Assembly: GCA_963920665.1 (NCBI GenBank)
Contig: OY987267.1
Location: forward strand, 11,284,001-11,348,000
Length of the DNA: 64,000 nucleotides
Source of the DNA: Straminergon stramineum
Lineage: Eukaryota > Streptophyta > Bryopsida > Hypnales > Calliergonaceae
Direction of reading: 5' to 3'
This document shows positions 1 to 64,000 of this stretch, piece after piece; position 1 is the first letter of the stretch; each line of letters opens with the position of its first letter. Below the pieces are notes generated by a model, which was not told the DNA's origin, searched no databases, and worked only from the letters and a program-made list of their open reading frames with translations. Both the position numbers and the translations under genes were made by a program.

Positions 1-1459
1 ACAATTTGATGGTTCTAGCTAGATTGATAGTTTCCATAGGACTCGGCCACCTCCTTGAAGCCGTCATCCCCAAGCACTCCACTGTAGTACTAATGAATGC
101 GTCAGTTGTGTCCACTACTTCTCGTCTTGCTCTAGCTTCTTTTTGTAAATACTACTTTCTAACCAAGCCTCTCCAAAACATCTAAGAAGAAAACTTGTAT
201 CCCTTGGTGTGAAGCCCCAATTTGTCACCAAGGGCTCACTATTTCTTTTTTTCATACTTTGTCATTTTAAATGCAAATTTATATACAAAAAGCCCCCCAA
301 AGAGTGTAGAACCAAAATAGGAGTGTCACATTCAAATATAGTATTTGGTCTAGTTTTAGAATATTATAGCTAGAATGGCCCAACCACAAGTTGTAAATAG
401 ATTAGAACCCAACTAATCGTGGCAAGTCGGTCAATTATGCATGATGGACGTGTCAGGTTCAAAACCCCACATGGAAAGGACATCTCTAGGCTAGAATTGG
501 TTGAGGGAACCTTGGTAGGGCATAGGAATCAATTCCCGGAGATGGGTTCTAGTTTCCCCATTTCATCGACGAAATAGCGGAACTCCAGTTGTTGGCTTGG
601 AGATGTTGAAAATACCAAGACAAGACCGTGGAGGAATCTCAGGTCCAAGGAGGGAGGTTTGGGGTTAAACCCATGCCCGGGAACCAATGGAGAAGTCGGT
701 TTGCCAAGATTCCCCCCGGTGTAGAAGATTCCCTAACCACCGATAATTAAACGAGGGGGTGGAATTTATCCCCCCTAGGCCGATGTGTAGAGTAAAAATA
801 TGAGCCTACACATGTGTTTTGGAATCCCATGGGAGGTTCCACAAAAAGTTTCATAATTTTCTAATAGTCAGAAGATGTCTTTCTGGATAGTCAAGTGTCC
901 AAATTTGCGATGGGAAATTCCTAGAAATTCCCCATGTGGCGGTAAATTCCCACTAAAAATTATTATAGCTTCTTTTATGTTAACAAGCTACCCCGACAAG
1001 TTTCACAACATTCCAACAGTCAAAAGTCCTTGAACTTGCCAACTTCCTTGCCAACTAACGAAATTTAAAGTCCACGACGGGTTTGACCAACGGAGCAGGA
1101 GTATACGAAAGCGGAATGGGGCCCAAGATAGGTCTTTCCTCACTCCCCTATACCTATTTAGGAGCCTAGGCTAGTTACTTTTGCTAGAAAAGTCAACCCT
1201 CCAAAGTTGGGATTTTTTCCGGTTTGGGCATTAAGTTGGCGCTAGGTTTCATTGCAATTTTGAAGATAGAAAAAGGTGAGGGAGATCCTTTGGAATAAAA
1301 ATGGCCTTCTAAAGCCAATGGCACAATCCGTTTACGATTTGGAGTCAATCTCCAAATGTTAGCTTAGTGGGCCAGTATAGGATGAAAACCTTGAGTTTTG
1401 GATGAAAATCCAAGAAGATAAGGTTAACTTAGATGAACAAGGAGAGGTAGGTGCCTGGG

Positions 1460-1505
1460 AAAGAGTATAAAAGGGCACCCCTTCTCCTCTCTCACCACCC
1501 CTTTT
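1460..1505 (+). promoter_or_regulatory. TATA-box promoter-like motif
   Basis: The motif TATAAAAG at 1466-1473 is followed about 25-30 bases later by a pyrimidine-rich CTCTCTCACC stretch, the usual layout of a plant Pol II start site. No protein gene follows it. It may be the promoter of a decayed retroelement or of a non-coding transcript. Confidence 0.35.
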
Positions 1506-1977
1506 TTTGTATAATTGGGTCCGTTGGGTCCAATTTATGTTGGAATTGTAGCATTTTTAGCCACAAGCCTTGCAACGGTGTTTTTTGGGCACTTTTGGCC
1601 ATTGTTGTTTTTTGAGCTTACAAGGTCTTTGTGAGTCTCTTGCCTTTTGAGTGAGCATAGTACTAACTCTTCCAAGCTTGAGCTTAGAGGCTTTGATAAC
1701 TTTCTATGATACTAGAAGTTGTGTGTGCTTACCCTTGAGAGCCCTTGTTGGTCATTCTCTTTGCTTTGTCATGTACTAACCTTAGAGCAACCTCCCATAT
1801 GACTGGCGATGCCGCTTTGGGGGGCCTTTAGTTCAAGTCATTTCTACTATTAACCCGTGTCGCTAGCCTTTGAGTGTCAAAAGTCCCTTCCCCTTCTCTT
1901 GCCCTTGTTCCTAGCATTGACATGACCTTCTTTGTTGAGAGACACGAGGGTATGAGGGTAGTGGGTCCCGCGGTATG

Positions 1978-2153
1978 GTGAAGCTTTGAATCCTGTAGGG
2001 GTGAAAAGTCTTAGCGGTGTGTTAAAAGAGAGAACGGCAGCGAAACTTTGAACCCCCTTGGGACAAAAAATCTTAGCGGTGTGTTAAGAGAGGGAACGAC
2101 GTCGAAGCTTTGAACGCCCTTGGGGTAAAAAGTCATAGTGGTGCGTTAAAACC
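1978..2153 (+). repeat. Three-copy tandem repeat, about 62-bp unit
   Basis: Three diverged units start near 1978, 2041 and 2103. Each contains GAAxCTTTGAA, then a CCCTTGGGG-like block, an AAAAGTCTTAGCGGTGTGTTAA-like block and GAGAACG. The third unit is shorter. No coding potential is seen. Confidence 0.7.
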
Positions 2154-2560
2154 ACCTCGTGGGAGAACTATGAGATCACGTGGTCCCTTTCCCCACACGG
2201 TTTAGTTCTCAAAATTTGTTTGGAACAAACCAAAGTTTAGGCCCCCAAAAGTAGGAATAGGAGTTAAAGTCGGGGGTGGACAATAGTTAGGGAGAAATCA
2301 AGTGAAGGTGCCACTCCACGAACCTAGTCTACCACCACAACCCATAATGTATGGCATACCCTCACCTCTACTAGAATTCACAAAAAATCAGCGACACAAG
2401 AGCGAGTCCAACAACCAACCCAACCTAGCCCATTACCCACCTCCCTAGCCACTAGAACCCTGATATCCAGGGGGCCAAGGCCGAGCATCGGGCGAGGCAG
2501 GGCCAGGTACTGGTAGTACGAGGGGGTGCCAGCAATCAGGAAGGCAGGTTCACGGGCTGG

Positions 2561-2790
2561 GGTTATGGGAGTCGTTACTGGGGGGTCGGGTGCAATACTA
2601 AAGTTACGGAGGTCGTTACTAGGGGTTAGGTGCGATATTGGGTTACGGGGGTTGTTACTAGGGGGTCTGGGTGCAATACTAGGGGCTGGGATTACGGGGA
2701 TCGTTGTTGGGGGTCGGGTGCAATATTGGGGGTTGCAGTTACGGAGGTCGTTGTTGGGGGGGTCAAGTGCGATATTGGGTTGGAGTCACA
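2561..2790 (+). repeat. G-rich minisatellite, about five 44-bp units
   Basis: The unit reads roughly GTTACGGGGGTCGTTACT, then GGGGGTCGGGTGCAATATTGG, repeated about five times with changes. Runs of three to six G occur in every unit, so the plus strand could form G-quadruplexes. The open frames across it are a by-product of the repeat: their translation is only glycine/valine/arginine-rich repetition. Confidence 0.75.
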
Positions 2791-4345
2791 GGGGTGCGGG
2801 ACTAAAGGTGGAGAGAAAAAAAGGTTGACTAGAACTAAGGGCGAGGGAGAAAAAAGAGTTGTTTAGGACTGAGGGTGGGGAGGAAAAAAAGGCTCTCTAG
2901 GGTGAGAGAAAATGAGGGGACGGGCCAGTGACTAAGGGAGGAGAAGAGGAGGCCTACAACACACCCAACTATGCTAAGCAAACCATCGAGGCAGGGAATC
3001 CAACTCCCCATCTGCCGTAAATCACCATCAAGGCAACGAGCAATCAGACAAAAGAATGAGAAGGTGACAAGAGGGAGGACAATTTGAAAGTTAGGAGTGG
3101 AAGTAGATAAGATAGGAGGGGGAATCCTCAAGGCTTACTTAAGTCGTTAGATTAGAATTAGGTGATCACCATGAGATTAAGTATGATACGTAAGTAGAGG
3201 ACGTAAGAAGTAGCTCAACCTTGGAGGATGGTATGACATGTCCTTGAGATTGGCTTGGTAGGTAGGAGAGGAGGGTAGCTAGGCCACCTTAGAGTGTGGG
3301 AGGAAAGAAAAGAAGGGAGGAAGAAAGAAGTAGGAAAAAAGTCAACAATTAAACCCTTATACCAATTTATTTTATGCTTAGAACGATAGTTTGTTGTTTC
3401 ATGGCGTGGGAGTTTATGGCGGAGGAGGTAGAGCTTTTGGTGAGTGCGATCAACGACTCAAGTTCCGAGGTATTAGTTAAACCTCTCCAAACTTTCCCTA
3501 GGGCTCTAATTAGAATTTAGTAGCTTGGGTCGAGGCCTACCCCTAGGTTAGACCCTTCAGACCGTAGGTTAGGTCATTTCCAAGGATATAAGTGTAAAGA
3601 AGAAGGCCGTGGCTTTCCAAAATCATAAGGCGCGCCCCAATTGGGCCAAAATTGAGAAAGTTATCGCCGGATGAAGTTTAGGGCCAAGTTGGATGAAGAA
3701 TAGCTAAACTCCGAATTTGACAGAGAACTAAGTAGGTTAGGAGGAGGCTACCAACTAGGGCCCAGGGCCAGAAAGAAAAGTTAATTCCAAATTATAGGTT
3801 AGTAGAAATGAGTGGATGAAGTTTAGGTAAGGCTTGGATGAAAATTTCGTAGGAGTCCCTAATTAGGGCCCAACTCCATATCTAGGTAGAAGCAATTCTT
3901 GTGACCCATCCCTCAAAATTTCGGATCTTTCTGAATTGGGGAGCTAGGTGAAATTGATGGATGAAGTTTGAGGAACTAAGAAGTGGTCAAACTTCATCCA
4001 CCCATGACTTTGGCTAGGAAGGTTAGATAGGGTCGAGTTTTATGTTTTTAGAAATGGAACAAGATGATCTAGAGACTTAGGTTAGTTCTGCCCTGGCATA
4101 GATTCCATCCAGATCATACAACAAGCCATCCATTCGGTTGACCAAAATGTTGGAAGTAGATTAAGTGAATCTTGCAAATTTGGGGTCACTTAGGCACTCA
4201 GTGAAAAGATCCATTACTTAGAAGGCACGATGGACCATGCTTAGACACCCAAAAGTAGGAGTCACTTAGCCGAAACCCAGAACCTGGTTGTGTTTGCGAA
4301 TTACCAAGGGTGGGTAATTTGGCGCTCACAGTTTGTTATATGTAG

Positions 4346-4917
4346 ACACTTTCTTTTGGCATTCAACTACTAGTGAGTAATTTTCCAAACGGTCTACCTT
4401 CTCGTTTCAAGGTGCATTTAATACCTAATTTAGATGTTGTTGGAATTCATGTCGACTCCGATGATGTACTTCCCAATGTCGTGACTAAAGATTCACAATT
4501 CCTCAACGATAACATTCCTTCATGTGATCCGCGAGAGAAAGACCCTGGCCTTATACAAATTCTCATTGAATCTTTTTTCTCTACGAGGCAACATGGTATT
4601 CGACTGCTCTACAGCTATAGGTTTGTGTGTTCATTATTCCAATTCATCATATTTGAATCATATATTCAAATGTCTTTTCCTTTATAATTTGAATTGATTT
4701 TCTAACTTCTTGTATTTCAGGTTGTACCATCCATGCTTGTCAAAGGTTTGGTTGTCATGTCATGGCATTCGAAGAAGATGCATTGATTTTCAATGCCCTT
4801 TTGCAACCACTTGTTGTCAATCTAGAAGGCCCTATTTCTAAAAAACAACAAGTAGATGAAGGAAGTAGTAGCTCAAATTGTGATGATTGTTCAGATTTTG
4901 AAGTTCCAGATATTTAA
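4346..4917 (+). pseudogene. Frameshifted DNA-methylase-like gene fragment
   Basis: Two exon-like blocks (about 4346-4620 and 4721-4917) flank a GT-AG intron ending TATTTCAG. The second block reads cleanly to a stop at 4915-4917. Translated across the junction it includes IGCTIHACQRFGCHVMAFEED followed by ALIFNALLQPL. This resembles the SAM-binding motif I of N-4/N-6 DNA methylases, where a hydrophobic strand and GxGxT loop are followed by an acidic residue after the next strand. That frame continues upstream only to about 4570. The matching upstream part (ending GLIQILIESFF) lies in another frame, so a frameshift sits at or near the T-run around 4573-4578. No start codon or complete domain remains. 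I judge this a decayed gene, possibly mobile-element-derived. The family assignment rests on motif shape alone. Confidence 0.5.
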
Positions 4918-6099
4918 GCTACCAACTTATTGTGTACGTAATTTGTTGAATTCTTTTTATATATGAGTGTTACTTTTTAATTGTAAACTGGTCGTTGTAA
5001 GAAAATTGTGTCATCAACTAATATTCTTCACATTTTGGTACTCTACAACACAAGGGTGATGACATCTCTTTTAAAGAGCTCTATTCTTCAACCTTTATGG
5101 AAAAAGATAATGAGTAGCCCCCTTGATCCTTTTCTATTACCAATTTATGCTCAAGATTTAGCAAAAGAGTTTGTTAGGGCACCTCCTATCACATCTAGAT
5201 CTCATCATTTTCATGGAGATCCAAGAGTTCTGCAGTTTGTAGATGATGTAGCAAATTGAGATAGTGATGTAGCTAATTCCTACTTTATTGTTGACTATGA
5301 CTAGTGCAGAGATTGTGATCTCTATCACCTACTTTGGATGCTTTTGTGTATGCATTTTTATACTTTGATTCTATTGGTGAGACTAAAAGGGCCACCAATT
5401 TCAAAGTTTCTTTCTATTTGTTCTTGTGTAGTTGAATCAAATAATTGTAATGGTGTTGCTTAGTTCTAAATATTTTTAATGTGCTCAAAAAATGGTTCAT
5501 CACTGAAACCCTATAATGTTTCCACCATTGGAATCCTAAAGTGTTGTCTATTATTGAAATTCTAAATGCGAAATCAACATTCTCATGTTGCATGCAATGC
5601 TCTCTCAAGTCTAGTAGTCTAATTGTGAATATACAAATCATGTTATCAATTTCTTGAAGTTATTTTGTAAAATATTAAACTATGCATTTCCGGAAAAATC
5701 TCCAATGATTAAATGAAGAATTCCACTCATCCCTATCCAAGTACTATGATTATTATTTGAAATTATAATTGTACTTGAAAGGATTCCTCCACTTCTGATC
5801 TTAAAGAGGATTTTTCTGTCTTTAAAGATAGACTACAACTCTCATTTATATATGTTAAAATCTACAAATAATTCATTAAAAAAGTTAGAACCCTAAACCT
5901 TTTAACCACTATTTGAAATGATCACAAAATTGAAATTGAAATTATGGTGCATTTCTATTACATTCTACATTATATGCAACATTGGCCATTTCTTTTTAAA
6001 TTAAAAAAAAAATTCTACTAAGTTTAAAGTACTCCTAAAAAAACATGAGTACAGTAAACCCCAAAAAATCAGCAGGTGTTTTTGTGCAATCACCCTAAT
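4918..6099. other. AT-rich intergenic DNA, no gene seen
   Basis: There are only short open frames without family features. The one at 5008-5259 may be a further fragment of the decayed gene upstream, but I cannot support a function. Confidence 0.5.
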
Positions 6100-6560
6100 T
6101 TACTGATTTTCACAAAGTTTTCAACTTCTATATCATCATGTGATCACATGAAGTTTGAGACTGAGTGTAGATTATAACATTATGAGAATTGCATGCAAAG
6201 GTACTAAATAAGGTAGAAACACCTTCAAGCATCATTTTTTGGGAGTCCATTCAAAGAGAGTCTCATGTTACATATAGGCTACCCTATATTCTCAAATTTG
6301 AGAATTTGTAAAATATGACTAGAGCATTGTAAAACCACATGGATTGTGTAACTCATGAATTTGCTTCACCACTTGACCTTTGAAAAAGTAAGACTAGAAA
6401 ATGTATTCGTTTCAAGTGTTTTTGCCTTGCATGTCAAGCCAACTCCCAAGATATTTTTTTTCAAAAGAAGCATTTGTCCCATATCGATTGGGTATTAGAA
6501 TCTTTACTTGTATAAGTGTTCAATTCTAGCATTCTCTAGTACCTGGTGTTCCCAAGACCG

Positions 6561-6631
6561 ATCAAAGTGGAGTGGTGGAAGCGTGGTGGGCCCATAATCC
6601 ACAAGACAAGGATCGAAACCTTGCTTTAATT
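6561..6631 (+). pseudogene. tRNA-iMet-like sequence, decayed copy
   Basis: Homologous to the better-preserved copy at 11092-11163. The CAT anticodon loop (CCCATAA) and the T-arm GGATCGAAACC are kept. The D-arm has changed (GGAGTGGTGG) and the acceptor stem has mispairs. A T-run follows within about 20 bases. It is probably not a working tRNA. Confidence 0.65.
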
Positions 6632-7702
6632 TCACGAGACACCTTTTTTTACTTTTTTTTTAGTTTCTACAATTCAAGTATCATTTTCTTCACCACATCA
6701 ATGATAATGTAGCAAACTTCATCCAAATTTTGGAAATTGATATATTTCTCCCACTAAGATGTTTTTCACAATTTCATCCAAATTTTGACTATTGTTTGTT
6801 CATTTTCTAAGTTTTTAGTGCCATGGTAACTTTGGTTCATATCATGATGTTATACATCTTTAGAAAATATTTGGGGCCTCTACAAGGCCACCAAACTCTA
6901 TATTACCACCCCAAAATATGAATATTTAAAAAATATTCTTTTACTTTTTATTTGTATTGTGTGGTTAAGCTTTGGTTGCCTTGTAGAGGCCCCATTTTTT
7001 TCTAATGCTATAATACACATGTATGGAAAAATATTCAGATTTCTTTAGCATATTTGAATTGTATTTGACTTGAATTTTCTTCACTCTTTCTTAAAAATTC
7101 ACAATAGCTTCAAATTTTTGCAAAAGATTTTTGAAATTTTTATAACTTATAGAAGACATATGATTTCATCTTAGAAAAAAAATTCATTCATATACAGGGG
7201 CAAAAATGGCAACAAATAATGTGAAGGATTTTAAAGACTAAAACCATGGTTATTGGTTAGTCCTTTCGGTTTTAGAATTGTTTTGGCCAAAGTGAGAATA
7301 GAGATCGAATCTTTAGGAAATGTGGATTATTGAGAAGAGAGAAGTCAAAGTGAAGAAAATAATTGTTTTGAATTGGAGAATGAGTGATGTGTGTGTGCAA
7401 AAAAATTTGACACAAGATAGATAGAAAATTAGGAAGGTTCATTGTTAGTATAGAGAAAATTCAGAATTTCTTGATAGTACATGCAACATTGTCAACGTTG
7501 ATGTCTTAAAAATGCACAAATACATGCCTACAATAATAATAGCCTCATAAATTTCTCACTCCAAGGTCTTGTGGTTTAGGAGACATTGCTTCCTTGATTG
7601 ATGTAGAGAAATCAAGATTGAAAGATACACCTTCTACAAATGAAAATACATGCTTTCTTCTTCTCGAAATACAAGATGTATGAGTATACCAAATCTTCTA
7701 CT

Positions 7703-7905
7703 CACTACAAGAGAAAGGGGTGTTTTAAGTATAGTCCTAGTAGTATGGTCTCTTAAGTAATGACCTTTAAGTAAGGTTTTAAGTAAAAATTTACTAAAAA
7801 GACTATCTTTTTATTAAATTTTTACTTAAAACCTTACTTAAAGGTCATTACTTAAAAGACCATACTACTAGGACTATACTTAAAACACCCCTTTCTCTTG
7901 TAGTG
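7703..7905. mobile_element. CACTA-type foldback MITE, 203 bp
   Basis: The ends are CACTACAAGAGAAAGGGGTG and its exact reverse complement. The arms pair almost perfectly for about 90 bases around a short loop near 7795-7805. The element is flanked by the direct repeat ACT (700-702 and 906-908), the 3-bp duplication expected of CACTA/En-Spm transposons. The related repeat at about 15630-15650 reads ATCTTCTACTTGAAATTG, which is the uninterrupted site with a single ACT. It has no coding capacity. Near-perfect arms suggest a fairly recent insertion. Confidence 0.92.
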
Positions 7906-8010
7906 ACTTGAAATTGACACGAGTTTCATTGAAAAATGAACTTGAGAAAATTCATTCATAAATACTAAAGAACTAGAAGATACAAAGTGGGGAATTTCAA
8001 TTTGACTACA

Positions 8011-10480
8011 ATTGAAGTCTCCTTCCTTTATAACATAGCATATTTTTTGAATGTGTATACTAAGTTGTTCACCAAAGTGAACCTTGAACCCTTAAACATC
8101 TAGAGTCTTCTACAAAAATGACAATTTTTGAGAAAAGTCATCATTATGTTCTATTTGGAAGAATATTTTGGAATTGACATGCAAATGAAAATTGTAGAAT
8201 TTGAATTGTAGATTCTATTGGTCCAATTAGATTAATCAACACTATCACCAATTTTTTTTATTAAATTTTGAAATAGAAATTTCAAAATTCCTTCTAAATT
8301 TGATCACAAGCAAAATATGATCATTTTTTCAGTAAAATTTGTTGGTATGGATTTGAAAATTTCTTGACATAGTGATTTTTTGGAAATTTTATGTTTTTAA
8401 TCTATGACCTCCTTTTTGCAAATCTTGTTTTGAACTAGAATCAATGCAATTTTGGCTTGGTAAACCACTTGACATACTTGCACATTTGTAAGTTTTTAAA
8501 AATATGTACTCTATTAACACTAAATGCAACCCTTAGATAGAACAACATCGTAGTAAAGTACTTCCAAAAATTACAATGATCTTCATCAAAGTAGTAAGGA
8601 AGATGAAACTTGAGTTTTAATCTTGGCGAGATTACTCTTGAGTTTTTAGAAAATCACATGAGTGAAAAGATAGGGTCTACATAAGTCAAAGGGATAAAAA
8701 TTTATATAATATATGTAGGGCTACTATAGGGTCTATGAAATTCCTCAAACTCTATCATATATAAATTAGGCTACATAAAATCATCATGCAGTAGGAATTT
8801 TTACTAGTCAGTTAGCCTTAACATATACTTAGGAGTTGTACAATTTTTTCATAGTACCTTGAGTTTAGATAAGGACAAATAATTTCATGTTGATGATAAA
8901 ATGGACACAATCAAGAAAAATTGACCACAAAGGGCAAAAATTGTCACATTGTACAAATAGGGAGTTTACCTTAGTGGATTCAAAAATTGTACAACATGAG
9001 GATATAGGTTATATTCCATTCAATTTCAATCTTTGAAGTTGGATGTATTAAATACACTCATATTGAATGGGATATTCATTGGCTTGTCTCAGTGGGGATT
9101 CTAAAGTGTTCAATGAAACATTTGTAATTTAAAAAAAAAACTTGGTCAATGGCACTTGAATTGAATTGATTGTTGTCGGTTTCATCTTGTATATCCTATA
9201 CATGCGTGTAGTAGAGGGAAGGAAATTTTTGGCAAAGAAGGAAAACATAGAAAAATATTTTGAGATTGAAATTTTGTGTGTAAGATAGCCCCATTTACAA
9301 AACTCAGTAAAGGAATTAACAAAAAAAACATAGGGTATTAGAAATATACCCTCGTAGCTTTTTATTTAAAAATACGTCATCTTAAATGCAATAATGAAGG
9401 TAAATAGGCCCACATCAAATACCCTCTTAACTCAAGTGTCTACCTTAAATTATAAGGAGTGATTTGCTTGAAGTTTCAATTTTTTCATCATCTAGAAAAT
9501 AGATGTCGAAGATGTTTGGGATTAAATATACATGTTTAAATAACAAGTATATGGAGATGAAGAAAAATTGAATGATAAAGAAAATTCCCAATGATAAAAA
9601 GACACAAAAGATGAAATTTGTGAAAGAAAAATGAAAAAACCATAATCTCCAATTATGCGGGTTTTCATATTTAACAAAGGTCATTATGGGTAATAACTTG
9701 CCCTACAATTGAATGTGAGATTTCTTGGCAAGGGTTTTTGCATAGGATAATGCCCAAAGCAACATGATAGTTATTGGGTGTGAACCGCTTGCTAGAAAAT
9801 GTGGAAAATGGATAAGATGATAAAGATTCTTTGGATGAAGAATCCCTAATGCCCAATTATTAGGTAGTCTTGCATAATGCATTGGTTACAAAAAATAATT
9901 TTCCATGCCAATGAAGGGAAAATTCTTTAGCAAGGATTATAGTAGTAAACTTGTTTCTTGATGAGAGGTGAGTCAAAGATGAGTGCCATGGTAGAGGGAC
10001 CTAAGATGTAGTGCAACAATTGCGAGATTGTTCCTACATTTCTTTTGTACTACTTCTCTAATATCACATTATGTGCTCTCATAATATAGAGGGGACAAAC
10101 CTTGTACATGTACTTAGATACTCCACTACCAATATGTTGTTGTCTGAACCTATAAACGTTGATACGGATGGTTCGAGTTTGATGGATGCTTGAGTAACTT
10201 TTTGTGTGGGACAAAAGTTCCACTATTCATCCTCAGAATTTTGTGTGGAAAGGGGAGATCTTCTATAGTAAGTTGACTTCCAATGAATATTTTCGTTTTT
10301 TTTTAAAGTTGATGATGTCACACGGTCCCAAAAGCAATGATTTCCACAATCACTAATATGTCCTTCAAGGGTTAAGGTCACAAAAAGTTGCATCCAACCA
10401 ACTTCCATATAAATATTGGAATTTGTGAATATTGTAATTTTGAACACTCTTTCAATGCCATTAAACAAGGTTGTTATTGA
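8011..10480. other. AT-rich repeat-derived DNA, no gene seen
   Basis: No supported gene. At 10200-10400 there is a reverse-oriented relative of a short repeat also seen near 15.96, 33.2, 37.7 and 39.1 kb, recognised by phrases such as AATTCCAAGGATGAA and its complement. Short open frames show no family features. Confidence 0.5.
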
Positions 10481-11091
10481 TTGTCACAAAGTCTTTAATT
10501 TCCATATCATCATATGCATTTTGAGAGTGTAGGTTGTGAAATTATGAGGATTGCGTGCAAAGGTAATGAATAAGGTAGAAGCACTTGTAAGCATCATTTT
10601 CTTGACCTCTAGATAACATCTAAATTATGGGTTACTAAAACGAGCCCTTGTTAAACTCTAATTCAACCTCACTTCTTAGATGCAACCAATGAGAGGTGAG
10701 GAGTTTTTTGGAGCACCAAATTGAGAGTTGAGGCATTCATTTCATGCTTGAAGGGTGACCATTCAAGGTGAGTCTCATGCTACCAATATAGACTAGCCTA
10801 TCATCTCAACTTTGGAAATTTGTAAAATATTATTTGAGCATTTTAGAATTAGAATACAAAACGGCACTTGGGTTATGTTTCTCTTGAGTTTGCTTCACCG
10901 CTTGACCTTTGAGAAAGTAAAAGTAGAAAAAGTATTCCTTTCAAGTGTTTTTGCCTTGCGTGTCAAGCCAACACCAAGGCTATTTTTTTTTCCAAAGTAG
11001 CCTTTTGTCCCATATTGATTGCATAATTGATTTCTACCGTGTATAAAAATGCAATTAGGTGTTACTTTGGTACCTGGTGTCCCCAGCGCCG

Positions 11092-11163
11092 ATCAGAGTG
11101 GCGCAGCGGAAGCGTGGTGGTCCCATAACCCGCAGGACCGAGGATCGAAACCTCGCTCTGATA
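11092..11163 (+). tRNA. tRNA-iMet(CAT)-like gene within a repeat
   Basis: This 72-base sequence folds as an initiator methionine tRNA. The acceptor stem ATCAGAG pairs with CTCTGAT and the discriminator is A. An A box (TGGCGCAGCGG) and a B box (GGATCGAAACC) are present, the T stem CGAGG/CCTCG pairs perfectly, and the anticodon loop is CCCATAA. A T9 run follows about 11 bases downstream, a good Pol III terminator. One defect is visible. Initiator tRNAs carry three G:C pairs next to the anticodon loop; here the innermost pair is T opposite C. Because it lies inside a dispersed repeat with a second decayed copy at 6561, it may be a passenger or the Pol III promoter of a SINE-like element, not a housekeeping gene. 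Confidence 0.65.
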
Positions 11164-11435
11164 TTGGGGGACAACTTTTTTTTTCCAGTTTCTGCTTTTC
11201 TTCAATTTCCACTTTTTTTTTCATTTTTTTTTCAATTTCAACTTCTTTTTTCAATTTCTAGCTGTTTCAAGATTTTTACCTTTTTCAATTTCTACCTTTT
11301 TCAATTTCTACCTTTTTTTATCTTTCTATTTTAAAAAAAATTCTACTTATTTTAGAATTTCACGTTTTATAAATCTTTAGTTTTTTAAATTTTTTACTAT
11401 TTTTCAATTTGTAGTTTTTTTAATTTGTTCGTCTC

Positions 11436-12015
11436 TTAACCCCTTAACTCCCAATGTCCCTACAGGGGACAAAATGGATTTTGGGTAGGTTCCTATGAGC
11501 TCAATTTTTAGTGAATTTTTTTGAAATTTTCTTGAATAGATAGAAAAACATAATAGCTTTGTGGGAATATAATTTTTATTCCAATTGGTGCTTGGGAGCA
11601 AAAGTTATGCCACAATAACCTCAAAATGGGGGAGAGCAGGCAGCAAAAAAAATTTGTAAAATATTGAAATATATTTTTTAATTATTTTATTCTCATAGAT
11701 TATATTTTTGTCTAAATGGGAAGCTTTGATTCATCCCATTTGGATTAGTGATGTAAAAGATAGAGTTTTTTGTTTTGCGGGCAATTGGAGCATCTTCAAA
11801 AAAAAATTCTTTCACTTTGAATGCTAATATCTTTCAATCCATAAGGTCAAACATCATGAAATTTTCACTACATGATCCAAGAAAAGTTTGGTACAAGATC
11901 CTATGGTTAGATTCTAAGAAAAATATTTTTTTCTAAATCCTGAGATGAATGCAATAGAAGTAGTAGTTTTGAGTGGTTTTTGATAAAAAAATGGCCTTGG
12001 GACTTTAGGGGTTAA
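11436..12015. mobile_element. TTAA-bounded MITE (family B)
   Basis: The element starts TTAACCCCTTAACTCCC and ends GACTTTAGGGGTTAA, inverted ends with TTAA on both sides. It is 580 bp and non-coding. The left part matches the element at 52566-53483 (ACAGGGGACAAAATGG-like start). The right 200 bases match the right ends of the other TTAA elements (AATATCTTTCAATCCA, then TACAAGATCCTA). Like other copies it has no transposase. Confidence 0.8.
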
Positions 12016-12109
12016 CTTTGTACTTCTGTTAAATTTCTACTGTGTTGGGTGATTTTCTTTTTTGGCCATAACTTTTTTGTTAAAGCTTGAAATGACTAAA
12101 AGTTCAATG

Positions 12110-12150
12110 GATCAAGGATCGAAACCTTGCTCTGATATCACGGGACATCC
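12110..12150 (+). pseudogene. tRNA-iMet 3' half fragment
   Basis: The segment AAGGATCGAAACCTTGCTCTGAT repeats the T arm and 3' acceptor strand of the tRNA-like sequence at 11092. It is followed, as in copy A, by a CACGGGACA-type tail and the conserved downstream part of the long repeat. It marks where the two halves of copy B were separated by inserted DNA. Confidence 0.55.
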
Positions 12151-12237
12151 TTCCTTTCTACTTTTTATAATTGAAGTATTGTTTTCTTCACTACATCGAT
12201 TGTAATTTAGTAAACTTCGTCAAATTTTGGAAAATTC

Positions 12238-12580
12238 TCTATTTCTCTGTCTGAGATTTTTTTGGCAATTTTATCCAATCTTTTTCTAATTTTTTATGAA
12301 ATAGGAGTTAAACCAAAAAACAAGTAAGAAATTGGCAAATATTTAAAGTTTGGAGAATGATTTATTTCTCCGGTTGAGATGTTTTTGGCAATTTCATCTA
12401 GTTTTTTTCTATTTTTTATCAAATAGTGGGAGCTAGAACCAAAAACAAGTAAAAAATTGGCAAAAATTCAAAGTTTGGATGATGATCTTTTTTTCCGGCT
12501 GAGATGTTTTTTGTACTTTCATCTAAGTTTTTATCAAATAGTAGGAGCTAGAACTAAAAACAAGTAGAAAATAATCAAAA
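12238..12580 (+). repeat. Tandem repeat, about three 115-bp units
   Basis: Units contain CTCCGGTTGAGATGTTTTTGG, a TTTTTATCAAATAG(T)GGAGCTAGAACC-like block and AAAAACAAGTAAAAAATTGG, repeated about three times with divergence. This is a local amplification inside long repeat copy B. No coding potential is seen. Confidence 0.65.
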
Positions 12581-12797
12581 ATTTGCTCCACTAAATCACA
12601 ATACTATTAGTATCCTTCATCAACGGAGAATTCATCCCTTCATCAACCTAGAAATGACCTTGTGGACATTTTTTTAGCTTGGATGATTTCTTGAGGGATT
12701 GTAGGATTGAGGGATTGGCTTGAATGCATTTTAAGTGAACAATATTAAATTGATTCTTTCACTACTCTAATATTGATTTTGCAAAGGAAGAAGATGT

Positions 12798-14531
12798 TTA
12801 ATCCCGAAAGGACCAAACTTCGTTTTTTGGCAACATAGTGATTTGGGGCAGCTTACTACAAATGGAAATTTTATATTTTTTCTTCCAAATTTTCACACAA
12901 CCTGTGCCCAAGGAGTAGCTTTAACCCCTAACTGCCTTAACGACCATAGATGGTCGATTTGAAATTTCAAGCCCATTTCTGCTTGGGCAGTTAAATTCCT
13001 GTGACCGGTTTTAAAATTTTTTTGGGCAATTTTGAGGGTTAACTATGGAAAATTTTCATTTTTCATGGAGAAAAGTACATATTCAATTATTGAGAGGTCT
13101 TCAAAGGCATATGTGTACTAAAAGTGGAGTGTAATGCTTGCTAATTTTTCTTCATTTCCCAGCTTTATGCAAAGCTTGGCAATTTCATTTGATTTGAGAA
13201 TGATCCCAATGAAAAGCTTAAAGTCTTTTTATGATTTTCACCATTGAAGATTTCAACATGCAAGTGTTTATTTGAAGCTATTTGCAATTTCTACTTACAA
13301 ACAAAAATTGCATTTCAACAATTGCATGGTGGATTGTGAAATGAGTTTGATGTTTTTTCATGTGAAATTAAGTTTTTTGGAAGTGCATTTTAGTGTGCTA
13401 ACACTCTTTAAAGTTGTTCATGTTACCTCCAATCCCAAAAAGCTTTTATATGCAAATTTTTGAAACATTGTGGACAAAGACAACATGCAAAAAATAGAAA
13501 ATGTACATTTCCTTTGGTATCATCTCACAACTCCTACGAAATTTCACACTCAAAATTGGTGTGAATACTAATAAACAAGCTCTATTAACATCTATATGGT
13601 TAGATTTGGAAAAAAAAACAATTTGCTTCATTGACGACAACTACAAGCCAATGCTCTTTTTTCATAGTCAAAACACACTTGGAAAGGCTGAGGCACTTAG
13701 GGGTTAAGGTCCAAAATTTTTTATAAATTTTGAAGACATGGTTAAAAAGTTACTATATGATATGTAGTTTTCATTGCTCAGTGGGCAGATCGGGCAGCAA
13801 AAAAAACTTTTGTAAAAATCACTTTTTTTTAAATAAAAATTTGAAATTGATTTTCTAGATTTATATATACATGTAAAGCTTTGAATCATTCCATTTTGAT
13901 TTACAAGATGAAAATTATGAAGAGTCTTAGTTATAGGTAGTTTGTGGGTAGTTAGCAAATCTCTACTTTAAAATAAACTTTGAAGACCTTCATCTAAGTT
14001 CTCAATTTTCATTATTTTTGGAAAAAAGAAGAAGTTAGGTGTATATTGTTTATTACAACATTACAACCATTGGGATTGGCATTTTTCAATTCTATAAATA
14101 AATTGTTAATAATTTAGTATTTTGAATCATTCTCTACTTCTTTCTACTTACTAATTTTTTCCTGTATGTTGTACAATTTCAAATGATCTAAAAGTTTTCA
14201 AGCATGTAGCGAACTTGACTTGAAGAATGAATCCAAAGAGTTAAAACCATTTTGGACATTCTCTCCTAATGATTTGACCTTGTAAAGTATAGCTGACCAG
14301 GTTTTTACAGGGCCCCAAAAAGTTTTTTTGTCAATTTAACCACTAATATCTTGAAATCTATAGGGTGAAAATTTCTGAAATTTTTTCTACATCTTTTCAA
14401 CCCAACATACTACAAGATCCTAAGGTTACATGTGTCCAAAACTGTATTTTTTCTAAAATTTGGTACTTGTACTAGAAATGGTAGTTTGGAGAGTTTTTAG
14501 TAAAAACATAGTCAAATACATTTAGGGGTAA
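12798..14531. mobile_element. TTAA-bounded MITE (family A) with a nested element
   Basis: The left end reads TTAATCCCGAAAGGACC and the right end ACATTTAGGGGTAAA, with a decayed TTAA. Removing the nested element at 12925-13707 leaves about 950 bp that align along their length with the elements at 42599-43531 and 58441-59367 (shared phrases include TTACAACATTACAACCATTGG). Non-coding. Confidence 0.82.
12921..13707. mobile_element. Nested TTAA-bounded element (family D), 787 bp
   Basis: The ends are TTAACCCCTAACTGCC and GCACTTAGGGGTTAA, so TTAA at 12921-12924 and 13704-13707 frames an inverted CCCCTAA...TTAGGGG. Outside it the sequence is GTAGCT upstream and GGTCCAAAATTTTTTATAA downstream. The equivalent place in the sister element reads TTTTTCTTTAAGGCCCAATAA at 58552-58572, a single TTAA, which is the empty site. 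A reverse-oriented relative lies at about 60505-61283. The short open frames inside are not conserved genes as far as I can tell. Confidence 0.88.
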
Positions 14532-15930
14532 ATCTAGTATGGATCACCTTTTTAGTGTATTTTGGGCACTTGATGTTCTCTACTCTTGATGTGAATTTGA
14601 GCCATAAAGATTGAATTTTTTGAATTTGAACTTGACTAATGAAATGAAGTTTATCAAGTATAGTTTTTACTCCAATTTGAAAATTTGAGTATTTTATTGC
14701 AATTTGAATTCTTGGGCCTATAACTATTGTTTGTTGATTTTGTAATTTTATAGTGCTATGGTAATTGGTAAATTTGGTTAATATCATGATATTATACACC
14801 ATTAGAAAAAAATTTGGGCATTTGCAAGGCTACCAAACTCTGTTTTAGTGCCCCAAAATATTGATATTTCAATATTTAAAAAATATTTATTTATTATTTG
14901 GACTACTAGTCAAACTTTGGCGGCCCTATTGGGACCTCATTTTTTTTCCTAATGATATAACACACACCTATGGAAAAAATTTCAAATTTTTTTAGCATAT
15001 TTGAATTGTATTTGACATGAATGTTCTTCACTCTTTCCTTAAAAATTCACAATATTTTCAAATTTTTGCAAAAGATTTTGAAATTTTTATAACTTATAGA
15101 AGACATGTGTTTTCATCTTTGGAAAAAAATTCATTCATATATAAGTGCAAATGGCAACAAACAAAGTGAAGGGCTATAAGGCTTGAAACCATGGTCATTG
15201 GTTAGTCCTTTCAATTCTAGAATTGTTTTGGCCAAAGTGAGAATATAGATAGAATCTTTAGCAAATGTGGATTATTGAGGATAGAGGAGCCAAGATGAAG
15301 AAAAGAAGCATCTTGAATTGGAGAATGAGTGATGTGTGTGCAAAAAAATTTGATACTAGATGGATAAAAAATTAGGAAGATCTATTGTTAGTATTGTGAA
15401 AATTAGAATTTCTTGCTAATGTATAGAACATTGTTGACATTGACATATGAAATATGCACAAATACATGCCTACAATACTAATAGCCTCATAAAATTTTTA
15501 CTTCAAGGTCTTTTGGATTCAATAGACATTACTTCCATGAATGATGTAGAGAAATCAACATTGAAAAATACAACTTCTATAAATGAAAACATGCTTTATT
15601 CAAGAAACACTCGGCATGTGGATATACAAAATCTTCTACTTGAAATTGACACAAGTTTAATTGAAAAATAAACTTGAAAAAATTCATTCAAAAATAGCAA
15701 AGAAATAGAAGATACAAAGTGAAGAATTTCAATTTGACTAGAATCATAGTCTACCTCCTATAGGGATTAACAATGAAGTCATCCATTGACCACTTTTTGG
15801 TTGTCGTGTCCTTCAAGGGTTAACCTTGTAAAGACATTTCAAAATCCTTCTAGAAATGAAGAATGCACATTTAGGTCTCAAATAAATTTTTTAGTGATTA
15901 CCTTGGTCATAGGTTAACATCCTTCCAAGG

Positions 15931-16154
15931 TTAACCCTTAAAGGACAAACTAGTGACTATGGAAATCATCACTTTTGAAACCATGTGACAATTATCTACT
16001 TTAAGAAAACCTAAAACACTCATTAGAAGTGGAACTACTTTGCAAAATCTCTCCTTTTTGCACAAAATCTCAGGGATGAACAATTTGCACTACATAGGAA
16101 GATTAGTTGTCATCCATCAAACAAAAAATGTCCTCGGCGTCATTTAACGGTTAA
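15931..16154. mobile_element. Short TTAA-bounded element, 224 bp
   Basis: The left end is TTAACCCTTAAAGGAC. The right end is GTCATTTAACGGTTAA, its imperfect reverse complement. The interior (CTAGTGACTATGG, CATGTGACAATTATCTACTTTA, GGGATGAACAATTTG) recurs in diverged form near 33.1, 37.6 and 39.1 kb, so this is a second, shorter family that uses the same kind of ends. Confidence 0.6.
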
Positions 16155-16661
16155 CAAAGCTCTTACACAAAAATCTGGCTGCGAATTATCCATTTTTCAA
16201 GAATGTTTGACCATTCACAAGCCATTTTTAAAGATTCCGCGACGTTCTATGGTCTTGCGAGGTTGTCGCTATCCAGTTTATACAAAGACAATACAAAAGA
16301 CTATACTGAGGAGTACAATTTTATTTGTCAGGGGATAACTTACCACTCAGTAGGAGTAGTCACCCTGCTTGGTCTTGATGTAAACCACCCTAAACATTGT
16401 GTTCTCCTAAATAAAACAACCGAGAATTCTGGATTAAAATTGGAGTGGCCTCTGTACAATGGGCATGTTATGACCTGTTAACTACAATGGAGACGCAGCA
16501 ATCTGACTATCTTACAGCCATCAAAATTTGACAACCCCAGCAATAATCACATCAGCTAATCTAGCGTGCACGGACAACAAGGAATGAGCCCTGGCAGGAA
16601 ATTACTACCTCCTGCCCGTCACAAAAATTCCACGCTCGGCACGTTGATCATCGCATCGAGC
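16155..16661. other. 3' flank of the PHD/GNAT gene
   Basis: No separate gene is supported. The G+C content rises here compared with the repeats to the left, which fits the 3' untranslated region and polyadenylation zone of the minus-strand gene. Confidence 0.4.
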
Positions 16662-19600
16662 TTATCTAGGAGGTAAGGAATTGAAAAGCCGCGTCCTGTG
16701 CCTGAGAATCGGCAAAAGATGACATCCTACATCTAGTGCTGGTACAATATCAACAAATTCTGCTTCAGGGGCCACTAGTCTTGTCAAGGAGCCACATACT
16801 GCTGGAGAGTGCTCTAAATCCCGGAAGTCCATTTGGGGCAGAAATGTAGAACGCTCAGGACCACCTGCTGGCTCCAATTGAATTTGAGTCTCAGTAAGAG
16901 GTGTCATGTCGTCATTCACAGTCGAATCGAACGACTGTAAAGGTTCCACGTTCATCTCCACGTAGGATGATTCTGCTTCCATGAGTTCCCGATTACAACT
17001 CGAGAGTCTCAGATATTTTTCCTTTTTCTGTTTCTTTTTCTGTTTCTTCTCCTTCAACTTGCTTAAATTGATTCTAAGAATCAGTTTTTTAGGTTCGGCG
17101 GCATTTGCATCGTCCATACAGCTCACAGCACTAGGCGAATTCGAGGCCTTGCTATTGGACATACTCAGTGTAGCTTGTGTAGTCATTTGCCTGTCCACAG
17201 GCAACTTGAGGGCTGCTCCATCTGCTGGGGATGAACGGCCTGTAAGCTTGTTCATGGCATCAGCTACCCATTGGGTAGTTTTGACCTGTTAATAGATGCA
17301 CACAGCATCTATGATTAGCAACTTTTTCAGATTCCATGAGATCTTGAAAGGTATTCCATCCTCGAAGGCATTTAGTTTCAGAATATATTGCTCTTGGATT
17401 CTGATCAAGTGAGACCTGCCCTCCTGCATATATATCCAAACCTGTTTCTGTGTCGACAAGTGACAGAATCAATACGAGGCCGTAAAATGGTCCCCGATAC
17501 AAAATTTAGTCTCAAATAAGACGTGGTAATGTTTCTATCGAGAGGCATTTAGGACTTAAACTTGAACATACAGACTGGGAAGTGTCCTCACCAATCGTTT
17601 TGAGCGTGTGGTCCCAACAACTACTTTCGTACTGTAAATACTCTCCTCAAATTTATGCTTGGGAGTATTTCCGTTCTCGCGACACCTGCAACACAATCCC
17701 ACGAAGTGTGAAGGCGATTTTAAACACGAACCAAGGAGATGAAACATACTAACAAAATCAATAGCAACGAAATGCTGGACGAACCAGCTTTGCACTGAGG
17801 GTCACCTTGTTTTTTTATCTATAAATTGTTTCTCGTAGATAGAATCAGTATTTAACAAGAAAACCCTGACGAACATAACATCACTGCTACCATCAACTAA
17901 AAAACGTAAAGTGCTATAGATGGATTAGCTTTTTCACTGCACATACTAGAACCTCAAAAGCTTTGAAACGAGACACTTGTAAAGACGCTTCAACCAACAG
18001 AAAAATTAGTTGCGATTCACACCCTAAGAGAGATACGAGGATATGCGTAGTCTCAATTAACAATGTCCACACAAGTCCCAATGGGAGATCATGAAGCGTA
18101 CAATTAGAACGAATCTGGAAGTTGATAGATGCCGTTAATATAAGCTTTAGTTGAGTTTGAGTGGAAAATCTTCGTACCTTAGCCACCATGAAGGTTTACC
18201 ATTCAACGAGAGACAAATCTTGATTCGTTATAAAAATTTATGACCTAAAACAATCGCACTTAAGTAATTATCCCATATACTGAAGCTAACCACATTTGCA
18301 ACATTAAAATACTTACCTGTCAAGTTGAGCACCACAGTGCTGGTTATGCATCAGCTCCCTATTGCTGATGACTTCACGTGGAGGAGGAGAATTTGCAAGA
18401 AAATCGGATCCAAGAACGCTATGCCCGGTGCCATTATCCCTAATTTTCATCAGATACCTCTGCAAGGAACCACCTTCAGGAGACTTCTTCACATCTTCGC
18501 CGCTCAGAAATTGAACCTCTGGACCGCCAATGGGCACATTGACCATCTGCGGACTCTTCTGTACTTGGTCTGTACCACCCACGTGAGGCAACAACCCCGC
18601 CACAAAATTAACCAATTTTCCGGCACACTTGCCAAAATATTTTTCTGAAAAACATTTTGATAACACTGTAAACTTGTAATATAAATACTATCAAGACTGA
18701 CTCATGTACAGAAATTTGAGAATTCTAAACTAGTTAAAAAACTGATGTTGGTATGAGAAACTTAGAATAAATACAGAGGCTCACTATACCTCCAAAAGAA
18801 GAATTTGATGGGTATCTTGGCAAAAACTTGTGTAATAAAGAAGTCCCAGGAAAAGCCATTAGATTCAGCTTGGTCAATTCTCTCTTCTGATGGCTACTCA
18901 GGGGCTGAAAACCAAAAGCTCCCCGCCAGGTGTCCATCAATTCTGGGACAGCAGGAAGCACCAGTAACTGCACACCTATCCTATGCAGCATCTGCACTAC
19001 ACAAAGTCCATCAACATTAGATCCGACAAATAAAGAATGAGGTAAACCAATGATCATTAAGATTACGTGAAGAAACGAGATACCTAGGCTATGGCAAAAG
19101 AACGAAAGAAGATCAGTGATCACTTTCTACGGTTACCCAAGAAAAGATATTACCTGCTCAATAGCATACATAAGACGCCTACACATTCCCCGCCTGCGAT
19201 ACTGATATCGAGTTCCAATAAGCGGCATCTCCGCCAAGACATTGCCATGCACTCTGAAATTTCAGAATCAGATGTTAAATTAGAGAATATGTATCCTGAC
19301 GGCTCATTCTGTGCTACTATTGCTTATCAACTAGCATGAATTTGAACATGCACTAGTTAGTATTAAGAAGCATACTCGGAGGAAAGATGAAGACTTCAGA
19401 GAAACACATAGATATATAATGACCTAGACTCCTAGTCAATGAGGAACTAACGCCATCGCAGAATAGGGGGTTGGGGAGGCGGTCGGAGGTGCATACAGGA
19501 AAACTGCCAATAACAGTGAACTACCTGATTGTAGCTACTGACACAAGCTCATCTTCCTTTTCTAGAATAATAGTGTAGAAACCTCGATAATTCAATCGAT

Positions 19601-22600
19601 TGACGTCGGACCTGATCAAAATATCAGATACAATTGTTCCGGTTAGCTGATTACTGAATCCTAGTTTCAACTGGTAATTCAACAACTTCAACAAAAACAT
19701 CCTTCCTCGTCTAACTCTGTTGCAGTGTACCATCGTCCAACCCGAACTTCCTAGAATAGGAGGATTCGTGGGGGTCAGTGAACAAATATTCAGAGGACAA
19801 CAGCACATATTTATGGAAAATGCACTGACTTTGACGGCAATGGTAAACAAAAATAGTACACACAGTCCAAGAACAAGAATAAAGAACCTACCAGAAATAT
19901 AAAATAGAATGACTTATCCAGCACTCCAGAAGGAGATGTTTGACAATTTAAAATTATATATCTAGAAACTTACCCCCGGTTATACAGAACATGGGCAACC
20001 AGATCAAGATTGGTACGAGGATCAATCATTGGCTTGAAGCATTCTTGCATCACGCTCAGAGCCATGGAAAGCTTGATATTGTGCTCAGCCATCAGCTCTT
20101 TGTCCCCGTCAGACTTAAAATCCAAATCTTCCGCTTGAGACCTCAGCAATGTCCATGAAAATCCACTACTTACTGAGACCAGGCTATTGGTAACACCAAC
20201 CAGCCCCCGCAAGCTCTGGAAAATCTGCTCTCAATATCCCACAGCAGTCATTTCAATGAGCAAAAGTCCATAGCTAACGCATTGATTAGTTTCGGTCCAA
20301 GTAAGAAGGTCCCTGATGATCTCTACTCGGTATTAGCTGTACAGCTGATTACTGCAACATCAAATTAAACCTTTAAAATACTCGGCATGACTAAGAACGG
20401 CAGACAAGAAAAAAAAAATACTGCAATGCTGAACTTAGAAGTAAAGCAGGGCAGTTATTCGGAACCTTACATGCCATGGCCGTAAAGAATGGAGAGCTAA
20501 AGATTTCATTAAGACTTAAACCCAAAAGAACACAGGCTCTCTCCACTTTTGAGAATAGCAAAGTTTCACTATAAAGTATAATATAAAGGATTATTTTAAA
20601 AGTTTACATATAGAGAAACGTTGTAGATTCTGGCGAGAAATTTTCCCCCCAAAAAAACCCTCCGAAATAATGTTGATTATGAGTAATGAAAGTTTGAAAT
20701 CAACTACTTGGGTTGTTGCGTTCATTAGGGGTTAAAACAGAGGGCATACCTGCGTGCACGATTGGCCGCAAAACCAGCTTCCTTGAGGACACTCGTCCAT
20801 TTTAGGGAAGCCCCTTTCATACAGGCACTTCACGTGAACTGCAGTCACAAACAAGGAGTTAGACAAAGAAATGAGAAACGATGAAAGCATTTCGACGTAC
20901 CGACAACAATAATGTCTACTAGGAAAATCATTGTAAATAGAAATCTACTCCCAAAATATCCACATACAAGAGGAGAAAAGGAAATCTAAATAATCTAATA
21001 AAGAAAAGTTGTAGGTACCAATCTCCGAAATCAACAATCTCTCAGTCGGACAATAGTTCTGTCATCTACTGATGATAGCCTAGCAAGGACTAGAAATTGC
21101 CAATTCATATCATCTCCTAGGACAAGTAAAACCTTTTCTCAGAAAGTAAATCAACTCGAAATGCAGGCAGATAAGACGTTGTCAACCTTAGAGCATACGC
21201 ATCATGATAGAACCTCTTGTTCTTTTCTGCACGGCTTATGAGATGATCTCTTATTTAGTCACAACTGGAAGGAATGCGTGAACAGATGACAAGCATCGCG
21301 ACCACAAGTCCAGCACTTGCTACTCTCTTCTGGCACTTACATTCACGTTCACATTGATCGCAGAAGAGGACAGTAAGCTCGTCGAAAACATTCTGATCTC
21401 CGTTGAATTGGCTTCCATCACATATTGCGCAGCGGCAATTGGGACAATACCAATCATCCTTAGGGACTTCCTGACAAAAGGCATTCGTACAAGTCATGAA
21501 TCTCCGGACAACTTGAACGCCTCCTAAAAAGAACCAGTTACTGCAGCCTTTGACCAAGCGGATTGCAATACTTAAAAAACACGTACTGATCTCCAAAATG
21601 CAACGCTGATTCAAAAGAAAAACCTCAGCACCAACAAATGGAATCTAAAAATGCCATAAAGCCATAGAGCAATAAATCTTCTACCTGTAGCTCCATGCAA
21701 GCCAGGTGGTAGGTTGATGGACAATGATCACAGCAAATAAGCGTTCCTCCGTCACCGCACACTCCACATGTATCATCACTACCATCCCCCTCAAGTTTCC
21801 TCTTCGCTTTTTCAGATCTCCGTCTTTTTCCTGACCCTGTTCTGAAATGTACATCGGATCCTACGTAATCATTCCCCTTTTGGAAGACCTCCATCTGTAA
21901 GTCTGTGAGAGACTTACCACTATCCACAAATATGTTCTGGCAAGGCCGATGCAATCGGCTGCCACAGTGCTCCTCAAAATAAGATAAAGTGAAGACATCA
22001 TTACAACATCCACAAAGTACGCCTGCGGTGGTCACCCATCCATGCCCTAGATTCTTCTTGCCCTTGTGCAGATAAAACAACTTCTGATCTTGCACGAGTG
22101 CCCCAGCTTCTATCAGCCATGAAAGAATGTTCTTCCTTGTCGTGAAACCATTTGCTCCACATGTGCCATCCTCCGACAATCCATGTTCACTTGGGGCAGA
22201 AAGCAGCACTTCCATGCGACAACCTCCTCGAGTCCCATTCTTCTTCCCCGAGTTTTCCTGATAAGGAGATTTGTGCTGACCCCAGCCGCGTTTGCTCTTG
22301 GCGGACTCTTTCGTTAAGTGTGGTGTCATTGCACCTGCATTTACTACCGAATCCTCAAATACCGAGTTTTTTCTTCTCTTAATTCCGCGCTCTGTCTCTC
22401 CAGAAAGGTGGCTACCAGACATCCGCTTCGTGGAAATTTTGTCACTGTTTCTAAAGTTCTGATATCTATCTCCAAAGATGTCTCCATTCGGTACCAAAGA
22501 ATCACTTTCTCCTGCACTCTGTCGCTTCGCTTCAGTTCAATGGGCCTCGATACGAAGTGCCTCAAACATCACACATAAATCTTGAAGAATCCATAAAGTC

Positions 22601-22717
22601 GCTAAATCGTTTGTTCGACAGCTGAATCAGAATATTCAGCAAAAGGAGAACATAAAGTGCATTTGAAGGTACTTCAGTGATGGCTCGAGCAATACCTCGC
22701 GAATAGCCATGATCCAT
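16662..22717 (-). CDS. PHD-finger GNAT acetyltransferase, IDM1-like
   Basis: Probable nuclear histone acetyltransferase of the plant IDM1-like group; that family acetylates histone H3 at methylated loci and opposes silencing. Exons (high to low): 22717-22696, 22511-21685, 21470-21341, 20838-20750, 20215-19974, 19611-19525, 19253-19154, 18991-18790, 18644-18317, 17685-17592, then a final exon ending at the TAA at 16664-16662. The first ten are in phase with GT-AG borders (707 codons). Order: basic N-terminus; a Tify-binding-type domain ([25 protein letters not shown]); PHD finger 1 ([21 protein letters not shown]) continuing into [12 protein letters not shown] finger 2 (CDQCEREFHVKC); a GNAT fold with acetyl-CoA loop [23 protein letters not shown] and FGFQPL. 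The last exon is lysine-rich ([12 protein letters not shown]), a likely nuclear localisation signal. The structure at 17.2-17.5 kb is unresolved and the seven-residue first exon is tentative; an internal ATG at 22422 is an alternative start. Confidence 0.88.
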
Positions 22718-24100
22718 AAGCTGAAGTCGGCGCCAAGAAAACTTGCAAGCAGAGGATGGATCAAAAAATTTCAGTCTGTTCACAAGCACAACAACACGTA
22801 TTTAAGCCCTGCAAATTTAATTTTCCTACCACTCCGTTACTTGGAATGAAACGCTCTCCAATTAAATAAACAAAACAAGTATCATCCAACGAAACTGTCT
22901 GCAATTTTGCTTGAGTACATAAAACTTATTCAATAATCATTCGTTCATAGCCAAATCATACGGCAGAACTGTAAAACTTACCATACAGTTAAAGAACTTC
23001 GCCTAAGACTCCAAAAACCTATCACAATTACTAGCTCTTTCTTAAATCATGTTTGCTTCGGTTTCAGCAACAAAAAGAACGTCGACAATATCATAAAATG
23101 TCGTGCACACCTTCCACATCGCATAGCTGCCAATTTCATACTGTACTTCTGTCTGCACAACTCGTGCAATCCAGACAATTGAATTCAAACATTAAACCCT
23201 ACTTTAAAAAACAGCAACAAACTAAACCACGGATGGCTACCTGTATCACCTACAGTACTGATGAGATCCTCGGATACACGAGCAAACTCTGCATCGGAAA
23301 TCGCTTCACAAGTAATCCATGTTGCTCGCAGTCAATGTCCATCAGCTTCATCTTAAAGTAAGAGATTCTCTCATGATCTGTAATATTCCATTTCGAGCAC
23401 GTGTCAGAACATCGAAATACGGATGCACTCTATCCCGGTGAATTGCGCACTCAAGATGAAGCTATCCACTTTCAGAAATAAGAAATTCGCTCAAGCCTAT
23501 CTCGCTCCACAAATCTTGAATCCAAAAGCTTCAGCAACACCGGACTAAAAACATCCAAGCTCGCAACCCTAAGGCAAATTCCTGGCTCTGGCACTACTCA
23601 CGAAATGACATTGCATCACAAAACCTATTTCACAACACAGGAAGGAAGATAAGATAGAACCTCCGCCACTACACTCGCACACACTCTCCGTTACTGTACT
23701 AGAGAGCGAAACAAAAATTTTAAAAGACATCGGACCAAACCACGAAAGTCGGGGGAAGTCGTCGCAAAATGTTTACCAATCGATTGCGTGAAAAGAATCC
23801 ACCCACTAAGAATGAAATGCGGAGATTGTGGCAATGCAACGGAGGGACAAGAAAATACTGAGGATCACTCGTACTTCGGAAAAACCGAAACCCTAGCTCC
23901 GTCCGCGAGCGATACCCAGAATAATGAACAGTTCGGGAGACTGAAGCAGCTGAAGCCGATAAAACTCGAAAAAAACAACTTGCCATAAGCTTGTGGAACT
24001 CTGGAAAAGGATTTCTGAAAAAGATGAAGATTGTCGACCGTAGGGGATGGAATTCCACGTCAGCATTATTCGCTGCCACCTCATACATTTTTTAAGCCAC
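22718..24100. other. 5' leader/promoter zone of the PHD/GNAT gene
   Basis: This is gene-like, G+C-richer sequence upstream of the minus-strand PHD gene, with many short pyrimidine tracts. It probably holds 5' untranslated exons, a leader intron and the promoter. A minus-strand open frame at 24088-23720 has no recognisable domain. I cannot place the transcription start. Confidence 0.4.
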
Positions 24101-25873
24101 CGTGGCGTGGCAGCTGAGATACATTTGGGGAGTCAAAATTAGCATCCAACTGTTCAAATGGCCAAAAGGAGTGTATTTCAAATGCCTAACAGCACCCAAA
24201 AAAATGGAGGAGCACCAAGCTCTAAGGAAAAATTTGAAGAAAAATTGGATGATGACAACAAGTTGTTCCAATTTTTTTTTTTAAATTAGATGAAATTGCT
24301 AAATTTAAATGAAACTCATGCAAATATGAGGATGAAAAGATAGTGGTATCAAAAATATAGATGAATACTAAAATATTTGGCCACATCATTTTCTTGTATG
24401 TTGTTACTTCAATACTTCTCTAAATCCACCACACACACCCAAAAAATAGCCAAAAGTGACCACTAAGGTATGAGTTTTTAAAAGAGTTCAAACTTTGAAA
24501 GTATTTTCTAACACAAAAGGTACATATTGCTTTCTTTAATGTATCAATGGTCAACATGTAGGATTTGAAATACATCATTTGGGATTTTTCAAAGAAGGTA
24601 ACATTATATATCATTAAAAAATAAAAATGATGTCCTACATTCTTGAATTAAAAAAGAATCAAATTGAAAGTTACTGAAATCAATTGTTAGCCTCCAAAGT
24701 AAATATTATATAGTGAGTTAGGGTAGTTAGGTCAGTTAGGCCAAGAGATTATGAATTGTAAACAAAATGTGGTTTCCTTTCCCAAACTAATTTTTCTATT
24801 TTGTTGGTGAAAGGCCCTAAAAATATTCAAAAAAGGCAAGCAAGAAAAAATTTATACTATATATTTAATTTTGAATTCAAAATTTTAAAGTATATCCCAT
24901 AGGATGACATTAGTGAAAAAATATGAAAAAATCAACCTTCTTTCAAAAAAGAAGGTAGACCAAAAAAGAGCTTATACTTTATCAAGCTTGAAGTTGTCAA
25001 GCTATGTCTTAACCCTAGAAGGATGGGCCCATGACCATTGATTTCAAGTCTCACTCTAATCGGTGTCATTTTGAAACTAGATATGAATGAAAATTTTAAT
25101 ATTTATTTTTCAGGGATGAAATCGTATCTATATTTCAATTCATAAAATTTTAAAATTTATTTAAGAAAATTCGAAGTTGATGTTGTTTTCTGAATCTTTT
25201 TTTAAATGAAGAAAATTCATATCAACAACAAAATATACTCAAAAAGTAAGAAAATTTTCACCACAAATATACATTATAGTGTATAACATCATGGTATAAA
25301 CCAAAGTTATTGTGTCACTAAGATTGGAAAATCAACAAACACGGCTATAGTCCTAAAGTTCATATTGCTATAAAATATTGAAATTCATGAATTTTTCAAA
25401 ATTTCTTATGGAGGAGAAACTTGGCACTTGATAAGATTCATTTCATTAGTTAGACTCAAAAATAGAAAAAGTTTCATTTATATTTCTAAAATTCACATCA
25501 AGAATAAATAGTAAGAAATGGCCAAATTACACTTCAAAGGTGATTTGTGGATTAAACATCTTCATCTTTATAAAAGTCAATAATACCATAATAAGGGAAT
25601 TTGCAATACTATTTACTAAAAATGTATTCAAACAACTTCAAAAAAACTATTGGATGAAAAGACATTTTTTTCAATCCGACAATTTCAAGTGCATCCATCC
25701 ATCAAACACTTAGTGTCCATAACATCCTTTTAAAGTTAATTATACTTTTGCAAACCGCATTGTGGTTACTGTCCCCTAAAATTAAAATGCATAGAATGCT
25801 TTAGACCCTTGGTGCTCCAATTTTAAAATACAATAAAACATTTTAAACAATCAAAAATAATTATTGTCCCTTG

Positions 25874-25963
<90 letters not shown>

Positions 25964-28518
25964 TATCATATCAAAATACAAAGCATAAGTTCTTTGCTAC
26001 CTTTCTTTGAAATTTCTCAAATTATTTATTTTAAATCTTATAAATACCAATCAATTATTTTGGGCCATTTAGATACTTAGGAGTAAAATACTTGCAATAA
26101 ATTTTATATTTTTTTTCTATTGAAGTTATCTTTGTTGCATCCAAAATCAACCCTCAAAATACAAACTTCATATGAAGATTTTTCAAAATCTTCTAATTGT
26201 AGTATATGTAAGATTGATTTGAAATATATACAGTAGATTTCTAGCAACTTGGGTAACTTTTTGCCTAATAAATAATTAAAGTGCAAAAAATAGATAGATA
26301 GTCCAAAAAATAATATATTAAAATCAAATAGTTTCAAAATATAATTGAAATAAGTAAGCATTCATCCAAGTTCTTACAAATTTTTGAATGGTTGTTGCTA
26401 CTTTCATCTAAGGTGGTCGCATTTACCTAAACCCTTGTTTTAACCTCCAAACCTTAAATTCTTTGTCTTGTGTATTAGGGATTTGTTAAGTGTTAGGGTT
26501 TGTTGTGTATGTGAGATTTGTTTTGTTTGTAAAATATTGTGCTTTAGAATAGTCAAAAAGACGACACAAAAAATTGAGGCACATTTTTAAATATTATTTT
26601 TTTGAGCAAGCTTTTAAGAAGCTACAACATTAGATGAGATTTGGGCTAAATAAAAGACTATGAGTTCTCGGTAGTTCTTAGCAATAGGGAACTTGCTAAA
26701 TTGCACCAATGCACCAATGTTGATGTGGTTGGGTGTCGGTCATGTCAGAATTTTATTTTTTTGGAAAAAAAATCGACTTTTTTTTCAATTTTAGGACCAA
26801 AAAAAATGTTTTTTAGTATTTGTGATGGTTGACAATAATCAACCATGCCCTCACTATTGTGGGAACAACATAGGGAACAGCCCCTTACTTCCCCAAATCT
26901 CATCTAATGTATCTAAAACATAAATTGTATTATAGAACTAGGATAAAACATTCATAGAATACAATTTTTTATTAAACTTTTTTTTGAAGCCTCCAAATGA
27001 CTTCTTTTTATATACATTTTTACAAATTTTAGTCATTGTTGATTGTTTAAGCATTTGTAGTTTGAACTAAATATATTTATTTGGAAACAATTATAGTTGA
27101 ACCAATAGCTTCATACTTGCAAAACATGCACTCTACTAATTGAATGAAATAAATCACTAGGACTCCACTACTCTCTAAGTGAGGGTTGCTAATATGTCAA
27201 CATAGGAGTGTAAGCCTATCAACCTATAATACTACATACCTATGTTATAGGTTTATATACCATAGAAATCATCTATAATTATAAGATATGTATTTTACAA
27301 ATACCCATATTATAGGTATTTATGATACATACACCTTCTATAGTGTGTAGTATCAATATTATAGGTACCTATAATGTAGGCTCAATGCTCACAAGCTCAC
27401 ATTCTTGGACTCACATACTAGCACCATTGCTCTCTAAGCTACGAATGACACACATTGAAGATGAAAATTTTGGGACCCCATTTCATGCTCAAAAGACCTT
27501 AGTGGTAGAAATTAGACCCTCACACAAGAACTTGGAAAAGATGGTCATTAGAATAGCAAGGTCACCTTCCCATGGAAAAACCAAAGAATGCACTAGAACA
27601 ACATATCCAAACAAAGCATGAGGTTAATGGGAGTTTTAGTCTTCCACAATCAAATTTAGAAAATTGAGTAGAACTTGGTATACAGCAAGAATCGACCTTT
27701 AAATTTGGTTCACATCCAACAATACACTTCGCAACATATTTTGTGAATTACAAGGTAAACAATTTGAAAGTTTGTGCATTACAAAGCGACCTTTTATTTT
27801 CATAGCTATGCAAAGACCAAAGCATTTTTTTTCAATGAGGCATATCTACACAAGAAAACCTAAACATTCAAACCTTTCTAACAACATATTACAAGTTTAC
27901 ATACGATTTCTAAAATAGTTGTTGAATTTCAAAGTTAGAAAAAACAATTCATGTAAAATTCAGGTCTTCATTCATACATGCCTCTAGCACTAACTCATGT
28001 CAACTCTGTAAACATCAACTCGTTAATTTCAATACGGTTGTTTGTGTGCAATAATGTGTTATCATATATTAGCTTACATTGTAACATACTAGGGTATTAT
28101 TAGCATATTTCTGACCAATGTATATCATGGCATTTACAAATCATCCACAGCTTGCAATGCAATGATTCTTGTATCATTTGAAAAAGTGCAAATTTTCTAA
28201 CATTTGTCCAATGTGCACAAAGTCCTCCACTTGAACCAATTTCATGTTACACAAAAATACATGCTTAGAGTGACCAGTTTTGTCTCCTGTGGGATCAAAC
28301 GGGCCAACCCGGTTTACATACTAGAAACTGTTACTCGAATACTCGAGGACAGATGAGATATCAATTCATGACACGGGCATGAGAGAATAAGGGACTCAGA
28401 AGAATTCACCAATGCAATATATTGAAATTGACGGTGTAGTGTAGAGACAATGACATGAAGCCTATGAGCTTGCGTGCAGCAATTTGAAATACAAATACAC
28501 TGCAAGAGAGAAATGATG
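24101..28518. other. Gene-free AT-rich region with decayed repeats
   Basis: No gene is supported. At about 25240-25450 there is an inverted relative of the 14640-14760 part of the long repeat (AAAATCAACAAAC, then TATTGAAATTC and a TCATTTCATTA end). A TA/TG microsatellite lies at 25877-25961. At about 27170-27390 short TATAGGTA/TACCTATA motifs recur in both orientations. The open frame at 27322-27621 has no family features. Confidence 0.5.
25877..25961. repeat. (TA)n(TG)n compound microsatellite
   Basis: About 24 TA units run from 25877 to 25925, a TC interrupts, then about 17 TG units run to about 25961. The open frame across it is a repeat artefact. Confidence 0.97.
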
Positions 28519-31500
28519 TCACTGCCGAAGAGGAGCAGACCCTTCAAAACCCTTGAGCCATGTCTCATGAATCAATCTCCAATACAAGCCGTTCGGAAAC
28601 TCCTCCTGCTCGCGGGAAAATCATCGAAAATCAATTCATCGCCCAAATGCAGGTGAAAATCATATTTGTACAGTACAAGATAAACAAAAGTCCACAAGAG
28701 CCGGTCACTTGATGAAAACTAAAATCACTTAATGAAGGATTGAGTGAGGGTTGTCTTACATTAGCTTGTAGTAGGGCACTTGTAAGTACACAAGTCAATC
28801 CAGCATCTGAGCAAGCGACAAAAATCAGTGTAATCAAATTGTGTGGAAGTCGATTTCAATGATGTAGAAAACGACCCGTAAAATCGCAGAAATTATTTTT
28901 TTAGTACCTAATTTCGCAAGATCTAAATATCATATAGCAATTTCACCCAACAAGAAGGAAACTGATAACAGTCCAGTATTGTTCACCTGATCTTTCCCAT
29001 TTGTCAAACCTAACCAACCAGGAATCGTCACTAATCTTCATAGAGCGGACACGATCGGCCCATATATGGAAGATTTTTCCTTGCTGTGAGCCATGCTGTG
29101 TCCAAAGGGTATCTATCTCCTCATGCGGATTATCTATGACGCCCCATGCACATACTCGACTCGACGACTCCGCCTGCTCAAACCATATGAACAGTAAAAT
29201 TTAGGACCAACTTAAATGTCCTTGAGAACAGAACATGCCCAAGGTGTTGCACTATGTTGTAAGCAGTTTCAACTTCGAATAGAGATTCTTGAACAGGACT
29301 AAAGCAATCTAAAAAAACAAGGACTCGAGATGTAACAATGTAGACACAAAATCGCTGGAAAACAGGCAAATACGGAGTAATATACAATATCATTGCGAAG
29401 TAGTGCATCGTGAACCAAACGATTGTTAACTGCCTCTAGGAACCAGAAAAGTAATCAATGTGTAAGTTTTGCAACCTACCAAGCCAAATTTCAGCCTCCT
29501 AAAGCCTTGCTCAGAGGCCTCTACGTCGCTTCGCAGCCACTGCTCAGTAAGCAATAGATACTCTACCACTTCACGAGCCACGGCACCAGCATTAACCTTC
29601 GGGGCCAGTTTGTCGTGTACTGAAAGAGGAACAGAGCGGTCTCGTGGACTAACGTTTGGCTGGAGATTAAAGTGCTTCATGGCCTCAATAATACCAGCAG
29701 CACACCTTTCTGTTGCAAGGAAAATGTGAGACTTGTCACCGACTTGATCAGAATGCCATTGGAGCAACTCGTCTTTGGCATTTGCCACCTGCCACCCAGA
29801 AAAAAAAAACTTGGACTAGTAAGAACAGTGAAAAAATAAGAAAAAATAAAATTGACCACTTAAAAATAGTACGACGGGAATGCCCGAAATCGTCGGTACA
29901 AAATGCTCAAGAAATCCTACGCTCCATTCCATCTCAGATCAGACGCAAGTTCAACATTGGACATGTTTGATCCAGAAATTGTCCTATTTAAATGAGATGT
30001 ATTCAATCCAAAACTGTTAAAATTGCCACCAGTCAAAAGCCATAACGACAAGCTATACAACTGTGTAGGGAGATCAACCATGTGAAAACGTATATAGCTA
30101 AAGGTAAATTTGTGATGAGTCTTACAATAACGCCACAGACATTATCCACACTGAAAAGTTCTTGATCATTTCCAGAATCCCCACAGACTAGAGTTTGTTG
30201 AGGGGCACGGCCTTCCGCCTTGAGCTTTCTAATAAGATACGATAGAGCTTTGCCTTTACCAGCAGCTCTGGGAAGAACATCAAGATCCAAGCCTCCACTG
30301 TAAACGAGTTTGATGTCCAGCTGTCAAGTACAAGTTTTTGTTAGCCCTGTAGATATGATCCAAGTCACAAATAACTGAGCTCAGTTCCAATTTGATTGCT
30401 GAAGAGCGCGACAAATCGATCATCTACTGGTCCTTAATGTACTTACCCCTTTAGCTAACAGCTTTTCAAGAAGCGTAGGCATGATAAACTCCGACTCCTC
30501 TTTCCTCACGTGGAAACTCACTTTGTGCGGCCTTTGTTCTGAATCACACTGCCAAATTGTGAAAAGTGCATGTAGCATGAGACATGTCGACAGATAGTAC
30601 TCAAGCACCCACCACAGTACAACCTGAAAATCGTTTTATGAAAAAATCGAGCGACGACTTTTTAGATCAAAAAAACTTCTACGAAGATTAAGGCAACATT
30701 ATAATTACGCACAAATATAGGTGAAAATTCGCACCTGATATTTAAGGTTCATTTCTTTAGCCACCTCTTCAACAGCTGGACGACTCCAGCCTTTATTAAG
30801 TTCATTTACCCAACCAAGATCTTTCGTCATAGTATCCCCGTAGAAAATTTCAGTTCCTACGGCCAAGATAGCAATCGCTGGTGTCAACAAAGGCACCTCG
30901 GCGCGTAAGTCGGAGAACATAGTCGGCGACCTTCCGGTGGAGTACACGAGTAAAGAATCATGGTTAAATTCCGACTGCCATAGAGCTCCAAATCGCAACA
31001 AAGACTTGTTATCCCGATCAGACGGATCCACCTGCAAATACCAAAAAAAGGTGAAAACATTCATAAAAACTGCTCATGTATCGTAACAATAGAGTATAAA
31101 CTCTTGCTTTGCCAATCTGACGCCATGATTGGGAAAAAATCCACAAGTTTCAACCCTCTCTGTACTATTTGGGTTTGATACGTAGCATTTCTTTAGAAAG
31201 CAACAATTAGATCAAATAATGAGTAAACAAGTCTTCTCAGAACAGACCTACATCATTTCTAAGATCCAACAGCTCACTACCTTAAGAGATACGACGAACA
31301 GAGGTGGCACACACCTTCAAAATCTTAGTCGTTCTAACTGGATCGAAACTTTTACAGACTCTGATGCAGATCAGGAGACTCCGAAAAACAGAAGACATAA
31401 AAATGCTACTGGAAAGAAAATGTGGAAAATGCAAATCCTCAGAAATCATTCTCACCTTACCTCTATTTCTCTCGGTGCGCTTGTACAAATGAGCAAGCGA

Positions 31501-32188
31501 GCACAAATCCCTTACCGACTCCACTCTTCACAAGAGAAGCACTTGCAGGAACTCTACTCCGGAGTGTAAACCTCATTTGTTTTTTTACGACACAGATCAC
31601 AAATCTCCCCCTAAAAATGTTCCAGGAAAGAAATATCGAAAATGCAGATCCTCAAGTATTCCTCCTCACCTTCACTCAATCTCAGGCGGTGCACTCGTAC
31701 GAATGTACCAAGCGATCAGGAATTTCTTACAAAATCCACTCTTCACAAGCAAAGCACTCGCAGGGAACTCTACTCCGGAGTGTAAACCTCATTTTATTTT
31801 TTCACAATACAAATCAGGAAAGCTCAGAAAATCAAACACCAGAATGCTTCTCGAAAGAAACGCCGGAAAACGCAGATCCTCAAATATTATTCACTCAATC
31901 TAACACGGTGCGCGCTCTTGTAATTAAAAGCTAGGAATGTACAAAGCGAACAGAAATTTCCTCTCGAATCGAAATTTCCACAAGAAGAGCACTCGCAGAG
32001 ATCTCTTCTTGCATTCAAAACCGCATTTATGTTTTCCCGAGGCTCAGAAATCCATTTCGCAAATTCGCAAATACAAAATCAAGCAATCCGAGGATAGCAG
32101 GCGGTGAAATGCATGAAGAGTAAGGACGGACCATGGTGTGGTCCAGATCCGACACAAGCAGCAAACGCGGCGCTCCCTTGAACTCCAT
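28519..32188 (-). CDS. SPP: Sucrose-phosphate phosphatase (426 aa)
   Basis: Catalyses the last step of sucrose synthesis, sucrose 6-phosphate to sucrose plus phosphate, in the cytosol. Eight exons with GT-AG borders: 32188-32132, 31031-30735, 30548-30447, 30320-30126, 29788-29480, 29173-28987, 28806-28760, 28605-28519. They total 1281 nt, 426 codons plus TGA, in phase throughout and close to the usual family length of about 425. HAD phosphatase motifs are intact: DLDHTM at residues 14-19 (nucleophile Asp14 and Asp16), STGR at 50-53, Lys in AGKGKAL near 176, and CGDSGND at 198-204. Residues from about 300 on form the plant-type C-terminal domain ([32 protein letters not shown], ending [13 protein letters not shown]). 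The start [19 protein letters not shown] leaves no room for a transit peptide, as expected. The first intron is 1.1 kb and contains a three-copy repeat. Confidence 0.96.
31370..32035. repeat. Three-copy tandem repeat in SPP intron 1
   Basis: Diverged units of about 215-235 bp. Landmarks are GGAAAGAAAxxxxGxAAAxxCAGATCCTCA at about 31410, 31625 and 31853, and CACAAGxxAAGCACTCGCAGG near 31528, 31743 and 31978. In the first two units the latter is followed by AACTCTACTCCGGAGTGTAAA. Open frames on both strands across it are artefacts of the repeat. It fills about 60% of the 1.1-kb first intron, close to the SPP start codon. Confidence 0.75.
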
Positions 32189-32700
32189 GAAAGCTAGCTG
32201 TCGTCAGAAACTACAACAGCGAAAAGCAAAGTCGTAGTTAACGTCCGAATCTCCCCAGCGGATTAAGCTAAAGGTGCATCGAAGCTACTCGGCGCAACAC
32301 AACGGGCTGGAGCGGCGTCAGAGTGAGGCTCGGCTCCACCGAAGGAAGAAGAGAAAAGGGTCGAGGTGCAGGGAGCTTTATGGCGGAATAAAAAAAATGG
32401 CAAACAAATGAGGCACAGGCGGAGGAGCCGCAGACCGAGGTCTCGCTTGGTCGGTCCCAGACGAAATGAATGGCGCAGATTGGTTGCCGGCCCCCCGCAG
32501 GCCCGCACCTACAAACAGGCGCTGAAAGCAAGCATTTCAAGTACGTGAAGGTCTCTGATTCGGCAGCACTCAGGTGCTGAAAATTGAATTTCCAAGTCAG
32601 ATTTTCAGGGGTCCACATGGTTTCCACGTTCACCTTGTACCATTCACAAGATGACACGTGGCGTTTCAAAACAAAAATGAATTAATTTATATCAAATCTT
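32189..32700 (-). promoter_or_regulatory. SPP 5' leader and promoter zone
   Basis: This is a G+C-rich stretch directly upstream of the SPP start codon, with purine-rich tracts on the plus strand (GGAAGAAGAGAAAAGGG, 32341-32357), equal to CT-rich leader sequence on the coding strand. The open frames here overlap the expected leader and show no domain. No TATA box is obvious. Confidence 0.45.
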
Positions 32701-32854
32701 ACTTTTAAGTAGGGTAATAATAGTCACCAGTTTAGGTACCTTGCTTCATAGAAAGAGAACTACCAATGATTTCAATTAAATTAGTTCATCATGTTTTGCT
32801 CATTTGAAATCATGTGAGTATCACTTTGTGCCTCTGTGATCCTTTTATAACCCT

Positions 32855-33290
32855 CAAAGGATGCTATAGACACTAAATGTTTGATAGATGACAAAGAATT
32901 TTAGACAATTCTTCTATGTAGGATAGAGGTGTAGATGTTGATCATTAGAATTTTGTGTGAAAAGGGAAGGTCTTACACACTAGTTTGACTTTCAATGAGT
33001 GCTCTTGGGTTTTTTTAAGCAAATGATTCACACAATATTGAGAAGGTTATTTCTAATGACCAAACTGTCTTTTTAGAGTTAACCCTAGAATGTTGGATTG
33101 GTCAATGGAGAAATCATCATTTTTGGTACCGTGTGAATCGTTTGCTTAAACAAACCAATAGCACTCATTCGAGGTCAAATTAGTGTGCAAGACCTCCTAT
33201 TCTTACACAAAATTCCAAGGATGAACATCAATATTTTTGTCTTACATAGAAGGATTCTATATCATCCATTGGACACTTCTAGATCACTCC
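32855..33290. repeat. Imperfect inverted repeat (foldback)
   Basis: The left arm (32870-33045; CATTAGAATTTTGTGTGAAAAGG, AAGCAAATGATTCACAC) is the imperfect reverse complement of the right arm (33118-33290; GTGTGAATCGTTTGCTTAAA, TTACACAAAATTCCAAGGATG). Both arms belong to the short repeat also seen at 15.93, 37.6 and 39.1 kb. Confidence 0.6.
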
Positions 33291-33479
33291 ATTGTGAGAG
33301 GATTCAAGGTTCTTTAGATATGTTTGCACCACATGTTAGTAAAAATTCCCTCATTGAGGTGTTATTGACTTCTCTACACAAAAAGATGCTAAAGAATCAA
33401 ACCATAAAAGATGCTTCTTTTAATATATTTTTGGCAATTTGTACATCCTTTCTCTACATTTAAATTTTAGCTATAGTAA

Positions 33480-34400
33480 TTATCTTTTTTATATATATGA
33501 ACTCAACTAATGAAGTTGACAAAATCTACTCTCTACTCCAATTTTGAAAGTTTTAAGAAAATTGTAAAATTGAACTATTTAGAACTATTTAAATTTTGAA
33601 CCTATAACCAAGGTATACCAATTTTCTAATTATATAATGACATGGAAATTTGGATTACACTATGATATTCCAAACTATAATATACATGTATGATGAAAAT
33701 TTCTGAACTTTCAAGCATATATTATATTTGATATGAATTTTATTCACTCATAATTGAAAATTATAGTAATTTAAACTTTTTACAACAAAATTGAAAATTT
33801 TACAATTTTTAGACAATATGTGATTTCCTTCTCTAAAATTAAACTAAAATAATTTCCAATCATTTTTAGTGGCAAAATAGAGCATACAAAGCAAGAGATG
33901 TTGAGATAGTTGACATAGTTAGAGGCTCTCTTTTTCAAAGGTTGAAATGACAGGCTCATGATTATGGATTCAAGTCGTACAATCTTTCATTTTGTTTGTG
34001 TCCATTTGACAATTATATATTAATGAAAAATTTTGTATTTCTATTTTAGAGTTGAAATTACATGTCTTTTACAAGTCACAAGAATTTCAATATTTCTGTG
34101 AAATTTGAAATTAATATTAATTATATAAGGAAAAAAAGAAAGAAAATTCATATCAAATACAAAACATGCTAAAAAAATATGGAAATTTCATTGTGGATGT
34201 ATTTTATAGTATCAAACATCATGGTATACACCAAGGTTATTATGTCATTCTAACATTAGAAAATCAACAAACCATAGTCATAGATACAAAGTTGAAATTG
34301 CAATAAAATATTGAAATTTCCAAATTTTCCAATTTGAAGTAGAAACTACATTTGGTAAACTTCATTTCATCAATCGGTCTCAAATTTTTTTTTTAAATTT
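33480..34400. repeat. Large imperfect inverted repeat related to the long repeat
   Basis: Left arm 33500-33860 contains AATGAAGTTGACAAAATCTACT and ends in the ATTGAAAATTTTACAATTTTTAGACA part. Right arm 34020-34380 contains the reverse order, ending GTAAACTTCATTTCATCAAT. Both arms are relatives of 14640-15130 in the long dispersed repeat, so two copies sit head to head. Confidence 0.6.
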
Positions 34401-35496
34401 ATAGCTCAAATTCACATCAAGAATATAGAACAAGAAATTGCCAAAAATGCACTACAAGGATGATCTATAGATTAAGCATCTTCTTCTTTTGAAAAGTCAA
34501 TAATACAATAGTGAAGGAATATTCAATATTCTTCACATAAAATTCCCTCAAGCAATTCTCCAAAAAATATTTGGATGAGAAACTATTTTTTTTCTATTCT
34601 TGTAGCCTTGGCTTCTTGAAACCATCCAAAAGATACAAAACATCCTTAGAGTTGTTTTGAGGTAAGGACCAAACTTTCAAATTTTGAACAACATAGGAAT
34701 GCAAAAACATCCCAAGCATACAAAAATTGGGATTTTTAATCCATTTTTTAATTTGTAGATTCTTGTGATAGTTTTGTAATGTTTGTATGATTTAGATTCT
34801 AAAGACTTTGTTTTGAATACATTCTATTCCCATTGGATAATGGTATTTTAGCACTTCAAAAAATAGCTTTTCTAGTTCAAAAATGATTCTTTGCATGGAC
34901 AACTACTCTAAGACTTCGTTTGTTCAAGGTTTCAATCAAAGTCTGATGGATTTTTGGGTAATAGTAACACATTGTAAATTTTGGAACATGTCCCACGTCC
35001 TATTTTGGATTCAAATTTTTTTAATCTTGCAACATTTCAAAAAATAAAAAAGCTATTTCTCTTCCCAATAGTCCTTGAGGTATTCTCTTGTTTTTTTAAA
35101 ACCATGATAAGATCCAATATGTGTACATGCTCAAATTCATAGTTTCAAATGATATGGGATTCTATGTTTCTAAAATTTGTATTTGTATCCATATATGCAT
35201 ACAAACATGTCAACACTTTATATCCATGTATTTGTATGTGGGACATAGACGTCACCTATTTGTCTGTTTTGGAGCAATGGTGTATGTGACAAAGGAACTA
35301 TTTACCTTCTTTAGAGGATAGACGTTGTAATTACTTTATGTATTAAACCCTTGGCTAGTTGAGATGCCTCCCAAAATTTGGTCGAGGATACTAATTTTGA
35401 AAAATTTTGATTAAAAAAAGTCTTTTTTTTGTATTTGCTATACTACTTCTAGTGATTTAGAACAAAATTCCAACATCAGTTAAATAATTGCATTAT

Positions 35497-35857
35497 ATGG
35501 CCAATTTCATAAAAATGGCGGTATTTTGTTACTTTGGCACGTATTTCAGTTCAAAGTCAGCAATCTAAAATCTATGTGAACCCTAAGTTTCTGACATCTA
35601 TACCATTTGTAGATATCTAAAATCTATATTAGTCATAGATCATGTAGAATGTGAGATCTGAAATCTATAGCAATCTTAGATTTCTAACATCTATATTAGT
35701 CATAGATTTTGTAGAATATGAGATCTGAAATCTATAGCAATCCTAGATTTCGAAAATCTATATCCATCTTAGATGTTACTTTTGAATATCGCCATTTTAA
35801 TGGAATTCGAAATGAAAATGGCACATGGAATATTGCTATTTTAATGAAATTGGCCAT
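35497..35857. mobile_element. Foldback MITE with TTAT target duplication, 361 bp
   Basis: The left end is ATGGCCAATTTCATAAAAAT and the right end ATTTTAATGAAATTGGCCAT, near-perfect inverted repeats of about 20-30 bases. The element is flanked by TTAT at 35493-35496 and 35858-35861. The interior holds about two and a half copies of a 70-bp tandem repeat (GAGATCTGAAATCTATAGCA at about 35656 and 35728). A 4-bp duplication with these ends does not fit the classic plant superfamilies I can recall. Non-coding. Confidence 0.72.
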
Positions 35858-38800
35858 TTATCTTCTTCTAGTTTTCTATTGGCTTGTAGCAAGAATAAAT
35901 TACTTTTTGAACTCTATCAATATTTAGCATCTAAAAGAACAATTAATTAGTTTGATTAGTCATTGTCTTTGCTCAGATTAATTCCACATGTTAAATCCAA
36001 TTCACCTACACACTTAGAACTTTTTCTTATCATACACTTGGGAATCACATGAAAATAAATAATCATATAGTGTATTTAGGTTGGAATTGGTTTGATATAT
36101 AAGAGATTTTTTTGTCAATTTTAATCAATGTATCATTTAGCTAGCCAATTAAAGCTCCAAGATTTTAAAACTAGACTACTATTTTTGAACTTTGTCCATC
36201 TTTTATGTGTCCTTTTATCTATGCTAGATTGCTGAAGAATCAAACTACAGTGTTTTCACCTAAGATGTCTCCCTTTTTTCAATACTACTTCCAAGAATTC
36301 TTTTGAACACCAAGACAATGAATCCATTGGTAAATTTTGAAATTTTAACATCTCCAATTTGAAAATCTTCAACCAATCATCATGAGCAGTGCGGACTGAA
36401 GAAGAGCCCAAGTTTTCCATTATAGAAATCCAATCAAATATAAAAAGATGTTTATTCTAACAATCTACTACTACTAAGTATTTATATTCTAATGATATTT
36501 ATATATTCCATTATTTTTTTGTTCTAATTCTTCAACAATACCTTTATGCATATATTGAATTTCAAATTATCCCATTTATATACAGTTCCTAAGAATAAGA
36601 AGGGTGGACTAGTGACAATATACTTAAAGTGAAATCTAGAATAAGGAATGTCATTTTGTTGGTGACTAGACTCCAAATGTGATTGCAAAGAGTGTGACTA
36701 AGGTGGGTAAATCCAAAATTACACCTTGCCTAGAACTGCCATCATCCCTCTATGTACATCTCCAAAATCAATAAGTACGTTTGTTGAAGAAAACGATTTT
36801 ACAACCCCAACCAAACTTAAAACTTTGACCCTTCATAACTTTTGCATACGATATCCAAAAGTTGCATTCTTTGGTGCATTAGAACCTTCCTTCATTTGCC
36901 TGCAAGAAAAATTTGACCAGTCTACTGATAGTATCTAAGAAACGTAGCAAAAAGTGGCAGTTTTGGGGGGTACCCACCTGAAAGTATACGGTACTACTCA
37001 AAACCAACACAGACAAAGAAGAAACCGACAGACACCAGCAGAGTGCCTGTACTAGAATCCCACCTTCAGTTCAGGTAAGCATTTAGTGATATCCATCCAA
37101 TGTGAGGTACATTAAGAATAACAAATGAATCTACAGTGACTGTCACTCTGTCAGTAGTTTGGTTGTGCGTGTCCTTTCTGCAACTGAGTGTTAAGTTACG
37201 TTGAGTGTAACTGCTCCGAGCGACAAGCAACCAACCACGGCCGCATAACTTAATATATATAAGCATCTGGATTCTGCCGGCCAACGATTGGCACCTCACG
37301 GCACTGCAACTGTGGATCGTCGTCGTCCCCACTTTCAATTTCAATGGTTCTAAAGAGCTTCCCTGAATATCTTAATAACTTCCCCATCATTCAGTCCCTG
37401 GCCTCCTGCCATTCCTGCAGCTGCGATGGCCATGTGAGGCCACTTGCAACGGCTGCAGGAGTTCAGGGAGTACGAAGCTACACACTACAGTTACAGTACT
37501 AACATAAGTTAGTACACCGAAATCAGCTTATTCAGCATGGTCTAAACTATTCCTCTAAACTATAATTCATCACAAGGATATCCCTTGAACGCCGGGCTGG
37601 TGACCGTGGAAATCAGCCATTTGGGAACTGTGTGACATCAGCCACTTTCAAAAAAATAAAAAAATACTCATTGGGAGTCAAATTTTTGTAGAAGATCTTC
37701 CCTTTCCACTCCTAATTCCAAGGATGAATAGCTGCACTTCTGTCCTACACATGAGAATTCCTTGTCATTCCTTGGACAAAAAACGTCCACTGCATTGTTT
37801 AGGGGATATATTGACTTATTCAACACCCATTGTATGCAATTGTGGTGGTTGTCTGTTGTAGGGTTTGTCGTTAGTGTACAATGGTGGAGTTGTTAGATTG
37901 GGCATCTCAATTCTCCTATTGGGTTAATTATCCACCTATACTAAATAACTATTGGATTAGTGTACCAATTAGTAACAAGAGTAGTAGTTATAGTTAGTAG
38001 AGCAACAATATTAAGAGAATCTATAATCAACACTAATAGCATTTGTGCACACCTACTATTACATACATTTTTTAAAATCAAAATCTTATCAACAATTGAA
38101 AGAGGATTCCAATGTACTTTTGCAAACATTATTTGGAAATTGTATGAATAAGAATGTGCACATACTTTAACTTGTTTCAATGTAAAATCAAACATTGAGC
38201 TCTATTATTTTGGTTCTCATGTCTTGTTTGTAAACATCTTTTGTCATCAATAGAGTTAAATAATCCTAAAGTGTGTGCAACGAGTAACCAGTAATTGTAG
38301 TTTGAGAAAACACAAGATGAATTTCTTTGAAGCACCAACCAAACTTAGTCTAATGGAGTTTGGTGTTGTCTTAATTTCTTTTGTACAATTCTCAATTAAA
38401 AAACTTCCTTTGACACCCCTTCTACATTGAATAGGGTTATTAAGGGGGCCCATACAAATTAATTGATATTTTACACTATATAAGTATCTACCATTATTGT
38501 ACATCAATAGTTATTGAAGTCTCCAGGGGATGTACATTATGTTTCAAACATCTATAGTTTTCTACAATCAATCCCTCTAATTTTTTGGTCCCCATAATAA
38601 TGCCCCTATTCAGTGTACAAGGTGGGGAGACCTTTAATTCCAATTAACTCTAGTATCTAAGTTTTAGTATTGTTTTTTTGGTTTTGGGGGCATCATGTTA
38701 GACAATAATGATTACACCGGCCTGGGGTGCACATAACTTTTACTAAGGTAGGAGGCTTGAACTCCAACCACACATTAAAAGTGAACATGACTAAGAGGTA

Positions 38801-39249
38801 CATTTTGCTTTCTTCAATGTACCAACTCTTCACATTTGAGGAGGTGGTTGCTTTTGATGACCCACTATTGACCACTTTTTTTCAACTTCAAAAATTTGTA
38901 ACTAATTCTACAAAGTTCCCAAAAATATGAAACGCCCTGGGTTAGATGCCAATTGCATTTTTCTTCCTAAGAAAATTTACTAATAATTGTTTCAAGGAGC
39001 TTCCAAGAAAAGGTGATCACTGATTAGTTCTTAACCCTTGGAGGATGGACTGGTGACTGTAAAAATACTCCCTTTTGAAACTATGTGACATCATCTACTT
39101 TATAAAATCCAAAAATATTCATTGGAAGTCATACTACTATAGAAGACCTAAGCTTTTCTTAGAAAATTCCAAGGATGAATAGTTGTAGTTTTGTCTTACA
39201 TAGAGAGATTCTTTGTCACCCATTAGACACAAAATGTCCGTGTCGATGT
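35858..39249. other. Mostly gene-free; G+C-richer island at 36.95-37.55 kb
   Basis: No gene is firmly supported. The island at 36950-37550 stands out by composition. It has a TATA-like TTAATATATATAAGC at about 37249-37263 and, downstream on the plus strand, an ATG at 37343 opening a 53-codon frame (MVLKSFPEYLNNFPIIQSL...). It may be a first exon, a truncated gene or a non-coding transcript. At 37620-37800 and 39031-39249 lie relatives of the short TTAACCCTT repeat. Confidence 0.35.
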
Positions 39250-39846
39250 TTAACCCCTAAAGGACCGAATGACCGTTGAATGTACGCAACTAATCTCAGA
39301 TAGGTGCATATGAAGTCGTTCTACAATGGATGTTCTTCAAATTTTGATACAAGGAGTGAACATATATTCCCTAAGTGGGAATGTAATTTTTTTCCTGATC
39401 GGGTGCCCAGATCAAAAGTTATGTTGCCCTAAACTTTTCAAGCAACTCAAGTAGCTTAGGCAGCGTCGGGTAGCATGTGCAAAATACCTCTTCTACTTTT
39501 GAAATTTGGTAGGTATGTAATTTACATGATACAAGATGCAAATGTCAAAAAAAATAACCAAGTGTAGTTTAAAAATCTCACCTTAGGAGGAGTTAAAGGC
39601 TGTTGGCCTTACCAAGCAAGGTTGAAAAAAAAAAATTCTCTTGACTTCAAATGTTATAATCTTTCAATCCATACAATCAAAGTTTCTGAAATTTTTCCCA
39701 CACATTCACATAGTAGTCTAGTACAAATTTGTATGGGTTGAATTTTGAAAAAAAAACTTAAAATTTTTCTTTTCTCACTGCCCTAAAAAGTGACAATTTT
39801 TCACAATTTTTTTACCTAAAATGTGCCTCGGTCTTTTAGGAGTTAA
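39250..39846. mobile_element. TTAA-bounded MITE (family C), 597 bp
   Basis: Left end TTAACCCCTAAAGGACC, right end GGTCTTTTAGGAGTTAA, TTAA on both sides. Its interior matches the element at 59379-59952 (GACCGTTGAA-like start, ATCAAAAGTTATGTTGCC, CTGCCCTAAAAAGTG). Non-coding. Confidence 0.82.
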
Positions 39847-40013
39847 GGGTTAAATGGTCGCTTTATGAGCCTCCTACCTTACTTGAGCATTCATTTGGCC
39901 TCGAGTTGTGTTGCCCGTGTTCAAGCTAGTGTTCGCCACTGTTTGACGGCTTTGACCTGGAGTTCCTTTGACAGCAGCGCAGCGCCATGTCAAACCTTTT
40001 GAGCTCATCGTCA

Positions 40014-40061
<48 letters not shown>

Positions 40062-40750
40062 AATGAGTGTGGCTCTGTTGATTACGCCGTAAATTCTTCT
40101 TTCGAGAAAACTACAAAAACGTGCTGCCATTCTTGCTGCTCATGATAAGCTCAAACTGCGTTGCGCTCTAACTTATTCTATCAGATCGAATTCCAGGGAG
40201 ACTCGTCCGAGTGACAGCAGTCGGCCAGACAGTCGGGTCTTTTTCTGGTTGTCTGTACTTATCCAGTATGATACTTCAATCTCTGGCAGTTCGTGACGAA
40301 TGTCGGTTCTCGTGTGTAAGTTGTGTTAAAAAGAGACGGCCGGCAGTCAGCCTTGGCAGCAGCCGCCTGCACACGTACTTTACACTTTACAGACAGAATC
40401 GAAAAATCAGCATCAGCATCAGCTTCTGGCCTCAGTTAAGTTAGTAGAAGTTCAGCTCCAATGACTAATAAGCTTATTAGCCTTAAGGTCTGTTTCCACC
40501 TGGGCTTACAGGGGTGCTCTTATGTTTCAAAACTAGCAATAACTTGCAATGAAATTCCGTTTCATTTGTGTCAGAAAAAACAACAACTAGCAATAACTTA
40601 TTGTACATTCCCCACCTGCGGTTTTTGCTGTCCACCAAACATATATGGTAGGTGATGTGGCATGGACAAAAGAGCACTGTTATGACCATTAATTATTGGA
40701 GAAGCTGTAGCTAGGTAGTAGCGAGCAAGTGCTCATTAAATCTTTGAAAA
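39847..40750. other. G+C-richer island with (CT)n, no gene assigned
   Basis: Composition resembles a gene or promoter, with a 40-base CT microsatellite. An ATG just before it opens a frame that runs into serine/leucine repeats (MSNLLSSSSIISLSLSL...), probably by chance. It could be a promoter or leader remnant. No protein family is recognisable on either strand. Confidence 0.3.
40019..40058. repeat. (CT)20 microsatellite
   Basis: Twenty uninterrupted CT units lie in a G+C-richer island. Such tracts are common in plant 5' leaders, but no downstream gene is identified. Confidence 0.97.
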
Positions 40751-42598
40751 TGAATATTTTAGAACATTTTTGGGCATTCTGATCAACTTCAGCTCCTGAT
40801 GGCCCATTAAAGTAAGAGTGGTGCCTGCAGATTCTCAAATTAGCATGTTGTGGGCCAGGACTCACGGTCAGGAAAGGGGGTTGAGCACCAACTTCATTAA
40901 TGCAACATTATTTTTATATATAACTGAATTTCATGGGTTATGAGCCTCTCAACTTTTGTCTGGCCAGATATCTACACTAAATAGTGAAATTAGGTTGCCT
41001 TACCGCAAGAAAGTTACTTCATAAGCCATTAAAGTCAAGAAAAGTTTCTACATATATTTTCATTTGTTCACATGAAGGTTCATGAGTCCCAATTACAACA
41101 TTACCTAATTTAATAGTAGCACATTCTTGTAGAATAATAGTAAATATTTATATTATGTCAAATGTTGAGAAATTAGTTAGTATGGGGCAACCTAATTTTA
41201 CTATTTAGTGTAGCTCCTCAGAATATATATTTCTTCTTGTGCAAAGTCGCGGTGAAAAATTAGTTTACCAACAAGGAGTAATGACATTCCTCGTGGTTAA
41301 GTTTGAGAAAAATCAGTTGACGTAGGTCCATCGAGGCTTTAAATTCTCCTTTCTGTGAGTTACTACCTCACACCCCACCACTAACACTTACATATTGAGT
41401 GTGAATGCACAATATATTTTGTATTGATGTAGAAGACATGTTCCGTAATCCCACCTTCATTGTGAACACTCTCAACTTTGTTCACTAATCCACCTCATAT
41501 ATAATTGGTTCCAATTCCATTCGTGTGTGAAAATAAGTTTGTAACATTTCATAAGGGTACTTAACCTTTAAAGGATGCACCCCTATGACCAAGGTAGTCA
41601 ACAAAATTGCTCCGATTATTGGACCAATAGGTGCATTTTGTTTATCTACATTCAACAGTGAAGTCATCCATTGAACACAAAACATCCTTGTTTTTGTCCT
41701 TAAGTAACTACAACAGGTGTCAACTAAGGCCAAGTGGGAACTAGCCTTAAGATGGATATATTTGACAAACTCAGTTTCCAACCTTTCATTAATTATGGAG
41801 AAGAAGAGGCTCACTACTAACTGAACGTTGCAAAGTTGAGTCTTGAAACCGGACTTTTTCTCCACGAAAAGAATGAATCTATGGTAGAAAGTGGTTTTGA
41901 TAAAATTTTTAAAAAATTAAAAAATGGGAGTATTATTTTGTTTGCGAATTCGACATATTTGTTCAATCTTGTAGCATTTTGGTGATGGGAAGCCTAACTT
42001 ACAATAGGAAATTTGCAAAAATATGAACTCCGTTTCTCTCAAATAACCCATCTAGTAGTAGATTTTTTTTTACAACTATGTATCCACCAAAGTAAAATTT
42101 TTTTGAGTAGTAGATCCCAAGCCTACTTTTAGCATGAGTAGTAAGTTCTTTTGAGCCAATTCAAATTCTTTGGTGGATCCCTATTGCAAGCAACAAACCA
42201 CCCCAAGATATTTAAAACTTTTGATTAATGTGGAATGAGAACTAAAAAAACTATTATGGGCATAAGCAACAAAAAAATTGATACATGGAGACTAGGATTT
42301 TGGAAACAAGCAATTGAAATTCCCCCATTTGAAAATATAACATCTTCAAACAAATTGGAGGCCAAGAAAAATAAAAATCATACAAAGGTTATTGAAAAGA
42401 AAAAAATCATGAGGGTTATTTGGAAAAAAGACATGATTCTCTTGAACAAATTATTGTTCAAAATAACACCGAAATAAGGTATGAAAATCACTATAATTGA
42501 CCCTATATAAATATAAAGTCTAAAATATGAACAAAATGGATGACTAAAGACTTGGTAGATAAGATGCCTATAGAAAAAACCACTAAGAGAAGAAGTCA
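40751..42598. other. Gene-free stretch with a spaced inverted repeat
   Basis: No gene is supported. ACACTAAATAGTGAAATTAGG (40974-40994, continuing TTGCC to 40999) returns as its near-exact reverse complement at 41186-41211, giving a 238-bp foldback with 26-bp arms and one mismatch. The open frames at 41485 and 42235 show no family features. Confidence 0.5.
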
Positions 42599-43531
42599 TT
42601 AACCCCTAAAGGACCAGCCTTGTGTTTTTGGCAACATAACTTTTGGGGGCAGGTACATGTGAGCAGAGATTTGACTCATTTAGGCTGAAATTTTTTGACA
42701 AGGTGTGGACGAGGAATATCTTTGATGCATGCTAAATTTCATTTCATTTGAGTATACAAGTAAAAAGTTATGATGCAAAATGTTGTTTGTTTCTCAACTC
42801 GGGCAGCTCGGTCAGATCTGAAAAAATCACTTTTTTCAAAAATAAAAATTTGAAATTGGTTTTCTATATTGACATATATGGGGAAAGCTTTGAATCAGTC
42901 CATTTTGATCAATGTGATGAAAGTTATGAGGAATTTTAGTTTGCGGGCAGTTAAGGAATTTGTACTCTAAAATAAACTTTGAAGTCCTTTATTTAACTCA
43001 ATTTTTCATATTTTTTGAAAAAAATAAAATCATAGGATGTAGATTGTTTATTACAACATTACAACCATTGGGATTGGCATTTTTCAATTCCATAATTAAA
43101 TTTTTGACAATTTATTATTTTGAATTATTTTCTACTTCTTTCTACATTCTATTTTTTTCCTATATGTTGTACAATTCCAAATGATTTGAAAATTTTCAAG
43201 AACATAGACAACTTGCCTTGAAAAATGAATCTAAAGATGCACCACCATTTTGGACATTTTTTCATACAAATGTGACCTTCTGAAGTGCTGCTGCCCGGTT
43301 TTTTGCAGGGCAAAAAAATTGATTTTTGTCACTTCAAATGTTAATATCTTCCAATCCACATGGTGGAAATTTTTGAAATTGTTTCCACATCCTTTCAAAA
43401 CAACTTACTACAAAATCCTACAGTTACATGTGTTCAAAAATGTTATTTTTCTTAAATTTGGTACTTGTGCTAAAAATGGCAGTTTTGGAACGTTTTTGGT
43501 GAAAACATAGTCAAGGAACTTTAGAAGTTAA
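42599..43531. mobile_element. TTAA-bounded MITE (family A), 933 bp
   Basis: Left end TTAACCCCTAAAGGACC, right end GGAACTTTAGAAGTTAA, TTAA on both sides. It is collinear with 58441-59367 and with 12798-14531 after removal of the nested insert. Short open frames inside are not conserved between copies. Confidence 0.87.
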
Positions 43532-43739
43532 GGTAGACAAGCCTATTACCACCTTGATTAGCAATTTGAATATCTTGGGGCCAATTCAAAAGAGGGCACA
43601 TATTTTATAGAGGTGTGCACTTGTTTCATGAATCTATACCAAGTAGAATTATAATTTTCTAATGAAAATTATTTTTTATGTGAATTTTCGAAGTGATTTT
43701 TCTTGAAATTACAAAACCACTCATAGAGTGGAGTCATGA

Positions 43740-44060
43740 ATATCCTATAAATAATCCATAATTGCTTTGGCCCTCCCATGTAACAAATGGTATATAAATA
43801 TTCACCATTAAAATATTGACATGTTAAACCTTGTTGATACTAATGCAATGATTTTGTCAAAAAATGAAAAGATTTGGACAAGCTTTTGGATGGAATTGGG
43901 GTCAAAAGTAAGATGACTGAACCAACCTATAATTGCTTTGGAGTTCTCCCATATATCCAATGGTACATAAGCATTTACCATTAAAAGATTGACATGTAAC
44001 CCCTTATTTGCACTAATGCAATGATTTTGTCAAAAAATGAACAAATTTGGAACCTAAATA
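43740..44060. repeat. Two-copy direct repeat, about 171-bp period
   Basis: CATAATTGCTTTGG near 43759 and TATAATTGCTTTGG near 43930 start diverged units that both continue through ACCATTAAAA and ATGCAATGATTTTGTCAAAA. Non-coding. Confidence 0.6.
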
Positions 44061-44823
44061 GAATGATAGAATTAAGCAATTGGTAGAAATGGGTTGGCTT
44101 ACTTTAAACAAGTGTCATTCAATGAGACCACCATTTTATGCATTCATTAAAAAATTTCAAACATTAATTAGACTTGATTTATGAATATATCTACTATCAA
44201 TTATTAATGCTCCACTCAAATGAACTTCAAAAGTAAATCTCTCATTATAGGGCTAAAGTTCTCTACTTCCTCTTTAGCATGCATTTCTTCTTCTTGCTAA
44301 GAAAAACACATTATTTCTTCATCCTAATTCTACTTCCATGCAAGCCACTACAAATGATTATGGTGGTGCTAATACTAAGGTAGCTGTACTTAATTGTAAC
44401 CCTTACCCCAAAGCAACTCTTACAAATTTCTTGCTTAAAATAAGGGAAGTTAGTGCAAGACTTGTCTTTTTTTGCAATAGGAGACTTGGAAAACTCTTTG
44501 AGAGCTAATCTTTTTGACAAAAGTTATGCAAGGCCCAACATATAAAGAAGAAAAATAATCTTATAGTTGTGTGATATGATACATTGTAAGCATAGGGTCG
44601 ATTTTGGGCACACCTACAATCCATGGCATTATCATAGTGTTAAGAAAAAACATGCTGAGACACATTGCCATCATTTTTCAATTCCCAACAAGACATAAAA
44701 TGAAAATTAAACCAACCTTATACTCCGTACTATGTTATTTGGCCGTTTTTTAAATGTACATACCTGAGTTAGGTGAAAAAGAATTGCATTGCGCTGGAAT
44801 CTGGTGGCATAAGGAGATCCAAG

Positions 44824-47800
44824 CTATGATGTGGACCCAAAAATTTCTGGCCACTTGATGAGTGCTTTCTCTGCAGCATCTCGTCTAGCTAGTTTCTGTG
44901 ATTTCCCAATTCCAGTGGACAAGCGAAAGCCCTTCACATAAACCCTAATCCTGCACGATTCGTTTGGAGTATTCTTATTGTCGATTCCTATGAACCTGCA
45001 TCAAAACAAAGAAACAATTCATGAGTCTGAATTGCTCAATTGCACATGGAAATCATGCATGCTCATATATAAATATATTTATTTTTTCGTGGCATGGAAA
45101 GGAATTCTCACTTATAGTCTGGTTTCTCCTGCAATAGTATTACACATCGTTCGTGCAGCAAGGCGACCGGATTCCTTATTGGTTCGGCGAGGAGCAAGAG
45201 GGGTAGCAAACGGGTCTCAACACACTGCAGTGCACTTTCTAAACCCTGTCAACACTCAAGCATAGTCAGTGTGAATCTCATAGATTCTACAAGAAATAGA
45301 TTATTTTTTCACGAGGGTGAGAAAGGGGTGGTACACCCTGCAAGTGTGCAAGCTAAAAATAGGAAGTCCAGTTTGGAAGTCAATAGACGATTATAGTAAC
45401 TTCCAAAATAGACTCCTATTATTCAGAAATGTAGGGCAAGATTTCTGCTTTCCATTGGTAAATTCTGTTATCTTCCTCGAAGCTTTCTAAATGATTTAAT
45501 TCAAATCCAGAAGTTCAAATCCAATAGATATGGAAGGCAGACACTTCTGACCATTTGGGATACATAGAGGTTAAAAGTGAGAACACCTTTTCTACATAGA
45601 GACCACCAACATAGGCTTCGAGTGTGTCAGCACAAGCTTTCATCTGCAATGAGAAGCACACACAATTATTAACACTTTTCCAAGGTTTGCAGATAATTGA
45701 GCCCCGAACAAAAATGAAAAGACAATCAATGCGCAGTCAGTTTCAGCACGTAGTTTCAGCAAAATTAAAACCCACCTGCAATTCCAGGACGGTCGTTGCT
45801 GAAAACTTTTTAGACTGGGAGAGGGGAGGGTCACATAACACAAGCTCGCGCAGATCCAGTAATGTCGACCAAACGCGAGCCAAGTTGCTGTTGCAGACCT
45901 GGAAAAGCCCAAAACAGCCTGATTATAATTACATTCGAATTTCATGGCAGATTTCCAAGTAGCAGCCAAACGTCTATCAATCTTTGTACCAATCCTATAT
46001 TCTCATGACAAGTGGAGTTTCCAGCAGAGCAGACTTAATCCAACCATTGACGAAACTTCGTCGAACTGCAGTATCATATTAAAAGGAAAGAGGGCAACAG
46101 TTGAGTTTATCAATACCAGTTGCGATCTTCGTTCCGTTATGAGCCCCTGCATCATACATCGATGAGTCAAGTTCCTCGCTAGAGCTCCACTTTTGGCTGA
46201 CTCAGATATGAAACTGTTTAATGGCGAAGCCTACCATCATAGATTAGGGTGATGACACGCATAAAATTCTTGAGTAGCACAGGCAAAGCATAGAACTGTG
46301 ACAGCTCAGATTTAATCAGAGCAAGTCATGGCAAATTAGAGCAAATCAGGCGTTATTAAAGGTCAGAATAATTCATACATGTGAATAAAACGACTCATAG
46401 GCTTGATCAGGATTCACTTCTTCAAATTGAGCTCAACATTACAAAACAATGTGTCCAGGATTCCCTTTCATGTGTTACGGAATTTCCTCCATACCGATTT
46501 GAGAGGTGCTAAATAAGGGTTCTCTACATGAAAAATTGAGATTTTGAAGAATCATTAGGCAGTTCAACTATCAAATTCGAAGTCAGCTCCAAATGAATAC
46601 CAGCGTACACGAAACACTAGTAAGACCATACAACGTCGAAACAGGACAAGTGGCTTACAGTTGACAGCAATGGGTGTTGGCGAATAAGATAGAGAGAAGC
46701 AGCCAGATTCAAGACAGTATCTCCTAGCAAAGCCAGCTGTAATCGAGCCTGTCATAGAGAGAAGTCGCAGATCGGTAAGAAGAGGCAAAATATTCCACTA
46801 CAGCAACGATGTGTGTCAAGATCATAGGATACCAGGGAGTATAATATCACATATTGAGCAGTAAATTAAAGATCTTGTTTCAGTATTCTTGTTCCTTATC
46901 ATCATTATATCACTAGTTGCCCCCCCCTTCCCCCCCACCCCCTTGTAATCTAGGAAGGTCGGCTGCGTTAAACCCTTGTGACACCATTTAAAGCAAATTC
47001 TAACGTAAACACTGCCAATTGTAACGCAGCAGCGGTTTCTAGAATACCTCTATGGGGTGGTATCTCTAAAAAAAACAGCAACTTGAAGAAATCGTGGGTC
47101 AACCTCTCCGTGTGCATCAGCGAAAGTCATCAAATTGTCGTCGCTCATGGTCTCTAACCCTTGCCACGACATAAGTGGCTTTCTCAGCTTTCTCTCCTTG
47201 AGAGATAGCGGCATTTTTGACAAATAATAGCTTTTATGAACCTGCCCCATGCTAGAGACAAATGCAAGGCAGACCATCAGGATATCATTGGTATGAGCCA
47301 AGGGAACATCAGATATGAAAATGACATAACAATGAATTCACAACTGAATGAGACAGGTACAGATGGGGACCAGAATCCGTAAGAGTAGCTCGCGTGAATG
47401 GATGCGACAGCCAAGCTTGTCATATATAATCTGCAAAACCCATAAAAACTGGATCAGCTTCTGCATCTGAAAACACAAAATTCTAGATTGCAAACTGGGT
47501 TTTCATGAAAATTTCCCCCCTGCTTCATAAGGAGGTCTGCCCGACGCCACAGTAATCACACGGAGGTCTCTTTCCAATGCTGTCTACGAGTTTCTGAAAC
47601 AGTCTAATTCTGCCGAAAACTGTCCAACCCACCGCAGAAGAAAACAAAAAATGCAACTTGCAAAACGTCAAGCGAAATGAACATGACTTTGACAATCATA
47701 ACTTACTCAAAGCTCACTTAAAAAACCATAAATTCTAAGGAAGAAAGAGTGTCTCATCAGAGTTTGAGTAAAAAATATTTTCGGTCACTCATAATGTAAT

Positions 47801-49228
47801 TTGACTACAAGAAATTAAAGTTAATTGCAGCACCTGTGACGGCATACCCCAAAAAATCATTAGAATATAGTGAAACGCAAGCGAATTTCGTGAAACCTAC
47901 AGATGGTAATTGCAGGGGGTAAAGAGTTGCAACCCTATTGTTTCTGTCCTCCTTTTCATACCCTATTTGTGTACAATCACTTAGAACTGAACTGACCTCC
48001 AGTTGGGAATTAAAATTCTTAGGGAGGGGTAGCACTTCGTGTATAAAATCTGGAATCCGCCACCAACGCTCCGGTTCGCCTGGCGCTTGGGGCCACACTG
48101 TCAAAGGTTTGCTATCGTCGTCCTCTATTTCTATTTTATTATTCTGTCTGTTGAAAAGGACAGCTTCTTGACTGTTTAAGATGAGTTCTCTACTCAGAAA
48201 GTTCTCTTGCGCTTCTTCCTCGTCGACAGCACCATTCAATCCATAAAAGCCATTTTCTGCTTGAATACCGACAACCGCAGCACCTCCAGTACTCTCGGTG
48301 TCGCTCTTCTCTTCACCATTTCCTTCACTATCTAAACCCGTCGGCTCCAAAACAGACCCATTCACTTTGATCGCAAATCCTTTCCTTCGCGTTGCGCCAA
48401 CCACTGAAAATTTCATATGAAATCAGTTTTTTCACAAAGCGAGGCACCAAATTTGAAGAAAACCCTTAGTTCAATATGTTGCCTCCTCCGGATCCTCTAC
48501 ATGACGTTGGAGATGACAAATCACTCAATCCTAACAATATTCGACAATAATCGCCGATAATCTTTCACCATCTACAGTGATCCTCTAAGTGAGTTGGCAC
48601 AAAATGCTTACGAATTCTTACGAAGCAAGAGTACCTCATCGATGTCCAATTCTTGCGAAGTAATCGTGAGCATATCAGAATTTGAGTCGATTTCTTTCTC
48701 GTTCACTCATAATGTAAGTTGCCTACAAGCAATTCAAGGCAATAGTTGCACTCGTGACAGCATACACCAAAAATATCATTAGAATGAGAGGTACGAACCC
48801 TGAAATGCAAGCGAATTTCGTGAAACCCTAAAGGAGCCATGGCAGAACCCACTGAGGCGCGCCCTTCCCAAAACTTCCAGTTCACAAACACTCCGAACCA
48901 CCGCTACGCCTTGTCGTCTTGAAGATCCTACGAACAGAAGACCAGAGCTGCTGCTGGATGCAACGTGAAAAGGGTTGAAATGAAGCCACGCAAGCTTTGC
49001 TCCACCAATCCCTTTCCCGTAACACTGAATCATGTTGGCGAGCGAGAATCCTAAATTATCATACTCCTCAGCATCAGGAACTAAAAAATAGGTCAATTCC
49101 ACCTTCACCTTGAACCTGAAACAGATTGCAGAGATGAATGCATCCAGCAGCTTCGGGAATTGAGCTAAATCCGCAGCAAGGGCAAAGATCAGAGTCTGAG
49201 TAAACTGTAGAAAGATTGAAGAAGACAT
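44824..49228 (-). CDS. RNase III-like protein with dsRNA-binding domain
   Basis: Probable organelle-targeted double-stranded-RNA processing or rRNA-binding protein. Exons (high to low): from 49033 or 49228 to 48799, then 48403-47997, 47241-47083, 46748-46659, 46146-46117, 45898-45776, 45643-45587, 45245-45112, 44995-44824 (TAG at 44826-44824). All junctions are GT-AG and in phase. From the ATG at 49033 the protein has 468 aa; from 49228 it has 533. The N-terminus is rich in Ser, Arg and Val with few acids, like a transit peptide; an acidic linker follows. RNase III domain, about residues 230-390: LALLGDTVLNLAASLYLI (Asp277), GLITERRSQLVCNSNLARV, and CADTLEAYVGGLYVEKGLES (Asp354, Glu357). The C-terminal dsRBD ends VKGFRLSTGIGKSQKLARRD then AAEKAL. 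The glutamate usual in LEFLGD, one of four metal-binding acids, is alanine here, as also in Mini-III enzymes, so activity is uncertain. It is divergent with POP5. Confidence 0.87.
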
Positions 49229-49517
49229 GGCGCTACAGATTCCAACCTACTATTGAGACATCAAAAGAGCACTTGGATCCATGACCGTTGAGGACCAATG
49301 ACCGTGATTCTCCGTTTCACTACACTTGTGCGATACTCTTGAGCTTTTAGTTGGCAGATTGTTGTGACTTTGGGCTGGGCTGTGTAAAATTTACACCCTG
49401 TGATTATAATCGTAGATGGTAGGTTTTTGTGAATTTGGGTCCGACCTAATGTAAAAGTTATATATCCTCATGTGAGCCTTGAAGGAAGGTTTTAGCGCGT
49501 CAGGACGAGATTCAGCC
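49229..49517. promoter_or_regulatory. Bidirectional promoter, RNase III-like / POP5
   Basis: Only 289 bases separate the two outermost start codons (484 if the inner RNase III start is used). Two overlapping TGGGCT motifs lie at 49371-49381. They match site II elements (TGGGCY), known in plants from housekeeping genes for ribosomal and organelle functions. A TATATATCC-like motif is near 49460 on the POP5 side. Confidence 0.65.
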
Positions 49518-50381
49518 ATGGTGGTTTTCAAGAACCGGTACATGGTGCTGGAGATGGTTCCTGGTCACGACCTCAGATTGGCGGATGTGAAGATCGCCCA
49601 CTCTGATGTGGTGAGCTCTATCCATGAGAGTCTGCTCACCAATTTCGGCGAGTATGGGCTTGCGTCTAGCCTTCCTTCTCTTCAAGGTATTGTGCGGATC
49701 ACTCTTCTGGGATTTACAGGATTAGGGTTTGCGCGGGTTTTCCAATTCTGTATGGATCTTGACGTGGAGATGTCCATTTGTGCAGTCAAGTATGTGAACG
49801 GCGGAACAGGAGTGTGTGTGATACGGAGCAGCAGGAAGCAGTACCGAATGATATGGGCTGCCATCACCTTCATTACCGGAGTTCGAAATGTGCCGCTCTG
49901 CTTCAATCTCCTCGATTTAAGCGGTAAGGATCGGGTGATGGTGTTGCTACCTGCAGTATGGCGAACACATGGTACAGATTAGGGTTTAGATTCCCTGTGT
50001 CTTGTTCGTGACTAGGAAATGTAAGCTTCCGTTTTATTCCATCATTAATTTGCGTTTCTGGTGGCCTTAGACTTGAGGTTCTTTTGGATTACGTTTTGAT
50101 GACTCAATGCTCAAGCTGTAAGTACTTACCCAAAGATTGAAAATCGTTAAAAGATGTTTAAATTATAGATTACAGAATGAAACAGTTTTATACCGTTTCA
50201 GTAACCTGGTTTACATGAGTGTTTTTATGGTGTTACAGGCAGTACCAGTGCTTGTCGACGAGCAGCTATCCAGTGCGACTCGGAGAAGCTTCGGTTATTG
50301 AAGCTCGACAAGCGCACTCTCTCTGCGGAGCAACTGGAGCATGCGGAGTCTATGCAAAGCAGGCTTGCATCGCTTGATTGA
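49518..50381 (+). CDS. POP5: RNase P/MRP protein subunit POP5 (149 aa)
   Basis: Protein subunit of nuclear RNase P and RNase MRP, which mature pre-tRNA 5' ends and pre-rRNA. Three exons, 49518-49686, 49786-49923 and 50239-50381, join in phase with GT-AG borders to 450 nt ending in TGA; 149 aa is close to the usual plant length of about 150. Recognisable segments are MVVFKNRYMVLEMV at the start, LLTNFGEYGLASSLPSLQ, then VKYVNGGTGVCVIRSSRKQY, WAAITFI and LCFNLLDLSGSTSACRRAAI. These follow the POP5/Rpp14 order: an FKxRY start, the VKY...CIIRxSR strand and an L(D)LSG turn. The first exon-intron boundary falls inside VKY. The gene is divergent from the RNase III-like gene; both act on structured RNA. 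No truncation or frameshift is seen. Confidence 0.95.
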
Positions 50382-52565
50382 TCAATTGACAGGTTTTTAG
50401 GTCTCAGATTTGACCCGCAGAAGAAGGCACATTCCAAAGCCCTATTAGGGAGCTAGTAACTTGGGGAATGAAGAATCGCATCGTGACCAACTTGGTAAGA
50501 AACCTGCAAAGCGCCCGGTCTGACACCCTGAGGTGGGCTTCTCATCACAAGTTTGAAAGAGATTAGTTTTTTTTAGGGTTTGGGCTTTAGGGTGAAGTCA
50601 AATACTCATTCTATTGCTCTTCCCGTACCTTTAGTTATTTCTGGCGGTGGAGTAGTGCCTACATGAGGTTAGTGCAATACATCAACAATGGAATTTTGAT
50701 AATGATTGTCACCAAGGGGTACCCAACATACACAGGCCTGTATACTTGAGTCTTGAAGAGAAACCCTAACACCTTAGATCATGAAACAGATGGTAGAGTC
50801 AAAGATCATGTGATCTTCAGTGAACTCATTAGAGTATAGAAAGACATATAACCAGATTCACGTTTCAGGTATACGGCCACTTGTGAAGATCCAATTGTTT
50901 TGATCCGAGGTAGTGTTGAATTTGGTGGACTCTTTTGGTAATTAGTCCTGTGTACAGAAGAACTTATAAATCTCGCAATGCACACTTGAATACTTATTAA
51001 TGGAGACCTGAACTATCTTGCCATCACTTGATCTATCCTCAACATATGGTGCTTATAATCATATGGTGTGGAAACAATTGGCTCTCTCAACAGTGTCACG
51101 TTCTGCTTAGGAAGCCTGTGTCGGTATTTTCGAAGTCAATTGGAATATCTGTGACATTGTCTGATCTTCCATTGTCTGATCATCCATTGACAAGTGCATG
51201 ATTTTGATCTTGGAGGGAAGCTGTGAGGGTGATTGAATTAATTTTGCTGTTTCAGAGCAGGTTGCTCGCTGCACGGGCCAGTTGTTCCCAATATCCCATA
51301 TGGTTAATCTGGGCTTATGAGAGAGTGGCGTCGAAATGTATTGTACTTATTGTTATTGTCTACATGAATTTTGACAATTGTTTGGGGTGCATCATGGTGT
51401 TGAGCTTAAGATTTTTGTTGTGTATTCATATAGATTCAGAAATTGTCAATTTTTTTTGGGGGGGGAATCCATGCTTTTCAATTGTCAGTGTGTCAAAAAT
51501 AGTTACAGGTGTTGATTCCTTCCCAAAATATGTGGAATTGTTTAAAGTGTTGTTATAGGTGTTTCTATCTCTTGAGAGAGTAGAGCTATATAGCTTCCAA
51601 TATCCTAAATGTTTAGTTTGAGATTAAAATAGTGGAGCTATATAAGCTATAAGCTCCTATTGAAGGAGCTTTATGGTAATGCGGTTGAATGAAGAGAACT
51701 AGGGATAAAGACAAAGTTAGTTACAAGATTCTATTGGTTTATGGGGCCCTGAATTTTTATTTTTTTAATCTGGGTTGCTTTTGGATACATAGACCTAAGT
51801 ATAATCAACACTTTGAAAATTCACTGTTTTTTCATATGGTTTCTTAGTTATACACATTGAGAGATTCTAAAATCTTTTTCAATTTTCTGAAATGATTCAA
51901 TAATAGAAACCATACTTGTTGATGTAAGCATCTAAACTCCATTTAAAAAAATATATTAAATATAAAATATAGAATGATTGAAACATGCCCTTTATAAACC
52001 AAATATGATACTTTCTAGTATGTTCTTCAAATTAATTAGATCTAAAATCATACAATTAAGCATCGTTTGATCTTGGTTTCTATTATTAATTATCAAAGTT
52101 TGTATTGAATCTTATTAGGATTCAACAACGAATCTTTTAGATTGCTTAAGTATGCATTTTTTGGACATTGTGTGAATAAACTTTGAAATTTCAAAAGTGT
52201 TGAAAAAAGATGCATCCAACTCATTTGCATCTACAATTTTCAACTATGATTGATACCATTCCCCACTCATGTAGTCAAGGCACAATCAATCATGTACATT
52301 TGCATTTTTTTCATGAAACAATTGCTAAGCTATTTCGCATTGAGTAAATTGTTAAATATTGGTGTAAGGACCATTGGTAAAGTATCTTGAGGGAGTGGCA
52401 TACATTTCACTGTTTTGTAATGATTTGCATTCCATGCTAGATTCTTTTAATAAATTTTCTAAAGATTTCTACTTGGAATAAGTCATTATGTATTTGTATA
52501 TAAAAGGCTACTAGTAGTCATTCTTATTACTACTAGTACATATTTAGAAATGGGAGACCAATTTC
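50382..52565. other. POP5 3' flank and gene-free DNA
   Basis: The first several hundred bases are probably the 3' untranslated region and flank of POP5. Beyond about 51.6 kb the sequence becomes AT-rich and repeat-like. The frame at 51223-51558 has hydrophobic runs but no recognisable domain. Confidence 0.4.
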
Positions 52566-53483
52566 TTAACCTATAAAGGACCATTGTCCCTTCGGAGGAC
52601 AAATGGGATTTCGAACATGTACCTATAGTCTCAACTTTTATCCTTATTTTTTGAAACTTTTTATGAAGATAGAAAAAATTATTAACATCATGGAAATATA
52701 ATTTTTTTCATTTAGTGCCTGAGAACAAAAGTTATGTCCAAATAAGCTCAAAACAAAGAGAGGGGATGACAAAAAAAAAATTCGAAAATTTTAATTTTAA
52801 TTTTAATTATTTTTTCCTCATAGATTACATTTTTGTCTATATGGAAAGATTAGATTCATTCCATTTGGATTTTTTATGAGAAAGTTATGGACAATCTTAT
52901 TTTGGGGGCAATTAGAGCATCTTCTTCAAAAAATAACTTGTAGAATTCATTTCTAAATGCAATATTTAAAAATTAAAAAAAAAAAGGTTTCACATGGTTT
53001 AATTTTCTTGCTAGAACAATCTCACCATTGGGAGTAGTGCATTTTAATTCCATCTTAGAGATATTAATACTTCATAATTTCCTTATATCTTGTACCTACT
53101 TCTACTTAACATTTTTTTAAAGAATAACAATTAATTTTTTATATGTTGTTTTTCTTTCCCAAAGTCTCAACTCAATTCTCCACCATATAGATTTAAAGCT
53201 AAAACTTCGTAGTACATAAAATTACAGTTATGAAGGTTCAAAGTCAAATAATCTAATTTTGCAATGTGTTGGAAAGCTTGTTTTTTCACTTTAAACACCA
53301 ATGTCTTGCAATCTTTGTGGTCAAAATTTCTAAAAAAATTCTACGCATTTTCATAATAGTTAGGTGCAAGATCCTATAGTTAGATGTGCAAAAAAAATTC
53401 AAATTTTTGTACTCTTTGCTATAGAAATGGCAATTTTGAGTGTTTTTTTGGAAAAACAATGTCCTTGGTCTTTTAGGGGTTAA
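52566..53483. mobile_element. TTAA-bounded MITE (family B), 918 bp
   Basis: Left end TTAACCTATAAAGGACC, right end GGTCTTTTAGGGGTTAA, TTAA on both sides. The left part resembles 11436-12015; it has extra interior sequence and the shared right-end segment (TACTCTTTGCTATAGAAATGG). Non-coding. Confidence 0.82.
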
Positions 53484-54660
53484 TTGATACATACTCTCAT
53501 AGAAGATCTTTGAACTATACTTTCAAATGTAGAGTAAAACATAAGTTTTTTGCATATCTCATTGAAAGACTTTTGCATTGAGGAACCTATCTCTTTTTGA
53601 AAAGCTTTCCAATATTGGATTTATATTCCTATTAAAACACATCATTATGATCCTTGTGGCAACAAAGCTTCTTTGCAATGTATAATGTAGGATGCTCATG
53701 TAGCATCCATCTAAGGAAAAATAGACCTCTATAAAAAAGTAGTCTAGTCAAATATTTTTATATTTTTTTATAGAAAGAGAAAAAAAATTCAGTATCAATT
53801 ATAATTTTAATTTTTGAGTCAAAATTAATTAAATTCAATTTTTCAAATGAAAGGTGTATAGGTACTATCTATTGATACTAATAGACTAGATGAGTCATCC
53901 ATTAAAATCAGCCTTTGAATTGAGCCCGTTAGTCCAAAAATTAATGAATACCAAACTTAGAATGTTCATGTAAGTCTTTAATGCATCCAAGTCATGTCAA
54001 AAATAGAACTATAGACATGTGTAGCCTCCCCACTATAAAATTTGACTACTCAATACTTTAGTGCTTTGATGCTCCTAGAATGAACTCTAAAAATATTCAG
54101 TGCTTGTCAAAGGTGCTCTAATGTCGCCCAATGCTCCACCTCAATTTCACTTCATTAGTCCTACAATCACTTAATGCTTAGGACACTAAGAACCCCGTGT
54201 CTGAGTTGATGGATTTTATTGGACATCCTACATAACAAGTCATGTTTTTATGTCAACGCGCTTTGTTACATAGGATGTCCATAAAAATCCATCAACTTAG
54301 ATACAAGAAAACACAAGTTTCTTACAATGTGTTGGACTTGTTGACTATAAATGGTCTAGGAATTCTATCACATATGTCATGAAATACCACCACACAAGTT
54401 GTTCTTGCCATGCAAATAAAATTGAACAATATTTTAAAAAAGGAAACTTAAGTAAAGTCAAGTCTTGTCAGGATTTGCACACCTCTTTACGGGCCCTTAC
54501 TTTTCATAATTTCTTCTCTATTGGGCATTGTCCTATGCAAAATCATGGAAACATATCAATTATTTGAAAAACAATTACACTTAGGTAGAGACATACAAAT
54601 ATCAATCCAACTTGTTTGTTTCAAATCCTTCTGAAACCTATTTTTGGATCAAACAAAAAC
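53484..54660. other. Gene-free DNA 3' of the SABATH gene
   Basis: No gene is supported. It holds the small foldback element at 54193-54305; the rest is AT-rich and featureless. Confidence 0.45.
54193..54305. mobile_element. Small foldback element, about 110 bp
   Basis: The left arm (GAGTTGATGGATTTTATTGG, then ACATCCTACATAACAA) pairs with the right arm (TTGTTACATAGGATGTCCAT, then AAAAATCCATCAACTTAGA). It forms a hairpin of about 43 base pairs with a 15-20-base loop. The target duplication is unclear. It may be a MITE or encode a hairpin transcript. Confidence 0.65.
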
Positions 54661-57143
54661 CTATTTTCGAATCAAAATGGTAATTATGCAATTGAAAGGC
54701 AAGTTGGACACCCTCTTTTCCCGCGCAGCCATAATAGCATTTTTCTCCAAGTGTTCAAAAAACTTGTGGCATTTCTCTTCACCTAAATGCTCCACCATGA
54801 TTGAATTCATTTGGCTCTTAAAGAAATTTTTCATGAACCTTCCATACGCTTGAGGATCACCAAGAATGTACTCTGCTTCATTTAGTGGGATGCTGCTTTG
54901 TTGCTTGATTTCACATCGTTTGATGTGGAAAGCGTTTGTAGACTCTACAACTACTTTCACTTCATCCACACTATAACAATAGACTGGAGAGTTGAAGGTA
55001 TCCCTTCTCTCTTCTTCTATTATACCCTGCATTAAAACCTCTCCAAAGATTGGTAAGAAAGTCATTGAAATGTCATAGACTAGATCACCCCTCCAACTTA
55101 CTATGCATGTGACAGAATTTTGCAAGCTCAGAATCTCTTCATTGAGTCTTCTTCGAGAAGAGAGCCTAAGTAATCATTAAAGCATGCAAAAAGTTTTGTT
55201 GTCCAAAGAAAATTAGATATGTGTTGAAAACATTTATAGCATGCTAGCTACGACCATTCCAAAAAACGAACTTCAAGTGGAATCTTGAAATCATAATATT
55301 ATCAAATTCATGCAAATGGGATGAGTTTGGTGAACAATATTATTCAAATAATTGTATCAAATTGTTAGTCTCTATTTGCTTAAATTAAGAGTTTGACAAT
55401 TGTAGAATGTTCTACCTCTAGCCATCTACAATGGAAGATTATATGAAAAGAAATATGATGAGACTATATTTATAAGTGTTGACATCCCTTTAGTCTAAGT
55501 AACATTCATCTTACATCAACTATGGATAGATACAAATGAAAATTGTTCATTTATTTCTATTTTAGGTAGAGACAATTGCAATTAGTTGCCTTTTTGAAAT
55601 TGACTTGAGTGAACAAGAGAATACCTCAATGACAAGTTCTTCCCAAGTGTCTTCAAAGACTTTATTGTAAGGACTTGAATTCACCCCCTCCCTAGGCCAT
55701 TGAATTTGTGGATGGCTTTCAACCGCACGCCCACGACTGTAAATGAAAACAAGACCACCTGAAACGACTTCATCTGCTCGAGATAGCAAAAAATTCCGAA
55801 GATCTTGCCTCGCAGTCTCCATGAAGGCCTGCAATGCTGCAACATTCTTGTCATCATCTAACCACATTGTCCTCTTGTTATAAGCAGGTGAAGAGTTGTC
55901 CAACACAGCATTAGGCACCTGGAAAAACAAAACAATAGCTACAATTTAATTTCATTGTATGCAATGCATGGGAAAGCTTGACTCAAGCCTATTGCAATGA
56001 TTTCATTGAGGTTGTTTGTAGTTTATATGATGGCCTACAATGATTTTGACAATGGAACTACATTTCTCAATTGCACTTATTTGCCCTATTAGTGAGGCCG
56101 GCGGGAAATTAGTATCATGGCTAGAAGCTTAGAGTTATTTTTGTAGAAATTGATACAATAGAGTAATATTTCAACCTACATTAATTTAAAATAGTGTCTT
56201 TTGTAAATTAGTGTCACACACACTATTAGGACAAATATGCATACCCTTTTGCAATACATCAGGAAAGTACCCTACATGGCTTCAATACTGCTGTAGTATA
56301 TTTTCAATGGGGTTAATACAATATAGTATTGAAAGTATGCTATTGCAATCAGCCTTTCTCCAATCAGCCTTTCTCCAATCAGCCTTTCTCCCTGACGGAA
56401 ACCCTTGCAGTGTGTTCTTCAACACGCTTGTGTCCAAAAAAAAGAAAGAGAAAGTATGCTGTTGCAGCTAGTATTGCAAACAATATTGCAACACTGAGAC
56501 CTCAATTCTATACTGTATCACCATTGAAACTCTATTGCAACAGTACTGTAGTTTCAAGAAAATGGCATCGTTAAACTGCAAGTGAAGTTACCTGTGACAT
56601 CCAATGAACCGCAAAGGTAGAGATTGCGACATGCAGACTTCCTCGGGGTAAGAGGCGTCTGTAGAATGATCCCGGGATTGCCGTGACATAGAAATCCTCC
56701 ATGCTCATTTGTGTTCTTCGCCAATCTTCCAATTGAAGGAACAAAGTGTTGAAATCATTGGAAGGCAAGTCACAGAAGAAATACTGCACCTCACCAGGAA
56801 TTTTCCTCCCACTGCTCAACGTTGCTCGGCACACATTTCGGTAACAGATCTCCGCGTATCCTAGAGTAACCACTCCCACGGAGCATCCGAAATCAGCCAT
56901 CCGAATTGTGCTCCCACTCCAGTCCTTGAATAATTCCAACTCCTGAATCTCTTGCTCCAAGATCGGCTTCAAGACATTTATGGTCTGAGATTGTATCGAT
57001 GAGTTTCTCGTGTAGCTGAACTCTCCTGCGCCAGCCGTCATCCCAGCTGTGGCTCGTGCAACCTTCATCGGTTTCTCTTCACCTCCACGCGTGGCCATTG
57101 AATCACCAGAAACCTCACCTTCACCTGCTGCTGCATCATCCAT
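54661..57143 (-). CDS. SABATH-family SAM-dependent methyltransferase
   Basis: The family transfers a methyl group from S-adenosylmethionine to carboxyl groups (or ring nitrogens) of small molecules such as salicylate, jasmonate, benzoate, IAA or gibberellin. Exon 1 is 57143-56592 (184 codons) and exon 2 is 55918-55625 (98 codons). Exon 3 begins between about 55125 and 55170 and ends at the TAG at 54663-54661. Exons 1 and 2 join in phase; the exon 3 acceptor is uncertain. Total is about 435 aa, slightly above the usual 350-390, partly from a Gly/Ala-rich start. Motifs: SYTRNSSIQ at 43-51, SAM site MADFGCSVG at 82-90, YFFCDLPSNDFNTLF at 121-135, PGSFYRRLLP at 157-166 and STFAVHWMS at 175-183; later MQGIIEEERRDTFNSPVY. 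The substrate cannot be read from sequence. A later Met (residue 16) is a possible start. Confidence 0.9.
56346..56390. repeat. Three exact 15-bp tandem repeats in SABATH intron 1
   Basis: CAATCAGCCTTTCTC is repeated three times without change. It lies in the intron between the first and second SABATH exons, so it does not change the protein. Exact identity implies recent expansion, so copy number may vary between individuals. Confidence 0.95.
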
Positions 57144-57419
57144 AGCTTAAACAGCTCAGGCAAATGCAATTCGATAGTGCTGCAAACTACAACCTAAGCT
57201 TCTACATCGAAACCGCGGTGTTTAGTCTTATCGATGCAAACCTCGATATGATTGATAACAAGAAACAGAATAATTATGTATGCTGGATCAATAAGTTAGA
57301 AGAGTGTTAGAAGAGCAGATACCAGTGAACCTGCAATAAACGCCGCAATGGAGTTGCTACAGCTAGCTATGGTTAAGTTTAGCTCGTGGCTTGCTACTTG
57401 CAATTGGAAGAGAACTCAT

Positions 57420-57455
57420 TGCACTTATAAACTCGTTTCCGCGCGCACGTGCACC
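57420..57455 (-). promoter_or_regulatory. SABATH gene core promoter with G-box
   Basis: On the minus strand a TTTATAAG TATA box (plus-strand 57424-57431) lies about 280 bases before the start codon. A CACGTG G-box at 57446-57451 is just upstream of it. G-boxes bind bHLH and bZIP factors and are frequent in hormone- and light-responsive plant genes. The location fits the SABATH gene, but function is inferred. Confidence 0.5.
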
Positions 57456-58440
57456 CTTTTACGTAGGCCCTTCTCTAATGCTTCTATTTGTGTATGACAC
57501 GTTTTATATATTTCTGAAAAAGTTGGCATCTCAAAAAGCTCTGCAAACGCTTATTGCGCAAGAAAAGACACTCAGAGCAGCTCCACTCCAAACTCCAAGT
57601 CAAACGTGACTGCGAGTGTAGCCGAAAGGTGGCGTTTCAGTGCTCCACGACATTACCGGTACAGCTTACCCATTTTCATGAGCTCACCCAGTGACTCAAA
57701 TTCTTTGACTATGGAGGATCCTTCTCTTTCATGACATCTTCAATGATGCTATGTACTCCCTCTATCCCCAAAAGATCTTCATGTTGGTCTTGATTTTTGT
57801 ATTCCAAAATGATGTTGTTGTACTTGATATTTCAAATTGGTCAGATTTGGCTTTCAATTGCTATTTGGGACCAAGAAAAGAACTCCAAGTAGTAGCTTCC
57901 CCTCCATCTATGTAATCATCAACTAGAAGACAAATGAAATGATTGAAGGAGTTGATTAGCATTGTTTGTTTGTATTTTTTATATCTCTTTGAGTGTTGTT
58001 TGATTGAAGGAATTGAAGCTTTGGGAGGAGGAATAAAGATCCATACATGGTCTAAGGCCTAGACTAACTCCCACAAATTGACAACCTCACACTCCACAAT
58101 TAAGTGCCCATTGGTATTCCTTGAAACTACCCCAAATCTTGGGTTGCTTCTATGGTCAATTACAAATGCCCGCTCCATTTAAGAACCTCCTCCTATAGTA
58201 TAGAATATAATTGGCATTTTCAATCTCCCATAACAAACATTCAATTCTTCTACAAATACATCTCAAGCACACAAAATTTTAGTTTCGAAAAACCAAAACT
58301 CCATATTTGGTGAATTGTTTCAATTAATATTCATGGATTTACACGATAATTGATTTTAAAAACATGGGTGATTAATTATTTTTTTTTAATTTGATGATTG
58401 CGTAGATATGTAGGAAATATCCATAGCACATCCATCATGT
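57456..58440. other. Gene-free flank upstream of the SABATH gene
   Basis: No gene is supported. The G+C content drops after about 57.7 kb into AT-rich repeat-like sequence. Confidence 0.45.
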
Positions 58441-59367
58441 TAACCCTTAAATGACCACACTATATTTTTTTTCAAAACATAGCGATTTGGGGTAGCTAAC
58501 TACGATTAGAAATTTTCCTTTGAAAATTTCACACAACATGGGGACAAGGTTTTTCTTTAAGGCCCAATAATTTTCATAACTTTTGACTACATGGTTGAAA
58601 AATTCTTGTATGATATGTAGTTTTTTTCTTCAATTGGGCAATCTTGGCAAGTAAAAATATCAATCTTTTAAGAAATAAAAAATTGAAATTAGTTTTCTAG
58701 ATTTATATATATGTGGAAAGCTTTGAATCATTCCATTTCCATTAATGAGATGTAACTTCAATGAGGAGTTTTAATTTGTGAGTAGTTATAGATTCTCTAC
58801 TCTAAAATAAACTTTGAAGTCCTTTATTTAATTCAATTTTCAATATTTTTTTACAAAAAAATCATAGGGTATAGATTCTTTATTACAACATTACAAGCAT
58901 TAGGATTGGCAACTTTCAATTCCATAACAAAATTCTTAAGAATTTATTATTTATTTATTTTAAATCATTTTCCAATTCTTTCTACTTACTATTTTTTTCC
59001 TATATGTTGTACAATTCCAAATGATTTGAAACTTTTCATGCTTGTAGCCAACTTGCCTGGAAAAATGAATCCAAAGAAACACCACCATTTGGGCCATTTT
59101 TTCATACAAATGTGACCTTATGAAGTGCAACTGCTTGGTTTTTGTAGGGCCAAAGAAAGGATCTTTGTCAATTCAAACGCTAATATCTTGCAATCCATAT
59201 AGTGGAAATTTCTTTAAAAAATTCCACATCTTTCCAAACTAGCATATTACAAGATCCTTTGGTTACCTGTGTCCCCAATTTTTTTTCTATAGTGTGGTAC
59301 TTGAACTAGAAATGGCAATTTTAGAGCCTTTCTAGTGAATACATAATCGTGGAACTTTCGGGGTTAA
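58441..59367. mobile_element. TTAA-bounded MITE (family A), 927 bp
   Basis: Left end TTAACCCTTAAATGACC, right end GAACTTTCGGGGTTAA, TTAA on both sides. It is collinear with 42599-43531. At 58557-58560 it keeps the single TTAA into which, in its relative at 12.8-14.5 kb, the family D element inserted. Non-coding. Confidence 0.88.
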
Positions 59368-59378
59368 AAAACATCCCA

Positions 59379-59952
59379 TTAACCCCTAAAGGACTAAGTG
59401 TCCGTTCAACATAGGCAAGAAATCTTGGGTAGGTTCCTATAAAGTCATTTCTAGTCAGATGTTCATGAAATTTGGACATGATGTGTAAATATGTACCCAC
59501 TTCTTGAAAATCAAATTTTTTTTCCCAATCAGGTACTCGGATCAAAAATTAAGCTGTCTTGAATTTTGTGGGCAGCTCTGGGCAACATGTGCAAAATTCT
59601 TCCTATAATTTTGAAATTTGGCAGTTGTGTAGCTTACATGATACAAGATGAGAATGTTAAAAAAATAACTATGTTTAGTGAAAGAATCTCATTCTAGGAG
59701 TTAAAGTTTGCAGGCCATGTCGAGCAAGGTTGGAAAAAAACTTTTTCACCTAACTTCAAACATTATAATCTTTCAATCCATGTGGTCAAAGTTTCTAAAT
59801 TTTTTTCCACATGTTCCCAAAGAAGTCTAGTACAAATTTGTATGGTTTAATTTTGAAAAAACAACTTTTTTTTCATTTTTTCTTGCTGCCCTAAAAAGTG
59901 GTAGTTTTTGACAATTTCTACCCGAAATGTGCCTTGGTCCTTTAGGGGTTAA
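59379..59952. mobile_element. TTAA-bounded MITE (family C), 574 bp
   Basis: Left end TTAACCCCTAAAGGACT, right end GGTCCTTTAGGGGTTAA, the cleanest inverted ends in the window. It starts only 11 bases after the family A element ends. The interior matches 39250-39846. Non-coding. Confidence 0.9.
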
Positions 59953-60499
59953 CTCCTAAAACAAGTGTTCAGATGTACATCAACACATCCTAAGTATACA
60001 AAAATTCATTATTTCATCCATCAATTTTTTTGAAGATTCTTGTATTAGTTCTTTTAACATTTAGGATAGGATATAGATTCTAAAGACTTTGCTTTGCAAT
60101 TATTCTATTATTCAATAGATATTAATAGGTTTCGCTCCAAAAAGTAACCTTATCAATTCCAAAAATGATCCTTCAAAAATAATTTGAATAAAAAAATAAA
60201 ATAATAATCTTCAAAATTGCTATGACTAGAACTTAACATTTTGAACTTCAAGAATAAGAATTGTTGTGAAAATCACAAAAATTCAATTTGCAATCAATTT
60301 TAGAAGGAGTTTTTATTTTTTGCTTCAAATTGTATTGAAAAATATAAGTCTATGCACTCATTGATCTAACTATATGGATATGATCTATGGAGAATATTTT
60401 AGAACTATTTTTTGAGATTCATCATTAAATAATTCTTCTAAATTTCATTTTATAACACATCTTCACAATTTTGGAAATTTGGACTACCCTTGGTCTTTA

Positions 60500-61285
60500 A
60501 GGGATAATCCCTAAGTGCCTAAGCCTTTCCAAGTGTGATTTTCCTATGGAAAAAGAGCATGGGCTTATAGTTATCCCCAATGAAGCAACTTGATTTTCAA
60601 TTTTCAAAATCTAACCATATAGATGTTTAAAGAGCTTGCTTATTAGTATGCATGTCAATTTTGAGTGTAAAATTGCATAGGAGTTGTGAGATTATAACAA
60701 GAGAAATGTATATATATTATATTTTTAGTATGTTGCCCTTCCCTACAATGTTTGAGAGATTTGCATATAAGAGCTTTTGGGATTGGAGGCAACATGATTG
60801 AATAACTAGAAGTTGTGTTAGCATACTAAATTGGACTTCCGAAAACCTTAAGTTCAAAAGAAGAGCTATCAAACTCCTTACACAATCCACCTTGTAATTG
60901 TTGAAATGCAATTTTTTTTATAAGTAGAAATCACAAATAACTCCCAATCAACACTTGCATGTTTAAATTTTCAATGGTGAAAAACATGAAAACACTTTAC
61001 TCTTCCTTCGGGACCATTTTCAAAGCAAATGGATAAGATCAATTTTTTAGATCCCAAATCAAGTAAAATTGGCAAGCTTTACTCTTCTAGTATTGGTACA
61101 TATATGCCTTTGAGGACCTCTCAAAAATAAAATATTTACTTTTTTCACTAACAAATCAAAGCTAATAATGATTCTCCTTCAATGTTGCCCATAAATGTTT
61201 TTAAGAATGGTTAAAGGAATTTAATTGCCCACGTACAAATGAGCTAAAATTTTGGAACAACCATATATGGTTGCTTAGGCAAATT
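60500..61285. mobile_element. Family D element, reverse copy, decayed ends
   Basis: It is the reverse complement of 12921-13707 over most of its length. It begins ATAATCCCTAAGTGCCTAAGCC, close to the reversed right end of the nested copy. It ends near TATGGTTGCTTAGGC, matching the reversed left end (GGTCGTTAAGGC). The boundary TTAA sites are no longer intact. Confidence 0.65.
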
Positions 61286-64000
61286 TTATGTAAAAAAATA
61301 TGATCTTTGAAGTGTTCAATGTGAGGTGTTGTAAGACTAAACTTTGTAAATTAGATATCTCTATGTCTTAACTATATTGTTGTGGTGATTGTAAGTCTAC
61401 ATGGCTCAAGTTAATTGCTAGAAAAGTGACAAATTTGGCCACTCTACCATGATGATTATTAGTCTACACTCTACCATATCGTGATGTTTAATTGGTTGAT
61501 GTGGCTTAGATGGACTAGTAATATATAGTTGGATTCAATAATCTTACAAATTGCTTATTGTGCCATTCAAATGTTTTGCATAATATAAAATAGAATTGGA
61601 ATTTTTTGTCTTGCAAAATGAACATTCAAATCTTGTGCAATTCCAATCAAGCACCCCAAATTTCAGTTCCAAAAAAATCCAAACTCCATTTTTGGTAAAT
61701 TATTTCATTTAATATTCATAATAATAAATCAAAAAACATTGGCAATGAATTTTTTAAACTCCATAGCACAGAAGTGTAAGAAACATCCATACGCACATCT
61801 TTTCTTCAACAAGAATCTCAAAAAAAAATTTAGAATTCCCTATGTTGAGATTTCAAAGTTGGGGTGACAATGCCCAAATGTTGTAAAATGGTTATTTCTT
61901 TGTTGTAATTAGATTTTGCTATTTTGACACACATAGTACAGTGATGAACAAAACTAAGTACAAATTTGAAATGTTTTCATTCAAACAACCATACCATGAG
62001 CATCAATGGATAAAGTCCAAAAGTATATACATGAAAGTTGTAGTGTGAGACATACTACACATTAACATGGAAGTTTGAAGAAAAAATTATTTGTGATTTG
62101 AAAGAAAATTAATTTCAAAGTTAGGCATGTCTAAAATTTAGTTTTGTTCAACATGATTTGGAACTGCTTTATCTTTTGTCAATTTTTCTCAGAACTTTGA
62201 AAAAAAAGTTTATGCCTTGGCTTGTTGGTATACATCATTTCAAATTGTACACAAAAATTGAAGAAAATTGACATTTATAGAATTTAAAATATAAAAAATT
62301 TGACAAACATCATGCAAATGATGTTAGTTTTTCACAATATTTGATTTAAAAAAAAATTAAGAACATGGGATAGCATTAGCCATTGTAGAGAGTAAAGGTT
62401 GCAATATAGACCATTGTTACATCTTAATGCCCTTGCATTTGAAATATTTGTTGAATTGGATAGTGCATTCAATTTATATTTCATAGCCATATAAGGCATT
62501 TCTAGGTTCAATTTTTTGGTCCAAAAACTACCAATTTTATGAATGTTAGGGTATTTTTTGACAATTTCCAACTTTTTGCCTATCACCAAGGCAACAACCT
62601 TCCAAGGTTAACTTTCAATGTATAGCACATGTTGTTGTGTATCCAACACATTGCATAGTGGCCTCCCAAAACAAAAAGATTGCTCCCTCCTCTTTGTAAA
62701 AAGGCAAGGGGGTAAGCAATCACTTTGCGAGGACATTGTTCTATATAATATAAGGAATTTCTCTTACTTGGACTTTAGTCACTTTTAGGTAGGAGGTCCA
62801 TAAAGTGCCCATTGAAGAGCTGAAATTGAATTTGGGGAGTTGAAACTTCTTGATATATTTTTCAGTAAATTTCCCTTATTTAGAAGAAAAATAGAATCAG
62901 CACCTAATACAAGTTGTTTCACATTTTTTTGGAGATTTTTAAAATTAATTATGGATTTTTGAAGTCGTAATGTAGTGAGCTCTAAACTCACCCACCTCCT
63001 CAAATGTAAACTATTTGTACATTTTTGGTACAATGAAAAAGCAACATGTACAAATTGTGTAAGTTTGAAGAGGTGGGCAATTTCAGAGCTTGATCTCTTT
63101 ATAGACCTCGCTTCAACCTTATTGTATTTTTGATTGTTCACTTCAATGTGGTCACAAGCATCAACTCAAGGCTTTATTGATCTACCAATGCAAATATCTT
63201 CAACTAGTTTCAACTTCACCTTTGAAATTGGATTCCTAAATATATTAGTTCTCGTCCAAGTTAGCCATTGAGGGTGATTGCAAGAAAGACCAGTCCTATT
63301 TTGCATCACATTCAGAGTGATAGAGTTGTTTTCTGCTGGAACTTTTGGAGTTGGAGCCTGATGAGCTTGAAATTTTTATTGGAGATGACTAACTTGATTT
63401 TTATCATATCCCTCATTTTTCAGAAATTTTAAGAAATCATTTTATATTTAAAAATCAATTTGGCTAATTTGTCACACTTTGGGGTTTAGGGATTTTTAGT
63501 ACTGTGGAGTATCCAAAATTAATGATCTAGAGCTGAAATTTTTGTGGTCTATTCTTACAATAGGAGTACATGTGCCCACCAAATGAAATCTAAAAATACA
63601 TTATTTTATGGCCTCCATATTTGTGCAAATAGGGCTCCCTTGTGCACACACTTCTGAACATTGAAGATGGTTTTGACTTCATTATTTTGGTGAAATTTGA
63701 TCACCATCAAGTCCTCACAAATTGCCAATTTTTAGATTTTTTTGTTCATGATTTTCTATTTATTATTAATTAATATCTCATTGTATCTATTTTCTGTGAC
63801 AAATTGTCTTTTTTTTCAAATAGTACTATTTTAGTACTTACTAGTAGTCATAACACTCAAAACGGTACTTTCAACCATCGATTTTTTAGATCAACAACTG
63901 AGATTTCTTGATTTCCCAGTACTCATAGTATTCCTAATAATGAGCGTAGAATTTGTTGTTTTTGGCAAAATGCTACATAAATCATTCGGTCTTTCTTGCA
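61286..64000. other. AT-rich gene-free DNA
   Basis: No gene is supported. The open frames at 62332-62589 and 62785-63141 (minus) have no family features and lie in low-complexity AT-rich DNA. Confidence 0.45.

What the first reader, a model, noticed from the sequence alone, without database searches (positions are those of the whole stretch)
12921..13707. Empty-site proof of TTAA-targeted transposition within the window
The nested element is framed by TTAA on both sides (12921-12924, 13704-13707) with inverted CCCCTAA/TTAGGGG ends. Its host element has a sister copy at 58441-59367. At the equivalent place that copy reads CACAACATGGGGACAAGGTT then TTTCTTTAAGGCCC, a single TTAA. TTAA duplication with CCC-starting ends is the hallmark of the piggyBac superfamily. 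To my knowledge that superfamily is rarely described from land plants. The superfamily label is inferred; the TTAA duplication is seen directly.
Basis: partly seen in the sequence, partly recalled or inferred. Interest (0 to 1): 0.85.

Follow-up and report, generated by a model that had tools for sequence, protein, structure and literature searches.

The report
Nested TTAA jumping element in plant
A short, gene-less piece of mobile DNA jumped into an older relative at a TTAA site in what appears to be a land plant; it looks like the widespread piggyBac type, already listed for plants but little described there.

Summary
A 787-bp element (12921-13707) with TTAA on both sides and inverted ends CCCCTAAsTGCC sits in an older element (12798-14532). 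The sister copy at 58440-59367 has one TTAA at the insertion point, aligned without a gap. A second sister reads TTGA there.

The window holds more. A second nested insertion (39250-39846 inside 39031-39853) meets a single TTAA in one of five compared sisters. Of 11 elements with both ends placed, 9 have TTAA on both sides, 1 has one base changed, 1 has ATAT on both sides. A 12-base end motif that excludes TTAA is preceded by TTAA at 21 of 45 sites; simulation gives 0.25.

Best reading: old, non-autonomous piggyBac-type (MITE-like) elements. The superfamily stays inferred: no transposase among 110 window ORFs, the genome search did not complete (12 calls), and Kolobok also duplicates TTAA, though its ends are 5'-RR (PMC9587614, passages); here 22 of 22 ends start with two pyrimidines. 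Papers already list PiggyBac among plant superfamilies: a new member of a known kind.

The parts
12921..13707 (+). Nested element B1, 787 bp including both TTAA copies; inverted ends CCCCTAAsTGCC
   Evidence: second copy B2 at 78%
12921..12924 (.). Left TTAA target-site duplication of B1
13704..13707 (.). Right TTAA target-site duplication of B1
12798..14532 (+). Host element A_12, split by B1; left TTAA, right TAAA (one base changed)
58440..59367 (+). Sister A_58, 928 bp, TTAA both sides; empty site with one TTAA at the B1 insertion point
42599..43531 (+). Sister A_42, 933 bp, TTAA both sides; TTGA at the B1 insertion point
60505..61290 (-). B2, second copy of the nested element (78% over 787 columns); ends eroded (ATAA at its right end; left end no longer recognisable; 61290 approximate)
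39031..39853 (+). Element C_39 (small family of about 220-230 bp), TTAA both sides, split by A_39
39250..39846 (+). Element A_39, 597 bp, TTAA both sides, inserted at a TTAA inside the right inverted repeat of C_39: second nested insertion
15931..16154 (+). Sister C_15931, 224 bp, TTAA both sides; single TTAA (CATTTAACGGTTAA) at the A_39 insertion point
37578..37809 (+). C_37, 232 bp, ATAT on both sides instead of TTAA
11436..12015 (+). A_11, 580 bp, TTAA both sides
52566..53483 (+). A_52, 918 bp, TTAA both sides
59379..59952 (+). A_59, 574 bp, TTAA both sides, 12 of 12 inverted identity
15820..15934 (+). Short (115 bp) TTAA-bounded stretch with inverted CCTTG ends; shares its right TTAA with C_15931 and its left TTAA with a further end on the other side
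   Evidence: read by eye
25009..25739 (+). Candidate further TTAA/TTAA pair, 9 of 12 inverted identity; not among the 11 placed elements

Best explanation
The region 12921-13707 is an old, non-autonomous DNA transposon (MITE-like) that a piggyBac-type cut-and-paste transposase inserted into a TTAA already present in an older element with related ends. Joining across the four bases TTAA left TTAA on both sides. Shown: TTAA on both sides, inverted 5'-CCCC ends, one TTAA in the empty sister site, and a second event of the same kind in the window. Inferred: the transposase belongs to the piggyBac superfamily, works through a TTAA hairpin and overhang as described for the moth element, and is or was encoded elsewhere in this genome. 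The longest placed element without an insert is 933 bp, too short for a transposase of about 550-600 aa, and copies within a family are about 73-78% alike by BLAST, so they probably stopped moving long ago.
For: Empty site; second nested insertion with a single TTAA in one sister; 9 of 11 placed elements TTAA/TTAA, with varying bases just outside; family A ends fall on TTAA in an alignment made from internal similarity; TTAA enrichment that is not built into the motif; paired ends above simulation. TIRs of 12-19 bp with a CC[C/T]T terminal motif and TTAA duplications are given as piggyBac features, and one coral piggyBac-type MITE family starts CCCCTC (PMC2872659, passages). Kolobok ends are 5'-RR (PMC9587614, passages); here 22 of 22 ends start with two pyrimidines, 19 with CC (my count). 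No transposase domain in 110 stop-to-stop ORFs of 75 aa or more, as expected for MITEs.
Against: No transposase was found, so the superfamily is untested. Only 5 of 22 ends read CCCT; 12 of 22 read CCCC (my count). One element has ATAT/ATAT. The second A sister reads TTGA at the B1 insertion point. At the A_39 insertion point only one of five C sisters has TTAA; the others read TTAT, TTAG, TTGA or are too diverged. B2 and five C-like pieces have one eroded or unplaced end and were left out of the 11; leaving them out raises the share of TTAA/TTAA. CCC is not universal in piggyBac: many bee elements start CAC (PMC10140906, passages).
Confidence: 0.8

Rival explanations
1. A different TTAA-duplicating superfamily (Kolobok, Sola3 or another) moved these elements.
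For: Kolobok also makes TTAA duplications (PMC9587614, passages). Sola3 is recalled to target TTAA; that comes from no call. No transposase is available to decide.
Against: Kolobok ends are 5'-RR...YY-3'; none of the 22 ends here starts with RR. The same passage names chlorophytes and rhodophytes as plant hosts of Kolobok, no land plant.
Confidence: 0.12
2. A Tc1/mariner-type element with a TA duplication, ends starting with A (ACCCC...GGGGT) and a preference for TTAA context. A single TTAA empty site looks the same under this model.
For: One TTAA empty site cannot separate T-TA-A from TTAA. TA-duplicating elements are common in plants (general knowledge).
Against: Under TA the outermost T and A should vary. 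They are T (left) and A (right) in 10 of the 11 placed elements, while the next base outward varies. The eleventh has ATAT/ATAT, a matched 4-bp repeat that under the TA model would need the same change at both terminal bases. Caveat: pieces with eroded ends were not among the 11.
Confidence: 0.05
3. No insertion occurred: the sister lost the piece by deletion, or the repeats are coincidence.
For: TTAA is common in this AT-rich window (425 sites, one per 151 bases).
Against: A deletion exactly between two TTAAs at the borders of an inverted-repeat unit that has a second copy elsewhere (60505-61290) is unlikely; A_42 also lacks B1; a second nested case exists at 39250-39846; simulations rarely give such pairs.
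Confidence: 0.02

Closest known systems
piggyBac superfamily DNA transposons (Trichoplusia ni piggyBac)
   Same: TTAA target and duplication, short inverted ends starting CCC (passages)
   Different: No transposase gene here; ends mostly CCCCTAA rather than CCCT; host appears to be a land plant; superfamily not confirmed by a transposase
piggyBac-type MITEs, e.g. CMITEs of Acropora corals (PMC2872659, passages)
   Same: Short, non-coding, TTAA duplications, CCC-starting ends (one family CCCCTCAGTGTCCG), past movement shown by an empty site, tandem arrays, and insertion at a TTAA inside a relative
   Different: Larger here (224-933 bp against about 100 bp), other sequence and host; proof here comes from sister repeat copies, not alleles
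Kolobok superfamily
   Same: TTAA duplications
   Different: Ends 5'-RR in Kolobok, two pyrimidines in 22 of 22 ends here
Stowaway (Tc1/mariner) MITEs of plants
   Same: Short non-coding elements with inverted ends (general knowledge; TA duplication also in PMC10004981 passage)
   Different: 2-bp TA duplication instead of four fixed bases

Membership tests
piggyBac superfamily | TTAA target-site duplication | tested here: met
   9 of 11 placed elements TTAA/TTAA, 1 TTAA/TAAA, 1 ATAT/ATAT; empty sites. B2 and five C-like pieces with an eroded or unplaced end not counted
piggyBac superfamily | Inverted ends of 12-19 bp with CC[C/T]T terminal motif (PMC2872659, passages) | tested here: inconclusive
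   17 of 22 ends start CCC, but 12 of 22 read CCCC and only 5 CCCT (my count); inverted identity over 12 bases 11 in B1 and 12 in A_59; several elements fell below 9 of 12 in that test (A_42, A_52, A_58, C_15931, C_39)
piggyBac superfamily | DDD transposase (Pfam DDE_Tnp_1_7; name recalled, not from a call) | tested here: inconclusive
   None in 110 ORFs of 75 aa or more in the window, as expected for MITEs; the partner elsewhere in the genome could not be sought (12 genome-search runs unanswered)
piggyBac superfamily | Seamless excision restoring TTAA | not testable with these tools
   Needs alleles or living material
Kolobok superfamily | Ends 5'-RR...YY-3' | tested here: not met
   22 of 22 ends start with two pyrimidines; rule from PMC9587614 passages
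Tc1/mariner (Stowaway) | TA duplication with the outer bases free | tested here: not met
   Outer bases T...A in 10 of 11 placed elements, matched ATAT in the eleventh
Sola3 | Sola-type ends and transposase with TTAA duplication | not tested
   Family features recalled only; no call

The most novel reading that the evidence does not exclude
A land plant, perhaps a moss, carries several related, once very successful families of TTAA-inserting elements that repeatedly landed in each other's ends. Their transposase could be a plant-specific branch of piggyBac or a separate TTAA-specific lineage not yet described.
Probability: 0.12. Interest if true: 0.6.

Novelty: new member of a known kind. Interest (0 to 1): 0.35.

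Why it matters
If the partner transposase is found and is piggyBac, it would be a native plant element of a type that can leave without a footprint. A 2023 review states that all DNA transposons found in plants leave one, and describes use of the moth element in plants instead (PMC10905368, passages). It would also make testable how piggyBac reached land plants. As it stands it is a clean demonstration of TTAA-targeted insertion from one window.

Tried and rejected
Partner transposase: Pfam on 110 ORFs gave 22 families at E 0.05, plant genes (IDM1, sucrose phosphatase, SABATH, POP5) plus weak, chance-level names, and no transposase. ORFs under 75 aa were not scanned. A 17-base end pattern gave 0 matches in viral contigs. 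A 25-base interior pattern gave 1 match in genome contigs (L001, a Spirochaetota record). L001 has no BLAST similarity to the window at E 1e-3, so that match is chance. Both scans warn that records of the window's own genome may be left out.

Family D repeats (14723-15640, 6788-7702, 25009-25671, 33337-34592): most ends show no TTAA. One stretch, 25009-25739, does have TTAA at both ends with 9 of 12 inverted identity; it was not followed further and is not among the 11.

Left out of the count of 11: B2, and five C-like pieces near 10375, 15823, 33079 (two, back to back at one TTAA) and 41561, whose far ends are eroded or unplaced. Single unpaired ends such as 20735 were also left out.

The third protein-database search was not used: a moth piggyBac query would probably return animal hits and cannot link a transposase to these ends.

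Papers: all 10 searches used. I saw listings with the starts of abstracts, and passages from PMC10905368, PMC10794571, PMC6890710, PMC10619864 (only the word piggybacking), PMC9587614, PMC5791352 (piggyBac only in its reference list), PMC10140906, PMC2872659, PMC7351741, PMC2528002, PMC10004981, PMC10813416, PMC2874221 and PMC4438587. No paper was read whole.

Full report
What is there. The nested element B1 spans 12921-13707 (787 bp with both TTAA copies). Its ends read TTAA-CCCCTAACTGCCTTAA on the left and, on the other strand, TTAA-CCCCTAAGTGCCTCAG on the right. It lies in element A_12 (12798-14532), which is 952 bp long when B1 and one TTAA are set aside. A_12's relatives are at 58440-59367 (A_58) and 42599-43531 (A_42). 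By BLAST they are 75-77% identical to A_12 to the right of B1 and 65-70% to the left; A_58 and A_42 are 76% identical to each other.

The empty site. With B1 set aside and one TTAA kept, the host flanks align with A_58 on both sides. At the junction the host reads GTAGCTTTAAGGTCC and A_58 reads TTTTCTTTAAGGCCC, gapless for about 35 bases to the left and 60 to the right. So A_58 has one TTAA where A_12 has TTAA-B1-TTAA. A_42 also lacks B1 but has TTGA at this place, which looks like the site after one change and proves nothing alone.

A second case in the same window. Element C_39 begins at 39031 and ends at 39853, but 39250-39846 is another element (A_39) with TTAA on both sides. The joined flanks give GATGTTTAAGGGTTAA, the form of a C right end. 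The sister at 15931-16154 reads CATTTAACGGTTAA there, with a single TTAA. The four other sisters compared read TTAT, TTAG, TTGA or are too diverged at that place. Thus A_39 probably landed on a TTAA inside the inverted repeat of C_39. This also explains the double TTAA at 39843-39853.

How regular the TTAA is. I placed both ends for 11 elements. Nine have TTAA on both sides (A_42, A_58, A_52, A_11, A_39, A_59, B1, C_15931, C_39). A_12 has TTAA and TAAA. C_37 (37578-37809) has ATAT and ATAT. Not in the 11: B2, five C-like pieces with an eroded or unplaced end, and the candidate pair 25009-25739. Leaving out eroded pieces favours TTAA. The bases just outside TTAA differ from element to element. 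To avoid choosing ends by their TTAA, I searched for the 12 bases inside it, CCCCTAAAGGAC, with up to 3 mismatches: 45 hits, 21 directly preceded by TTAA; 20 Markov-1 simulations gave a mean of 33.9 hits, 0.25 with TTAA and at most 2 with TTAA. The motif was taken from these elements, so only the TTAA part is an independent test. Paired inverted ends with TTAA: 7 observed, 2 of them alternative pairings; simulated means 0.36 (maximum 3) and 0.11 (maximum 1). That rule (9 of 12 inverted identity) misses A_42, A_52, A_58, C_15931 and C_39.

Four bases or two. A TA duplication with ends starting with A would leave the same empty site. Under that model the outer T and A should vary; they are fixed in 10 of 11 elements. 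The ATAT/ATAT copy is most simply one insertion at a non-TTAA site that duplicated four bases. Rare non-TTAA duplications are reported in an animal piggyBac survey, though ATAT is not in the passage I saw (PMC10813416). It is a single case.

Anatomy. Family A has at least three subfamilies: A_42/A_58/A_12, A_52/A_11 and A_39/A_59. Between subfamilies the last 215 bases are on average 59% alike (n=16 pairs), left bases 26-215 are 45% alike, and random 215-base pieces 24% (maximum 38%). A longer shared right end would fit a transposase that needs unequal ends, as proposed for piggyBac (PMC7351741, passages); that is an inference. Elements or pieces abut and share a TTAA at several places (33079, 15820, 15931), which is what insertion into the TTAA at the edge of an older copy would leave.

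No transposase seen. Of 110 stop-to-stop ORFs of 75 aa or more, Pfam matched plant genes (IDM1 C-terminal and Tify-binding domains, PHD, sucrose-6-phosphate phosphatase, SABATH methyltransferase, POP5) and some weak, chance-level families, but no transposase, at E 0.05. Shorter ORFs were not scanned.

Which plant. These genes make a land plant likely. POP5 has 11 listed relatives at E<=1e-20; the closest full-length one is unnamed (73%), and the only one with a named organism is the moss Ceratodon purpureus (63%). The SABATH query, with exons joined by eye, lists 40 relatives at E<=1e-30. The closest is unnamed (63%) and two unnamed metagenome proteins have 55-58% over less than half of it. 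Among named ones Ceratodon has the highest identity (41% over 66% of the query), against Ginkgo 34%, Wollemia 35% and named flowering plants 29-36%; but Magnolia, Brassica, Ginkgo, Wollemia and Aristolochia proteins have better E-values than Ceratodon, and two liverworts and a lycophyte are at 29-33%. A moss or other bryophyte is therefore a weak inference.

Mechanism. For the moth piggyBac, the transposase frees the 3' end, makes a hairpin across four flanking bases, opens it to a TTAA overhang and joins it into an unpaired TTAA target (PMC7351741, passages). The elements here carry the marks such a reaction leaves. That this enzyme family did it is inferred from TTAA plus 5'-CCC ends (PMC2872659, passages) and from the 5'-RR ends of Kolobok, another TTAA superfamily (PMC9587614, passages). 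CCC is not universal in piggyBac: many bee elements start CAC (PMC10140906, passages).

Novelty. In the library searched I saw no listing or passage devoted to native piggyBac elements of a land plant with target sites shown; the library lacks most subscription papers. But PiggyBac is already counted among angiosperm MITE superfamilies (PMC10004981), in a fern repeat table (PMC6890710), in all groups of one survey (PMC4438587) and as found in plants in a review (PMC2874221). The coral CMITEs show the same behaviour, including insertion at a TTAA inside a relative (PMC2872659). I therefore file it as a new member of a known kind.

Changes on checking. I corrected the length of A_12, the identity ranges, the number of C-like pieces left out (five), the candidate pair at 25009-25739, the sisters at the second insertion point that lack TTAA, and the account of the SABATH hits.

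Noticed in passing
7696-7912: A 217-bp foldback (95% inverted identity) with ends CACTACAAGA...TCTTGTAGTG in a repeat whose sister at about 15640 lacks it; ACT stands on both sides and once in the sister. It looks like a CACTA-type MITE with its own empty site (CACTA label recalled).
   Followed up: partly
37578-37809: A C-family element flanked by ATAT on both sides instead of TTAA, perhaps an insertion at a non-canonical site.
   Followed up: partly
15767-16154: A chain of TTAA-bounded pieces that share TTAAs edge to edge.
   Followed up: partly
25009-25739: A further pair of inverted ends with TTAA on both sides, 9 of 12 identical, overlapping the family D repeats.
   Followed up: no
11092-11163: A tRNA-Met (CAT) by Rfam and ARAGORN inside a stretch (10753-11222) that is 74% identical to 6241-6688; a true gene or part of a repeat.
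   Followed up: no
33337-34528: A long imperfect palindrome (64% over 1227 columns) that overlaps family D repeats.
   Followed up: no
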